From positions 1 through 48,144 of the forward strand of contig JAIYDS010000235.1 of assembly GCA_027487385.1 (NCBI GenBank): a DNA stretch of 48,144 nt. Reading direction: 5' to 3'. Both the position numbers and the translations under genes were made by a program. This document shows, one piece after another, positions 1-48,144 of the stretch; within the stretch, counting starts at the first letter, position 1; the number at the start of each line of letters is the position of its first letter. The DNA comes from Acetobacteraceae bacterium (GTDB taxonomy: Bacteria > Pseudomonadota > Alphaproteobacteria > Acetobacterales > Acetobacteraceae). A model generated the notes under the pieces. That model was not told the DNA's origin and did not search any database. It worked only from the letters and a program-made list of their open reading frames with translations.

Positions 1-1067
1 TCATGCGCGGGGCAGCCGAAGATGGCGCCCGTGCCGTATTCCATCAGCACGAAATTCGCGATCCAGACCGGGTATTCCTGGCCGGTGAAGGGGTGCTTCA
101 CGGTGAAGCCGGTGTCGAAGCCCTTCTTCTCGCCCTGCTCGATCGCCACTTCGCTCGTGCCCATGGCGCGGCATTGGGCGATGAAGGCGGCGGCCTCGGC
201 CGAGCGCGCGGCTGCGGCGGCGGCCAGTGGGTGCTCGGCCGCAACGGCCAGGAAGGACATGCCGAAGAGCGTGTCCGGCCGGGTGGTGAAGACCTCCACC
301 TCATCCTGGCCATCCACCGGCGTGGCCAGTTGGAAGCGCAGGCGCGCGCCCTCGCTGCGGCCGATCCAGTTGGCCTGCATCAGCCGCACGCGTTCGGGCC
401 AGCGGTCGAGCGTGTTGAGCGCCTCCAGCAGATCCGGCGCGAATTTGGTGATGGCGAAGAACCACTGGCTGAGCTTCTTCTTCTCGACCGGGGCGCCGGA
501 GCGCCAGCCCTTGCCGTCAATCACCTGCTCATTGGCCAGAACGGTGCCATCCACCGGGTCCCAATTGACCCAGCTTTCCTTGCGTTCCACGAGGCCAGCC
601 TTGAGGCAATCGAGGAAGATCTTCTGCTGCTGGCCGTAATACTCGGGATCGCAGGTGGCGAATTCGCGCTCCCACTCCAGCGAAAGGCCCATGCGCTTCA
701 GCTCGGCGCGCATGTTCGCGATGTTGGCATAGGTCCATTTGGCGGGGTGGGTGCCGCGCTCGCGCGCCGCATTCTCGGCCGGGAGGCCGAAGGCGTCCCA
801 GCCCATCGGGTGCATCACCATATGGCCCTGCGCCCGCTTGTAGCGCGCCACCACATCGCCCAGCGTGTAGTTCCGCACATGCCCCATGTGGATCTTGCCC
901 GAGGGGTAGGGGAACATCTCCAGCACATAGTATTTCTTGGCGCCCGCGGGCGGCACGTCGGGCACGGAGAAGCAGCGGGCCGCCTCCCAGGCCTCCTGCC
1001 AGCGCGGCTCGGCGGCGGCGAAATCGTAGCGGGCGTCGTGGTGCGGCTTCTGGGGCGTGTCGGGCAT
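1..1067 (-). CDS. leuS: Leucyl-tRNA synthetase, N-terminal part (cut by window edge)
   Basis: Class I aminoacyl-tRNA synthetase that charges tRNA-Leu in the cytoplasm. The 355 visible residues begin [16 protein letters not shown] and carry the class I HIGH signature as [11 protein letters not shown] (HMGH at residues 60-63) in the Rossmann catalytic domain. The remainder is the start of the CP1 editing insertion, ending at the conserved GCPAHDE motif where the window stops. The rest of the gene, including the KMSKS loop, lies beyond base 1. The ATG at 1067 fits the family N terminus, and only a few codons upstream are free of conflict. It is transcribed divergently from the hydrolase gene at 1163, with 95 bases between them. 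Identity is secure from motif order and sequence. Confidence 0.97.
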
Positions 1068-1162
1068 GATGCGGCCTGAATAGAGCCGCAAGCCGGGCAC
1101 CTCAAGGCGGCAGGCGCGGTGGCCAGGGTTGCGGCGGCTGGAAATATGCCAAACTTGCCGCC

Positions 1163-2269
1163 ATGCGCTGGCTGCTGCTCCTCCTTCTCCTCGCCCCGCT
1201 TCCGGGGCTGGCCGCCGATGAGGCGGCGCATGCGCGCTTCTTCTCCGCCCGCTCCATCCCGGTGCCTCTGCCCTCCACCGGGCTCGCCATCTCCTTCACG
1301 CAGCATTACCGCGGGGCTGTGCCCCACGCCGCCTTCGCCTTCGCCCAGGGGACGGATGGGCGGGCCGCCTGGTCGCTGGTCTCAGGGCATGACAGTCCGG
1401 AATCGGCCCAGCGCCAGGCGCTGGCGAATTGCAACCGGCAACTCACCCGGATGCGCGGGGAGGGGGTGGGCAGCCCCTGCCGCATCCTGGCGGTGGATGG
1501 CGATCTGCGCGGCCCGGCGGGCGAGCCGCAAGCGGGTGCGCCCGCCATCGTGCCTGAGCGCGGCGGAATCGGCCCCTTCACCCGCAGTCCCTTCCATCTG
1601 CATCGGGGCCCGCGCGCGGCGGAGGGGGCGGTGATCTGGGCGCATGGCTATGGCGGGGCGGAGGAGGATCACCGCCACCACGCCCTGCCCGGGCTGGTCT
1701 CGCCCCTGAATGAGGCGGGCTTTGATGTGTTCCGCTTCGACCGCCACCCGGGGGATGACAGCCTCTTCATCACCCTGCCGCGCCTGGTGCGCGCCCTGCC
1801 GGCGCTGCGCGAGGCCGGGTATCGGCGGATCATCCTGGGCGGGCAGTCGCGCGGGGCCTGGCAGGCCATGCTCGCGGCGGCCGAGCGGCCGGAGCTGGTG
1901 GATGCCGTGCTGGCCGCCGCGCCCGCCGCCCATGGTGAGCGCCCCGAATTTCGCCCGCTGGCGCTGGAGGATTTTCGCCGGGTGCTGGCGGGGCTGGATG
2001 AGCAGCGCACGCGGCTGCTGGTGATGCTGTTCGACCGCGATGAATTCGACCCGAGTCCGGAGGAGCGGGGGCAGATGGTGGCGAGTCTCGCCCAGCGCCG
2101 GGCTGTGCCGACGCTGGCGCTCTGGGCCACCGGCCCGGCGCGGGGACATTCCGGCGTCTCGGATTGGCGCTTCACGCGGGATTACGCCGGTTGCGTGATC
2201 ACGTTGGTGCAGGCGCCAGCCAGCGCGGCCCCACGGGGCTTGCGTCGCGAGGGTTGCGGGGGCGGATGA
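1163..2269 (+). CDS. Secreted alpha/beta hydrolase-like protein
   Basis: A 368-residue protein with a strong Sec signal peptide ([20 protein letters not shown], cleavage probably after the second Ala of GLAA). The C-terminal two thirds has an alpha/beta hydrolase pattern: an oxyanion-type stretch IWAHGYGG, the nucleophile elbow GGQSRG with Ser229, an acidic region DRDEFDP near residue 290 and a candidate catalytic His329 in GHSG. The N-terminal 120 residues contain [19 protein letters not shown], resembling the small DUF4189-like modules often found in secreted proteins of this group. The substrate is unknown; an esterase or peptidase-like role in the periplasm is possible. The last 25 residues are rich in Ala, Arg and Gly, look unlike a hydrolase C terminus and may be a poorly conserved tail. 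The gene stands alone: leuS diverges upstream and an AT-rich intergenic region follows. Confidence 0.75.
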
Positions 2270-2322
2270 CCGCCCTGCAGATTTCGTTTCGATCTACCAG
2301 AAAATAAGACATTCCTTGCACT

Positions 2323-2343
2323 TGACATTTTGGGAAGTTGTCA
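2323..2343. promoter_or_regulatory. Inverted repeat TGACA-N11-TGTCA, possible operator
   Basis: TGACA at 2323-2327 is mirrored by TGTCA at 2339-2343 with an 11-base spacer. The same half-site recurs in the opposite arrangement at 2411-2428, which is the main reason to list this weak repeat. No regulator is assigned. Confidence 0.3.
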
Positions 2344-2410
2344 TCGCTCGACTTTTCATATAAAGGGAATTGTATCAAAAAAGAAAAGTTTTTCCCTGGC
2401 TTCGGTTGTG

Positions 2411-2428
2411 GTGTCATCGCGCTGACAC
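2411..2428. promoter_or_regulatory. Perfect palindrome GTGTCA-N6-TGACAC, probable operator
   Basis: Six-base perfect arms (2411-2416 and 2423-2428) are separated by TCGCGC, giving an 18-base dyad of the size bound by dimeric helix-turn-helix regulators. It lies about 110 bases upstream of the predicted -35 of the adhesin gene, so an activator or a looping repressor would fit better than a simple blocker. The regulator is unknown. Confidence 0.4.
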
Positions 2429-2539
2429 ATTCAATTCGGAAAACATATTGTAGAACAGAGGCTTGAAAGAGGCGCCTCAATCCCCGGATCAGATCATCTC
2501 AAAAAGATTACCGACTCTTGAAAAGCCGAAAACGCCCCA

Positions 2540-2570
2540 TTGACGGAAGGTCTCAAAAAAGCGTAAACAT
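2540..2570 (+). promoter_or_regulatory. Sigma70-like promoter of the giant adhesin gene
   Basis: TTGACG at 2540-2545 is followed after 18 bases by TAAACA (2564-2569). Transcription would begin near 2576-2578, leaving a leader of about 47 bases that starts almost exactly at a hairpin. The call rests on consensus and spacing only. Confidence 0.45.
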
Positions 2571-2578
2571 CGCCTTAA

Positions 2579-2607
2579 CGGAAGGAAGGCCCCCCTTCGT
2601 CCTTCCG
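2579..2607 (+). promoter_or_regulatory. 5' UTR hairpin immediately upstream of the Shine-Dalgarno
   Basis: CGGAAGGA (2579-2586) pairs perfectly with TCCTTCCG (2600-2607) around a 13-base loop. The Shine-Dalgarno GGAGG is at 2611-2615 and the ATG at 2624. If the promoter at 2540-2570 is right, the hairpin sits at the very 5' end of the message, the position of the stabilising stems known for long-lived envelope-protein mRNAs such as ompA. A role in message stability or translational control is inferred. Confidence 0.45.
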
Positions 2608-2623
2608 GCTGGAGGCAAAGCCC

Positions 2624-5600
2624 ATGTCTGCTCGTCCGATCGTCTCGTTCCTTGGTGGTTCCGCCCTTAGCGCGCCCATCGGCGGCCTGCAGACCCTTAC
2701 GGTCCGCTTCGACAATGTCCCCGACGCGGCTCCCGGCTCGAATGTCGGCTATTCGCCCTACATCAACCTGGTCCTGCCGACGAACGGCGCGGATGGCGAG
2801 GGCTTCGGCAGCGCCGGCGCCACGGCGAATGACGGCGTGGTCTTCCAAGGTGCCAGCTACCTCGGCGCGCCGCTGGAGCAATGGGTCCTGGAATTCCCCG
2901 CGGGCGGCACCGTCACCCACCCGTTCAGCAAGGACGCGGCGGGCAACCCTCTCATCATCACCGGCACGCCGGGTGAGACGCTGGTCGTCCTGCGCCTGCC
3001 CTTCGGCAGCTTCACGCCGGACCAGACCGCGGCCGATGTCCAGGTGAAGCTGCAGGTCTCGAGCTCGGCCGATCTCGGTGCGCCCCTGAACGTGCAGGCC
3101 AGCGGTGGCTTCGCCTATGGCCTCGACCCGCTGCTGAACCCCAGCACCGACTCGCCCGTCTTCGGCCCCACCACCAGCCTGGCCATCACCCCCACCGTCA
3201 TCGCGGTGGATGTGGATTATGTCGGCCCCGAGCAGGAGACGGCGACCGGCCCCTCCTACCCGCGCGAATGGCTGGTCAAGGCGCTGATCGCCGATGGCCA
3301 GACCATGACCGGCCTGACCCTGCGCGACTCCATGCCGGACGGCACCTTCATCAAGTCCGTTTCCATCGTGAACGGCACGGGCACCACCTTCTTCGACAAT
3401 GCCACGGGCGAAGTGCGCGCCGATTTCACCGGCAGCTACACGGGCGGCGTCGGCGGCGTGCCCACGCTGAAGATCGAGTTCTACGTCCCCGAATTCCTGC
3501 GCGACGGCGTGACGCCCGTGCTCGACCCTGTCACCGGCGCCTTCCGCGTGCTGGAGAACAATGCCCGCCTCGACGCCACCTGGGACCCGACCGACAGCCG
3601 CGACCCGATCCAGGTCTTCGCGCTCAATCCCGTTGGCCCCGAGGATGTGATTACGGCGAAGTCCATCGCCGTGCAGAAGTCGGTGACGCCCCTGACCACG
3701 CTCAAGGCGGGCGAGAACCTGCAATGGACGCTGGATGGGCAGGTCTCCAACTACTTCAACATGGATGACCTCATCCTCATCGACAAGCTGAGCGACGGTC
3801 AGGTCTTCGACGCGAGCAAGCCTGTCACCATCGAGATGGAGGAAGGCGGCAGCCCGATCTTCTCCGGCACCATCGCAAGCGCGAACATCCATGTGGTGCG
3901 TGACCCCGCGACGGGCATCTCCACCATCACCTTCGACGTCTCGCAGGAAATGCGTGACCGCGGCATCGACGATGTGCTGAACGGCCGCCCGGGCGGCATC
4001 GAGAACAAGGCGACGGTGCTGGTCAAGTTCCAGAGCACCATCGAGACCACCTACATCTCCACCGCACCGGCCCCCTCGAACGAGCCGCTGGTGGACCAGG
4101 GCGACCCGCTGTCGAACGGCATCGATTTCGGCGGTGTGGTGGATGAGCACAACAACTACAAGGCGGACGACAGCGGCGCCGGCGTGACCCTGCCGGTGAG
4201 CAACGTCACCAAGTCCATCTACGCCATCAACGGCAACACCGGCTTCACGCCCGGCCCCGTCTCGGCCGGCGATGCCATCACCTTCCGCCTGACGCTCGAC
4301 ATGCCGCTGACCGGCGCGCATGACGTGCAACTGCGCGACTACCTGCCCCTGCCCGTGCTCAGGGCCATCTCCGGCATGACCTTCGCCGATGTGGTGAGCG
4401 CGGCGACGCCGGGCGCCAACCAGGTGAAGTGGGGGCCGGACGCGAGCTATGACAGCTCGGGCGATCCGACCACGCTGCCGAGCATCAGCTATGACAGCGC
4501 CAGCAACGAGCTCACCTTCGACTTTGGCGATGCCGTGGCGCCGGGCAACCCCGCCTCCACCATTGACCTGCTCTTCACCGTGGTGGTGGCCGACGAAGAG
4601 TTCGGCGACGGCCTGCTGCTGACCAACCAGGTCACCAGCACCGAGACCAACAGCTTCGGCAAGGAATTCCAGGACAACGCCATCGTCCAGTTCGTGCTGG
4701 GCGAGCCCGAGCTGAACATCACCAAGGGCGTGATCGCGGACACGAATTCCGCCGCCAACCTGACGAGGACGGCCGGCCCCGACGGCATCAGCTTCACCGC
4801 CCCCGGCAGCAGCGGCAACCGCTTCTCCGGCGGCGTGATCAGCAGCAACGCGCTGGACAACCGGCTGATCGACGCCGACCTCGTCGGCGCTGATGCGGGG
4901 GACCGCGTCTCCTTCGCCATCGTGGTCGAGAACACGGGCAGCTCGCTCAAGGGCGCCTTTGACGTCCTGATCCGCGACACGCTGCCGGCCGGCTTCGAGG
5001 TTCCGGCCGGCGGGCTGAACCTGCGCATCACCGATGGCGCGGGCAACCTGATCCCCTTCACCATCGAAGGCAGCAGCATCTTCGACCCGGCCGGCGGCAT
5101 CCGCCTGGGCGATGCGCTGAACAGCGGCAGCATCGGCGCCTATAGCGCGACCAGCGGCGACAACATCATCGTCATCACCTATGACCTGGAGCTGGTGGAC
5201 AATGTCGCCGCCTTCGGGGCGGACCTGACCAACACCGCCACCATCGAGCACTTCGCTGCGATGGAAGGCGGCATCGACCGCACCGACTACACCCCGGCGG
5301 GGGACCTGACCGACACCGCCACCGTCACCACGCAGGCGCCGCGGCCCATCAAGGCCGTCTTCTCCACCAGCGAAAGCCACACCGGCCACCTGGCGGGCAA
5401 CGACTCCCTGACCGATGCCACCATCGGCGAGACGGTCACCTACCGCATCACCGTCACCGTGCCGGAAGGCCGGATGACCGATTTCCGCGTGGAAGACTGG
5501 CTGCCCACCTCCGACGCCAATGGCGGCGGCGTGATGGAGATCCTGGACGCCCGCTTCATCGGCGTCACCGGCCTGGGCGGCGGCAGCGTCTTCGACACGA

Positions 5601-8600
5601 CGCCCGACATCATCCTCTCCGACAGCGACGGCATCAATGGCCGCGACCGCGCGACCTTCGTCTTCGGCGACGTGCTGAACACGGCCAATACGCTGGGCAC
5701 GCAGCCCGCGACGGTGACGCTGGAAGTGGATGCCCGCGTCAAGAACGTGAACGCCAACCAGCGCGGCGATGTGCTGACCAACAAGGTCATCGTCAGCGCG
5801 GTGAACCCGAATGCGCCGGGCAACCGCACCGAGACCACGGCCACCACCGATATCGAAGTGGTCGGCCCCAACATCGTCACCGACAAGACGGCCAATGTCA
5901 CCGCGGCCGACGCGCATGACCTGATCAACTACACCATCACGGTCGAGAATCGCGGCGTGCCGGCGGCGGGCAATGCCGGTGGCGATTTCACCGCCCGCGC
6001 CTGGGATGTCAGCATCAAGGACCAGCTGCTCGACGTGTTGCAGGACGCGACCGTGGTCGGCAACGTCACCATCACCGGTGTGGCCTCCGGCCGCATCACC
6101 GATGTGACCGCGGCCAACCTGCAGGACATTGACTATCTGGTGGACTTCCTCGACCCGGGCGAGAAGGTGACCGTCACCTTTACCGTCCGCGTGGATGGCG
6201 ATGCCGATGCGGGCGAGAAGCTGGACAACACCGCCACCGGCTCCGGCTCCTCGATGGACGGCACCGCGCCGGATGACCGCACGAGCACGGATGACGGCAC
6301 CCACACCGTCACCATCCGCCCGCCCAGCGTCACCAAGACCATCATCGCCACCTCCAACCCCGACACCCGCGGCCCGGCGGCGGAGGGCACCACGCCGCTC
6401 GACCGGCATGACAGCGGCAAGCCCGACCTCGCCATCGGCGAGGAGGTGACCTACGAAATCCGCGTCCGACTGCCGGAAGGCGACAGCCCGAACCTGCGCA
6501 TCATCGACGCCCTGGAAGACGGGACAGGCAGCCGCAACGGCTATCTCCAGCTGGTGCCGGGCTCCATCGAGGTCATCTCGGTCGGCTCCGCGCTGACCAC
6601 CTATAGCGGCGGCGTGATCGGCGCGCCCACGCTCGACCCGACCAACACCGGCAACAACGGCAGCAACGACACCTACACGCTGAACTTCGGCAATGTCCGC
6701 AACACGCTGGTCAATGCCGACACCGATGCCGAGGTGATCGTCCTGCGCCTGAAGGCGATCGTCACGGATGTGACCGCCAATGGCGACCGCGACGTCCTCA
6801 CCAACACCGCCAGCGCGCAGACAGGCACCGCCGGCTCCACGCCGACCAGCACCAGCAACAACGCGACGGTGGATGTGGATGTGGTCGAGCCGTTTCTCGT
6901 CATTGACAAATCCTCGACGCTGGCTGCGCCGAGCCAGCCGCTCGATGCCGGCGCCCTGGTGAACTACAGCATCACCATCCGCCACGATGCGAATTCCGAC
7001 GCGCCCGCCTATGACCTGGCGCTGACCGACCTGATCCCGACCGGCATGGTGCTGGTCGCCGGCACGCTCACCGCCAGCACCGGCAGCATCAGCAATGTGG
7101 GCAACGCGATTTCCTGGAGCACGGATCGCTACGCGCTGGGCTCGGCCACCGTCACCATCACCTACCAGGCCCGCGCGCTGGATACGGTGACGCCCGGCCA
7201 GGTGCTCGCGAACACCGCCCGCCTGACCTACGACACCAACCCGGCCGACCCGGTGAACCCCGCCGCACCAACGGCCGAGGAAGACCTGGCGAGCCGCAGC
7301 TACAACATCCAGGACACCGAGAGCCGCACCGTCGTCCTCGCGCCGACCATCGACAAGTCGGTCATCGCGACCGGCGATGCCAATACCGGCTCCAGCTTCG
7401 GCAATGCCAGCAACCCCGACGCCGCGCCGGGCGAGACGGTCACTTATCGCCTCACGGTCACGGTGGGCGAGGGCACGCAGCGCCTGGTCGTCACCGACAG
7501 CCTGCCGACCGGCCTGATCTTCGAGAGCGCCTCGGTCGAGAGCATCGGCTCCACGATCAGCGGTTCCTCGCTGAACGTGGGTTCGGCCGCCACGACCGTC
7601 TCGGGCGGCGCCTATACCTTCGACTTCGGCACCATCGTCAATCTGGGCGACAATGACCGCGATGCGGGCGACACCGTCACCATCCTGGTGAATGCGCGCG
7701 TGGCCACGACGGCCACGGCCGGCAGCACGCTGACCAACACCGGCCGCGTCGAGACCTTCGCGCCGGGTGGCGGCAAGCCGGGCCTGGGCAGCGCCACGGA
7801 TCCGGCGGCCATTGACATCGTCCGCCCCGACCTGGTGATCGCCAAGGACGTGGCGGCCGGCAATGGCGGCGATGCGGGTGACCTGGTCACCTACCAGATC
7901 ACGCTGAGCCACGCCTCGGGCAGCAGCGCCGCGGCCTACCTGGTCAACCTGGCCGATGTGATCCCGGCCGGCCTCACGCTGGTGGCCGGCACGGCCACCG
8001 CCTCGCGCGGCACCATCACCGAGGCTGGCGGCAATATCGGCTACACGCTGAACCAGTTCCTGCTGGGCGACGCGCCGGTCATCATCACCTACCAGGCGCG
8101 CCTCGCCGGCAATATCGTGGATGGCCAGGCCATCACGAACACGGCGAGCGTCACCTACAGCTCCGCCCCCATCCTGGGCGCGAGCGTGACCGAGACCGAC
8201 CCCGCGACGCTCACCACCGACATCGTGAACACGGTGGTGAAGACGCTGGTCTCCACCTCGCTCGGCGCCACGGTCGGCAATGCGGTCGGCATCGGTGAGG
8301 AAGCGACCTTCCTGGTCACCGCGACGCTGGGCGAGGGCGCGCAGCGCATCGTGCTGCGTGACGTGCTGCCCGAGGGCCTGGACCTGGTGAGCAGCGAACT
8401 GGTTTCGCTGGGCGGGATCACGGGCTCCGCCCTCAATGTGGGCGCTGCCGGCACCTATGATGCGGCGACGCGCACCCTCTCCTTCAACCTGGGCGACATC
8501 CACAACCCCTTCGACAACGCGATCACCGCGAGCGACCAGGTGATCTTCCGCGTGGTGGCCCGCGCCGCCGACATCGTGGGCAACACGGCCGGCAAGGTGC

Positions 8601-11600
8601 TGGACAACCAGGGCCAGGTGGTCTCCTCCGCGCCGGTGAACCCCTATGCGGTGGCGCCCGGCTCCTCGCTCACCACCGTCAGCGAGAATGAGGCGGTGAC
8701 CGTGGTGCGCGCCTCGCTCGGCGGCATTGCCTTCACCGACCTGAACGGCAATGGCCAGCGCCAGGTGGGCGACACCATCCTCGCCGGCATCACCGTCACG
8801 CTGCTGAACGCCGATGGCTCTGCCACGGGCCGCACGGCCGTGACCGGACCCGATGGCTCCTACCTCTTCGACGGGCTGGTGCCCGGCAGCTACCGCGTCC
8901 GCTTCGACGAGAGCGCGGGCAACCTGCGCACCCTGGGCAATGTGAACCCGGACACGACCGACAGCGACGCCGACCAGGCCACGGGCATCACGCCCGTCTA
9001 TACGCTGGCCAATGGCGACAATGTCCGCAATGTGGATGGCGGCTTCTACAAGCTCGCCACCATCGGCGACCGCGTCTGGGAGGACATGAACGGCGATGGC
9101 CTGCAGAATGACGGCGCGACCGGCATTGTCGGCGCCACCGTCCAGCTGCTGAACAGCAGCGGCAGCGTCATCCAGACCACAACCACGGGCACCGATGGCT
9201 TCTACCAGTTCACCGGCCTGATCCCGGGCGACTATGCGGTGCAGGTGCTGCCCGCCGGCTTCACCGCCTCCCCGCGCAACGCCAACAGCAATGGCAGCGA
9301 GGCGACGGACAGCGATGTGAATGCGACCGGCCGCAGCGACAGCTTCAACCTGGAGAGCAACGAGAACGAGGCCCGCCTGGATGCCGGCTTCTACAAGGGC
9401 GCCAAGCTCGGCGGCACGCTCTTCGAGGATGTGAACGGCGACGGCCTGCAGGGCGGCCCCGGCGAGGGCGGCATCTCCGGCCGCGTGGTCGAGCTGCTGG
9501 ACAGCGCGGGCAATGCCACGGGCCGCACCGCCGTCACCGACGGCAATGGCGACTACCTCTTCGACAATCTGGCGCCCGGCACCTATGCCGTCCGCTTCGT
9601 GCCGAATGCGGCGACGCCCTTCACCAAGGCGAATATCGGCCTGAATGACGGCGTGGACAGCGACGCCAACACCACCACCGGCAAGACGGCAAACATCACC
9701 CTCGCCTCGGGCGGCGATGACCGCACGCTCGATGCCGGCGTCTATCGCCCCGCCACCATCGGCGACCGGGTCTTCGAGGACATGGACGGCGACGGCTTCC
9801 AGGATCCCGGCGAGCCCGGCCTGGCCGGCGCCACCGTGCGCCTGCTGAACGCCGATGGCACGCCGGTCTCGGGTGTTGCGCCCATCACGACCGATGCCAC
9901 GGGCAGCTATAGCTTCACCCAGCTCGCGCCCGGCGACTACCGCGTCGAGATCATCCGCGCCGGCTACTTCCCGACGCTGAAGGACAACGCCTTCGACGGC
10001 GTGGACAGCGACATCGCGTCGAATGGCCGCACCGATGTGGTGAACCTGATCTCCGGCGAGATCGACAACTCGGTGGATGGCGGTCTCTACCGCACCGCCA
10101 CGCTGGGCGATCGCGTCTGGCTCGATGCCGACAATGACGGCAACCAGGATGCGGGGGAGGCTGGCGTTGCTGGCGTCACCGTCCGCCTGCTGCGCGCCGA
10201 TGGCACCCCGACCGGCCTCACCACCACCACCAACGGCTCGGGCAACTACAGCTTCACGAACCTGGCCCCCGGCGACTACCGGGTGGAATTCGTCGCCCCC
10301 ACGAACCGCGCCTTCGGCAAGCAGGACCAGGTGGCGGATGGCCTGGACAGCGATGTGAACAGCGCGGGCGTGACCGGCATCATCAGCCTGGAGTCGGGCG
10401 AGATCGACAACAGCGTGGATGCCGCCATCGTCGAGCTCGGCAATCTCGCGGGCCGCGTCTGGGTGGACCGCGACGGTGACGGCCTGGAGGAGGCCGGCGA
10501 AGCTGCGCGCTCGGGCATCACCGTGCGCCTGCTCAATGCCGACGGCACCCCCACCGGCCGCACGACCACCACGGATGTGAATGGCGAATATCTCTTCACC
10601 GAGGTGGTGGCCGGCAGCTACCGCGTCGAATTCGTCATCCCCCCGGGCCTCAAGCTGACGCTGCGCGACCAGGGGCTGAACGACACGATCGACAGCGACC
10701 CGAATGCGACGAGCGGCATCACCGACCCGGTGAGCGTCTTCCCGGCGACGACGACGCGCGATGTGGACGCGGGCGTCTATGTGCCCGCCAGCCTGGGCGA
10801 TCGCGTCTGGCACGACCTGAACGCCAATGGCGTGCAGGATCCGGGTGAGGCGGGCCTTGCCCATGTCACGGTGCGCCTGCTGGCCGCCGATGGCGTGACG
10901 GTGATCGCCAGCACCACCACCAATGGCAGCGGCAACTACAGCTTCGGCGACCTCGCCCCGGGCCAGTATGGCGTGCGGGTGGAGCGGCCCTCGGGCTACG
11001 AGACCTCGCCCATCGACCAGGGCGGCAACGACACGACCGACAGCGACGCCAATGCCGCGGGCGTGATCGCGCCCACCATGATCTTCTCGGGCGATGCCCG
11101 CACGGATCTGGATGCCGGCCTCTTCCAGCGCGTCACCATCGGCGACCGCGTCTGGATGGACAGCAACGGCAACGGCCTGCAGGATCCTGGCGAGGCCAAT
11201 GCGCCGGGCGTGACGGTGCAGCTGCGCAACACGGCGGGCACGGTGCTCGCCACCACGGCGACGGATGCGAGCGGGAACTACAGCTTCGCGAACCTGCTGC
11301 CCGGCACCTACAATGTGCGCTTCACCGCGCCCGGCGGCACGCTGTTCACCACGCGCGACGCTGGCAATGACGCGCTGGACAGCGATGCCAACACCACCAA
11401 CGGCACCACCGGCAACATCACGCTGACCTCGGGGCAGACCAACAACACGCGGGATGCGGGCCTGATCCTGGCCGCCTCCATCGGCGACCGCGTCTGGGCG
11501 GATCTGGACCGCGACGGCCAGCAGGATGGCGAGGAGCCGGGCATCGGCAACGTCACCGTCCGGCTGCTCTCCGCGGCGGGCGCGGTCATCGCCACCACGA

Positions 11601-13390
11601 CCACGGATGCCGGCGGGTTCTACCACTTCGGCAATCTCCGCCCGGGCACCTACAGCGTCGAGTTCGTGACGCCCGCGGGCCACACGCCGACGCTGCGCGA
11701 TGTCGGCGCCGATGCCAGCGACAGCGATGCGGGCGCGGGCGGCCGGACCGGCAGCTACACGCTGGTGCAGGACCAGGATCTGACGACGGTGGATGCCGGC
11801 TTCATTCCTGACGTGGTTGGTGCCTGCGACCTGCCGACCCGTCTGCTGACCTCGGGCAACGACAATGTCGTGGGCACGGCGGGCGCGGATCACATTGACG
11901 GGCTGGCCGGCAATGACGCGATCCAGGGCCTCGATGGCGATGACTGCCTGCAGGGCAATGACGGCGACGACGTGGCGCTGGGCGGCAATGGGAATGACAA
12001 GATCCAGGGCGGCAAGGGCAACGACAACCTGCACGGCAACAACGGCAATGACGTCATCTATGCCGGCGACGGGGATGACATCGTCGAGGGCGGTGACGGC
12101 AATGACTGGGAAGAGGGCGGCGCCGGCAACGACAACATGCAGGGTGAGCTTGGCGACGATACCGTGCTCGGCGGCTCGGGCAATGACACGATCGTCGGCA
12201 ATGAGGGCAACGACATCGTGGTCGGCGGCTCGGGCAATGACCTGATCGACGGCGGCGACAACAACGACACGATCGCGGGCGGCACCGATAGCGGCACGGC
12301 GCGGCTCGTGGCGGGCCGGATCACCAACCTGGTGGCGGGCGATGTGGTGATCGGCGGCGGCGGGGGTGACAACTTCGTCTACCAGCGCGGCGATGGGGTG
12401 GACCGCTTCGAAGGCTTCAACCCGGCCGAGGGGGATACGCTGACCATCTATGGCCATAGCGGCTTTGCGGCGGTGCAGAATGTGAATGGCCAGACCGTGC
12501 TCTATCTGGGCACGGACAGCGCCATCATCATGAACAGCCATTATCCCTTCACCAATCCGGCGGGCCCCTTCCCGGGCATCACCTTCGTGCCCGGCACGGC
12601 GGTGGCGCCGCTGCCGACGGAACGCGCCCCGATCCAGGGCGGCGTTGGGAATGACAACCTGACCGGCACCGCCGGGAATGACCGCCTGGAGGGTCTGCAG
12701 GGGAATGACACCCTCGCGGCTGGCGCGGGCAGCGACACGCTGGAGGGCGGCCTGGGCGACGACCTGCTGAATGGCGGCGCCGGCGGTGATGTGCTGGATG
12801 GCGGTGCGGGCGTGGACACGGCGAGCTTCGTTGGCGCCAGCAGCGCGGTGACGGCGAACCTGGCGACGGGCCTCGGCACACAGGGCGATGCCAATGGCGA
12901 CAGCTATGTGGGTATCGAGAACCTGGTCGGCTCTGGCTTCAGTGACCGGCTCACCGGCGATGGCGGCGCCAATCGCCTGGAGGGTGCCGCGGGCAATGAC
13001 ACGATCGTGGGCGGTGGCGGCAACGACACCATCCTGGGTGGCGCCGGGCGGGACTCGCTGACGGGTGGCACGGGCGCTGATCGCTTCGTCTGGAACGCGC
13101 TGAGCGAGAGCACGGCCGCCGCGACCGACCGTGTGGTGGATTTCGCCTGGGCGCAGGGCGATCTGCTGGACCTCTCCGCGATCGACGCCAACCTCGGCCT
13201 TGCGGGCGACCAGGCCTTCACGCTGGTGGCGGGAAATGTCTTCGCTGGCGGCGGCCAGGGCTCCATCCGTCAGTCGCAGAGCGGCGGCGACACCCGGATC
13301 GAGATTGACCAGGGCGATGGCGGCGCGGCCGAGGCGGTGATCATCCTGACCGGGTTGCACACCCTCGTGAACACCGACTTCGTGTTCTGA
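2624..13390 (+). CDS. Giant DUF11/SdrD_B/RTX surface adhesin-like protein
   Basis: A 3588-residue protein with no Sec signal. Residues 1 to about 185 are an N-terminal cap (MSARPIVSFLGGSALSA). From about 186 to 2025 there are some ten or eleven DUF11-type beta-sandwich repeats of 110-190 residues, recognised by starts such as PxxxKS/TK and the core (N/T)YxITVxxG. From about 2033 to 3065 there are nine SdrD_B-like repeats of about 115 residues with the signature IGDRVWxDxNGDGxQDxGE followed by GxYxFxxLxPGxYxV. From about 3078 to 3223 and again 3340 to 3400 come RTX nonapeptides (GGxGNDxxx). The C-terminal 160 residues resemble the M10/serralysin C-terminal domain and end in TLVNTDFVF, as in type I secretion substrates. 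The inferred role is calcium-stiffened adhesion or biofilm matrix. Start: GGAGG at 2611-2615, 8 bases before the ATG. No secretion ATPase, membrane fusion protein or TolC gene is present in the window. Confidence 0.9.
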   Translation: MSARPIVSFLGGSALSAPIGGLQTLTVRFDNVPDAAPGSNVGYSPYINLVLPTNGADGEGFGSAGATANDGVVFQGASYLGAPLEQWVLEFPAGGTVTHPFSKDAAGNPLIITGTPGETLVVLRLPFGSFTPDQTAADVQVKLQVSSSADLGAPLNVQASGGFAYGLDPLLNPSTDSPVFGPTTSLAITPTVIAVDVDYVGPEQETATGPSYPREWLVKALIADGQTMTGLTLRDSMPDGTFIKSVSIVNGTGTTFFDNATGEVRADFTGSYTGGVGGVPTLKIEFYVPEFLRDGVTPVLDPVTGAFRVLENNARLDATWDPTDSRDPIQVFALNPVGPEDVITAKSIAVQKSVTPLTTLKAGENLQWTLDGQVSNYFNMDDLILIDKLSDGQVFDASKPVTIEMEEGGSPIFSGTIASANIHVVRDPATGISTITFDVSQEMRDRGIDDVLNGRPGGIENKATVLVKFQSTIETTYISTAPAPSNEPLVDQGDPLSNGIDFGGVVDEHNNYKADDSGAGVTLPVSNVTKSIYAINGNTGFTPGPVSAGDAITFRLTLDMPLTGAHDVQLRDYLPLPVLRAISGMTFADVVSAATPGANQVKWGPDASYDSSGDPTTLPSISYDSASNELTFDFGDAVAPGNPASTIDLLFTVVVADEEFGDGLLLTNQVTSTETNSFGKEFQDNAIVQFVLGEPELNITKGVIADTNSAANLTRTAGPDGISFTAPGSSGNRFSGGVISSNALDNRLIDADLVGADAGDRVSFAIVVENTGSSLKGAFDVLIRDTLPAGFEVPAGGLNLRITDGAGNLIPFTIEGSSIFDPAGGIRLGDALNSGSIGAYSATSGDNIIVITYDLELVDNVAAFGADLTNTATIEHFAAMEGGIDRTDYTPAGDLTDTATVTTQAPRPIKAVFSTSESHTGHLAGNDSLTDATIGETVTYRITVTVPEGRMTDFRVEDWLPTSDANGGGVMEILDARFIGVTGLGGGSVFDTTPDIILSDSDGINGRDRATFVFGDVLNTANTLGTQPATVTLEVDARVKNVNANQRGDVLTNKVIVSAVNPNAPGNRTETTATTDIEVVGPNIVTDKTANVTAADAHDLINYTITVENRGVPAAGNAGGDFTARAWDVSIKDQLLDVLQDATVVGNVTITGVASGRITDVTAANLQDIDYLVDFLDPGEKVTVTFTVRVDGDADAGEKLDNTATGSGSSMDGTAPDDRTSTDDGTHTVTIRPPSVTKTIIATSNPDTRGPAAEGTTPLDRHDSGKPDLAIGEEVTYEIRVRLPEGDSPNLRIIDALEDGTGSRNGYLQLVPGSIEVISVGSALTTYSGGVIGAPTLDPTNTGNNGSNDTYTLNFGNVRNTLVNADTDAEVIVLRLKAIVTDVTANGDRDVLTNTASAQTGTAGSTPTSTSNNATVDVDVVEPFLVIDKSSTLAAPSQPLDAGALVNYSITIRHDANSDAPAYDLALTDLIPTGMVLVAGTLTASTGSISNVGNAISWSTDRYALGSATVTITYQARALDTVTPGQVLANTARLTYDTNPADPVNPAAPTAEEDLASRSYNIQDTESRTVVLAPTIDKSVIATGDANTGSSFGNASNPDAAPGETVTYRLTVTVGEGTQRLVVTDSLPTGLIFESASVESIGSTISGSSLNVGSAATTVSGGAYTFDFGTIVNLGDNDRDAGDTVTILVNARVATTATAGSTLTNTGRVETFAPGGGKPGLGSATDPAAIDIVRPDLVIAKDVAAGNGGDAGDLVTYQITLSHASGSSAAAYLVNLADVIPAGLTLVAGTATASRGTITEAGGNIGYTLNQFLLGDAPVIITYQARLAGNIVDGQAITNTASVTYSSAPILGASVTETDPATLTTDIVNTVVKTLVSTSLGATVGNAVGIGEEATFLVTATLGEGAQRIVLRDVLPEGLDLVSSELVSLGGITGSALNVGAAGTYDAATRTLSFNLGDIHNPFDNAITASDQVIFRVVARAADIVGNTAGKVLDNQGQVVSSAPVNPYAVAPGSSLTTVSENEAVTVVRASLGGIAFTDLNGNGQRQVGDTILAGITVTLLNADGSATGRTAVTGPDGSYLFDGLVPGSYRVRFDESAGNLRTLGNVNPDTTDSDADQATGITPVYTLANGDNVRNVDGGFYKLATIGDRVWEDMNGDGLQNDGATGIVGATVQLLNSSGSVIQTTTTGTDGFYQFTGLIPGDYAVQVLPAGFTASPRNANSNGSEATDSDVNATGRSDSFNLESNENEARLDAGFYKGAKLGGTLFEDVNGDGLQGGPGEGGISGRVVELLDSAGNATGRTAVTDGNGDYLFDNLAPGTYAVRFVPNAATPFTKANIGLNDGVDSDANTTTGKTANITLASGGDDRTLDAGVYRPATIGDRVFEDMDGDGFQDPGEPGLAGATVRLLNADGTPVSGVAPITTDATGSYSFTQLAPGDYRVEIIRAGYFPTLKDNAFDGVDSDIASNGRTDVVNLISGEIDNSVDGGLYRTATLGDRVWLDADNDGNQDAGEAGVAGVTVRLLRADGTPTGLTTTTNGSGNYSFTNLAPGDYRVEFVAPTNRAFGKQDQVADGLDSDVNSAGVTGIISLESGEIDNSVDAAIVELGNLAGRVWVDRDGDGLEEAGEAARSGITVRLLNADGTPTGRTTTTDVNGEYLFTEVVAGSYRVEFVIPPGLKLTLRDQGLNDTIDSDPNATSGITDPVSVFPATTTRDVDAGVYVPASLGDRVWHDLNANGVQDPGEAGLAHVTVRLLAADGVTVIASTTTNGSGNYSFGDLAPGQYGVRVERPSGYETSPIDQGGNDTTDSDANAAGVIAPTMIFSGDARTDLDAGLFQRVTIGDRVWMDSNGNGLQDPGEANAPGVTVQLRNTAGTVLATTATDASGNYSFANLLPGTYNVRFTAPGGTLFTTRDAGNDALDSDANTTNGTTGNITLTSGQTNNTRDAGLILAASIGDRVWADLDRDGQQDGEEPGIGNVTVRLLSAAGAVIATTTTDAGGFYHFGNLRPGTYSVEFVTPAGHTPTLRDVGADASDSDAGAGGRTGSYTLVQDQDLTTVDAGFIPDVVGACDLPTRLLTSGNDNVVGTAGADHIDGLAGNDAIQGLDGDDCLQGNDGDDVALGGNGNDKIQGGKGNDNLHGNNGNDVIYAGDGDDIVEGGDGNDWEEGGAGNDNMQGELGDDTVLGGSGNDTIVGNEGNDIVVGGSGNDLIDGGDNNDTIAGGTDSGTARLVAGRITNLVAGDVVIGGGGGDNFVYQRGDGVDRFEGFNPAEGDTLTIYGHSGFAAVQNVNGQTVLYLGTDSAIIMNSHYPFTNPAGPFPGITFVPGTAVAPLPTERAPIQGGVGNDNLTGTAGNDRLEGLQGNDTLAAGAGSDTLEGGLGDDLLNGGAGGDVLDGGAGVDTASFVGASSAVTANLATGLGTQGDANGDSYVGIENLVGSGFSDRLTGDGGANRLEGAAGNDTIVGGGGNDTILGGAGRDSLTGGTGADRFVWNALSESTAAATDRVVDFAWAQGDLLDLSAIDANLGLAGDQAFTLVAGNVFAGGGQGSIRQSQSGGDTRIEIDQGDGGAAEAVIILTGLHTLVNTDFVF
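3650..8690 (+). repeat. Block of alternating DUF11-type protein repeats
   Basis: Ten repeat units begin near residues 344, 525, 695, 907, 1082, 1234, 1423, 1574, 1735 and 1869 of the giant protein; an earlier unit near residue 186 is more diverged. In the second half two unit types alternate. One begins like VTKTIIAT or IDKSVIAT with a GETVTYR...TVxEG core. The other begins like FLVIDKS or DLVIAKD with an AGDLVTYxITLxH core. The units differ clearly in sequence, so this is old duplication rather than recent copy-number expansion. Confidence 0.75.
8711..11815 (+). repeat. Nine tandem SdrD_B-like repeats
   Basis: Unit starts lie near 8722, 9057, 9400, 9752, 10097, 10438, 10788, 11134 and 11475, a period of about 335-350 bases (112-117 residues). 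Each has a calcium-binding-like DxNGDGxQ loop, a GxYxFxxLxPGxYxVxF strand pair and a DSDxN motif. SdrD_B modules are known as stiff calcium-dependent stalk domains in Gram-positive adhesins; here they are attached to an RTX tail. Confidence 0.85.
11856..12820 (+). repeat. RTX (hemolysin-type calcium-binding) nonapeptide blocks
   Basis: The first block (about 11856-12290) has more than fifteen GGxGNDxxx-like units and the second (about 12640-12820) roughly six more. They are separated by about 110 residues with DNFVYQRGDGVDRFEGF, a short beta module typical of RTX proteins. A further short cluster follows at about 12940-13080. RTX blocks bind calcium outside the cell and drive folding during type I secretion. 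Confidence 0.9.
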
Positions 13391-13435
13391 GGCGGGACCT
13401 GGCGCGGGGGCGCTGGGCACCCACCGGATCAGAGG

Positions 13436-13466
13436 AAAGCCCCGGCGGGTGACTGCCGGGGCTTTT
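13436..13466 (+). terminator. Rho-independent terminator of the adhesin gene
   Basis: AAAGCCCCGGC (13436-13446) pairs with GCCGGGGCTTT (13455-13465) around an 8-base loop and runs into TTTT. It lies 46 bases after the stop codon. The stem is long, GC-rich and perfect. Confidence 0.9.
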
Positions 13467-13495
13467 CGGTGTCTGCCGCCTGCGATGCGGTCAAG

Positions 13496-13529
13496 AAAAA
13501 GGGCCCCCGGCGTGTCGCGCCGGGAGCCC
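13496..13529 (-). terminator. Rho-independent terminator of clpA
   Basis: Read on the minus strand, the stem GGGCTCCCGGCG/CGCCGGGGGCCC (one mismatch) has a 5-base loop and is followed by TTTTTCTT. It lies 28 bases past the clpA stop. With the plus-strand terminator at 13436-13466 it insulates the convergent adhesin and clpA genes. Confidence 0.85.
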
Positions 13530-13556
13530 CTAAAGCTCCGTGCCGGGTCGAGCGGC

Positions 13557-15911
13557 CTATTCGGCCGTCGCTTCCGGCTCCTTCTCCGCCTCGCCATCGC
13601 CTTCCGGCTTGGGCAAGGCGGCAGGCGGCGTCTCCGCGATGTCGAAGCTGAGCACGCCGTCCAGCAGGTTCACCTTGACCGCGCCGCCCTTCACCAGCTT
13701 GCCGAAGAGCAGTTCCTCGGCGAGCGGCTTCTTGATGTGCTCCTGGATCACGCGGGCCAGCGGCCGCGCGCCATAAAGCGGGTCATAGCCACGCTCGGCC
13801 AGCCATTCCTTGGCGGCCGAAGACAGCTCGATGGTGACGTTGCGATCCGCGAGCTGGGCTTCCAGCTGCATCACGAACTTCTCCACCACCTGCGCCACGA
13901 TCTCGGGCGAGAGACCGGCGAAGGGGATCACCGCATCCAGCCGGTTGCGGAATTCCGGCGTGAACATCCGCTTCACCGCCTCCTCATCCTCGCCCTTGCG
14001 GACCTCGCTGCCGAAGCCGATGGCGGCCTTCTGCATGTCGGCGGCGCCCGCATTGGTCGTCATGATGAGGATGACGTTGCGGAAATCCACGGTCTTGCCG
14101 TTGTGATCCGTCAGCTTCCCGTGATCCATCACCTGCAGCAGGATCGCGTAGAGATCCGGATGCGCCTTCTCGATCTCGTCCAGCAGCAGCACGCAATGCG
14201 GATGCTGGTCGATGCCGTCGGTCAGCAGGCCGCCCTGGTCGAAGCCGACATAGCCTGGAGGGGCTCCGATCAACCGAGAGACCGAGTGCCGCTCCATGTA
14301 TTCCGACATGTCGAAGCGCAGCAGCTCGATGCCGAGCGTCTTGGACAGCTGCTTGGCCACCTCCGTCTTGCCGACGCCGGTGGGGCCGCTGAACAGGTAG
14401 TTGCCGATCGGCTTTTCCGGGTCGCGCAGGCCGGCGCGGCTGAGCTTGATCGCCGCCGAAAGCGCCTCGATGGCGCGATCCTGGCCGAAGACCATGCCCT
14501 TGAGGTCGCGCTCCAGGGTGCGAAGCGTCTCCTTGTCGTCGGCCGAGACGGATTTGGGGGGAATGCGGGCGATCTTCGCCACCACCTCCTCCACATCCTT
14601 CAGGGTCACGGTCTTCTTGCGCTTGTTCTCCGGCACCAGCATGCGCGAGGCGCCCACTTCGTCGATCACGTCGATCGCCTTGTCGGGCAGCTTGCGGTCA
14701 TGGATGTACTTGGCCGAGAGCTCCACCGCGGCGCGGATGGCTTCCGGCGTGTACTTCACCTTGTGGTGCTTCTCGTAATTGGTCTTGAGCCCCTGGAGGA
14801 TCTTGACCGTGTCCTCGATCGAGGGCTCGTTCACGTCGATCTTCTGGAAGCGCCGCACCAAAGCGCGGTCCTTCTCGAAGTGGTTGCGGTATTCCTTATA
14901 GGTGGTGGAACCGACGCAACGCAGCGTGCCCTGCGCGAGTGCGGGCTTGAGCAGGTTGGAGGCGTCCATCGCGCCGCCGGAGGTGGCGCCGGCGCCGATC
15001 ACCGTGTGGATCTCGTCAATGAAGAGGATGGAGCCCGGCTGGGCCTCCAGCTCATTCACCACGGCCTTCAGCCGCTCCTCGAAATCGCCGCGGTAGCGGG
15101 TGCCGGCGAGCAGGCTGCCCATGTCCAGCGAATAGATGGTGGATTTGGCCAGCACCTCCGGCACGTCGCCCTCGACGATGCGCTTGGCCAGGCCCTCGGC
15201 GATGGCCGTTTTGCCCACACCCGGGTCACCCACATAGAGCGGGTTGTTCTTGGTGCGGCGGCAGAGGATCTGGATCGTGCGCTCGATCTCGTGATCGCGG
15301 CCGATCAGCGGATCGATCTTGCCGGCCTGGGCGCGCTTGTTGAGGTTCACGCAATAGGTGCTGAGCGCATCCTGGTTGCGGTTGCCGCCACGCGGCTTTT
15401 CCTCGCGCTCTTCCTTGCCGGCATTCTCCTCCGGCGTCGGTGCCTGGCCCTGGACGGGGCGGGGCTGCGAGCGGCCGGGGGCCTTGGCGATGCCATGGCT
15501 GATGAAGTTCACGGCATCCAGGCGCGTCATGTCCTGCAGCTGAAGGAAATAGACGGCATGGCTCTCGCGCTCACTGAACAGGGCAACGAGCACATTGGCG
15601 CCCGTCACCTCGTCGCGGCCGGAGGATTGCACATGGATGGCGGCGCGCTGCACCACGCGCTGGAAGCCCGCGGTGGGCTTCGGATCGCCGGTGCGGTCGC
15701 TGACCAGGCCGGCCAGGTCCTTGTCGAGGAACTCGGTGAGCTCCCGCTTCAGCCGGTCCACATCCACGCCGCAGGCCCGCAGCACGGTGGTGGCATCGGC
15801 ATCCTCGCCCAGGGCGAGGAGCAGGTGTTCGAGGGTGGCATATTCATGGCGGCGGTCATTGGCGAGGCCAAGCGCGCGATGGAGCGTCTGCTCAAGGTTG
15901 CGGGACAGCAT
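13557..15911 (-). CDS. clpA: ClpA, ATPase subunit of the ClpAP protease
   Basis: A Hsp100 unfoldase of 784 residues, close to the usual ClpA length. The N domain (1-145, starting [18 protein letters not shown]) carries the double helical repeats that dock ClpS. A charged linker with EERE and PRGGN follows. AAA1 has Walker [10 protein letters not shown] near residue 229 and Walker [15 protein letters not shown] near 293. AAA2 has Walker [10 protein letters not shown] near 509 and Walker [13 protein letters not shown] near 576. The loop AAIGFG near 630 corresponds to the IGL/IGF loop that binds ClpP. The C-terminal tail is Glu/Ala/Pro-rich. The ATG at 15911 is preceded by GGGAG. clpS lies just upstream on the same strand, the usual alphaproteobacterial order, so the two may be co-expressed. 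clpP is not in the window. Confidence 0.97.
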
Positions 15912-16052
15912 GGATCAACGCTCCCACTGGAGATGGCCAGAGCCGAGGATCGGTTCGTGGCAGATGGATGATGATGTGGTGGCGCTCCCTTGCCGTCACA
16001 CCCCGGTCGCCATGTCAAAATTGTCATGCCGGCCGGTCATTGGTTCTGCAGT

Positions 16053-16382
16053 CTACTCTTTCTCGATGGTGCATTGCAGCGGATGCTGGTTCTGGCGGGC
16101 CAGATCCATCACCTGCGTCACCTTCGTCTCGGCGACTTCGTAGGTATAGACACCGCAGACGCCGACTCCGCGGCGGTGGACATGCATCATGATACGCGTG
16201 GCTTCGTCGCGATTCTTCTGAAAAAAGCGTTCGAGCACATGAACCACGAATTCCATGGGCGTGTAGTCGTCATTCAGCATGAGGACCTTGTACATCGCCG
16301 GCTTCTTGGTCTTGGGGCGCGGCTTGACGACGACGCCCGTGTTGGGGCCGCCATCGCCGTCGCGCTTGTCCGGGTCGGACAT
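16053..16382 (-). CDS. clpS: ClpS, N-end-rule adaptor of ClpAP
   Basis: A small adaptor (109 residues from this start) that delivers N-degron substrates to the ClpA N domain. The core is clear: [20 protein letters not shown] with the substrate-pocket Asn-Asp-Asp, then [21 protein letters not shown] and a C terminus ending CTIEKE. The frame stays open upstream to 16526, but that extension overlaps sequence near the phasin terminator and does not resemble ClpS. ATGs at 16397, 16400 and 16418 are alternatives; 16382 ([12 protein letters not shown]) gives the normal family length, though no start has a strong Shine-Dalgarno. The gap to clpA is 141 bases. Confidence 0.93.
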
Positions 16383-16524
16383 GGTGATCGGGGTCATCAT
16401 ACGGTTCCGGTGGTCCATCACTCTGCTTCGGTCGCGGGGGTTCGGTCGCGGGTCATCTGGCACAGGATATCGGTTGCCGAGGCTCCACGGGAAGGGGTTC
16501 GCTGCATCCGGCTGCGGAATGTCC

Positions 16525-16561
16525 AAAAGGAAAGGGCCCGGCCGTCGAAACGGCCGGGCCC
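16525..16561 (-). terminator. Rho-independent terminator of the phasin gene, TTCG tetraloop
   Basis: A perfect 12-base stem, GGGCCCGGCCGT/ACGGCCGGGCCC, closes a TTCG loop when read on the minus strand (16534-16561) and is followed by TTTCCTTTT. It lies 53 bases after the phasin stop and separates phasin transcription from clpS. Confidence 0.85.
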
Positions 16562-16614
16562 CAATCCGGGCGGGGGCGCGGAAACGCCCCGTTCATGGCA
16601 GCTCGGGGCGCGAA

Positions 16615-17121
16615 TTACGCCGCGATCGGCTTGGCCATCTTCTCCATGGCCAGCGTCATGCGGGCGGAGATCGGCTCGATCGAGGTCTCGGCCAGCTTCA
16701 GCGCGGCTTCCGAGATCTTCGTCGTGTCGTTCACGGCGCGCTCGAAGGCGGTCTTGGTGAAGGTCGCCTGGAAGTCGGCGGCGTCCTTGAGGGACTTCAT
16801 CGTGGACATCGCCTTCACGCCCTCGATGGCGTGCTCGGAGAGGGCCTGGAACATCGCCATGGTCTGGCGGGACAGGTCCTGCACGCCGGTCACGTAGAGC
16901 TGCGAGGCCTTGGTGATGGCTTCGAGGTTGCCGCGGCCGAACTCGGCGGCCTCTTCGGCGGCCTTCAGCATGTCGCCCGCGGTCTTGTTGGCGGTCTCCA
17001 TGGTCTTCTCGACGGCAACGCGGGCCTGGGCCGTGCTGTCCTCGACGATCTTCTTCGCCTGGGCGGCGCCGGTCTGGGCGGCCTGGGTCATCGCCTTCTT
17101 CATGTCTGCCTGGGTGGCCAT
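16615..17121 (-). CDS. Phasin family protein
   Basis: A 168-residue, all-helical, Ala/Lys/Glu-rich protein (MATQADMKKAMTQAAQ) with the phasin pattern: amphipathic helices, no signal peptide, and stretches such as AEFGRGNLEAITKASQLYV and FERAVNDTTKISEAALKLAE. Phasins coat polyhydroxyalkanoate granules and control their size and number. The frame is open upstream to 17154, but AGAAGG lies about 9 bases before the ATG at 17121, which also gives the conserved MATQ-type N terminus. No PHA synthase gene is adjacent. The upstream region carries a promoter and two TGC/GCA palindromes (listed separately) that fit control by the PHA-sensing repressor PhaR, supporting a true granule role rather than a general coiled-coil protein. 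Confidence 0.9.
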   Translation of the reverse strand: MATQADMKKAMTQAAQTGAAQAKKIVEDSTAQARVAVEKTMETANKTAGDMLKAAEEAAEFGRGNLEAITKASQLYVTGVQDLSRQTMAMFQALSEHAIEGVKAMSTMKSLKDAADFQATFTKTAFERAVNDTTKISEAALKLAETSIEPISARMTLAMEKMAKPIAA

Positions 17122-17190
17122 TTTCATCATCCTTCTGAATGGCCGCTCCGGCACCCCCAGAGAGAGGGGGAAGGGCGGAGAGCCGTGGTT

Positions 17191-17205
17191 TGCTGCAATG
17201 CAGCA
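17191..17205 (-). promoter_or_regulatory. PhaR-type operator at the phasin transcription start
   Basis: TGCTGCAATGCAGCA is a perfect 15-base palindrome with seven-base arms. It contains CTGC-N3-GCAG exactly, the element reported for PhaR in Rhodobacter sphaeroides upstream of its phasin gene. It covers the predicted start of transcription (about 17206), so PhaR bound here would block initiation. Confidence 0.7.
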
Positions 17206-17212
17206 TGAAGCC

Positions 17213-17241
17213 TATCTAGGGACCTGCCGGGCCCGATGCAA
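17213..17241 (-). promoter_or_regulatory. Sigma70-like promoter of the phasin gene
   Basis: On the minus strand, TTGCAT (17241-17236) is followed after exactly 17 bases by TAGATA (17218-17213). It lies between the two palindromes at 17191-17205 and 17245-17267. Confidence 0.6.
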
Positions 17242-17244
17242 GCA

Positions 17245-17267
17245 CTTTTTGTGCGGTGCACAAAAAG
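17245..17267. promoter_or_regulatory. Second TGC-N3-GCA palindrome upstream of the phasin promoter
   Basis: CTTTTTGTGC (17245-17254) and GCACAAAAAG (17258-17267) are perfect ten-base arms around GGT. The centre TGC-GGT-GCA resembles the proximal PhaR-type site, and the dyad ends three bases upstream of the -35. It could also fold as a hairpin, but it is not located at a gene end. It lies in the divergent region shared with the carboxypeptidase gene at 17396. Confidence 0.55.
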
Positions 17268-17395
17268 CCTTTTGGCCGCCTGACGCGCGAAACGGATGGA
17301 CAAACGGCCGCGTGACTGTTTCTTTGCCGCCAGAGCGTCAAGCGTTTCGACTGAGCCTTGGGGGAGGCGACACCGAAACGTGCTGGGGACCATGA

Positions 17396-18568
17396 ATGAC
17401 CTTCACTGCCATCACGCGCGCTGCCATGGCCGCCTGCCTTGTCATGCTGGCCGGGGCGGCCTCCGCGCAGATCACCGCGCGGGACCGCTACGCCTCCATG
17501 GTCGTGGATGCCCGCACCGGCCAGGTGCTGAGCGCCGCGAATGCCGATGAGACCCGCCACCCGGCCTCGCTGACCAAGATGATGACCCTCTACATGCTGT
17601 TCGAGGCGATGCGCGACGGGCGCCTCACGCTCAGCACCCCGATCCGCGTGAGCGCGGAGGCCGCGTCGCGCCCGCCCTCCAAGCTCGGCGTGCCGGCCGG
17701 CGGCAGCATCTCGGTGGAGAGCGCCATTCTGGCCCTGATCACCCGCTCGGCCAATGACATCGCCGCCGCGGTGGGCGAGAACCTGGCCGGTGACGAGGAT
17801 GCCTTCGCCCGGGTGATGACGCAGCGCGCCCGCTCCCTCGGCATGACGCGCACCACCTTCCGCAATGCCTCCGGCCTGCCCGACCCGGAGCAGGTGACGA
17901 CCGCGCGGGACATGGTGCTGCTCGGCCGGCGGCTGATCGCCGACTTCCCGGATCAGTATCGCTATTTCAACACGCAGTATTTCGCCCATGGCAACCGCAT
18001 GATCCGCAACCACAACGGCATGCTGCGCGACTATCCGGGGACGGACGGCATCAAGACCGGCTTCATCAATGCCTCCGGCTTCAACATCGTCACCTCGGCG
18101 CAGCGCGACGGTGTGCGGCTGGTGGGCGCGGTGTTCGGCGGTTCCTCCTGGCCGCAGCGCAACAACCACATGGCCGAACTGCTCGATGACGGCTTCCAGC
18201 GCATGGGCGTCCGCTCGGCGCCGGTGATGGCCCAGGCTGGGCCGCGCATCGTGGCTGGGCGGGATCCGGTGGCTGGGCCCGGCCCGCGCCGCCTGGTCAG
18301 CACCGCCCAGGCCGCGACCCTGCCGTCGAACATGGCCCGCAGCCAGCCGTCCCGCCGTGTCGCCACGGCCAGTCCGCCGGCTCGCCCCCGCCCCGCGGCG
18401 ACCCCCGCCCGGACCCAGACCGCCTCCACCCGCCCTGCGGCGCCCCCGCGCAGCGCCCCCCGGCCGGCGCCGCGCGCCGCCGAGGCCCGTACCGCGCCGC
18501 GCCCGCAGCCCCGCACCACCGAAGCGCCGGCCACCCAGCGCCAGCAAATTGCCCGCAGCGGGGGCTGA
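17396..18568 (+). CDS. D-alanyl-D-alanine carboxypeptidase, DacF/PBP5 family
   Basis: A low-molecular-weight penicillin-binding protein that trims the terminal D-Ala of peptidoglycan pentapeptides in the periplasm. It has a Sec signal (MTFTAITRAAMAACLVMLAGAASAQ) and all three active-site motifs: SLTK with Ser58 and Lys61, SAN at 118-120, and KTG at 220-222. The catalytic domain ends near residue 285. The rest, to residue 390, is a low-complexity tail rich in Ala, Pro, Arg and Thr, replacing the usual PBP5 C-terminal beta domain and membrane anchor; it may contact the wall or the envelope. GGGGA lies about 6 bases before the ATG at 17396; another ATG at 17392 is in a different frame. The gene is divergent from the phasin and 85 bases before galU. 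Confidence 0.93.
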   Translation: MTFTAITRAAMAACLVMLAGAASAQITARDRYASMVVDARTGQVLSAANADETRHPASLTKMMTLYMLFEAMRDGRLTLSTPIRVSAEAASRPPSKLGVPAGGSISVESAILALITRSANDIAAAVGENLAGDEDAFARVMTQRARSLGMTRTTFRNASGLPDPEQVTTARDMVLLGRRLIADFPDQYRYFNTQYFAHGNRMIRNHNGMLRDYPGTDGIKTGFINASGFNIVTSAQRDGVRLVGAVFGGSSWPQRNNHMAELLDDGFQRMGVRSAPVMAQAGPRIVAGRDPVAGPGPRRLVSTAQAATLPSNMARSQPSRRVATASPPARPRPAATPARTQTASTRPAAPPRSAPRPAPRAAEARTAPRPQPRTTEAPATQRQQIARSGG

Positions 18569-18653
18569 ACGCAGAATCGTCACGCCGCATGGCTTGTCGC
18601 CCCTGGCTTAGGCGTGGCAACAAAGACAGGCTGATCTCCAAGGGAAACCACCC

Positions 18654-19523
18654 ATGCCCAAGCCGCTGAAAAAGGCCGTCCTGCCCGTTGCCGGCATGGG
18701 AACGCGCTTCCTGCCCGCCACCAAGGCGCTGGCCAAAGAAATGCTGCCGGTGGTGGATCGCCCGCTGATTCAATATGCGGTGGATGAAGCGCGTGCCGCG
18801 GGCATCGAGCAATTCTGCTTCGTCACCGGCCGCGGCAAGACCAGCATCGTCGAGCATTTCGATGTGGCCTATGAGCTCGAGCGCACTCTCGAGGAGCGCA
18901 ACAAGACGGCGATCCTGAACGAGTTGCGCGGCCTCGCCATCACGCCCGGCAGCCTGCTCACGGTGCGCCAGCAGGTGCCGCTGGGCCTTGGCCATGCCAT
19001 CTGGTGCGCGCGCGCCTTCATCGGCGACGACCCCTTCGCCATCCTCCTCCCCGATGACCTGATGCAGTGCGAGACGCCTTGCATTGGCCAGCTCGCCCAG
19101 GCCTATGCCGAGACCGGCGGGAATGTCGTCGCCATCGAGGAAGTGCCGATGGACCGCGTCAACAAGTATGGCGTGCTCGACATCGAGAAGGATATGGGCC
19201 GCCTGGTTTCGGTGAAGGGCCTGGTCGAGAAGCCGCCGGTGGATCAGGCGCCGTCCAACCTCACCATCATTGGCCGCTATGTGCTGATGCCCGAGGTGAT
19301 CGGCCATCTGGCGAAGATGGAGAAGGGCTCGGGCGGCGAAATCCAATTGACGGACAGCATGGCCAAGCTGATCGGCACCCAACCTTTCCACGGCCTGCGC
19401 TATGAGGGCCGGCGCTTTGATTGCGGCGATAAGGTGGGCTTCCTTGAGGCGCAGATCGCCTTCGCTCTGGCGCGCCCCGATATCGCGCCCGCGGTGCGGC
19501 AATTCCTCGACAGCTATCGTTAA
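18654..19523 (+). CDS. galU: UTP-glucose-1-phosphate uridylyltransferase
   Basis: Makes UDP-glucose from UTP and glucose-1-phosphate in the cytoplasm. The 289 residues match bacterial GalU in length. The nucleotide-binding signature GMGTRFLPATKALAKEMLPV follows the first strand. VEKPP and GGEIQLTDSM are the typical downstream sugar-nucleotidyltransferase motifs, and RRFDCGDKVGFLEA is the characteristic C-terminal GalU motif. AAGGGA lies about 8 bases before the ATG. It is the first gene of a set with ugd and a hexose phosphomutase: the mutase supplies glucose-1-phosphate, GalU makes UDP-glucose and Ugd oxidises it. UDP-glucose is also the substrate of the cellulose synthase at the right end of the window. 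Confidence 0.97.
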   Translation: MPKPLKKAVLPVAGMGTRFLPATKALAKEMLPVVDRPLIQYAVDEARAAGIEQFCFVTGRGKTSIVEHFDVAYELERTLEERNKTAILNELRGLAITPGSLLTVRQQVPLGLGHAIWCARAFIGDDPFAILLPDDLMQCETPCIGQLAQAYAETGGNVVAIEEVPMDRVNKYGVLDIEKDMGRLVSVKGLVEKPPVDQAPSNLTIIGRYVLMPEVIGHLAKMEKGSGGEIQLTDSMAKLIGTQPFHGLRYEGRRFDCGDKVGFLEAQIAFALARPDIAPAVRQFLDSYR

Positions 19524-19569
19524 GCCGGATCGGTGATCCTGGCGCGCATCTTCCAGAAGGGCTGACAGT

Positions 19570-20889
19570 ATGAAGATCGCGATGATCGGCGCCGGCTATG
19601 TGGGGCTGGTCTCCGGCGCCTGCTTTGCCGAGTTTGGCGTGGATGTGGCGGTGGTGGACAATGACCCGGCGAAGATCGAGGCGCTGAAGGCCGGCCGCAT
19701 CCCCATCTACGAGCCGCGGCTGGATCATCTGGTGGCAGACAATGCCCGTGAGGGGCGGTTGACCTTCACCACCGATCTGGATGAGGCGGTGGCGGGGGCC
19801 GAGGCGGTCTTCCTGGCCGTTGGCACGCCAACCCGGCGCGGCGATGGCCATGCCGATCTCAGCTACGTTTTTGCCGCCGCCGAACAGGTGGCGCGCGCGG
19901 CCAAGGGCCCGCTGGTCCTGGTGACGAAATCCACCGTGCCCGTCGGCACGGGGCGCGAGGTGAAGCGCCGTGTGCAGGCCGTGCGGCCGGATCTGGACAT
20001 CGCCGTCGCCTCCAACCCGGAATTCCTGCGCGAAGGCGCGGCCATCGGCGATTTCATGCGGCCTGACCGGATCGTGATCGGCATCGAGGAAGGGGAGGCG
20101 GGGGCCCGGGCCGAGGCGGTGCTGAAGCGCCTCTACCGCCCGCTCTACCTGATCGAGACGCCGATCGTGGCGACCGGCCTGGAGACGGCCGAGATCATCA
20201 AATACGCCGCCAATGCCTTCCTCGCCATGAAGATCAGCTTCATCAATGAAGTGGCCGACCTCTGCGAGAAGGCCGGCGCCGATGTGCAGCAGGTGGCGCG
20301 CGGCATTGGCCTGGACGGCCGCATCGGCCGAAAGTTCCTGCATGCGGGGCCGGGCTATGGCGGCTCCTGCTTCCCGAAGGACACCATCGCCTTCGCGCGG
20401 ACGGGCCAGGATCTGGGTGCCCCCCTGCGCCTGGTGGAGGCGACCATCGCGGTGAATGACGGCCGCAAGCTCGCCATGGCGGATCGCGTGATTGCGGCCT
20501 GTGGTGGCAGCGTGGCCGGCAAGACCATCGCCGTGCTCGGCCTGACCTTCAAGCCCGAGACGGATGACATGCGCGATGCGCCCTCGCTCGACATCGTGCC
20601 GAAGCTGGCGGCCGCCGGCGCCGTGATTCGCGCCTTCGACCCGCAGGGCATGGCTTTCGCCAAGCCGCTGCTGCCGGCGGCGGTGCATTACGCCAACAAC
20701 GCGATGGACGCGCTGGCCGGCGCCGAGGCGCTGGTGCTGATCACCGAATGGAACGAGTTCCGCAACATCGCGCCCGGCAAGCTTGCCAACGCCATGAAGG
20801 GGCGCGTCGTGCTGGATCTGCGCAATGTCTATGATCCCGCCGCCATGCGTGAGGCGGGTTTCACCTATTACTCGATCGGAAGACCCTGA
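19570..20889 (+). CDS. ugd: UDP-glucose 6-dehydrogenase
   Basis: Oxidises UDP-glucose twice with NAD+ to UDP-glucuronate for exopolysaccharide or LPS. The 439 residues show the NAD-binding GAGYVGLVSGACFAEFG at the N terminus, VTKSTVPVGTG, the substrate-binding NPEFLREG, the central helix with EIIKYAANAFLAMKISFINE, and the catalytic cysteine in GYGGSCFPKD near residue 267. The C-terminal domain has GLTFKPETDDMRDAPS. It follows galU after 46 bases and overlaps the next start by one base (TGATG), so the two are translationally coupled. Confidence 0.97.
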   Translation: MKIAMIGAGYVGLVSGACFAEFGVDVAVVDNDPAKIEALKAGRIPIYEPRLDHLVADNAREGRLTFTTDLDEAVAGAEAVFLAVGTPTRRGDGHADLSYVFAAAEQVARAAKGPLVLVTKSTVPVGTGREVKRRVQAVRPDLDIAVASNPEFLREGAAIGDFMRPDRIVIGIEEGEAGARAEAVLKRLYRPLYLIETPIVATGLETAEIIKYAANAFLAMKISFINEVADLCEKAGADVQQVARGIGLDGRIGRKFLHAGPGYGGSCFPKDTIAFARTGQDLGAPLRLVEATIAVNDGRKLAMADRVIAACGGSVAGKTIAVLGLTFKPETDDMRDAPSLDIVPKLAAAGAVIRAFDPQGMAFAKPLLPAAVHYANNAMDALAGAEALVLITEWNEFRNIAPGKLANAMKGRVVLDLRNVYDPAAMREAGFTYYSIGRP

Positions 20890-22301
20890 TGGCCGGATTT
20901 TCGCACCAGTTCGACAAGACCTCGCTGCGCGAATACGACATTCGCGGCATTGTGGGGCAGACCCTGCACCCGGCGGATGCCTTCGCCATCGGCCGGGTCT
21001 TCGGCACCATCGTGGGCCGCGCCGGCGGTTCGCGCGTGGCGGTGGGCTGGGATGGGCGCCTTTCCTCGCCGGAACTCCAGCAGCACTTGGTGGCGGGGCT
21101 CGTCGCCTCCGGCATGGAGGTGATCCGCGTGGGCTGCGGGCCGACGCCGATGCTCTATTTCGCGAGCTATGACCAGAAGGCCGATGGCGCGGTGATGCTG
21201 ACCGGCAGCCACAACCCGCCGAACTACAACGGCTTCAAGATGATGATCGGCAAGAAGCCCTTCTTCGGCAAGGACATCCAGACGCTGGGGGCCATGGCCG
21301 CGGCGGGCGATGTTGTGCCACAGACGCTTGGCTCGGCCCGCGATGTGGATGTGAGCGAGGCCTATATCGCCCGCATGGTCCAGGATTATGTCGGCGGCGC
21401 CAAGACGCTGAACGTGGTCTGGGATCCCGGCAATGGTTCGGGCGGCGCCATCACCGAGCGGCTGGTGAAGCACCTGCCGGGCCAGCACGTCGTCATCAAT
21501 GGCGAGATTGACGGCAATTTCCCGAACCACCACCCCGACCCCACGGTGCTGAAGAACCTGGAGCAGATCATCGCCCGCGTGAAGGCCGAGGGCGCCGATC
21601 TCGGCATCGCCTTCGACGGCGATGCGGACCGCATCGGCGTGGTGGATGGCGAGGGGCACATGCTCTTCGGCGACCAGCTCCTGGTGGTGCTGGCGCGCGA
21701 TGTCCTGAAATCCCATCCGGGTGCCACCATCATCGCCGATGTGAAGGCCAGCCAGGTGCTGTTCGACGAGGTGGCAAAGGCCGGCGGCCAGCCCCTCATG
21801 TGGAAGACCGGCCACAGCCTCATCAAGCAGAAGATGGCCGAGACCGGCTGCCCGCTGGCCGGCGAGATGTCCGGCCACACCTTCTTCGCCGACAAGTGGT
21901 ATGGCTTTGACGACGCGCTCTATTCCGGCGTCCGCCTGCTCGACATCCTGGCGCGCAGCGAGGAAAGCCTGGCCCAGATGCGTGCCGCCCTGCCGCAGGT
22001 GCTGAACACCCCGGAGCTGCGCTTCAACTGCGACGAGACCCGCAAATTCGAGGTGATCGAGGAGGTCCGCGCCCGCCTCGCCACCGAAGGTGCCCAGGTC
22101 CAGGCCGTGGATGGCGTGCGTGTGCTGAGCGAGGATGGCTGGTGGCTGTTGCGCGCCTCCAACACCCAGGCCGTGCTGGTCGCGCGCTGCGAGGCCAAGA
22201 CCGAGGCCGGGCTGGAGCGGCTGAAGGCCCAGCTGGTGCGGCAATTGGAGGCCTCCGGCCTCGAAGCGCCGGATTTCTCGGGCGAGAATGCCGGGCACTG
22301 A
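20889..22301 (+). CDS. Phosphomannomutase/phosphoglucomutase (AlgC type)
   Basis: Interconverts hexose-6- and hexose-1-phosphates, feeding GDP-mannose or UDP-glucose synthesis. The 470-residue, four-domain alpha-D-phosphohexomutase shows the phosphoserine loop TGSHNPPNYNG (Ser107), the metal loop DGDADR at about 243-248, the sugar-specificity loop GEMSGHTFF near 325, which is the dual-specificity PMM/PGM type, and the C-terminal phosphate loop RASNTQAVLVARCEA. The third domain contains the usual Trp-Lys-Thr-Gly-His-Ser segment. The ATG overlaps the ugd stop. Whether mannose or glucose phosphate is the main substrate cannot be told from sequence, so no specific symbol is given. Confidence 0.94.
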   Translation: MAGFSHQFDKTSLREYDIRGIVGQTLHPADAFAIGRVFGTIVGRAGGSRVAVGWDGRLSSPELQQHLVAGLVASGMEVIRVGCGPTPMLYFASYDQKADGAVMLTGSHNPPNYNGFKMMIGKKPFFGKDIQTLGAMAAAGDVVPQTLGSARDVDVSEAYIARMVQDYVGGAKTLNVVWDPGNGSGGAITERLVKHLPGQHVVINGEIDGNFPNHHPDPTVLKNLEQIIARVKAEGADLGIAFDGDADRIGVVDGEGHMLFGDQLLVVLARDVLKSHPGATIIADVKASQVLFDEVAKAGGQPLMWKTGHSLIKQKMAETGCPLAGEMSGHTFFADKWYGFDDALYSGVRLLDILARSEESLAQMRAALPQVLNTPELRFNCDETRKFEVIEEVRARLATEGAQVQAVDGVRVLSEDGWWLLRASNTQAVLVARCEAKTEAGLERLKAQLVRQLEASGLEAPDFSGENAGH

Positions 22302-22342
22302 AAGCTCTGCCTCTTTTTTAACAAAATCGCGCCGGTTCCGAC

Positions 22343-22372
22343 TTGTTACGGACCCGGTGCCTGAACTATATG
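22343..22372 (+). promoter_or_regulatory. Candidate promoter of a small membrane peptide gene
   Basis: TTGTTA (22343-22348) and TATATG (22367-22372) are 18 bases apart. The region is locally AT-rich. Transcription would start about 20 bases before the ATG at 22400. Confidence 0.4.
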
Positions 22373-22399
22373 CATGATCTCCAACTAGGGTGGTCGGGC

Positions 22400-22540
22400 A
22401 TGCAGGCCGAAGGCAATCCGAAACAGCGTTCCGCCAGCGCCTGGCGCGAGGCCGCGGATCTGTTGCGCTTCAGCCTTGAAGCGGCGGCGGTCTCGGGCGC
22501 CATCGTGCTGACGGCCTGGGTCTTTTCCGGCACAGGTTGA
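22400..22540 (+). CDS. Possible small single-span membrane protein, 46 residues
   Basis: Reads MQAEGNPKQRSASAWREAAD followed by a hydrophobic C-terminal segment (about residues 25-43, SLEAAAVSGAIVLTAWVF), a plausible single membrane span with a cationic N-terminal side. TAGGGTGG lies 6 bases before the ATG and a promoter-like pair sits at 22343-22372, so both signals agree on this start. The frame also reads in from a TTG at 22343, but that start would overlap the promoter. No family was recognised. It is independent of the phosphomutase upstream and of the receptor genes downstream. Confidence 0.5.
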   Translation: MQAEGNPKQRSASAWREAADLLRFSLEAAAVSGAIVLTAWVFSGTG

Positions 22541-22621
22541 CGTCGTCCCGTTCTGGCCGCCAACTGATCGCCGGCAGCCGGGCAAATCATGAATCCGGCG
22601 CCCCAGGAGGATGCCGGACCC

Positions 22622-23593
22622 ATGATCACCCGCCGTAGCCTGACACTCGCCCTCGTGGCCGCGCCGGCCGTTGCGCGCGCGCAAGCCTGGACGCCGACCG
22701 GCCCCGTCCGCATCGTCGTGCCCTTCCCGGCGGGTGGCACCACCGACATCCTGGCCCGGCTTTACGCGCAGCGCCTGACCGAGACGCTGGGCGTCTCCGT
22801 CGTTGTCGAGAATCGGGGCGGGGCGGGCGGCTCCATCGGCGCGGATGTGGTGGCCAAGGCGGCGCCGGACGGGCAGACGCTGCTCTTCCACAACCTCACC
22901 TTCAGCACCACCACGGCGGCGCTGGAATTCGCGAACCGCGCCCCGCATTCCATCGAGCGCGACTTCGCCCCCATCACGCTCGGCGCGAATGTGCCGATGA
23001 TGCTGCTGGTGCATCGCGACGTGCCGGCCAACAACCTCACGGAATTTGCCGCCTGGGCGCGCAGCCAGCCCACCCCTCCGTTCTATGGCTCGACCGGCCC
23101 GGGCAGCACCATGAACCTGGTGGGTGAGGTGCTGAAGCGAGATGGCCGCTTCCCGATGGACCACGTGCCCTTCCGCGGCGCCGCGCCGCTGGTGCAGGAC
23201 ATGCTGGCCGGGCGCATCCAGTTCGGCGGGGACCAGCTGTCTTCCTCGCTCACCCATATCCGCGGCGGCACGCTCCGCCCCATCGCCACCCTCTCCGCCA
23301 CCCGCGCCAGCGCGCTGCCCGAGGTGCCCACGGTGCGGGAGCAGGGCTTCCCCAATGCCGAGATGCTGGGCTGGAACGGGTTCTTCGCGCCCGCCCGCAC
23401 GCCGGAGGCGACGCTGGCGCGGCTGCAGACGGAGATCGCCGCCGCCGCCCGCTATCCGGCCCTGGCGGCGCGCATCCAGGAGCTGGGCGCCGTGCCCGGC
23501 GGCAATTCCAGCGCGGAATTCACACAGCAGGTGCATGGGCAGATCGCCGCCATGCGGCCGCTGGTGCAATCCCTCCAGATGCGGGTCGAGTGA
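22622..23593 (+). CDS. Bug/TctC-family periplasmic solute-binding receptor (copy A)
   Basis: A tripartite tricarboxylate transporter receptor, 323 residues, with an N-terminal signal (MITRRSLTLALVAAPAVARAQA). The mature protein shows the family core: VRIVVPFPAGGTTDILARL, the ligand-binding loop VVVENRGGAGGSIGADVVAKA, a central FYGSTGPGS segment and the downstream GWNGFFAPARTPE. Such proteins bind small carboxylates or related metabolites in the periplasm; the ligand cannot be predicted. No tctA/tctB membrane genes are linked, which is common for these expanded orphan receptor families. An upstream ATG at 22589 is possible, but AGGAGG 11 bases before 22622 and the signal-peptide position favour 22622. 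The stop overlaps the next start. Confidence 0.93.
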   Translation: MITRRSLTLALVAAPAVARAQAWTPTGPVRIVVPFPAGGTTDILARLYAQRLTETLGVSVVVENRGGAGGSIGADVVAKAAPDGQTLLFHNLTFSTTTAALEFANRAPHSIERDFAPITLGANVPMMLLVHRDVPANNLTEFAAWARSQPTPPFYGSTGPGSTMNLVGEVLKRDGRFPMDHVPFRGAAPLVQDMLAGRIQFGGDQLSSSLTHIRGGTLRPIATLSATRASALPEVPTVREQGFPNAEMLGWNGFFAPARTPEATLARLQTEIAAAARYPALAARIQELGAVPGGNSSAEFTQQVHGQIAAMRPLVQSLQMRVE

Positions 23594-24564
23594 TGCGCCG
23601 CCGCCACCTCCTCGCGGCGCCGCTCCTGGCCGCGCCGCTTGTCGCCCGCGCCCAAGCCTGGTCTCCCAATGGGCCGATCCGCGTCGTCGTGCCTTTCGCC
23701 GCCGGCGGGACGACGGATATCCTCGCCCGCCTCTATGGCAATCGCCTGACCGAGACGCTGGGCGTGCCCATCCTGGTCGAGAATCGGGGTGGCGGTGGCG
23801 GTTCCATCGGCGCCGATGTGGTCGCCAAGGCCGCGCCGGACGGGCAGGTGCTGCTGTTCCACAACTCCACCTTCTCGGCCACCAGCGCGGTGATGGAGTT
23901 CCAGAACCGCGCGCAGCATTCGCTGGAGCGGGATTTCGCCCCCATCAGCCTGGGCGCGCTGGTGCCCACCGTGGTGCTGGTCCACCCTTCGGTGCCCGCC
24001 ACCACCGTGCCGGAATTCGTCACCTGGGCGCGGGCGCAGCCCTCGCCGCCCTTCTATGGCTCGACCGGCCCCGGCAGCGCTGGCCATTTGGTCGGCGAGG
24101 TGATGAAGCGCGACGGCAATTTCCAGATGGAGCATGTGCCCTTCCGCGGCGCCTCGCTCCTCATGCAGGACTTGATCGTGGGCCGCATCCAGTTCGGCGG
24201 CGACCAGCTTTCCACCGCGCTGCCGCATATCCGCTCCGGCGCGGTGCGGCCCATCGCCATTCGCTCCACCGCGCGAAACCGCATGTTGCCGCAGATCTCC
24301 ACGGTGCGGGAGCAGGGTTTTCCCAATGCGGAAATCCTGGGCTGGAACGGCTTCTTCGCCCCGGCCCGCACGCCGGAGGCGGTGCTGGTCCGGCTGCAGG
24401 CGGAAATCGCGGCCGCCGCCCGCTATGCCCCGCTGGCGGCGCGGATTGATGAGCTGGGCGCTGATCCGGGCGGCAATTCCACGGCGGAGTTCACCACCAT
24501 GGTGCATGCCCAGGTGGCGGCGCTGCGCCCCGTCGTGGCCTCCCTGAACCTGCGGGCGGAATAG
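23593..24564 (+). CDS. Bug/TctC-family periplasmic solute-binding receptor (copy B)
   Basis: Same family and exactly the same length (323 residues) as the preceding gene, to which it aligns end to end without gaps and with about two thirds identity by eye. It is a tandem duplicate. The signal is MRRRHLLAAPLLAAPLVARAQA. Conserved blocks include PFAAGGTTDILARLY, VENRGGGGGSIGADVVAKAA, FYGSTGPGS and GWNGFFAPARTPEA. Differences cluster in the ligand-facing stretches (FHNSTFSATSAVMEF against FHNLTFSTTTAALEF) and in the segment before TVREQGFPNAE, suggesting changed ligand preference. The ATG overlaps the stop of copy A (TGATG), so the pair is cotranslated. A GTG at 23590 is a less likely start. Confidence 0.93.
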   Translation: MRRRHLLAAPLLAAPLVARAQAWSPNGPIRVVVPFAAGGTTDILARLYGNRLTETLGVPILVENRGGGGGSIGADVVAKAAPDGQVLLFHNSTFSATSAVMEFQNRAQHSLERDFAPISLGALVPTVVLVHPSVPATTVPEFVTWARAQPSPPFYGSTGPGSAGHLVGEVMKRDGNFQMEHVPFRGASLLMQDLIVGRIQFGGDQLSTALPHIRSGAVRPIAIRSTARNRMLPQISTVREQGFPNAEILGWNGFFAPARTPEAVLVRLQAEIAAAARYAPLAARIDELGADPGGNSTAEFTTMVHAQVAALRPVVASLNLRAE

Positions 24565-24779
24565 CGCCGCCGCAACCAGGCCTGTTCCCTCCGCAGCCCC
24601 GAGAGCGCTTCTTCTGCGCGGCTTTCGGGCAGGCGGAAAAGACCCCTGCGGCGGCGCGGACACCGATCAGGCCCAGTCCCGAGAAGCCATCAGCTGGGGG
24701 AGGGCGCGCCCCGCCCTCGCGCCGCACGGCCATCCTGCGCAGCCATCCCGGCTCGGCGCCGGCAGGGCCTCGAAGGGAC

Positions 24780-24798
24780 GGGGGGCCCGCATCCCCCC
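24780..24798 (-). terminator. Weak hairpin after the ABC/amidase operon
   Basis: Six G and six C residues form a stem around a 7-base loop 16 bases past the last stop codon of the minus-strand operon. There is no T-run, so intrinsic termination is doubtful; it may mark the 3' end after Rho-dependent termination. Confidence 0.25.
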
Positions 24799-24813
24799 AG
24801 GAACGACGCGGCC

Positions 24814-25431
24814 TCAGTGGATTTGCGGCGTGTTCACCCAGACCAGCCGCGCCGTTCCCGGCCCCGGATTGCGATACCGGGTGGTCAGGTGCGCCTTGTA
24901 AAAGAAGGAGTCGCCCGGGCCGAGGAGATAGGTCGTCCCGTCAATCGTGAATTCGAGCTGCCCCTCGATCACATAGCCCAGCGCCTCGCCCTGGTGGGTG
25001 ATCTCATCCACCTTGGCGCCGCCCTCGGCGACCACATGGATATTGGCCTCCAGCATGTGGCCGGAACCGAAGGGGACCAGGCGCTCATACCGGACACCGG
25101 TTCCGCCCCGGATCGGGTCGGTCTCGGTCACCGGGCGCTGGCCCGCGCGCTGGATGAAGCTCGAATTCTGCGGGGCCAGCCCGAAAAAGGTCGCCATGTC
25201 GGTCTCCAGGCTGCGGATGATCTTTTGCAGCATGGGCAGGGAGGGGACGACGCGATCATTCTCGATCTTGGAGATCATGCTCTCGGTGCAGCCCACGCGC
25301 TCGGCCAATTCGCGCGCGCGCACGCCCTTGAGCATCCGCGCGTAACGCACCCGCGCGCCGATCTGCAGCGTCTCCGCACGTTCCTCCTGCGCCGCTGGGC
25401 CGGGCGGCCGCTGTGGATTCCTGATCGCCAT
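24814..25431 (-). CDS. XRE-family regulator with C-terminal cupin domain
   Basis: A 205-residue regulator. Residues about 25-80 form an XRE helix-turn-helix (GARVRYARMLKGVRARELAE, then VGCTESMISKIENDRVVPSL). Residues about 115-200 form a cupin (GEALGYVIEGQLEFTIDG, then LGPGDSFFYKA and HLTTRYRNPG) that probably senses a small ligand or metal. Such MerR/PuuR-like XRE-cupin proteins usually repress or activate neighbouring catabolic and uptake genes. It is the last gene of the dpp-amidase operon, 47 bases after the amidase, so it is probably autoregulated and likely controls the whole operon. Palindromes upstream of dppA are candidate operators. The ATG at 25431 has only a weak Shine-Dalgarno. 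Confidence 0.9.
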   Translation of the reverse strand: MAIRNPQRPPGPAAQEERAETLQIGARVRYARMLKGVRARELAERVGCTESMISKIENDRVVPSLPMLQKIIRSLETDMATFFGLAPQNSSFIQRAGQRPVTETDPIRGGTGVRYERLVPFGSGHMLEANIHVVAEGGAKVDEITHQGEALGYVIEGQLEFTIDGTTYLLGPGDSFFYKAHLTTRYRNPGPGTARLVWVNTPQIH

Positions 25432-25478
25432 GGCTTCGTCCGTGTGCGCCCCGCTCGGGACGCTTCGCGCCGCTTATG

Positions 25479-26951
25479 CTACGCGGCCGCCACGGCTTGC
25501 AAATCGGAGGGGGAGTCCGGGCCCGCCGGCGGCCAGGGCCGCGCTTCCCCCGCGGCCGCTTCGAAGCTGGCGGCGGCGCGCAGCAGCAGGCCATCCTCCA
25601 GCCGCCGCCCCATCAACTGGATGCCGACAGGCAGGCCATCGGCGAAGCCGGCCGGAAGCGCGATGGCCGGCTGCCCGGTGAGGTTGGCCAGCGCGGCAAA
25701 GGGGGTCCAGTCATCTGCCCCCGCCGGCCGCCCGGCGATGCTGCCCGGCCCCAGAATATCCGTGGGGAAGGCGGTCACCGCCACGGCGGGGGTCAACAGC
25801 AGGTCATGCTGACGCATGAAGCGCCAGAGGAGGTTGGCGACGGTCTTGCGCGCCGTGATGGCGTCGGTGAAGTCCTCGGCGGTCCAGGGGTGGTCGAGCA
25901 GCGCCAGCACCTGGGGCGAGACCTCCGCGCGGCGGGGCAGGGCGAGGCGCCGCAGCCCGGTCAGATCCGTCTCCAGCGCCACCAGGGCACGAAAGAGGGG
26001 AGCCAGGTCACCGCAGCCGGGATCAGCCTGAACCACCTCGGCCCCCAACCGCGCGAAGCGCTCCGCCGCCGCATCGGCCAGGCGGCGCACCCCCGGCTCG
26101 ACGGCCGCAAAGCCAAGGTCGGGGCTATAGGCGATCCGCAAGCCGCGCAGATCATCGAGCGGCTCCGCCGACCAGGCCGCGGCCCCGGCGGGCAGGGACC
26201 AGCGGTCCCGGTCATCCGGTCCCGCCATGACCGAGAGCATCAGCGCAATATCCGCCACGCTGCGCCCGAGCGGGCCGATATGCTCCAGGGATTCCCAGCC
26301 CGAGGCGCCCGGCTGGGCTGCATCCCGGCAACCCGGCCAGAGGGGCACGCGCCCCATGCTCGGCTTCAGGCCCACGATGCCGCAGAGGGCGGCCGGGATG
26401 CGGACCGAGCCGCCGCCATCGCTGCCCACCGCGAGCGCCGCCATGCCCGAGGCCACCGCCGCGGCCGAACCGGCGCTTGATCCGCCCGAGGTCCGGTCCA
26501 GCCGCCAGGGGTTGCGCGTGGTCGGGAACAGCCGGTTGTGCCCGACCCCGCCATAGCCGAATTCCGACGTGTTGGTCTTGCCGAGGAGGATGGCGTCCGC
26601 CGCGCGCAGTCGCTCGACCACGATGTCGTCCGCCTCTGGAACATGATCGGCATAGAGGCGCGAGCCGAAGGTGGTCCGCAGGCCGCGCGTGGCGATCAGG
26701 TCCTTCACCGCCACAGGCACGCCCGCCAGCGGGCCGGGCGTCTCGCCGGCCGCGATACGCCGCTCCAGGGCCCGCGCGCGGGCCAGCGCGCCTTCGGCAT
26801 CCAGGGTGCAGAAGGCGTGCAGGGCGCCGTCCAGTGCTGCGATCTGCCGCAGATGCGCCTCGGTCACCGCGACGGGGCTGAGACGCCCGGCCGCGACCTC
26901 GCGCGCGATCGAAGCCGCGTCCTGGCGCCACAGGGGCGCGCCATCGTCCAT
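25479..26951 (-). CDS. Amidase, amidase-signature family
   Basis: Hydrolyses an amide bond; substrate unknown. The 490 residues have the Ser-cisSer-Lys triad at the expected spacing: Lys83 in GVPVAVKDLI, Ser158 in TSGGSSAGSAAA and the nucleophile Ser182 in GGGSVRIPAALCG (75 and 24 residues apart, as in the family). Start: the frame is open far upstream, but the ATG at 26951 (MDDGAPLWRQDAAS) overlaps the stop of the preceding gene and gives normal length. No signal peptide, so it is cytoplasmic. GatA is unlikely because gatB and gatC are absent and the neighbours form an uptake operon. Its place behind a peptide-type ABC importer suggests it acts on the imported compound. Confidence 0.93.
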   Translation of the reverse strand: MDDGAPLWRQDAASIAREVAAGRLSPVAVTEAHLRQIAALDGALHAFCTLDAEGALARARALERRIAAGETPGPLAGVPVAVKDLIATRGLRTTFGSRLYADHVPEADDIVVERLRAADAILLGKTNTSEFGYGGVGHNRLFPTTRNPWRLDRTSGGSSAGSAAAVASGMAALAVGSDGGGSVRIPAALCGIVGLKPSMGRVPLWPGCRDAAQPGASGWESLEHIGPLGRSVADIALMLSVMAGPDDRDRWSLPAGAAAWSAEPLDDLRGLRIAYSPDLGFAAVEPGVRRLADAAAERFARLGAEVVQADPGCGDLAPLFRALVALETDLTGLRRLALPRRAEVSPQVLALLDHPWTAEDFTDAITARKTVANLLWRFMRQHDLLLTPAVAVTAFPTDILGPGSIAGRPAGADDWTPFAALANLTGQPAIALPAGFADGLPVGIQLMGRRLEDGLLLRAAASFEAAAGEARPWPPAGPDSPSDLQAVAAA

Positions 26952-27421
26952 CAGCGGCCGCCCCGCCAGCCGGTGTCTTCCAGCCCCTGCGGCACGAAGT
27001 CCGGGAAGAGCCCGGCGCCGATGGCGGCCGCCCCGGCGCGGGCCACCGCCAGGTCCTGCGGCCCGGTGCCCGAGCCCGCGCCGATGCCGCCCACCAGCTG
27101 CCCCTCCACGATCAAGGGCAGCCCGCCCAGAAGGTTGGTGTAGCGCCCCTGCATGGCCAGCGTGACCTGCATCTCCACATCCGCATGCACGCCGCCCGTC
27201 GGCGCCATCTGCGCCACCGCCCCCTGCGCCTTCATGGTGGAGGAGCCGACGCTGTGGAACTTCGCGCCATCCATCCGCGCGAAGGCGAGGAGGTTGCCGC
27301 CGGGGTCCACCACCGCGATGCACATCGGCGCCGCGATGGCCTCGGCATGGGCGATGGCGGCGTCCAGCACACGGCGCGCGCCGGCATAGGTGAGGCTGGC
27401 GGTGGGGATGATGTCGGGCAT
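26951..27421 (-). CDS. GlcG/HbpS-like (DUF336) protein
   Basis: A 156-residue protein of the GlcG/HbpS fold: LTYAGARRVLDAAIAHAEA at the start, then CIAVVDPGGNLLAFARMDGA, STMKAQGAV and a glycine-rich end GGIGAGSGTGPQDLAVARAG. Members are found in glycolate, diol and amide catabolic operons; some bind haem or cobalamin, but the role of most is unknown. GGAG lies about 6 bases before the ATG at 27421; the frame is open to 27466 without a better start. Its stop overlaps the amidase ATG (TGATG), and it lies 16 bases after dppF. No signal peptide is visible from this start. Confidence 0.88.
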   Translation of the reverse strand: MPDIIPTASLTYAGARRVLDAAIAHAEAIAAPMCIAVVDPGGNLLAFARMDGAKFHSVGSSTMKAQGAVAQMAPTGGVHADVEMQVTLAMQGRYTNLLGGLPLIVEGQLVGGIGAGSGTGPQDLAVARAGAAAIGAGLFPDFVPQGLEDTGWRGGR

Positions 27422-27437
27422 GGGGGTCTCCGAAGGG

Positions 27438-28460
27438 TCAGGCTTGGCCGAGCAGGCGTTCGGCATGGCGCTGGAAGGCGGCGAAGCGGTCCGTCACCTC
27501 GGTCTCGCGCAGGACATGCTCGTGCCGGAAGCAGGCCACCTTGTGGCCCCCGCCGAGGTCGAGCGGCAGGGGACGCTCCGCCCGGCAACGTGCCTCGGCG
27601 AAGGGGCAGCGCGAGGCGAGGAAGCAGCCGGCCGGGAGGTCGATCGGGCTCGGGATCTCGCCTTGCAGGGCGAGGGCGGTGCCGCGCGGCTGGCCAGGAT
27701 CGGGCAGCAGCACCGATTGCAGCAGCCCAAGCGAATAGGGGTGGCGCGAGCGGCCGAAGACATCTGCGCCGCGCCCCTGCTCGACGATGGCGCCGAGATA
27801 GAGCACGGCGATGCGGTCGCTCAGGTGATGCACGGTGGAGAGATCGTGCGAGATGAAGAGATAGGCGGTGCCCATCTCGGCCTGCAGGCGTTGCAGCAGG
27901 TCCACCACCTCGGCGCGGGAGGTCGGGTCGAGCGCCGAGGTCGGCTCGTCGAGCACAATGATCTCGGGCCTGCTGGCTATGGCGCGCGCGATGCCGGCGC
28001 GTTGCAGCGTGCCGGCGCTGAGCTCGCCCGGGCGGGCGTGCAGGCTGGACGCCGGGAGGCCGACGCGGCGCGCCGCCTCCTCCACACGGCTGGCGCGATC
28101 CGCGAGGCCGAGGGCGCGCAGCGGTTCCTCGATGCAGGCGCCGATGGTGAAGCGCGGATCGAGCGCCTCGGCCGGTTCCTGGAAGACGATCTGCAGCTTG
28201 CCGCGGAACCAGGCCTCGCGGATCGAGGCGCGGCCGCGAATGGCGTTGCCGCGAAAGGCGATATGCCCCGAGGTGATGGGCAGGAGGCCGAGCACGCAGC
28301 GCCCGATGGTCGTCTTGCCCGAGCCGGATTCGCCCACCAGGGCCAGCGTCTCGCCGGGATCGAGGCGGAAGGAGACTCCGTTGACCGCCCGCACCAGCGC
28401 GCCACCCGCCGCCGGGAAGGTCTTGGTCAGGTCATCCACTTCGAGCAAAGGCGCGCTCAT
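27438..28460 (-). CDS. Oligopeptide/dipeptide-type ABC transporter ATPase (DppF-like)
   Basis: A 340-residue nucleotide-binding subunit with the OppF/DppF C-terminal Cys-containing extension (CFLASRCPFAEARC). It has intact catalytic motifs: Walker A GESGSGKTT (43-51), Q-loop Gln94 in IVFQEP, Walker B with Asp171-Glu172 in IIVLDEPTSALD and switch His205 in FISHD. Its signature is unusual, LSAGT (147-151) instead of LSGGQ. The start at 28460 overlaps the dppD stop (ATGA); the frame continues to 28589 but without homology. It pairs with DppD, whose motifs are degenerate in the complementary way (see findings). Confidence 0.94.
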   Translation of the reverse strand: MSAPLLEVDDLTKTFPAAGGALVRAVNGVSFRLDPGETLALVGESGSGKTTIGRCVLGLLPITSGHIAFRGNAIRGRASIREAWFRGKLQIVFQEPAEALDPRFTIGACIEEPLRALGLADRASRVEEAARRVGLPASSLHARPGELSAGTLQRAGIARAIASRPEIIVLDEPTSALDPTSRAEVVDLLQRLQAEMGTAYLFISHDLSTVHHLSDRIAVLYLGAIVEQGRGADVFGRSRHPYSLGLLQSVLLPDPGQPRGTALALQGEIPSPIDLPAGCFLASRCPFAEARCRAERPLPLDLGGGHKVACFRHEHVLRETEVTDRFAAFQRHAERLLGQA

Positions 28461-29434
28461 GCCGGCACCGCCGCACGGGCGATGGGGGCGTGGCAGCGCA
28501 CCGCATGTCCCGGCTCCAGCGCGGCCAAGGCGGGCGCCTCCACGGCGCAGCGCTCCATCGCGCGCACGCAGCGCAGCGCGAAGCGGCAACCGCGCTCGGG
28601 GATCTCGGGCGAGGCGTCGGGGCGCGTCCAGCGTGCGCGCAGGCTGGGCGAATGGGCGAAGGCCGCCAGCAACGTGGCGCTGTAGGGATGCCGCGGGGCC
28701 GAGAAGAAGGCGTCGCGGCCGGCCGTCTCCACCACCTCGCCGCGATGCATCACCGCGATGCGGGTGCAGAAATGCGCGGCGACGCCGATGTCGCGCGTGA
28801 TGTAGAGCATGGAGGTCTTCTGGCCGCTGACGAGATTGGCCAGCAGTTCCAGGATCTGCGCCTGCACCGTGACATCGAGGCCGCTGGTCGCGTCATCGGA
28901 GATGATGAAGCGCGGCGAGCAGGCGAGCGCGATGGCGATCACCACGCGCTGCGCCATGCCGCCCGAAAGCTCATGCGGATAGGCGTTGTAGCGGCGGATC
29001 GGGTCCGGGATGCGGACCGCCTCCAGCGTGGCGAGCGCCCTCTCCCGCGCGGGCTTGCGCGCCAGGCCCAGATGGGCGCGCAGCACGGCCGCGATCTGCT
29101 CGCCGATGGGACGCATCGGATCCAACTCGCTGCGGGGATTGGGCACGATCATCGCGAGGTCCCGGCCGCGCAGCTTGCGGAATTCACGCTCCTCCAGCCG
29201 CGCCAGGTCCTGGCCGTCGAGGCGGATCGCGCCCGCTGTGATGCGGCCGGGTGGCTTCAGCGCGCCCATGATGGCCCGGGCCAGCGTGGTCTTGCCGCAG
29301 CCCATCTCGCCCACCAGCGCCATGATCTCGCCCGTGCCCACTTCGAGATCGAGGCCGCGCACGGCTTCCACGGCCCGGCCGCCATAGGTGGGATAGGCCA
29401 CGTGCAACCCCTGGATGGAGAGGGATGGCGTCAT
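28457..29434 (-). CDS. Oligopeptide/dipeptide-type ABC transporter ATPase with degenerate site (DppD-like)
   Basis: A 325-residue nucleotide-binding subunit with the OppD-type C-terminal extension (CRFALRCVRAMERC). Walker A is GEMGCGKTT (42-50) and the signature LSGGM (156-160) is normal. Three other positions are changed: the Q-loop glutamine is Pro98 (MIVPNPRSELDP), the catalytic Glu after Walker B is Asp181 (FIISDDATSGLD) and the switch histidine is Arg214 (YITRDIG). The protein is full length with no frameshift, so the changes look selected rather than decayed. The ATG at 29434 is one base after the dppB stop. Confidence 0.93.
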   Translation of the reverse strand: MTPSLSIQGLHVAYPTYGGRAVEAVRGLDLEVGTGEIMALVGEMGCGKTTLARAIMGALKPPGRITAGAIRLDGQDLARLEEREFRKLRGRDLAMIVPNPRSELDPMRPIGEQIAAVLRAHLGLARKPARERALATLEAVRIPDPIRRYNAYPHELSGGMAQRVVIAIALACSPRFIISDDATSGLDVTVQAQILELLANLVSGQKTSMLYITRDIGVAAHFCTRIAVMHRGEVVETAGRDAFFSAPRHPYSATLLAAFAHSPSLRARWTRPDASPEIPERGCRFALRCVRAMERCAVEAPALAALEPGHAVRCHAPIARAAVPA

Positions 29435-29435
29435 C

Positions 29436-30446
29436 TCAGCCTCGCGTCCTGGGGTCGATCAGGAGGTAGAGGAAATCCACCACGAGATAGACCAGCAGCG
29501 AGAAGACGGCTGCGAAGATGATGAAGCCCATGATCGCGTTGAGATCCGCGTTCAGCACGGCGCCCACCGCATATTGCCCGGCGCCGCCCCAGCTGAAGAC
29601 GATCTCCACCAGCACGGCGCCGCCCAGCAGATAGCCATAGAGGACACTCACCACCGTCAGCACCGAGGGCAGGGCGTTGCGCAGCGCGTGGCGGCGGATG
29701 GCCCAGGGCGGCAGGCCGCAGAGGTGCTGGTACTGGCTGAAATCCGCCTCCAGCATGCGTTCCATCGTGGATTGCGTCATCTTGAGGATCGGGCCGGCAT
29801 TGACGATGCCGAGGGTGAGCACGGGCAGCACGAGCTGCGCCGCGGCGGACCAGAACACCTCCCAATCTCCGGCGATCAGCGCATCGAGCGTCAGCACGCC
29901 CGTCACCTGCGGCGGCGCCAGCAGGCCGATATCGAGCCGCCCCATGGGCGGCGGCGCCCAGCCGAGGAAGGAGAAGAAGACCAGAATCAGCAGCAGCGCA
30001 AACCAGAAATCCGGCAGCGCGCCGGCGGCGAAGCCGTAGCCGTCGGAAAGGCGTCGCACCCAGCCCTCCGGCCGCTGGGCCGCCAGCACGCCGAGTGGCA
30101 CGCCGATGGCGATGGCGAGCAGCAGGCCCAGTGTCACCAGCTCCAGTGTCGCCGGGAATTTGCGCAGCAGGTCCTCCAGCACCGGGCGCGTGGTGAGCCA
30201 GGAGGTGCCGAGATCGCCTTGCATCAGGCGCGAGACGTAATGCCCGAACTGCACCAGCAGGGGCTCGTTCAGCCCCATCTGCTCGCGCAGCTGCTCCAGG
30301 TTTTCGCGCGTGGCGAGCGGGCCGAGGATCAGCGGCACCGGGTCGCCGGGGATGGATTTGATCAGGAAGAAGCTGACCAGCACGATGCCGAAGAGCTGCG
30401 GCACCAGATAGGCGAGGCGCAGCGCCGCGTGACGCAGGAACCACAT
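29436..30446 (-). CDS. Dipeptide-type ABC transporter permease (DppB-like)
   Basis: A 336-residue inner-membrane permease with about six membrane spans. The N-terminal MWFLRHAALRLAYLVPQLFGIVLVSFFLIKSIPGDP is the classic DppB/OppB start. GDLGTSW and the EAA-like loop DFSQYQHLCGLPPWAIRRHALRNALPS, which contacts the ATPases, are both clear. The order is unusual: the DppC-like gene comes first, and its stop overlaps this ATG (TGATG). Confidence 0.95.
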   Translation of the reverse strand: MWFLRHAALRLAYLVPQLFGIVLVSFFLIKSIPGDPVPLILGPLATRENLEQLREQMGLNEPLLVQFGHYVSRLMQGDLGTSWLTTRPVLEDLLRKFPATLELVTLGLLLAIAIGVPLGVLAAQRPEGWVRRLSDGYGFAAGALPDFWFALLLILVFFSFLGWAPPPMGRLDIGLLAPPQVTGVLTLDALIAGDWEVFWSAAAQLVLPVLTLGIVNAGPILKMTQSTMERMLEADFSQYQHLCGLPPWAIRRHALRNALPSVLTVVSVLYGYLLGGAVLVEIVFSWGGAGQYAVGAVLNADLNAIMGFIIFAAVFSLLVYLVVDFLYLLIDPRTRG

Positions 30447-31345
30447 CAGCCGCGCCTCCGCATGTCACCCAGCGCGCGGCGCTTGCCGGGGTCCGAGAGG
30501 ATCTCGATGCTGGCGCCGATCAGCGCGAAGCCGAAGACCGTGATGGAGAGCGCAAGCCCCGGGAAAAGCGATGGCCACCACTGGCCCGTGATGACGTTCT
30601 GGTAGCCCATGGCGATCATGTTGCCCCATTCCGGCGTGGGCGCGCGCACACCGGCGCCGATGAAGCTGAGCCCCGCCGTCAGCAGGATCGCCATGCCGAT
30701 ATTCACCGAAGTCTGCGCCAGGATGGGCCCCAGCGCATTGGGGATGATGTGGCGCAGCAGGATGACGGTATCGGAGGCGCCGGCGATGATCGCGGCCTCG
30801 ATGAAGTTGCGTCCCCGCAGCGCCAGCGCCTGGGCGCGCATGAGCCGCAGATAGATCGGCGTGGAGACGAAGACGATGGCGAAGATGATGCTCTCCAGGC
30901 TCTGGCCGAAGACCGCGACCAGCGCCAGGGCAAAGGCGAAGACGGGAAAGGCTTGCAGCACATCGCTGCCGCGCAGCACCACCAGGGAGACGAGGCCCGC
31001 GGCGCTGCTTCTTCCTTCGTGATAGCCGACGAAGGCGCCGAGCGCCGTGCCCAGCAGGGCCGAGAGCAGCGTGCCCAGCAGCGCGATGGTCAGGTCCATG
31101 CGTGGCGCGTGCAGCACGCGGCTCAGGACGTCGAGCCCGGCCTGGTCGGTGCCGAAGGGATGCGTCCAGCTCGGCGGCAGGAGGAAGGCGCCGGGGATGG
31201 ATTGCGTGGCCGAATGCGGTGAGATCCATGGGGCCAGGATCGCGACCAGCACCATGCCGAGCACGATCACATAGCCCAGCGCGAAGAGGGGGTGGCGGCG
31301 CAGGAAGGCGGCGAAGAAGCCGAGGCTCCCCGCGCGCCCGCCCAT
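30446..31345 (-). CDS. Dipeptide-type ABC transporter permease (DppC-like)
   Basis: A 299-residue permease starting MGGRAGSLGFFAAFLRRHPLF, with the DppC hallmarks HPFGTDQAGLDVLSRVLH, several membrane spans, the EAA loop RGRNFIEAAIIAGASDTVILL followed by RHIIPNALGPILAQ, and PTPEWGNMIAMG. The frame runs upstream to 31540 through sequence that overlaps the binding-protein gene and lacks homology, so the ATG at 31345, 17 bases after the dppA stop, is preferred. Confidence 0.94.
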   Translation of the reverse strand: MGGRAGSLGFFAAFLRRHPLFALGYVIVLGMVLVAILAPWISPHSATQSIPGAFLLPPSWTHPFGTDQAGLDVLSRVLHAPRMDLTIALLGTLLSALLGTALGAFVGYHEGRSSAAGLVSLVVLRGSDVLQAFPVFAFALALVAVFGQSLESIIFAIVFVSTPIYLRLMRAQALALRGRNFIEAAIIAGASDTVILLRHIIPNALGPILAQTSVNIGMAILLTAGLSFIGAGVRAPTPEWGNMIAMGYQNVITGQWWPSLFPGLALSITVFGFALIGASIEILSDPGKRRALGDMRRRG

Positions 31346-31362
31346 CCTGGCCGCCGCCTGGC

Positions 31363-33021
31363 TCAGGACACGCCCCGCCGCACATCCTGGAAGCGGATGG
31401 TGTTGGAGCTGTAGTAGGCGAGGCCCGAAAGCCCCGTCTGATGCGCGAACTGGTAGCCGGTGAAGGCGATATGCACCCAGGGGCTTTCCCGCATCACGAT
31501 CGCTTGCGCGCGCGTCACGATCTCCTGCCGACGCGGCCAATCCATGGTCTGCAGGCTTTCGTCGATCAGCGCATCCACCTCGGGGTTGGTGTAGCTCGTG
31601 TGGTTGATGAAGGAGGTGGAGCGGAAATAGAGGTTCAGCGCGAAGCTCGGATCGGGCGTGAAGGGCGCGTCCACATGGAACATCAGCGGCTGCGAACGGT
31701 CCGTCATGAAGCGGAAATAGGTGGCGGCGGGAATGCGGTTGAGCGTGAGCTCGATGCCGATGGCCCGGAGCGCCGTCTGGTACATGATGGCGATGGGCTC
31801 CTGCTCGGGGATGCCCGCATTGTAGGAGAGCTCGGTGCGGAAGCCGCTGGCGAAGCCGGCCTCGGCCAGCAGGCGGCGGGCGGCCTCGATGTTCGTGTCG
31901 TATTCCCAGAACTGGTCGGTGGCGCCGGGGTAGAAGAGCGGCATGACGCCCTTGAGCGGCGCGCCGAAGCCTTGCAGCACGCTGCGCAGCACCTCGTCGC
32001 GCGGGAAGGCAAGGTTCATCGCGCGGCGCACGGCCACGTTGTTGAAGGGCGCCATGCGTGTGTTCATCTGGATCCAGATGCCCTGCGTCGCGTCCAGGTT
32101 GGCCACCCGCACCGTCCGGTGGTTGGCGAGCGCGATGTAATCGGTGGGCGCCAGGAATTGCGCGATATCCGCCGCACCGCCCTGCACCAACGAGAGCCGG
32201 GCGGCGGAGGTCGCGACCTCGCGGAAGATCACCGTCTCCATGAAGGGCTTGCCGCCCCAGTAGTCGTCGCGCGCTGTGGCGACCATCTGCTGGCCGCGCG
32301 TCAATTCGCGCATGTTGTAGGGGCCGAAGCCCGCGACGTTGGTATCAAGCCAGCGGCGCGACCAGGGGTCATCCCCCGCGGCCATCTCCTTCGCCTTCTT
32401 CTGGTCGAAGATCGGGTTGCCGATATGGGTGGTGACGGGCAGGAAGATGGCGTTCGGCCGCTCGATCGAGAAGGAAACGGCGAGCGGGCCCTCCACGCGC
32501 ACCTGGTCGGGGTCGGACATGCCGAGCGCCCGGGTCATGAAGCCGTCGCGCCCGCGCAGGGCGAATTTCCGGTCGAAGGTGTATTTCACATCCTCGGCCG
32601 TCAGCGGGTTGCCCCAGCCGCTGCGCACGCCCTCGCGCAGGTGGAAGGTGATGCGGCGGTTGTCGGCCGACCATTCCCAGCGCTGGGCGAGCTGCCCCTC
32701 GGGGGCCGCGGCGAAATTCTCGCGCTGATAGGCCGGCTGGCGCGGATCATTCATCAGCGGATAGCGCGTGAGATTGTCATAGAAGGCCGCCATGACGTTG
32801 CGCGAGCCGATGGAAAGCGCGTTCTCCACATCCATGCTCTGCGGGGTGGCGGAAGAGGCGACGACCAAGGTCCGACCGCGCCCCTGCGCCGAGGCCGGGC
32901 TGGGCGCGCCGCTCGCGGCACCCAGGGCGCCGATGCCCATCGCGCCCGTGAGCAGGCTTCGGCGCCGGACCGTGGCCCGTCCGAGGAAGGGGGCGGCCGG
33001 GCTTTCGCGTGTGTCGTCCAT
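31363..33021 (-). CDS. Periplasmic peptide/amide-type solute-binding protein (DppA/OppA family)
   Basis: A 552-residue cluster C binding protein. The N terminus has a Tat-like signal, VRRRSLLTGAMGIGALGAAS, cleaved around ASAQG. Family blocks include TLVVASSATPQSMDVENAL, WSADNRRITFHLREGVRSGW and NPLTAEDVKYTFDRKF. The C-terminal lobe contains DPSFALNLYFRSTSFINHTS. Start: GAGGAG lies about 7 bases before the ATG at 33021, while the open frame back to 33093 has no signal-peptide logic. It is the first gene of an eight-gene minus-strand operon ending with the XRE-cupin regulator. The ligand is unknown; the linked amidase suggests an amide-bearing compound. Confidence 0.94.
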   Translation of the reverse strand: MDDTRESPAAPFLGRATVRRRSLLTGAMGIGALGAASGAPSPASAQGRGRTLVVASSATPQSMDVENALSIGSRNVMAAFYDNLTRYPLMNDPRQPAYQRENFAAAPEGQLAQRWEWSADNRRITFHLREGVRSGWGNPLTAEDVKYTFDRKFALRGRDGFMTRALGMSDPDQVRVEGPLAVSFSIERPNAIFLPVTTHIGNPIFDQKKAKEMAAGDDPWSRRWLDTNVAGFGPYNMRELTRGQQMVATARDDYWGGKPFMETVIFREVATSAARLSLVQGGAADIAQFLAPTDYIALANHRTVRVANLDATQGIWIQMNTRMAPFNNVAVRRAMNLAFPRDEVLRSVLQGFGAPLKGVMPLFYPGATDQFWEYDTNIEAARRLLAEAGFASGFRTELSYNAGIPEQEPIAIMYQTALRAIGIELTLNRIPAATYFRFMTDRSQPLMFHVDAPFTPDPSFALNLYFRSTSFINHTSYTNPEVDALIDESLQTMDWPRRQEIVTRAQAIVMRESPWVHIAFTGYQFAHQTGLSGLAYYSSNTIRFQDVRRGVS

Positions 33022-33107
33022 GGGAGGAACTCCTCGTTGCAGGGGTCGCAGGGTGGATGAGAGACTTGATCTATCATTCAAGCTCCGTGCCACGCGATGT
33101 CCATGCC

Positions 33108-33120
33108 TGAAATCATTTCA
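33108..33120. promoter_or_regulatory. Palindrome TGAAATCATTTCA upstream of dppA
   Basis: A perfect 13-base dyad with six-base arms, 87 bases before the dppA start. With the next dyad, whose centre lies 19 bases away, it is a candidate operator pair for the operon's XRE-cupin regulator. Confidence 0.4.
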
Positions 33121-33126
33121 AACATC

Positions 33127-33139
33127 TGTTTTAAAAACA
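33127..33139. promoter_or_regulatory. Palindrome TGTTTTAAAAACA upstream of dppA
   Basis: A second perfect 13-base dyad, adjacent to the previous one and of the same length. It shares the T-G ... C-A ends. An AT-rich dyad may arise by chance, but two in tandem in a region upstream of a regulated operon are notable. Confidence 0.35.
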
Positions 33140-33357
33140 TAAATCTGAGAAGAATCCGGCCGTGCCCCTCCGCGACACGCGTCATAAGCGTGATAATCAG
33201 GCATGTTTTGATCTGTTCCTAGGCAGAATTCCCGCCCGGCGAACCGCAACCGGGGCTGGATCTGGCGGTGGGATGCCCGATGGCTCCAAGCGCCGCTTCG
33301 GTGCTGCGACCCCCGACGCGGATCGGCCTGTCGTGGCGAGATTCGCACCAGTCCCGC

Positions 33358-33402
33358 GCGTCCCAGTGTGTTGCGTCCCAATGCGGTGCGTCCGGGTCCA
33401 GG
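33358..33402. repeat. Three imperfect 15-base tandem repeats
   Basis: The units GCGTCCCAGTGTGTT, GCGTCCCAATGCGGT and GCGTCCGGGTCCAGG follow one another. The third is diverged. They lie in the gene-free GC-rich half of the intergenic region; no function can be assigned. Confidence 0.4.
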
Positions 33403-33709
33403 GCGTTGTTGCGGCTGCCGGCGCGAGCGGGCGGGCCTGGCCTGCGCTGTGGCAGGTCCGTCGCGTGGCAGCGCTCGGGCAGCGGCATCGGGCGCGCTCA
33501 CCTGCCGCCGCCTGCCTCGCGCCGAGAGGCATGCAGATCCATGGCTTCGCTGCCTCAGATCTGGCCACAAGGTGAAGGCGGGCTGCGTTCCACGCGCCGC
33601 CCGGCACCCGCGGCCGCGCGCGACCTGATCAATCGGGCCCCGTCCGGGTCAGCCCGAAGCGCCGTGCAGCCGCCAGACGCGCGGCTCGCGCCACAGGTCG
33701 GGAAAAGCC

Positions 33710-35800
33710 TCAGCCTCGCCGCAGCACCACGAAATCGTGCAGTGCCGCCATGCCGTCCTCGAAGGCCAGCAGTTCGAACCACTCGCCCCAGCGCCGCTCG
33801 ATCTGGCGGCGCGACTGCAGGATGGAGGGTTCGGGCAGGGGGGATCCCGCGGTCTCTCTGGCCGCCTCGCCCGCCAGGTCGATGAAGCCCTCGGCCTGGA
33901 GGCGCTGGTACAGGGCGCCTGGCGCGTCTGAATAGGCCAGATGGGTCGGCCCCCGAACCGAGAGGAACAGCAGCGCCCCAGGCCGCGTCAGGCGCTGCAG
34001 CTCGGCCAGCCAGAGAGACTGCTGCCGCTCCGTCAGTCGCGTCATCATGGCGACACCGACCACAAGGTCGAAGCTGCCAGCCGCGAAGCGGGTCGGCGGG
34101 GCCGGGGGTGCCATCTCGAACACGCCGCCGGGGAGGTTTGCGCGGCACCAGGCGATGGCCTCCGGGTCGGCATCAAGCCCGGCGACCTGTGCGCTGGTCT
34201 CGCCGACCAGATAGCGCGTCAGCCGGCCCGCGCCGCAGCCCCAGTCGAGCACGCGCGGGAAGCCGGACCACGCCCATCCGCGCTCGGCGAGCCAATTCTC
34301 GATGTTCTTGAACATCATCGCGCCCCCCATGGCGAAGGCGGTGCTGTCGGCGCTGCCGATGCAGCGCTCCAGCAGCGCAGGAGTCGGCATGGGGAAGCGC
34401 TCCAGCCCTGGGTTCATCAGATGCACCGCCTGGCGCCACCGGGTGGGGCTCCACGCCCCGCCCTCGGCGGCGTCAAAGCGCCAGAAGCGTGTCTGCCGGA
34501 GCTGATCGAGCCCCCGGGTCATCCGCGCCCGGACAACCTGCCCGCTTCCCGAGGCGGCGGCGAAGCGCTGGCTCACCAGGGGGTCATGGATCGGGAATTC
34601 CACATCATCCATGGGCATCCCGTTCACGAAGAAGGCCATGCGCGGTGCCGATCGGCCCTCGGTTCCGGCATAGCCGGCCATGTGCAGCCCCGCCTCGTCC
34701 AGCCGGATGGTGTTGGGCAACAGGGGCAGGCTGCGCAGCGCGGTCTGCTGCATCTCCCGCTGGGCGCGCTGGTCGTCGCTGGCCGGTTCGGGCGCCGCGG
34801 GCGGAGGGGCGCTCACCGTCGGCGCCTGGCTGACCAGGCTGCCGAGCTCGGCCAATTGCTGCTGCAGCTGAGCCAGGCTGGCGCGCAGCGCGTCGAGGCT
34901 GACCCCGTTGGCCGGCTCCGCCGCGGGAGGCGCTGCGGCGGTGACAGGCGCCGCGATGCTGGTCGCTGCGGCATCGGCCGACACGTGGCTTTGCATCGCT
35001 GGCGGGGATGCGGCGGGGGGCGCCGCCGGCGGGGCCGGGTTTGCCACCGGCCGCGCCAGGGCGACCGTTTGCCCCCGGCTGGCCACGATGGTGAAGAGCT
35101 GCTGCGGCCCCGCGGCGGTCTGCTGGGTGTGCAGATTCTGGCGGAAATGCCGGAAACCCATCACGCGCAGGAATTCGACGAACAGATCCGGGCTGAATCG
35201 CCACCAGGTGTGCCAGTTCTCGCTCTCGGCGGTCGGCAACAATTGGCAGGCGCGCAGCCCATCCAGGGAAGGATCATGGGTCTCGGTGATGATCAGCGTC
35301 TCGGCGCGGCGGGCGCATTGCTCCAGGATCCGCAGCGGGCTGTGGCAATGCAGCAGCACGCAGGCCAGCACCGCGATGTCGAATTGGCCCAACCCAGCCG
35401 GGATGTCGTAGGCGCTGGCATGGGCGAGGCGCGCCCGCAGCCCCAGCGTGGCATGGGTGAACCAGAAGGAGTTGCGCACCCGCCGCATCACGTCGATCCG
35501 GTCGTGCATGATCGGCGCCAGCATCTCCGCCGGATAGGGAACATAGTCCCAGCCCGCCTCGGGCGGCATTTCGAGGGCCAGGACGGCGGCGCCCCGCTGC
35601 TCCATTTCGGCCGTGAGAAAACCGCTTGCGGGCCCCACCTCGAGCACGGAGCGGCCGCGGAAATCCACCTGGCCGAGATATTCGTCCACCCGCCCGCGCA
35701 GATCCCACTCGCCGCCGACCCTGCCCTGCCCCGGCAGATCCATCACATGGTAGAAGATGCAGTCCTGCAATGCGATTTCGGGCGGGGGTTGGGCATACAT
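33710..35800 (-). CDS. Protein with two SAM-dependent methyltransferase domains
   Basis: A 696-residue cytoplasmic protein. The first methyltransferase (about 30-235) resembles the DUF1698/CmoB-like group: SVLEVGPASGFLTAEMEQRG as motif I, DIAVLACVLLHCHSPLRIL and LIITETHDPS. A Pro/Ala linker (about 245-300) leads to a short Gln/Leu-rich helix (LDALRASLAQLQQQLAELGS), then a probable beta domain (about 360-480). The second methyltransferase (about 505-650) has VLDWGCGAGRLTRYLVG, GLDADPEAIAWC and FDLVVGVAMMTRL. The start at 35800 has GGAG 7 bases upstream; an ATG at 35821 is the alternative. It is divergent from the 1479-residue glycosyltransferase-methyltransferase gene and probably acts on the same glycan, with the second domain possibly working on a different position. 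The product is unknown. Confidence 0.85.
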   Translation of the reverse strand: MYAQPPPEIALQDCIFYHVMDLPGQGRVGGEWDLRGRVDEYLGQVDFRGRSVLEVGPASGFLTAEMEQRGAAVLALEMPPEAGWDYVPYPAEMLAPIMHDRIDVMRRVRNSFWFTHATLGLRARLAHASAYDIPAGLGQFDIAVLACVLLHCHSPLRILEQCARRAETLIITETHDPSLDGLRACQLLPTAESENWHTWWRFSPDLFVEFLRVMGFRHFRQNLHTQQTAAGPQQLFTIVASRGQTVALARPVANPAPPAAPPAASPPAMQSHVSADAAATSIAAPVTAAAPPAAEPANGVSLDALRASLAQLQQQLAELGSLVSQAPTVSAPPPAAPEPASDDQRAQREMQQTALRSLPLLPNTIRLDEAGLHMAGYAGTEGRSAPRMAFFVNGMPMDDVEFPIHDPLVSQRFAAASGSGQVVRARMTRGLDQLRQTRFWRFDAAEGGAWSPTRWRQAVHLMNPGLERFPMPTPALLERCIGSADSTAFAMGGAMMFKNIENWLAERGWAWSGFPRVLDWGCGAGRLTRYLVGETSAQVAGLDADPEAIAWCRANLPGGVFEMAPPAPPTRFAAGSFDLVVGVAMMTRLTERQQSLWLAELQRLTRPGALLFLSVRGPTHLAYSDAPGALYQRLQAEGFIDLAGEAARETAGSPLPEPSILQSRRQIERRWGEWFELLAFEDGMAALHDFVVLRRG

Positions 35801-35831
35801 GCAAGGGCTCCACCAAAACATGCCGAGCCTC

Positions 35832-35851
35832 GCATGTCCCCGCGGGGATGC
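35832..35851. promoter_or_regulatory. Dyad CCCCGCGGGG in the divergent promoter region
   Basis: CCCCGCGGGG (35838-35847) is flanked by GCAT on the left and ATGC on the right (offset by two bases). It is placed about 30 bases from one start and 130 from the other, in the only 181 bases separating the two divergent genes. It could be a shared operator, although GC-rich palindromes are frequent here. Confidence 0.25.
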
Positions 35852-35981
35852 CCAGCGAGAGAGCGCCCGCCGGTCAGGCCCATCGACAGGCGCAGGCCGG
35901 ATGCACCATCCTGTTACACCGTGAGGGGAAAGCCGGCGGAGCCTGGCCGCCCTCGGAGGCGAAGCGGTTCAGGAGCTGCGG

Positions 35982-38900
35982 ATGGGGGAAATCTTTGGCC
36001 GGGCGCTGCCCACGAAGGCGCTGCCCTGGACGGGCGAGCGCCTGACATCGGCCGCCAATCTCCAGGTTCAGCTCGAGCATCTGCATCGCTACTTCCTGGC
36101 GCGGGAGGTGGCCCGCGGGCTCGATGTGCTCGATGTCGCGGCGGGTGAGGGCTATGGGAGCGCCTTCCTGGCGCAGACCGCGCGCTCGGTCGTCGGCCTG
36201 GATTGCGACGGGGCAAGCGTGGCCCACGCCAGCGCAGCCTATGTCGCCGCCAATCTGCGCTTCGTCGCCGGGGATGCCCGGCGCCTGCCGCTGCCGGATG
36301 CGGCGTTCGACCTCATCGTTTCCTTTGAGACGCTGGAGCATTTCGCCGAGCACGACGACTTCCTGGCCGAGCTTCGCCGCGTGCTGCGGCCCGGCGGCCG
36401 CCTGCTCTTGAGCACGCCCGACCGCGACACCTACTCGCCGGCGGAGGCTCCGGCCAATCCTCACCATGTGCGGGAACTCTCGCGGGTGGAACTGGACCGG
36501 CTGCTGCGCCGCCACTTCGCCCATGTCGCGCTGCTGGGGCAAAGGACCATGCTCGGCTCGGCCATCTTCGCCGAGGAGCCCGCCCCGGCCGCCGGGTTGG
36601 TGACCTTCGAGCAGCGCGGCCCGGAGCGGTTCGAGGCCTCAGCCGGGCTGCCGCGCGCGCTCTATCTGCTGGCCCTGGCCTCGGATCAGGCGCTGGGCGC
36701 GCTGCCGGGCAGCCTCTATGTCCACACGGGTCAGGTCGAGGCGGCGGTCGCGGCGGAGGCGGAGCGGCTGGGCGCGGCGCAGCAGGCGGTCCAGCAGGCG
36801 GAACGGGCCTTGCTGGAACAGGATCTCCAGGCCCTGCGGGTCGGAATGACGGCGCTGCGGAACAGCCTCCAGGAGATCGGCGCCGGTCGCGCCCGGGCCG
36901 AGGCGGATTTGGTGGAGGCACGGGACAGCCTTGCCCAGGCCGAGGCCGCGCTGGCCGCCCGATCGGCGCTGCTGGAGCAGGCGGAGGCGGCACAGCTTGG
37001 CACCGAGGTGCGGCTCGCGCAGGCGGAGGTCGGCCGCCTCGCCACCCAGTTGCGCCTCTCACAGACCGAGTCCGCCCGCCAGCTCAGCGAGGCCCAGCTG
37101 GAGGGGCTGCGGCGCGAATTGCGCGAAACCCGGGCGCGACTGGCCGAGGCTGAGGCCTATGGCGCCCATGCCCATGCCGAATTCACCAAGGGGGTGGCGG
37201 GCCTGGCGGAAGCCGCGGCCTATGCCCGACGGCTGGAGCGGGAGTTGCTGGTCGAGCGTTCGCGGGCGGAACAGGCCGGTCCGCGGCTGGAGGCGATCCT
37301 GGCCTCGCGCAGCTGGCAGGCGCTGCAGCCGCTGCGTTGGCTGGCCGGGACATCGGCCCCGCTGCGGCGCGTGCTGGGCACGGTGAGTGGGATGCTGCCT
37401 TGGGTGCGCGCCGATGTGGCCCTGCCGGCATGGGCGGAACCGCCGCCGCTCGCCGCCGAGAGCGACGCCCCACCCGACAGCAAGGCCGCGCTGAACCGCG
37501 AGCTGGAGGCCGAACTGCAGCATTTCCTGGCGATGGGCGAGCGGCTGACCTTTCCCGAGGTCACGGCGCCGGCGGTTTCCGTTCTCGTGGTGCTCTACAA
37601 TCAGGCCCACCTGACCCTGCAATGCTTGCGCCAGCTGCGGGCCCAGCAGGGCGCGCCGCTGGAGGTCGTGCTGGTGGACAACGCCTCCTCCGACGCGACG
37701 TCGCGGTTGCTGGCGCAGCTCTCGGGCGTGCGGATCCTGCGCAACGTCACCAACCAGGGCTTCCTGCCCGCCACCAACCAGGCGGCAGCCCTGGCGCGCG
37801 GACGGCATCTGCTGCTGCTGAACAGCGATGCCTTCCTCCGCCCCGGTGCGCTGGCGGCCGCGCTCGCGACGCTGGAGGGCGAGCCGCGGGCCGGTGCGGT
37901 GGGGGCGCGGCTGATCCTGCCCTCGGGGCAGTTGCAGGAGGCCGGGAGCATCATCTGGTCCGATGGCAGCGTACTGGGTTATGGCCGCGGCCTCTCGCCC
38001 GAGGCCGGCGCCGCAATGTTCCGGCGCGACGTGGATTATTGCTCGGGCGCCTTCCTGCTGACGCCGCGGTCGGTCTGGGAGAGCCTGGGCGGCTTCGATG
38101 CCGCCTTCAGCCCTGCCTATTACGAGGATGCCGACTACTGCATGCGCCTGCGGGCCGCCGGGCTCCGGGTGATCTACGAGCCTGCGGCGGCCGTGGACCA
38201 TTATGAGTTCGGCAGCGAAGCGCGGCAGGGCGCGGCGACGGAGGCGATGCGGCGCCACGCCCAGCTGTTCCGCGAACGTCACGCGGAGGCGCTGCGGCGG
38301 GATCACCTGCCGCCCGCGACGGCAAACCAGCTGCGTGCGCGGGAACCGGCGGCCTGCCGGGACCGCAAGCTGCTCATCATCGACGACCTGCTGCCCCTGC
38401 AGGTGAACGGGTCCGGCCTGCCGCGCGCCCGCGCCATCGTGGCCGGCGCGGTGGCGGCGGGCTGGTCCGTCACGCATTACCCCCTGCACGAGCTGGAGGT
38501 GGACTGGGATCGCCTGCGGCGGGAGTTGCCGCCGGGGGTGGAGGTCATCAATCGGCACGGCATGCCCGCGCTCGGCCGCTTTCTCGACGAGCGCGCGGGG
38601 CATTACCACACGGTGCTGGTCAGCCGGCCGCACAACATGGCGGTGCTCTGGAACGCGCTGGGCGGCCGCACCGACCCGCTGGGCGAGGCCCGGGTGATCT
38701 ACGATGCCGAGGCGATCTACGCGGCGAGGGAGGCCGCGGAGGCTGCCACGGCGGGGCAGCCCCTGGCGCCGGCCGAGGCCGAACGCCGCATCGCCGAGGA
38801 AATCCGCCGCTGCACCTCGGGCGCGAATGCCGTCACCTGCGTGACGGCGATGGAGTATGACCTGTTTCGCCGTCATTTGCCGCCGGACCGGCCGCTTTAT

Positions 38901-40421
38901 CGCCTCTCGCATTCGGTGCCGGCGGCCGTCGCTTCGCCGGGGCATGCGCCGCGCCGCGGCTTCCTCTTCGTCGGCCGGTTGCTGGAGCGCGATTCGCCGA
39001 ACTGGACGGGGCTGAGCTGGTTCCTCCGCGAATGCTGGCCGCTGGTGCGCCGCGCCCTGCCGGATGCCGAACTCACGGTGGTGGGCCGGCTGCATGCGGA
39101 TCACGCGGCACTGGCCGGGCCGGGGGTGCGCCTCCTGGGGCCGGTGGAGGCGTTGCAGCCGCTCTACGACGCCGCGCGCGTCTTCCTGGCGCCGGTGCGC
39201 TTTGCCGCGGGCGTGCCGATCAAGATCGTGGAGGCCACGGCCGCCGGCCTGCCCACGGCCTGCACGCTGTTGATGGCCCAGCAACTGGGCTGGCCGGCCG
39301 GGGAAGCGCTGGCCGCCGCCGATGATCCCGCCGGGCTGGCTGACGCCGCCGTGGCCTTGCATGAGGATGCGGCCGCCTGGACGGCGATGCTGGCCGAGGC
39401 CCAGGCGCGGCTGCGGCGCGACTTCGACCCCGCCGCCTTCCAGGATACCCTGGAAGCCGCGCTGGAGGGACGCCTGACCGCGCTGGATGCGGCGGCGCAA
39501 TCCCATCGCCTGGCCCGGGTGGACGCGCTCTGGGGCAAGGCGCCGCCGAGCGACGAGGCCGCGCAATGGGCGACCTACCCGACCTCCCACCCCGTGGTGC
39601 TGGCCGAGATGAATCGCCGCGCCACCGGACGGCCGGACCGGGACGGCTTCGGTGCCCTCAGGGATCTTCTGGAGCGGGAGGGGCATCGCTTGCCGCTGCC
39701 CCGCACCGCCTCCCTGTGCTGCGGGACCGGATGGCTCGAGCGCGGATTGGTGGCGCAAGGCCTGCTCGGCCATTGCATCGGCTATGATCTGGCGCGCGGC
39801 GCCGTGGATCTGGCGCGCGCTGCCGCCGAGGCGGAGGGTCTGGGCGCCGTTCTGGAGTACCGCCATTGCGACCTGGAGACGACCGGCCTGGGCGAGGCGG
39901 GGCTCGACCTCGTCCTGGGCTATCAGGGCGTGCACCACATCTCCCGGCTCGAATTCGTGTTCGACAACGTGCATGCCGCGCTGCGGCCGGGCGGGCTGTT
40001 TCACCTGCAGGAATTCGTCGGGCCCGATCGGTTTCAATGGACCGAGCGGCAGCTGGAGGAAATGTCCGCCTGGTTGCGGGACCTGCCGGAGCGCTACCGC
40101 ATCACCCTGGAGGGCCAGGTGAAGCTGGCGGCCGGCCGTGCGAGCCTGGAGGAGATGCTCGCGAGCGACCCCACCGAGGCGGCGCGTTCCTCGATGATCG
40201 AGCCCTTGCTGGCTGAGCGCTTTGAGATCATCGAGCGGCGCCCCTTGGGGGGCACGCTGGCGATGATGGCGCTGGCCGGCATCGCCCATAACTTCGACCC
40301 CAAGGTGGCGGAGGATGTGGCGCATATCGACCGCCTGATGGCGCGGGAGGCCGAGTTGATGGCGAGTGGCGCGCTTGGCAGCGATTTCCTGATGGTCACC
40401 GCCCGCCGCCAGGCCGCCTAG
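35982..40421 (+). CDS. Fusion: methyltransferase - coiled coil - GT2 - GT4 - methyltransferase
   Basis: A 1479-residue cytoplasmic protein with five parts. Residues about 15-220: methyltransferase with LDVLDVAAGEGYGSAFLAQ and FDLIVSFETLEH. About 245-430: long coiled coil rich in Ala, Glu, Leu and Gln, then ASRSWQALQPLRWL, a stretch typical before GT modules. About 530-770: GT2 with VSVLVVLYNQAH, LVDNASSDATS, LLNSDAF (the DxD position reads NSD) and YYEDADYCMRL. About 790-1150: GT4/GT-B with LFVGRLLERDSPNW and APVRFAAGVPIKIVEATAAG. About 1235-1479: methyltransferase with SLCCGTGWLERGL and LGYQGVHHIS. AGGAG lies 6 bases before the ATG. It probably adds at least two sugars and methylates a surface glycan; the coiled coil recalls the ruler of WbdD-type O-antigen terminators. 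Substrate and order of action are inferred. Confidence 0.88.
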   Translation: MGEIFGRALPTKALPWTGERLTSAANLQVQLEHLHRYFLAREVARGLDVLDVAAGEGYGSAFLAQTARSVVGLDCDGASVAHASAAYVAANLRFVAGDARRLPLPDAAFDLIVSFETLEHFAEHDDFLAELRRVLRPGGRLLLSTPDRDTYSPAEAPANPHHVRELSRVELDRLLRRHFAHVALLGQRTMLGSAIFAEEPAPAAGLVTFEQRGPERFEASAGLPRALYLLALASDQALGALPGSLYVHTGQVEAAVAAEAERLGAAQQAVQQAERALLEQDLQALRVGMTALRNSLQEIGAGRARAEADLVEARDSLAQAEAALAARSALLEQAEAAQLGTEVRLAQAEVGRLATQLRLSQTESARQLSEAQLEGLRRELRETRARLAEAEAYGAHAHAEFTKGVAGLAEAAAYARRLERELLVERSRAEQAGPRLEAILASRSWQALQPLRWLAGTSAPLRRVLGTVSGMLPWVRADVALPAWAEPPPLAAESDAPPDSKAALNRELEAELQHFLAMGERLTFPEVTAPAVSVLVVLYNQAHLTLQCLRQLRAQQGAPLEVVLVDNASSDATSRLLAQLSGVRILRNVTNQGFLPATNQAAALARGRHLLLLNSDAFLRPGALAAALATLEGEPRAGAVGARLILPSGQLQEAGSIIWSDGSVLGYGRGLSPEAGAAMFRRDVDYCSGAFLLTPRSVWESLGGFDAAFSPAYYEDADYCMRLRAAGLRVIYEPAAAVDHYEFGSEARQGAATEAMRRHAQLFRERHAEALRRDHLPPATANQLRAREPAACRDRKLLIIDDLLPLQVNGSGLPRARAIVAGAVAAGWSVTHYPLHELEVDWDRLRRELPPGVEVINRHGMPALGRFLDERAGHYHTVLVSRPHNMAVLWNALGGRTDPLGEARVIYDAEAIYAAREAAEAATAGQPLAPAEAERRIAEEIRRCTSGANAVTCVTAMEYDLFRRHLPPDRPLYRLSHSVPAAVASPGHAPRRGFLFVGRLLERDSPNWTGLSWFLRECWPLVRRALPDAELTVVGRLHADHAALAGPGVRLLGPVEALQPLYDAARVFLAPVRFAAGVPIKIVEATAAGLPTACTLLMAQQLGWPAGEALAAADDPAGLADAAVALHEDAAAWTAMLAEAQARLRRDFDPAAFQDTLEAALEGRLTALDAAAQSHRLARVDALWGKAPPSDEAAQWATYPTSHPVVLAEMNRRATGRPDRDGFGALRDLLEREGHRLPLPRTASLCCGTGWLERGLVAQGLLGHCIGYDLARGAVDLARAAAEAEGLGAVLEYRHCDLETTGLGEAGLDLVLGYQGVHHISRLEFVFDNVHAALRPGGLFHLQEFVGPDRFQWTERQLEEMSAWLRDLPERYRITLEGQVKLAAGRASLEEMLASDPTEAARSSMIEPLLAERFEIIERRPLGGTLAMMALAGIAHNFDPKVAEDVAHIDRLMAREAELMASGALGSDFLMVTARRQAA

Positions 40422-40475
40422 CATGTGCGCGACGCCCGGGCCCGCTTGGGGCACGGGAAGGCCGCGGCGCCGCGC

Positions 40476-41828
40476 GTGAGCTTCGCCTCGATCAGCTTCC
40501 TGCTGTGCTTCCTGCCGCTGGTGCTGCTGGCGCAGGCGCTGCTGCCCTGGCGCAACGCGACCCTGCTGCTGGCGAGCTTGATCTTCTATGCCTGGGGCGA
40601 TCCGGCGCATCTGCCCGTGCTGCTCTATTCCATCCTGCTCAACTGGGCGTTGGGGCTGTGGATGGAGCGCCGGCCGGGCTGCCACCGCCTGCTGTGGCTG
40701 GGCATCCTGCTGAACCTGCTGCCGCTGCTCTGGTTCAAGATGGAGGGCGCGCTTGGGCCGCCGCCACCGCAGATCCCGCTCGGCCTCTCCTTCTTCACCT
40801 TCCAGGCCATCTCCTATCTGGTGGACATCCATCGTGGCCTGGTGCGGCCGGAGCGGCGGCTGCGCGTCTTCGCGCTCTACAAGGCGCTGTTTCCGCTGCT
40901 GATCGCGGGCCCGATCCTGCGCTACCGCGAGATCGCCGGGCGGCTGGAGCGCCGGCGGGCCAGCCTGCTGCGCTGGCGCCTGGGGATGACGCTCTTCATC
41001 CTCGGGCTGGGGCAGAAGGTGCTGCTGGCCGATACGCTGGCGGTGCCCGCCGACCGGATCTTCGCCTTGCCCGCCGCCGAACTCGGGCAGGCCACCGCCT
41101 GGCTCGGGGTGCTCTGCTTCCATCTGCAGCTGTTCTTCGACTTCGCCGGCTATTCGACCATGGCGATCGGCCTCGGGCACATGCTGGGGCTGCGCTTTCC
41201 CGCCAATTTCGACCGCCCCTACCTGGCCCAGTCGCTGACCGAGTTCTGGCGGCGTTGGCACATGACGCTCTCGGCCTGGTTTCGCGACTACGTCTATATC
41301 CCCCTGGGTGGGAACCGCGGCGGGGCCTGGCGCACCGGCCGCAATCTGCTGCTGGTCTATCTGCTCTGCGGGCTGTGGCATGGCGCGGCGGCCACCTTCG
41401 TGCTGTGGGGGCTGTTCCACGGGGCCTTGATGCTGGCCGAGCGGCTCGGCTTCGGGGCGGTGCTGGACCGCGCCTGGCGCCCGCTGCGCCACCTTTACCT
41501 GCAACTGGCCTTGCTGCTGGGCTGGGCGTTGTTCCGCGGTGATTCGCTCGAAGCCGCCTGGACGCTGTGGCGTGCCATGGCCGGGCTGAACCCCGCCGCG
41601 CTGGAGCCCGTTCCGGTCGGCGTCTTCCTGACCGGCCCGGTGGTTGCGGCCTTGCTGCTGGGCGGGTTGCTGGCATGCCTGCGCCTGCCCCGCGGGCCCG
41701 GCTGGGTGCCGGGCCGCCGCCCCGGGGGCGCCTGGCGCGACGCTGCCGCCCTGCTGCTGCTCTTCCTGGTCGCCCTGGCGGCGATCACGGGCGGGACGCA
41801 TCAGCCCTTCATCTACGGCCGCTTCTGA
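40476..41828 (+). CDS. MBOAT-family O-acyltransferase (AlgI-like)
   Basis: A polytopic membrane protein of about 450 residues with ten or more spans, resembling AlgI, which moves acyl groups across the membrane for polysaccharide O-acetylation. Typical blocks are LLLASLIFYAWGDPA, LGLSFFTFQAISYLVDIHRG, LFFDFAGYSTMAIGLGHMLG, LTEFWRRWHMTLSAWFRDYVYIPLGG and the active-site histidine in LCGLWHGAAATFVLWG. GTG at 40476 gives MSFASISFLLCFLPLV, the usual AlgI-like N terminus; a GTG at 40425, four bases after the preceding stop, would add 17 unrelated residues but has better coupling. The stop overlaps the next ATG (TGATG), pairing it with the AlgJ-like gene. Confidence 0.9.
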   Translation: MSFASISFLLCFLPLVLLAQALLPWRNATLLLASLIFYAWGDPAHLPVLLYSILLNWALGLWMERRPGCHRLLWLGILLNLLPLLWFKMEGALGPPPPQIPLGLSFFTFQAISYLVDIHRGLVRPERRLRVFALYKALFPLLIAGPILRYREIAGRLERRRASLLRWRLGMTLFILGLGQKVLLADTLAVPADRIFALPAAELGQATAWLGVLCFHLQLFFDFAGYSTMAIGLGHMLGLRFPANFDRPYLAQSLTEFWRRWHMTLSAWFRDYVYIPLGGNRGGAWRTGRNLLLVYLLCGLWHGAAATFVLWGLFHGALMLAERLGFGAVLDRAWRPLRHLYLQLALLLGWALFRGDSLEAAWTLWRAMAGLNPAALEPVPVGVFLTGPVVAALLLGGLLACLRLPRGPGWVPGRRPGGAWRDAAALLLLFLVALAAITGGTHQPFIYGRF

Positions 41829-42985
41829 TGCCGCCGCGCCCGCCGCTGCGCCGCTCGCTGCAGGCAGGCTTCCTCGGCCTGCTGGTCCTGGTGCCGCTGC
41901 TGGCGTGGGGGCTCGCCTGGCGCGGCGTGGAGGAGCCGGGCAGGGCACCTTTGCCGGCCCTGCCGCGAGACCTCGCGCAGCTGCGGGCCTGGCCCCGTGC
42001 GGCCGAAGCCGCGCTGAATGATCGCTTCGGCCTGCGCACCCCGCTGCTTCACCTGCGCGACCAGGCGCTGTTCGGCCTGTTTGGCGCCTTTGCCTCGCCC
42101 TTGATCCGGTCCGGGCCGGATGGGCGCCTGTTCCTCGCGGGGGGTGAGACGGCCGCCCTGATCCGCTTCACCTGCGGCCGCGGCCTGTCGCCCGGCACCC
42201 TGCCGGAGCTGGCCGCGGGGGTCGGGGCGCTCCTGCGCGATCTTGAGGCGCGCGCGCCGCGGGCTGGGCTGCTGCTGGTGCCCGGCGCCCCCGTGCTCTA
42301 CCCGGCCGAGTTGCCGCGGGCCTTGCGCCGGGATTGCGCCGCGGGAGAAGCCTTTGGGCATCAGCTCCTGGCCCGCGTGTCGCCCGAATGGCGCGGGCGC
42401 ATCCTCTTTCCTCAGGCCGCGCTCGCGGCGCCGGATCTCGTGGGCCCCGCCATTCCTCATCGCTTCCTGCATTGGGACGGTGTGGGCGCCGGGCGGGCCG
42501 TCACCGCCTGGGCCGAGGAAGCGCTCGGCCTGCCTCCGCGGCGGGAGATGCCGGTGGCCTGGCATTGGCGACCCTCCGACCTGACCATGCTGTTTCCCGG
42601 GCTTCGGCTCGGCTCCCTGGTGCTCGAGCCTCGGCCGGAGATGCCGGGCATGGAGGCCTGTCTCGGCCATCCCTGCTTCCCCGAGATCGCCGAGATCGCG
42701 CGCGTGCTCGTGGATGTGCGGCGGTATCGTGCGACCGCGCCGGAGGCGGGCCGGTTGCTCGTGCTGTCCGATTCCTTCGGCGCGGCGGCTGCGCCCTGGC
42801 TCGCGCGGCATTACGGAGAGGTCTGGCAGTTCACGCTGAACCATCTCGACCAGCTCACGCCCGGACAGCGCCGGCGCCTCGCCCAGGCGCTGCTGGAGGA
42901 GTACCGGCCGGATCAGGTCCTGGTGCTGATGCTGGATGCCTCGCTCGTCCTCACCCTGCCACGGCTGCAACGGCTGCTGGAGTGA
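41828..42985 (+). CDS. AlgJ/AlgX-like (SGNH-type) polysaccharide O-acetyltransferase partner
   Basis: A 385-residue protein with one N-terminal membrane span (about 12-30) and a periplasmic domain. It shows the family pattern loosely: NDRFGLRTPLLHLRDQAL, DGRLFLAGG, a His-Trp motif in HRFLHWDGVGAG matching the Asp-His region, and the nucleophile motif LVLSDSFGAAAAPWLARHY. These are features of AlgJ/AlgX/DltD-like enzymes that accept the acyl group from an MBOAT partner and put it on a glycan. The TGATG overlap with the MBOAT gene supports a functional pair. The Asp before the His of the usual D-x-H is not evident, so activity is less certain than the family. Confidence 0.8.
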   Translation: MPPRPPLRRSLQAGFLGLLVLVPLLAWGLAWRGVEEPGRAPLPALPRDLAQLRAWPRAAEAALNDRFGLRTPLLHLRDQALFGLFGAFASPLIRSGPDGRLFLAGGETAALIRFTCGRGLSPGTLPELAAGVGALLRDLEARAPRAGLLLVPGAPVLYPAELPRALRRDCAAGEAFGHQLLARVSPEWRGRILFPQAALAAPDLVGPAIPHRFLHWDGVGAGRAVTAWAEEALGLPPRREMPVAWHWRPSDLTMLFPGLRLGSLVLEPRPEMPGMEACLGHPCFPEIAEIARVLVDVRRYRATAPEAGRLLVLSDSFGAAAAPWLARHYGEVWQFTLNHLDQLTPGQRRRLAQALLEEYRPDQVLVLMLDASLVLTLPRLQRLLE

Positions 42986-42991
42986 GGTGCC

Positions 42992-43744
42992 TCAGCCCTT
43001 GATGCCGTGGACGATGACGCGGGCGCCCCGGCGGAATTGCTCGTGATCGCCCTCGCCGGCGGGACGGAGCCTGACCTCGGCGCAGCCGAAGGCGCGCATC
43101 AGGTGGCAGAGCGCGCCCAGCGAGGGGACCAGGGCGAAATCCGCGCTGCCCCCCTCGCGCCGCTCGCTGTAGTCCTCGACGAGGCCGAAGCTGCCGCGGA
43201 TGTCGCGCTGCCATTGCCAGCTGCCATCCTCCACCCGGCCGGAGAGCTCGAAGGGCAGCACCTGGGTCTCCACCAGGATGTGCCGGCGGGCCAGGCGGCA
43301 GGCCAGGCGCAGCAGGCGCAGCGGCTCCTCCAGGTGGTAAAGCAGCCCGTAGAGCAGCACGAAATCCGCAGCGAGGCCGGCCTCCTCGGCGGCGGGCACC
43401 TGCAGCAGATCCATCTGGCGATAGCCGACATTGCCATGGCCGAGCAGGGCGGTGACCAGCTCGGCCGCGAGGATGCTGCGCTCGCGCAGCTCCACGCCCT
43501 GGACCCAGCCGAAATGCCGCGCCAGCTCCACCGTGAAGAAGCCCTCATGCGAGGCGAGGTCCAGCGCCGTCATGCGCGACGCGCCCGGAATGCCCTCGAT
43601 CACCGCGCGCAGATGCGCGCGGCGGGTGGCATGGAGATGCAGCACGGCGGGGTCGCTGTCGGTCGGGGTCAGCGTGCCATCCGGCAGCTCGAAGGCATAG
43701 AACCAAGGGCGCGACCGGACCAGGGCCAGAAGTTCCTGCGTCAT
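42992..43744 (-). CDS. SAM-dependent methyltransferase (DUF1698/CmoB-like)
   Basis: A 250-residue enzyme: MTQELLALVRSRPWFYAFEL, motif I-like TALDLASHEGFFTVELARHFG, GVELRERSILAAE and ADFVLLYGLLYHLEEPLRLL. The sequence style (YAFELPDG, YGLLYHLEEP) matches many small glycan or lipid methyltransferases found in exopolysaccharide loci. It is convergent with the AlgJ-like gene (6 bases between stops). The start at 43744 fits the family; the frame is open to 44191 in sequence without homology. Upstream are 253 bases with GC-rich dyads but no recognisable gene. Confidence 0.82.
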   Translation of the reverse strand: MTQELLALVRSRPWFYAFELPDGTLTPTDSDPAVLHLHATRRAHLRAVIEGIPGASRMTALDLASHEGFFTVELARHFGWVQGVELRERSILAAELVTALLGHGNVGYRQMDLLQVPAAEEAGLAADFVLLYGLLYHLEEPLRLLRLACRLARRHILVETQVLPFELSGRVEDGSWQWQRDIRGSFGLVEDYSERREGGSADFALVPSLGALCHLMRAFGCAEVRLRPAGEGDHEQFRRGARVIVHGIKG

Positions 43745-43997
43745 CCGGCACGGACCCGGCAAGGCGGGGAGGGGAAATGGGCCCCGGGGGGGCGTCTGGC
43801 CTTCATCCGATCTGGCCCCTTCTGATCCCGGCGCGTCGGCGGCCGGCAGGATGGCATGACGGGGCCACTCTGCCCGCTCGCCGCGCCGCGGGCGAGAGCC
43901 GGGGCCGCGCGGGAAGACGCAAGAGCTGGGTAACGCCTCCCGGCGAGGGCATTCAAGCCCGTGCGACGGTGCGGCCTGCTCCGCGCGCCGCGACGCT

Positions 43998-45401
43998 TCA
44001 CCCCCGCAGCAGCGCCGTCGGATAGAACCGCCCGCCCTGGCGCCCTCCCTCCAGCACGAAGCCGCCCGGCAGCCCCATCCGCACCGGCTCGGCCGGCGCA
44101 TCGGCAAAGGGATCCCAGGCCTGGTGCAGCACGCGGCCCTGCATGCCCTTGGCGTCGAGGCCCAGCAGGTGGAGCAGCGTGGGCGCCACATCGGTCAGGT
44201 CGGCCATGCCCTGCATGGTGAGGCCCGGGGTGAAGGGCCCGCCCTCGAAGACCAGCACGGTGGCGAGTTCGCGCCGGTGCAGACCGCCATGCATGCCGCC
44301 GCCCTCCGGCACGTCGCCGGCATCGAAGGGCGCGCGGCCGGGCAGGCCGAAATGGTCCGCGCCTTCCTCGCCGGCGAAGAGCAGCACGAGATCGGCCGCG
44401 CGCGGGTGGTTGGCCTCCAGCAGGGCGAGGGGCGCGGTGCGGCCGGGCAGCAACGCGGGGTCATTGGCCAGCAGGGGGCCCGCCCAATCCTGCCGCGCCA
44501 GCCAATCCGCCACCTGTGGCGCCAGCGCCGGGTCATTCAGCCAGATGCCGGGGGCGCCGGCGGGCGCCACGGTGATGGCGGTGCCGCCCGCCGCCGCCGG
44601 CAGGCCGTCCCGCGCCATCAGCTCCGCCAGCGGGATCTTGCGATGCCCCGTCACATGGCCGTGATCCGACAGGATGATGAGGCCGATCTCCTTCGCATCA
44701 GGCTGGGCGTCGCGCCACGCTGCGATGCTGGCCACGCAGGCATCGGCCTCGGCCATGGCCAGCGCCGTCTCGGCATCGCCCAGGCCGCGATAATGGAAGC
44801 TGATATCGGGCTCCGGGCACCAGAACAGCGTCACATCGGGGCGGAGTTCGGGCAGGACGATCTCGGTCAGAACCCGGGCGGCGTGGCGGGTGCGGGCCAG
44901 GTTGGGGATGCTGGCGGGCGGGGTGGCGCCCAGCCGCTCCGCCACGCGCTGCGCCTCGGGCGTGTCGGTGTCGGCGGCGTTCCAGCGGAATTGGCCCAGC
45001 CGCCGGGCGGCCGGGCTCGCCACCAGCGTTTGCCCCGGCGTGCCGGCCGAGACCACGGCGAAGCTGCGCCCGGCCGCCGCCAGGTATTCGCCGATGCCAG
45101 GCCGCAGCAGCGGCGATTCCGCCCCGGCCGACAGGATGCGGTAATCCGCCCCGTCCTTGGTGCGCAGCAGGCGGTCCGGCACCAGGGTGCGGTCAAAGAC
45201 CGTATTGGCCACCATGCCATGCGCCGCGGGCCGGCAGCCGGTGACGAGCGAGGGGGTGGCGACCCGGGTCTCGCTCGGGAAGACGCTGCGCGCATGGGCG
45301 AATCGCGTGCCGCGGCTGATCAGGCGGGACAGCGCCGGCATGGCGCCGGGGGTGACCATGTCCGGCCGCAGCCCGTCGAGCACGATGATGATGAATCGCA
45401 T
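43998..45401 (-). CDS. Alkaline-phosphatase-superfamily phosphodiesterase/nucleotide pyrophosphatase
   Basis: A 467-residue member of the type I phosphodiesterase (NPP-like) family. MRFIIIVLDGLRPD gives metal ligand Asp9. FPSETRVATPSLVTG aligns with the NPP nucleophile motif, placing the nucleophile at Thr45. CPEPDISFHYRG and LIILSDHGHVTGH supply further metal ligands, and MHGGLHRRE the C-terminal His. There is no signal peptide, unusual for NPPs, so the enzyme may be cytoplasmic. GGAGG lies about 7 bases before the ATG at 45401. It is divergent from the cellulose operon with 164 bases between. The substrate is unknown; a nucleotide or phospholipid diester is possible. Confidence 0.88.
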   Translation of the reverse strand: MRFIIIVLDGLRPDMVTPGAMPALSRLISRGTRFAHARSVFPSETRVATPSLVTGCRPAAHGMVANTVFDRTLVPDRLLRTKDGADYRILSAGAESPLLRPGIGEYLAAAGRSFAVVSAGTPGQTLVASPAARRLGQFRWNAADTDTPEAQRVAERLGATPPASIPNLARTRHAARVLTEIVLPELRPDVTLFWCPEPDISFHYRGLGDAETALAMAEADACVASIAAWRDAQPDAKEIGLIILSDHGHVTGHRKIPLAELMARDGLPAAAGGTAITVAPAGAPGIWLNDPALAPQVADWLARQDWAGPLLANDPALLPGRTAPLALLEANHPRAADLVLLFAGEEGADHFGLPGRAPFDAGDVPEGGGMHGGLHRRELATVLVFEGGPFTPGLTMQGMADLTDVAPTLLHLLGLDAKGMQGRVLHQAWDPFADAPAEPVRMGLPGGFVLEGGRQGGRFYPTALLRG

Positions 45402-45484
45402 GGCGCAGCCTCCGGGAAAGGCGCGAAGATGCCCGCGCCGGGTGGCCGCGTCACCGCGCGCTGTGTGACAATGGCGCGAATCTG

Positions 45485-45513
45485 TTGCGCTGGCGGCCAA
45501 GTGGTGGTCTAGC
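45485..45513 (+). promoter_or_regulatory. Weak candidate promoter of the cellulose operon
   Basis: TTGCGC (45485-45490) and TCTAGC (45508-45513) are 17 bases apart, 53 bases before the first start codon. Both hexamers are imperfect. Confidence 0.25.
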
Positions 45514-45565
45514 CAAGGGTGGCGCGGAGCTTGGCGCCGGGCCGTCGTGAAGGGAATGGGCGAGG

Positions 45566-46228
45566 TTGCAGCGGGAAATCGCAGAAGTGATGGCGTCCTG
45601 CGCGCTGCGCGGCTTTCGCTACATCGCCTTCCCGCCGATCGTCTTCGACGCGCCGAAGCCCCAGGCTGCGCCAGCCGAACCGCCTGCCACGGCCATGGAA
45701 CCCCCGGCGCCCGAGGCTGCGGCCATCCTGGCCCAGGCTATGGAGGCGCCCCCGGCGCCCGTCGCAGCAGCCTTTGCCGAAGCGCCCCTCGCGCCGGCGC
45801 CTACGCCCGTGGCGACACCATTGCCCTTGCCGCCCGCAGAACCACCCGCTGCGCTGGCCGCGGAGCCTCTCCCTGTGCCGCCCGCGCAGCCATTCGCCGC
45901 ACCGCCGGCGCAGCCGCCCCCCGCGCCGCCCGAGGTGGCGCCTTCCGTGCCGGCCGCGGCAACGCCCTCCGTACCGCCCGCGGCAACGCCTCCCTGGCCT
46001 GCCGCCGCAGCGCCCGCCCCCGCCATGCGCCGCCTGGCCGAATTCGCCGCTGCCGCCGAGCCGGAGGCCCCGCCCGCCCGCCTCCGCCGCCTGGCCGAAC
46101 TCACCCGGGCCGAAAGCCTGGAGCCGCCGGGCGAGGCAGGCGCGCCCCGCCGCTTCGCCCTGCTGAACGACATCGCCGTGGAATTGCGCCCCCGCCGGGT
46201 GCGCGCACGCACGAGCCGCCGGCCGTGA
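45566..46228 (+). CDS. Pro/Ala-rich BcsP/BcsR-like cellulose operon protein
   Basis: A 220-residue protein whose first 30 residues (MQREIAEVMASCALRGFRYIAF) look like a short folded or helical module. Residues about 35-150 are low complexity, almost only Pro and Ala with some Glu. The C-terminal part has two similar helices, MRRLAEFAAAAEPE and LRRLAELTRAESLE, then ALLNDIAVELRPRR. In many cellulose operons a small, poorly conserved protein (BcsR, or the Pro-rich BcsP) precedes BcsQ and helps position the synthase; location and composition fit, but similarity is too weak for a firm assignment. The start is uncertain: TTG at 45566 preceded by GGGCGAGG, or ATG at 45590. Confidence 0.6.
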   Translation: MQREIAEVMASCALRGFRYIAFPPIVFDAPKPQAAPAEPPATAMEPPAPEAAAILAQAMEAPPAPVAAAFAEAPLAPAPTPVATPLPLPPAEPPAALAAEPLPVPPAQPFAAPPAQPPPAPPEVAPSVPAAATPSVPPAATPPWPAAAAPAPAMRRLAEFAAAAEPEAPPARLRRLAELTRAESLEPPGEAGAPRRFALLNDIAVELRPRRVRARTSRRP

Positions 46229-46259
46229 GCCCGGTTGCATTCGGCCCGGCAGGTCCGCC

Positions 46260-47075
46260 ATGGCGCTGATCGCCTTCGCCTCGCCCAAGGGCGGCGTGGG
46301 CAAGACCACGGTCGCCGCCCATGTCGCCGCCCTGCTGGCGCGGCGTGGCTACAAGGTGGTGGCGCTCGACCTCGACCCCCAGAACGCCCTGCGCTTTCAT
46401 CTCGGCGTGCCCCTGCGCGAGGAGCGTTGCTTCGTCAGCCGTCTCGGCACCCGCCCCGCCTGGCGCGACGCGCTGATCGAGGCGGAATCGGGCGTGCGCG
46501 TGCTGCCCTATGGCGCGGTGGACCCGCTGCGCGCCCTCGAACTCGCGCAGATGCTCACCGCCGAGCCGCAGCTTCTCTCCGACCCGGTGCGCGAAATGCT
46601 GGCCGTGCCGGACCTGATCGTGGTGCTGGACAGCCCGCCCGGCCCCAATGCGGCCCTGACCGCGCTCACCCCCTGGCTCGATCTCATGGTGATCCTGCTG
46701 CTGTGTGACGCGGGCAGCGCGGCCATCATCCCGCAGATCGCCAACAACCGCTTCCTCGGCCGTGGCACGCTGGCCACCCGCTCGGCCGACCGCGCGGTGC
46801 TGGCGCTGAACCAGGTGGAGGATGAGCAACCGCTCTCGGACGCGGTCTTCGACATGGCGCGCGCGGCCCTCGGCAACCGGCTGATCGGCGCCATCTGCCA
46901 TGATCGGGACCTCGCCGAGGCCCTGGCCGATAAGCGCATGCTGCTGCAAGGTGAGCCGGGCGCCGGAGAGGATTTGCAATTGCTGGCCGATGCCATCGTG
47001 AAGCGCCTGAAACTGCCCCGTCCTGGAGGCCCCGATGGCGGCTTTTCGGCGCTGTTCGAATGGGGAAGGCTGTGA
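46260..47075 (+). CDS. bcsQ: BcsQ, ParA-like ATPase of the cellulose synthase operon
   Basis: A 271-residue MinD/ParA-type ATPase with the deviant Walker A KGGVGKTT (residues 10-17), switch I-like ALDLDPQNALRFHLG and Walker B-like LIVVLDSPPGPN. The middle and C-terminal parts (LLCDAGSAAIIPQI, ALNQVEDEQPLSD) match the YhjQ/BcsQ family rather than chromosome-partition ParA. BcsQ is needed to localise or assemble the cellulose synthase. Its stop overlaps the bcsA GTG start (GTGA), and the Pro/Ala-rich gene ends 31 bases upstream. Confidence 0.93.
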   Translation: MALIAFASPKGGVGKTTVAAHVAALLARRGYKVVALDLDPQNALRFHLGVPLREERCFVSRLGTRPAWRDALIEAESGVRVLPYGAVDPLRALELAQMLTAEPQLLSDPVREMLAVPDLIVVLDSPPGPNAALTALTPWLDLMVILLLCDAGSAAIIPQIANNRFLGRGTLATRSADRAVLALNQVEDEQPLSDAVFDMARAALGNRLIGAICHDRDLAEALADKRMLLQGEPGAGEDLQLLADAIVKRLKLPRPGGPDGGFSALFEWGRL

Positions 47076-48144
47076 AGGCGGAACGCTTCTCGGAGTATGT
47101 GCAGACCTTCCCGGGCGATGCTCCGCGTCGCGCCCAACTGACGCGCGCCTTTGCCATCATCATCGGGCTGCTGGGCGCCTTCTTCTTCATCACCGTGCCG
47201 ATGGACGAGCAGGGCCAGGTCTGGCTCACCCTCGGCGGCATCGCGCTCTTCATCATCCTGAACCGCAACAAGTCCCGCAAGGTCGGGCTGATCCTCGTCG
47301 TGCTCTCGGTGATGATCACGTCGCGCTACCTCTTCTGGCGCGCGACCGAGACGCTGGAATTCGAGACGGCGCTGCAATCCATCCTGGGCACGATGCTCTT
47401 CGGCGCCGAACTCTTCGCCGGCGCGCTGATGACGCTCTCCTACCTGCAGACCAGCTATCCGCTGAACCGCAAGCCGGTGCCGATGCCGATCGACCCGGAC
47501 ACCTGGCCCACGGTGGACATCTACGTCCCCAGCTACAATGAGAGCCTGGACCTGGTGCGCCCCACCGTGCTGGCGGCCATGAACATGGACTACCCGCGCG
47601 ACAAGCTGAACGTCTGGATCCTGGATGACGGCCGCCGCCCGGAGTTCCGGGAATTCGCCGAGGAATGCGGCTGCGGCTACATCATCCGCCCCGACAACAA
47701 GGGCGCCAAGGCCGGCAATCTCAACCATGCGATGCGCCACACCACGGGCGAATACATCGCCATCTTCGATTGCGACCACGCGCCGACGCGCGCCTTCCTG
47801 CAGCTCACCCTGGGCTGGCTGATCCGCGACAAGCGGATCGCCCTGGTGCAGACGCCACATCATTTCTACTCGCCAGACCCCTTTGAGCGGAACCTGGTGC
47901 GCCAGCGCCTGGTGCCCAATGAAGGCCTGCTCTTCTACGGCGCCATCCAGCCGGGCTCGGACCTCTGGAACGCCGCCTTCTTCTGCGGCTCCTGCGCCGT
48001 GATCCGGCGCGAGGCGCTGGAAGAAGTGGGCGGCGTGCCGCATGTGACCGTGACCGAGGATTGCCACTGCGCGCTGAAGATGCAGCAGAAGGGCTGGCAC
48101 ACCGCCTATATCCGCATCCCGCTCGCCGCCGGCCTCGCCACCGA
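47072..48144 (+). CDS. bcsA: Cellulose synthase catalytic subunit, N-terminal part (cut by window edge)
   Basis: Polymerises UDP-glucose into beta-1,4-glucan across the inner membrane. 357 residues are visible: N-terminal membrane spans (about 27-42, 52-64, 71-87 and 105-125) and most of the GT2 domain. VDIYVPSYNE, the UDP-binding Asp-Asp-Gly (185-187), the DCD metal motif (233-235), FFCGS (303-307) and the catalytic-base TED (328-330) are all present. The QxxRW motif and the PilZ domain that binds cyclic di-GMP lie beyond the window. The GTG at 47072 overlaps the bcsQ stop. galU in this window supplies its substrate. Confidence 0.96.
   Translation, partial: MKAERFSEYVQTFPGDAPRRAQLTRAFAIIIGLLGAFFFITVPMDEQGQVWLTLGGIALFIILNRNKSRKVGLILVVLSVMITSRYLFWRATETLEFETALQSILGTMLFGAELFAGALMTLSYLQTSYPLNRKPVPMPIDPDTWPTVDIYVPSYNESLDLVRPTVLAAMNMDYPRDKLNVWILDDGRRPEFREFAEECGCGYIIRPDNKGAKAGNLNHAMRHTTGEYIAIFDCDHAPTRAFLQLTLGWLIRDKRIALVQTPHHFYSPDPFERNLVRQRLVPNEGLLFYGAIQPGSDLWNAAFFCGSCAVIRREALEEVGGVPHVTVTEDCHCALKMQQKGWHTAYIRIPLAAGLAT

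Follow-up and report, generated by a model that had tools for sequence, protein, structure and literature searches.

An Opp/Dpp-type importer encoded in an Acetobacteraceae bacterium (contig JAIYDS010000235.1, a stretch of 48,144 nucleotides referred to here as the window) possesses a pair of ATPases in which one composite ATP site is degenerate and the other is canonical, and the same one-sided arrangement is conserved in a clade of distinct DppD/DppF pairs. Based on the residues themselves, their conservation, the purifying selection acting on the genes, the phylogeny and the single-chain folds, it is considered fairly likely that DppD and DppF form a conserved asymmetric pair, in which the DppD site binds ATP and hydrolyses little or none of it, and the DppF site carries out the hydrolysis. 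Judged from the sequences, the importer probably runs on one ATP-splitting site and not on two. Whether one or two ATP are consumed per cycle of an ABC importer is an old question, which has mostly been approached with laboratory mutants. Here, a one-sided site is kept in dozens of different systems belonging to a family for which structures have been solved (E. coli Dpp/Opp), and living intermediates with the catalytic Glu are available. The pattern makes it possible to test the ATP stoichiometry directly, to determine which site fires, and to ask why the loss of the Glu is accompanied by a change in the partner signature.

Gene Organization and Identity of the Importer

The genes lie on the minus strand in the order binding protein, permease C, permease B, DppD, DppF, HbpS-like protein, amidase and HTH-cupin regulator (Table 1), and the stop codon of dppD and the start codon of dppF overlap by four bases (ATGA). 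The gene set of an Opp/Dpp-type family 5 importer is complete, including an SBP_bac_5 protein, two BPD_transp_1 permeases and two ATPases with ABC_tran and oligo_HPY domains. DppD and DppF are encoded by separate ORFs, which excludes an NBD fusion of the RbsA type; the features of type IV exporters are likewise absent, the permeases being separate from the NBDs and a binding protein being encoded. AlphaFold single-chain models of DppD and DppF had mean pLDDT values of 90.6 and 88.1, respectively, and the best fold matches, E. coli DppD for the one and OppF/DppF for the other, fix the identities of the subunits. Four C-terminal cysteines of DppD, which are present in the window and in 34 of the 37 clade rows (the other three rows are gapped there), align with the [4Fe-4S]-binding cysteines of E. 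coli DppD.

The scores against the E. coli-type DppD and DppF equivalogs of NCBIfam were below the curated cut-offs (256.7 of 541 bits and 232.9 of 660 bits, respectively), so the substrate is not assignable from the Dpp name. Peptides or related solutes are presumed as the substrate class from the family, and the neighboring genes encode the amidase and the HbpS-like protein. A short-chain dehydrogenase gene is located immediately 3' of dppF in 24 of the 32 members with a visible flank (38 members, six of them with too short a flank). In the window and in G009, another genome of the same genus, its place is taken by the HbpS-like and amidase genes.

Table 1. Features of the importer gene row in the window.
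Feature	Position	Strand	Basis
DppD/OppD-type ATPase, 325 aa; Walker side of degenerate site and signature side of intact site	28457..29434	-	PF00005 + PF08352; fold match E. coli DppD 8z1w_C, TM 0.90
DppD Q-loop position: Pro98, codon CCC; Gln in canonical pairs	29141..29143	-	codon read; alignment
DppD Walker B catalytic position: Asp181, codon GAC; Glu in canonical pairs	28892..28894	-	codon read; alignment
DppD switch (H-loop) position: Arg214, codon CGC; His in canonical pairs	28793..28795	-	codon read; alignment
DppD signature LSGGM, intact; completes DppF site	28955..28969	-	codon read
DppF/OppF-type ATPase, 340 aa from ATG at 28460; Walker side of intact site	27438..28460	-	PF00005 + PF08352; best folds E. 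coli OppF 8z21_D, DppF 8z1y_D/8z1w_D
DppF signature LSAGT, Ala149 = third position (GCC 28014-28016); completes degenerate site	28008..28022	-	codon read
DppF Q-loop Gln94, codon CAG, intact	28179..28181	-	codon read
DppF catalytic Glu172, codon GAG, intact	27945..27947	-	codon read
DppF switch His205, codon CAC, intact	27846..27848	-	codon read
DppB-type permease	29436..30446	-	PF00528 + PF19300
DppC-type permease (ORF; start uncertain)	30446..31540	-	PF00528 + PF12911 OppC_N
Family 5 substrate-binding protein (start uncertain)	31363..33021	-	PF00496 SBP_bac_5
HbpS-like small protein, same gene row	26951..27466	-	PF03928; 98% identical in G009
Amidase, same gene row (start uncertain)	25479..26951	-	PF01425; 88% identical in G009
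HTH + cupin regulator ending the row	24814..25431	-	PuuR-like, under that model's cut-off

One Degenerate and One Canonical ATP Site

In DppD, as read from the codons of the minus strand, the Q-loop Gln is replaced by Pro98, the catalytic Glu by Asp181 and the switch His by Arg214, and an alignment with E. coli DppD (8z1v_C) places these residues opposite Gln, Glu and His, respectively. Asp181 aligns with Glu179 of E. coli DppD, the residue that was mutated in PMC12136057. As described in a passage of PMC7756269, each site of an ABC dimer consists of the Walker A and B motifs and the A-, Q- and H-loops of one subunit together with the signature of its partner. Owing to this composite construction, all four changes, that of the DppF signature included, are located in the site formed by the Walker side of DppD and the signature of DppF. 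The second composite site, formed by the Walker side of DppF and the LSGGM motif of DppD, is canonical in the window pair. The catalytic Glu is therefore replaced in one NBD and the partner signature altered within the same composite site, the combination by which a degenerate site is recognized, and the pair departs from the usual, not strictly defining, feature of Opp/Dpp ATPases that both composite sites are canonical.

The initial annotation had reported Pro98, Asp181 and Arg214 with a normal LSGGM motif in DppD, and LSAGT with a normal Q-loop, Glu172 and His205 in DppF; the codons agree with these residues and the numbering is right. Its further claim, that the damage lies entirely in one composite site and the other is intact, holds in the orthologous pairs too. 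It had also called the altered site dead, which is too strong a word, since Lys48, Thr49 and Asp180 are kept in all 37 pairs of the clade; as far as the sequence can tell, the DppD site is probably better described as ATP-binding and non- or slowly hydrolysing. Sequencing error was rejected as a source of the changes, because all four are shared with the 91%-identical orthologue of G009, and DppD changes of like kind, paired with a deviating DppF signature, are found in 35 further distinct pairs.

Conservation and Selection

After identical pairs and the Cupriavidus locus L031 were dropped, 37 distinct pairs were retained. These rows were chosen by the presence of Asp and Arg, and a tree calculated without the motif columns recovered exactly the same 37 as a clade, so there is no row within the clade that lacks either residue. 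Asp181 and Arg214 are each present in 37 of 37 pairs, and position 98 is occupied by Pro (27), Ser (6) or Ala (4) and never by Gln. Lys48, Thr49, Asp180, Asp187 and the SGGM of the signature in DppD are each found in 37 of 37, as are the Walker A motif, Gln, Glu and His in DppF, and the other composite site is canonical in every pair. The third position of the DppF signature is Ala in 27 pairs, Met in four, Pro and Ser in two each, and Ile and Gly in one each (36 of 37 non-Gly); the sole Gly row, L130 with LTGGQ, carries the full DppD pattern. Within the clade, fixation at the replaced positions is as strict as at canonical positions elsewhere, which does not look like drift.

Comparison of the window with G009 covered eight genes, and dN/dS was 0.133 in DppD, 0.065 in DppF, 0.041 in DppB and 0.040-0.105 in the remaining five. 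Constraint is weakest on DppD, yet this gene is far from neutral, and a dN/dS of 0.13 argues against its decay. The median ratio of DppD to DppF pairwise divergence was 1.06 in the clade, and 0.98 and 1.01 in canonical groups. Relaxed selection on DppD is supported neither by dN/dS nor by this ratio.

Controls and Distribution among Relatives

As a control, 40 DppD/DppF pairs from 17 genomes, including four pairs encoded by the genome that contains the window, were hand-picked via PF08352 without the use of any NBD motif. The PF08352 search covered 100 genomes, 65 of which had a match, and both members of each control pair were among the matches listed. All 40 pairs were canonical, with Gln, Glu, His and xSGGx in both subunits, and 31 of them had not already been counted under an earlier locus. 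The wider sample was taken from 256 distinct DppD genes called, 12 of which, including L031, were left out for incomplete DppD or DppF motif calls. Within the resulting 244 distinct pairs, a non-random sample gathered mostly by similarity to the window proteins in which some genes split by the edge of a fetched stretch may be counted twice, 200 were fully canonical and 38 were altered on the DppD Walker side and in the DppF signature. Four more pairs, which belong to a second lineage (L174, L176, L202, and L205), also had an altered DppD signature, so the change there is not confined to one site. One pair was altered on the DppD Walker side only (L056, with Pro, Glu and Arg and a DppF signature of LSGGQ) and one in the DppF signature only (L107, with LSTGM in DppF and a canonical DppD). 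The opposite polarity was not seen on the catalytic side, Gln, Glu and His of DppF being intact in 244 of 244 pairs. L126 and L171 repeat L001, and ten duplicates were taken out before the first tree; L209 and L210, in which dppD lies apart from dppF, do not count among the 244 pairs, and the second tree includes them by manual addition.

In the window's genus, an orthologue was detected in two of 21 genomes (E <= 1e-88); the DppD of G009 has the same motifs as that of the window. A tblastn search against plasmids gave 2679 matching records, of which 20 entered the listing and the best six were fetched. Among these six were five relatives at 52-56% identity, from Cupriavidus, Mesorhizobium, Bradyrhizobium, Aminobacter MSH1 and Agrobacterium rubi, all with Pro, Asp and Arg in DppD. 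The DppF signatures of four of them are LPSGQ, ISAGQ, LSAGQ and LSAGQ, and the DppF of the fifth, Cupriavidus L031, is internally deleted. The sixth record, from Embleya (L036, 50% identity), is canonical, as is the fetched relative from Rhizobium SSA_523 (L165). When each species was represented by one genome and scanned with the patterns [HQ]ELSGGMA and DDATSGLD, the latter biased toward the Glu-to-Asp change, 20 more members (L037-L055 and L060) were revealed among the best 80 of at least 572 matches.

With a profile built from 27 members, and with the window's genome counted each time, the pattern was detected in 6 of 385 genomes of the class, in 3 of 398 genomes of the phylum and in 14 of 299 sampled genomes of the window's family, so that a family-wide trait was rejected. 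At E <= 1e-100 the profile scores were bimodal, with members at 426-550 bits and others at no more than 361. Alphaproteobacteria account for 33 of the 37 pairs, as judged from the record label or from relatedness to the genome of the window; the other four are from metagenome bins labelled bacterium, Proteobacteria, Planctomycetota and Euryarchaeota. The pattern is thus neither confined to nor general in the window's family, and occurs also in Mesorhizobium, Bradyrhizobium, Aminobacter, Agrobacterium and others. An alignment of Acetobacteraceae pairs had been suggested at the outset as a check on whether the three DppD residues accompany LSAGT in the neighbor. The co-occurrence was borne out in orthologous pairs; LSAGT proved not to be the usual partner motif, the commonest being LSAGQ, with LSAGT found in the window's genome and G009 only.

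Phylogeny and Order of the Changes

INTERMEDIATES and the order of the changes were based on a tree of concatenated DppD and DppF with the motif columns removed (69 rows, bootstrap/SH-aLRT). The 37 pairs form one clade (100/100), which is enclosed by a 41-row clade whose members have lost Gln98 and the switch His (95/88), and this in turn by a 46-row clade that takes in all altered pairs of the tree (99/92); a canonical 11-row group is placed nearby (100/100). Altered pairs outside the 37 retain the catalytic Glu. L142 combines Pro, Glu and Arg in DppD with FSAGQ in DppF, and L209 and L210 combine Pro, Glu and Gly with LTASE. In L174, L176, L202 and L205, His is replaced by Gln, the DppF signature is MSAGR or LGAGR, the DppD signature is LSSGM or LSTGM, and the DppF D-loop is altered; L107 is the sister of this group.

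By parsimony, Gln was lost once, Glu was changed to Asp once, His was lost twice and the DppF signature changed twice. In the lineage leading to the window, the Glu-to-Asp change probably came last, because neighboring lineages without Gln and/or His still have Glu; this order leans on the 41-row clade, which has fair support and long branches. The DppF signature may have undergone one change with a reversal in L056, or several changes. On the tree the full pattern has a single origin, and the two independent pairs available give a co-occurrence test no power; with a single origin, the co-occurrence is strong as conservation and not usable as repeated co-evolution. More tentatively, site loss in Opp/Dpp importers may tend to run in one direction, with the DppD site given up and the catalytic residues of DppF retained; within one D/F clade, the Q-loop, switch His and partner signature would go first and Glu last, as the locking model predicts. 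If so, the 46-pair clade would constitute a natural series from a two-site ABC importer to a one-ATP importer.

Proposed Mechanism and Alternative Explanations

In the mechanism proposed here, DppD and DppF would assemble as a head-to-tail heterodimer, a geometry taken from the known ABC arrangement and combined with single-chain folds. The canonical site, made up of the Walker side of DppF and the signature of DppD, would hydrolyse ATP. The DppD site would hold phosphate and Mg through the retained Lys48, Thr49 and Asp180, and would lack the gamma-phosphate sensors Gln and His, a strong general base and the first signature glycine. ATP binding at this site is likely because these Walker A and Walker B residues are kept in 37 of 37 pairs, and ATP would most likely serve there as a structural or regulatory ligand, bound permanently or exchanged slowly; as a weak base, the Asp may permit slow hydrolysis. 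Import would be powered by a single ATP in each cycle, and, owing to the loosened signature, the dimer would not become locked in the closed state by the non-hydrolysing site. Against this mechanism stand L130, L056 and L107, which depart from the full pattern, and L174, L176, L202 and L205, which are altered at both sites. The single origin of the full pattern, the use of either site by the canonical E. coli relative and the weaker constraint on DppD than on the other seven genes also count against it.

It is unlikely that both sites hydrolyse ATP, with Asp181 as a slower base and Arg214 in place of the switch His, so that the DppD site would be slow and not silent. The fixation of Asp181 and Arg214 in the 37-row clade is what would be expected of residues doing chemistry, and the Walker A motif and Asp180 are intact. 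However, the Q-loop, Glu, His and partner signature are all altered, Pro, Ser or Ala at position 98 would be unable to contact the gamma-phosphate as Gln does, the residue at the DppF signature position may be A, M, P, S or I, and this same Asp accompanies the pre-catalytic M. tuberculosis OppABCD entry.

There is only a slight chance that the DppD site no longer usefully binds nucleotide and that DppD is merely a structural partner of DppF. The Walker A motif GxxGxGKT and the Walker B Asp180 are found in all 37 pairs despite the loss of four site elements. The DppD of E. coli was reported to be empty in DppBCDF with ATP analogues (section 7 of PMC12136057), but the presumed non-binding site of RbsA/NupO is, unlike that of DppD, without the Walker A Lys (a passage of PMC11466899).

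Many Opp/Dpp ATPases are encoded in the genome (at least 24 PF08352 matches), and DppD and DppF might accordingly not face each other but form F2 or D2 homodimers or mix with other ATPases, which would render the site assignment moot. This is highly improbable in view of the four-base overlap of dppD and dppF in one operon, their matches to chains C and D of the E. coli heterotetramer, and changes in the two proteins that are complementary across one composite site. Decay of DppD, with an operon heading for loss, can hardly be credited: the patchy occurrence (two of 21 genus genomes), the deleted DppF of L031 and the highest dN/dS of the eight genes fit it, but values of 0.04-0.13 over all eight, the like pace at which DppD and DppF diverge and the fixation of the replacement residues themselves largely contradict it.

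Comparison with Known Systems

The E. coli DppABCDF (8z1v-8z1z) and OppBCDF (8z21) and the M. tuberculosis OppABCD and DppABCD have in common with the window system the gene set, the NBD fold and the cysteine-bearing oligo_HPY domain, and DppD and DppF are separate in the window as in E. coli. According to the part of PMC12136057 on E. coli DppBCDF, the ATP analogue is bound in DppF only, the same polarity as in the window. The Q-loop Gln and switch His are canonical in the aligned solved Opp/Dpp chains, whereas the window differs. At the catalytic position of these chains, 8wd9, 8j5q and 8z1v have Glu, whereas 8wdb has Gln and 8j5s has Asp, and the Gln of 8wdb and the Asp of 8j5s are probably engineered. 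In M. tuberculosis OppD, Asp replaces the catalytic Glu in both NBDs of 8j5s/8j5t, and Glu is present in 8j5q/8j5r; 8j5s is titled a pre-catalytic intermediate, so the Asp there accompanies a pre-hydrolysis state. In the E. coli system with DppA, the single mutants DppD E179Q and DppF E187Q were described as keeping evident and similar ATPase activity (a passage of PMC12136057), and the double mutant as having none (section 7 of PMC12136057). One live site can therefore suffice for ATP hydrolysis in the Opp/Dpp family, and because DppF E187Q is as active as the DppD mutant, the canonical relative can use either site.

No description of a degenerate site in an Opp/Dpp importer was found among the open-licence papers listed by the searches. 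The initial annotation had known of none either, and for Opp/Dpp this stands; importers as such are already covered by RbsA and NupO of B. subtilis, for which a passage of PMC11466899 describes one degenerate ATP site from sequence. A claim to be the first in importers would thus be wrong, and the wording that is supported is "not found described for Opp/Dpp". In the same passage, the second site of RbsA/NupO has lost the Walker A Lys and is suggested to neither bind nor hydrolyse ATP. RbsA and NupO are type II importers with fused NBDs, in which the Lys is lost in the second half, whereas Opp/Dpp are type I (PMC11466899, same passage).

TAP1/TAP2, TM287/288, ABCC1 and ABCB11 have one consensus and one degenerate site, as in the window. 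The signature motifs of TAP2 and CFTR are similar-looking. The degenerate site of TAP was reported to bind and keep ATP without hydrolysis, and the other site to hydrolyse it (in a passage of PMC12422388). In wild-type ABCC1, the Glu of the degenerate Walker B motif is replaced by Asp, as it is in the window DppD; restoring Glu lowers transport, and mutation of the switch His at this site has little effect (a passage of PMC7756269). ABCB1 with E556M alone was found to be locked by tight ATP binding, and transport was regained through weaker ATP binding when the remaining ABCB11 residues, G1178R among them, were added (a passage of PMC7544095). The third signature position changed in ABCB11 (ABCB1 G1178R) is the one changed in the Dpp clade, and this, together with a Glu that was seemingly kept longest, fits the locking rule. 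All four of these systems are exporters without a binding protein, whereas the window encodes separate importer ATPases in which the Q-loop Gln and the switch His are also lost; an asymmetry best known from exporters has thus also arisen in a major importer family.

Related ATPase pairs in other records

The DppD share of the asymmetric motifs of the importer's ATPase pair (Pro, Asp and Arg for the Q-loop Gln, catalytic Glu and switch His) is also carried by the full-length DppD of L031, a locus on the Cupriavidus sp. KK10 plasmid. The DppF of this locus lacks the segment that separates the Walker A region from the C-terminal domain. The record of locus L043 is titled Solirubrobacterales; this title looks wrong, because its DppD and DppF stretch is identical to that of L117, a locus of a genome (G071) placed in the family of the window.

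A second Opp/Dpp lineage with altered motifs was observed at L174, L176, L202 and L205. The DppD of these loci retains the Glu and has Gln for the switch His, both signatures are changed (LSSGM or LSTGM in DppD; MSAGR or LGAGR in DppF), and the DppF D-loop reads SALTPE or SALSPE. At L209, the Gln of the DppD-like ATPase is replaced by Pro and its switch His by Gly, and the ORF that contains this ATPase is likely a permease-ATPase fusion. The DppD-like ATPase of L210 has the same motifs, and at both loci DppF lies some kilobases from DppD, with the signature LTASE instead of LSGGQ.

Features of the window and of related loci
Feature	Location	Strand	Description
Giant ORF	window 2624-13390	+	3588 aa; SdrD_B-like and RTX calcium-binding repeats
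Tandem units	within window 12042-12812		27-base units of the RTX repeats
Opposite-strand ORF	window 2489-13597	-	3702 aa
Gene pair	window 22589-24564	+	neighbouring genes, predicted sequences alike
Multidomain ORF	window 35982-40421	+	1479 aa; one chain with a methyltransferase domain and glycosyltransferase domains of family 2 and group 1
Shortened DppF	L031:5885-6437
DppD-like ATPase	L209:12081-13814		within 577-aa ORF also matching permease C
DppD-like ATPase	L210:719-1489

Other genes of the window

The giant ORF, with nine SdrD_B-like stretches and with RTX repeats close to the C-terminus, looks like a giant secreted adhesin; the opposite-strand ORF of comparable length had no Pfam match. 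The gene pair, which adjoins the HTH and cupin regulator gene on the opposite strand to it, looks like a tandem duplication. Its first gene encodes a TctC-type binding protein, and the second had no match in the NCBIfam scan.

Comparison with solved OppD structures

Among the solved chains of M. tuberculosis OppD, the catalytic Glu position is occupied by Asp in both NBDs of 8j5s and 8j5t, unlike in 8j5q and 8j5r; in the DppD of the window, Asp is the natural residue at this position.
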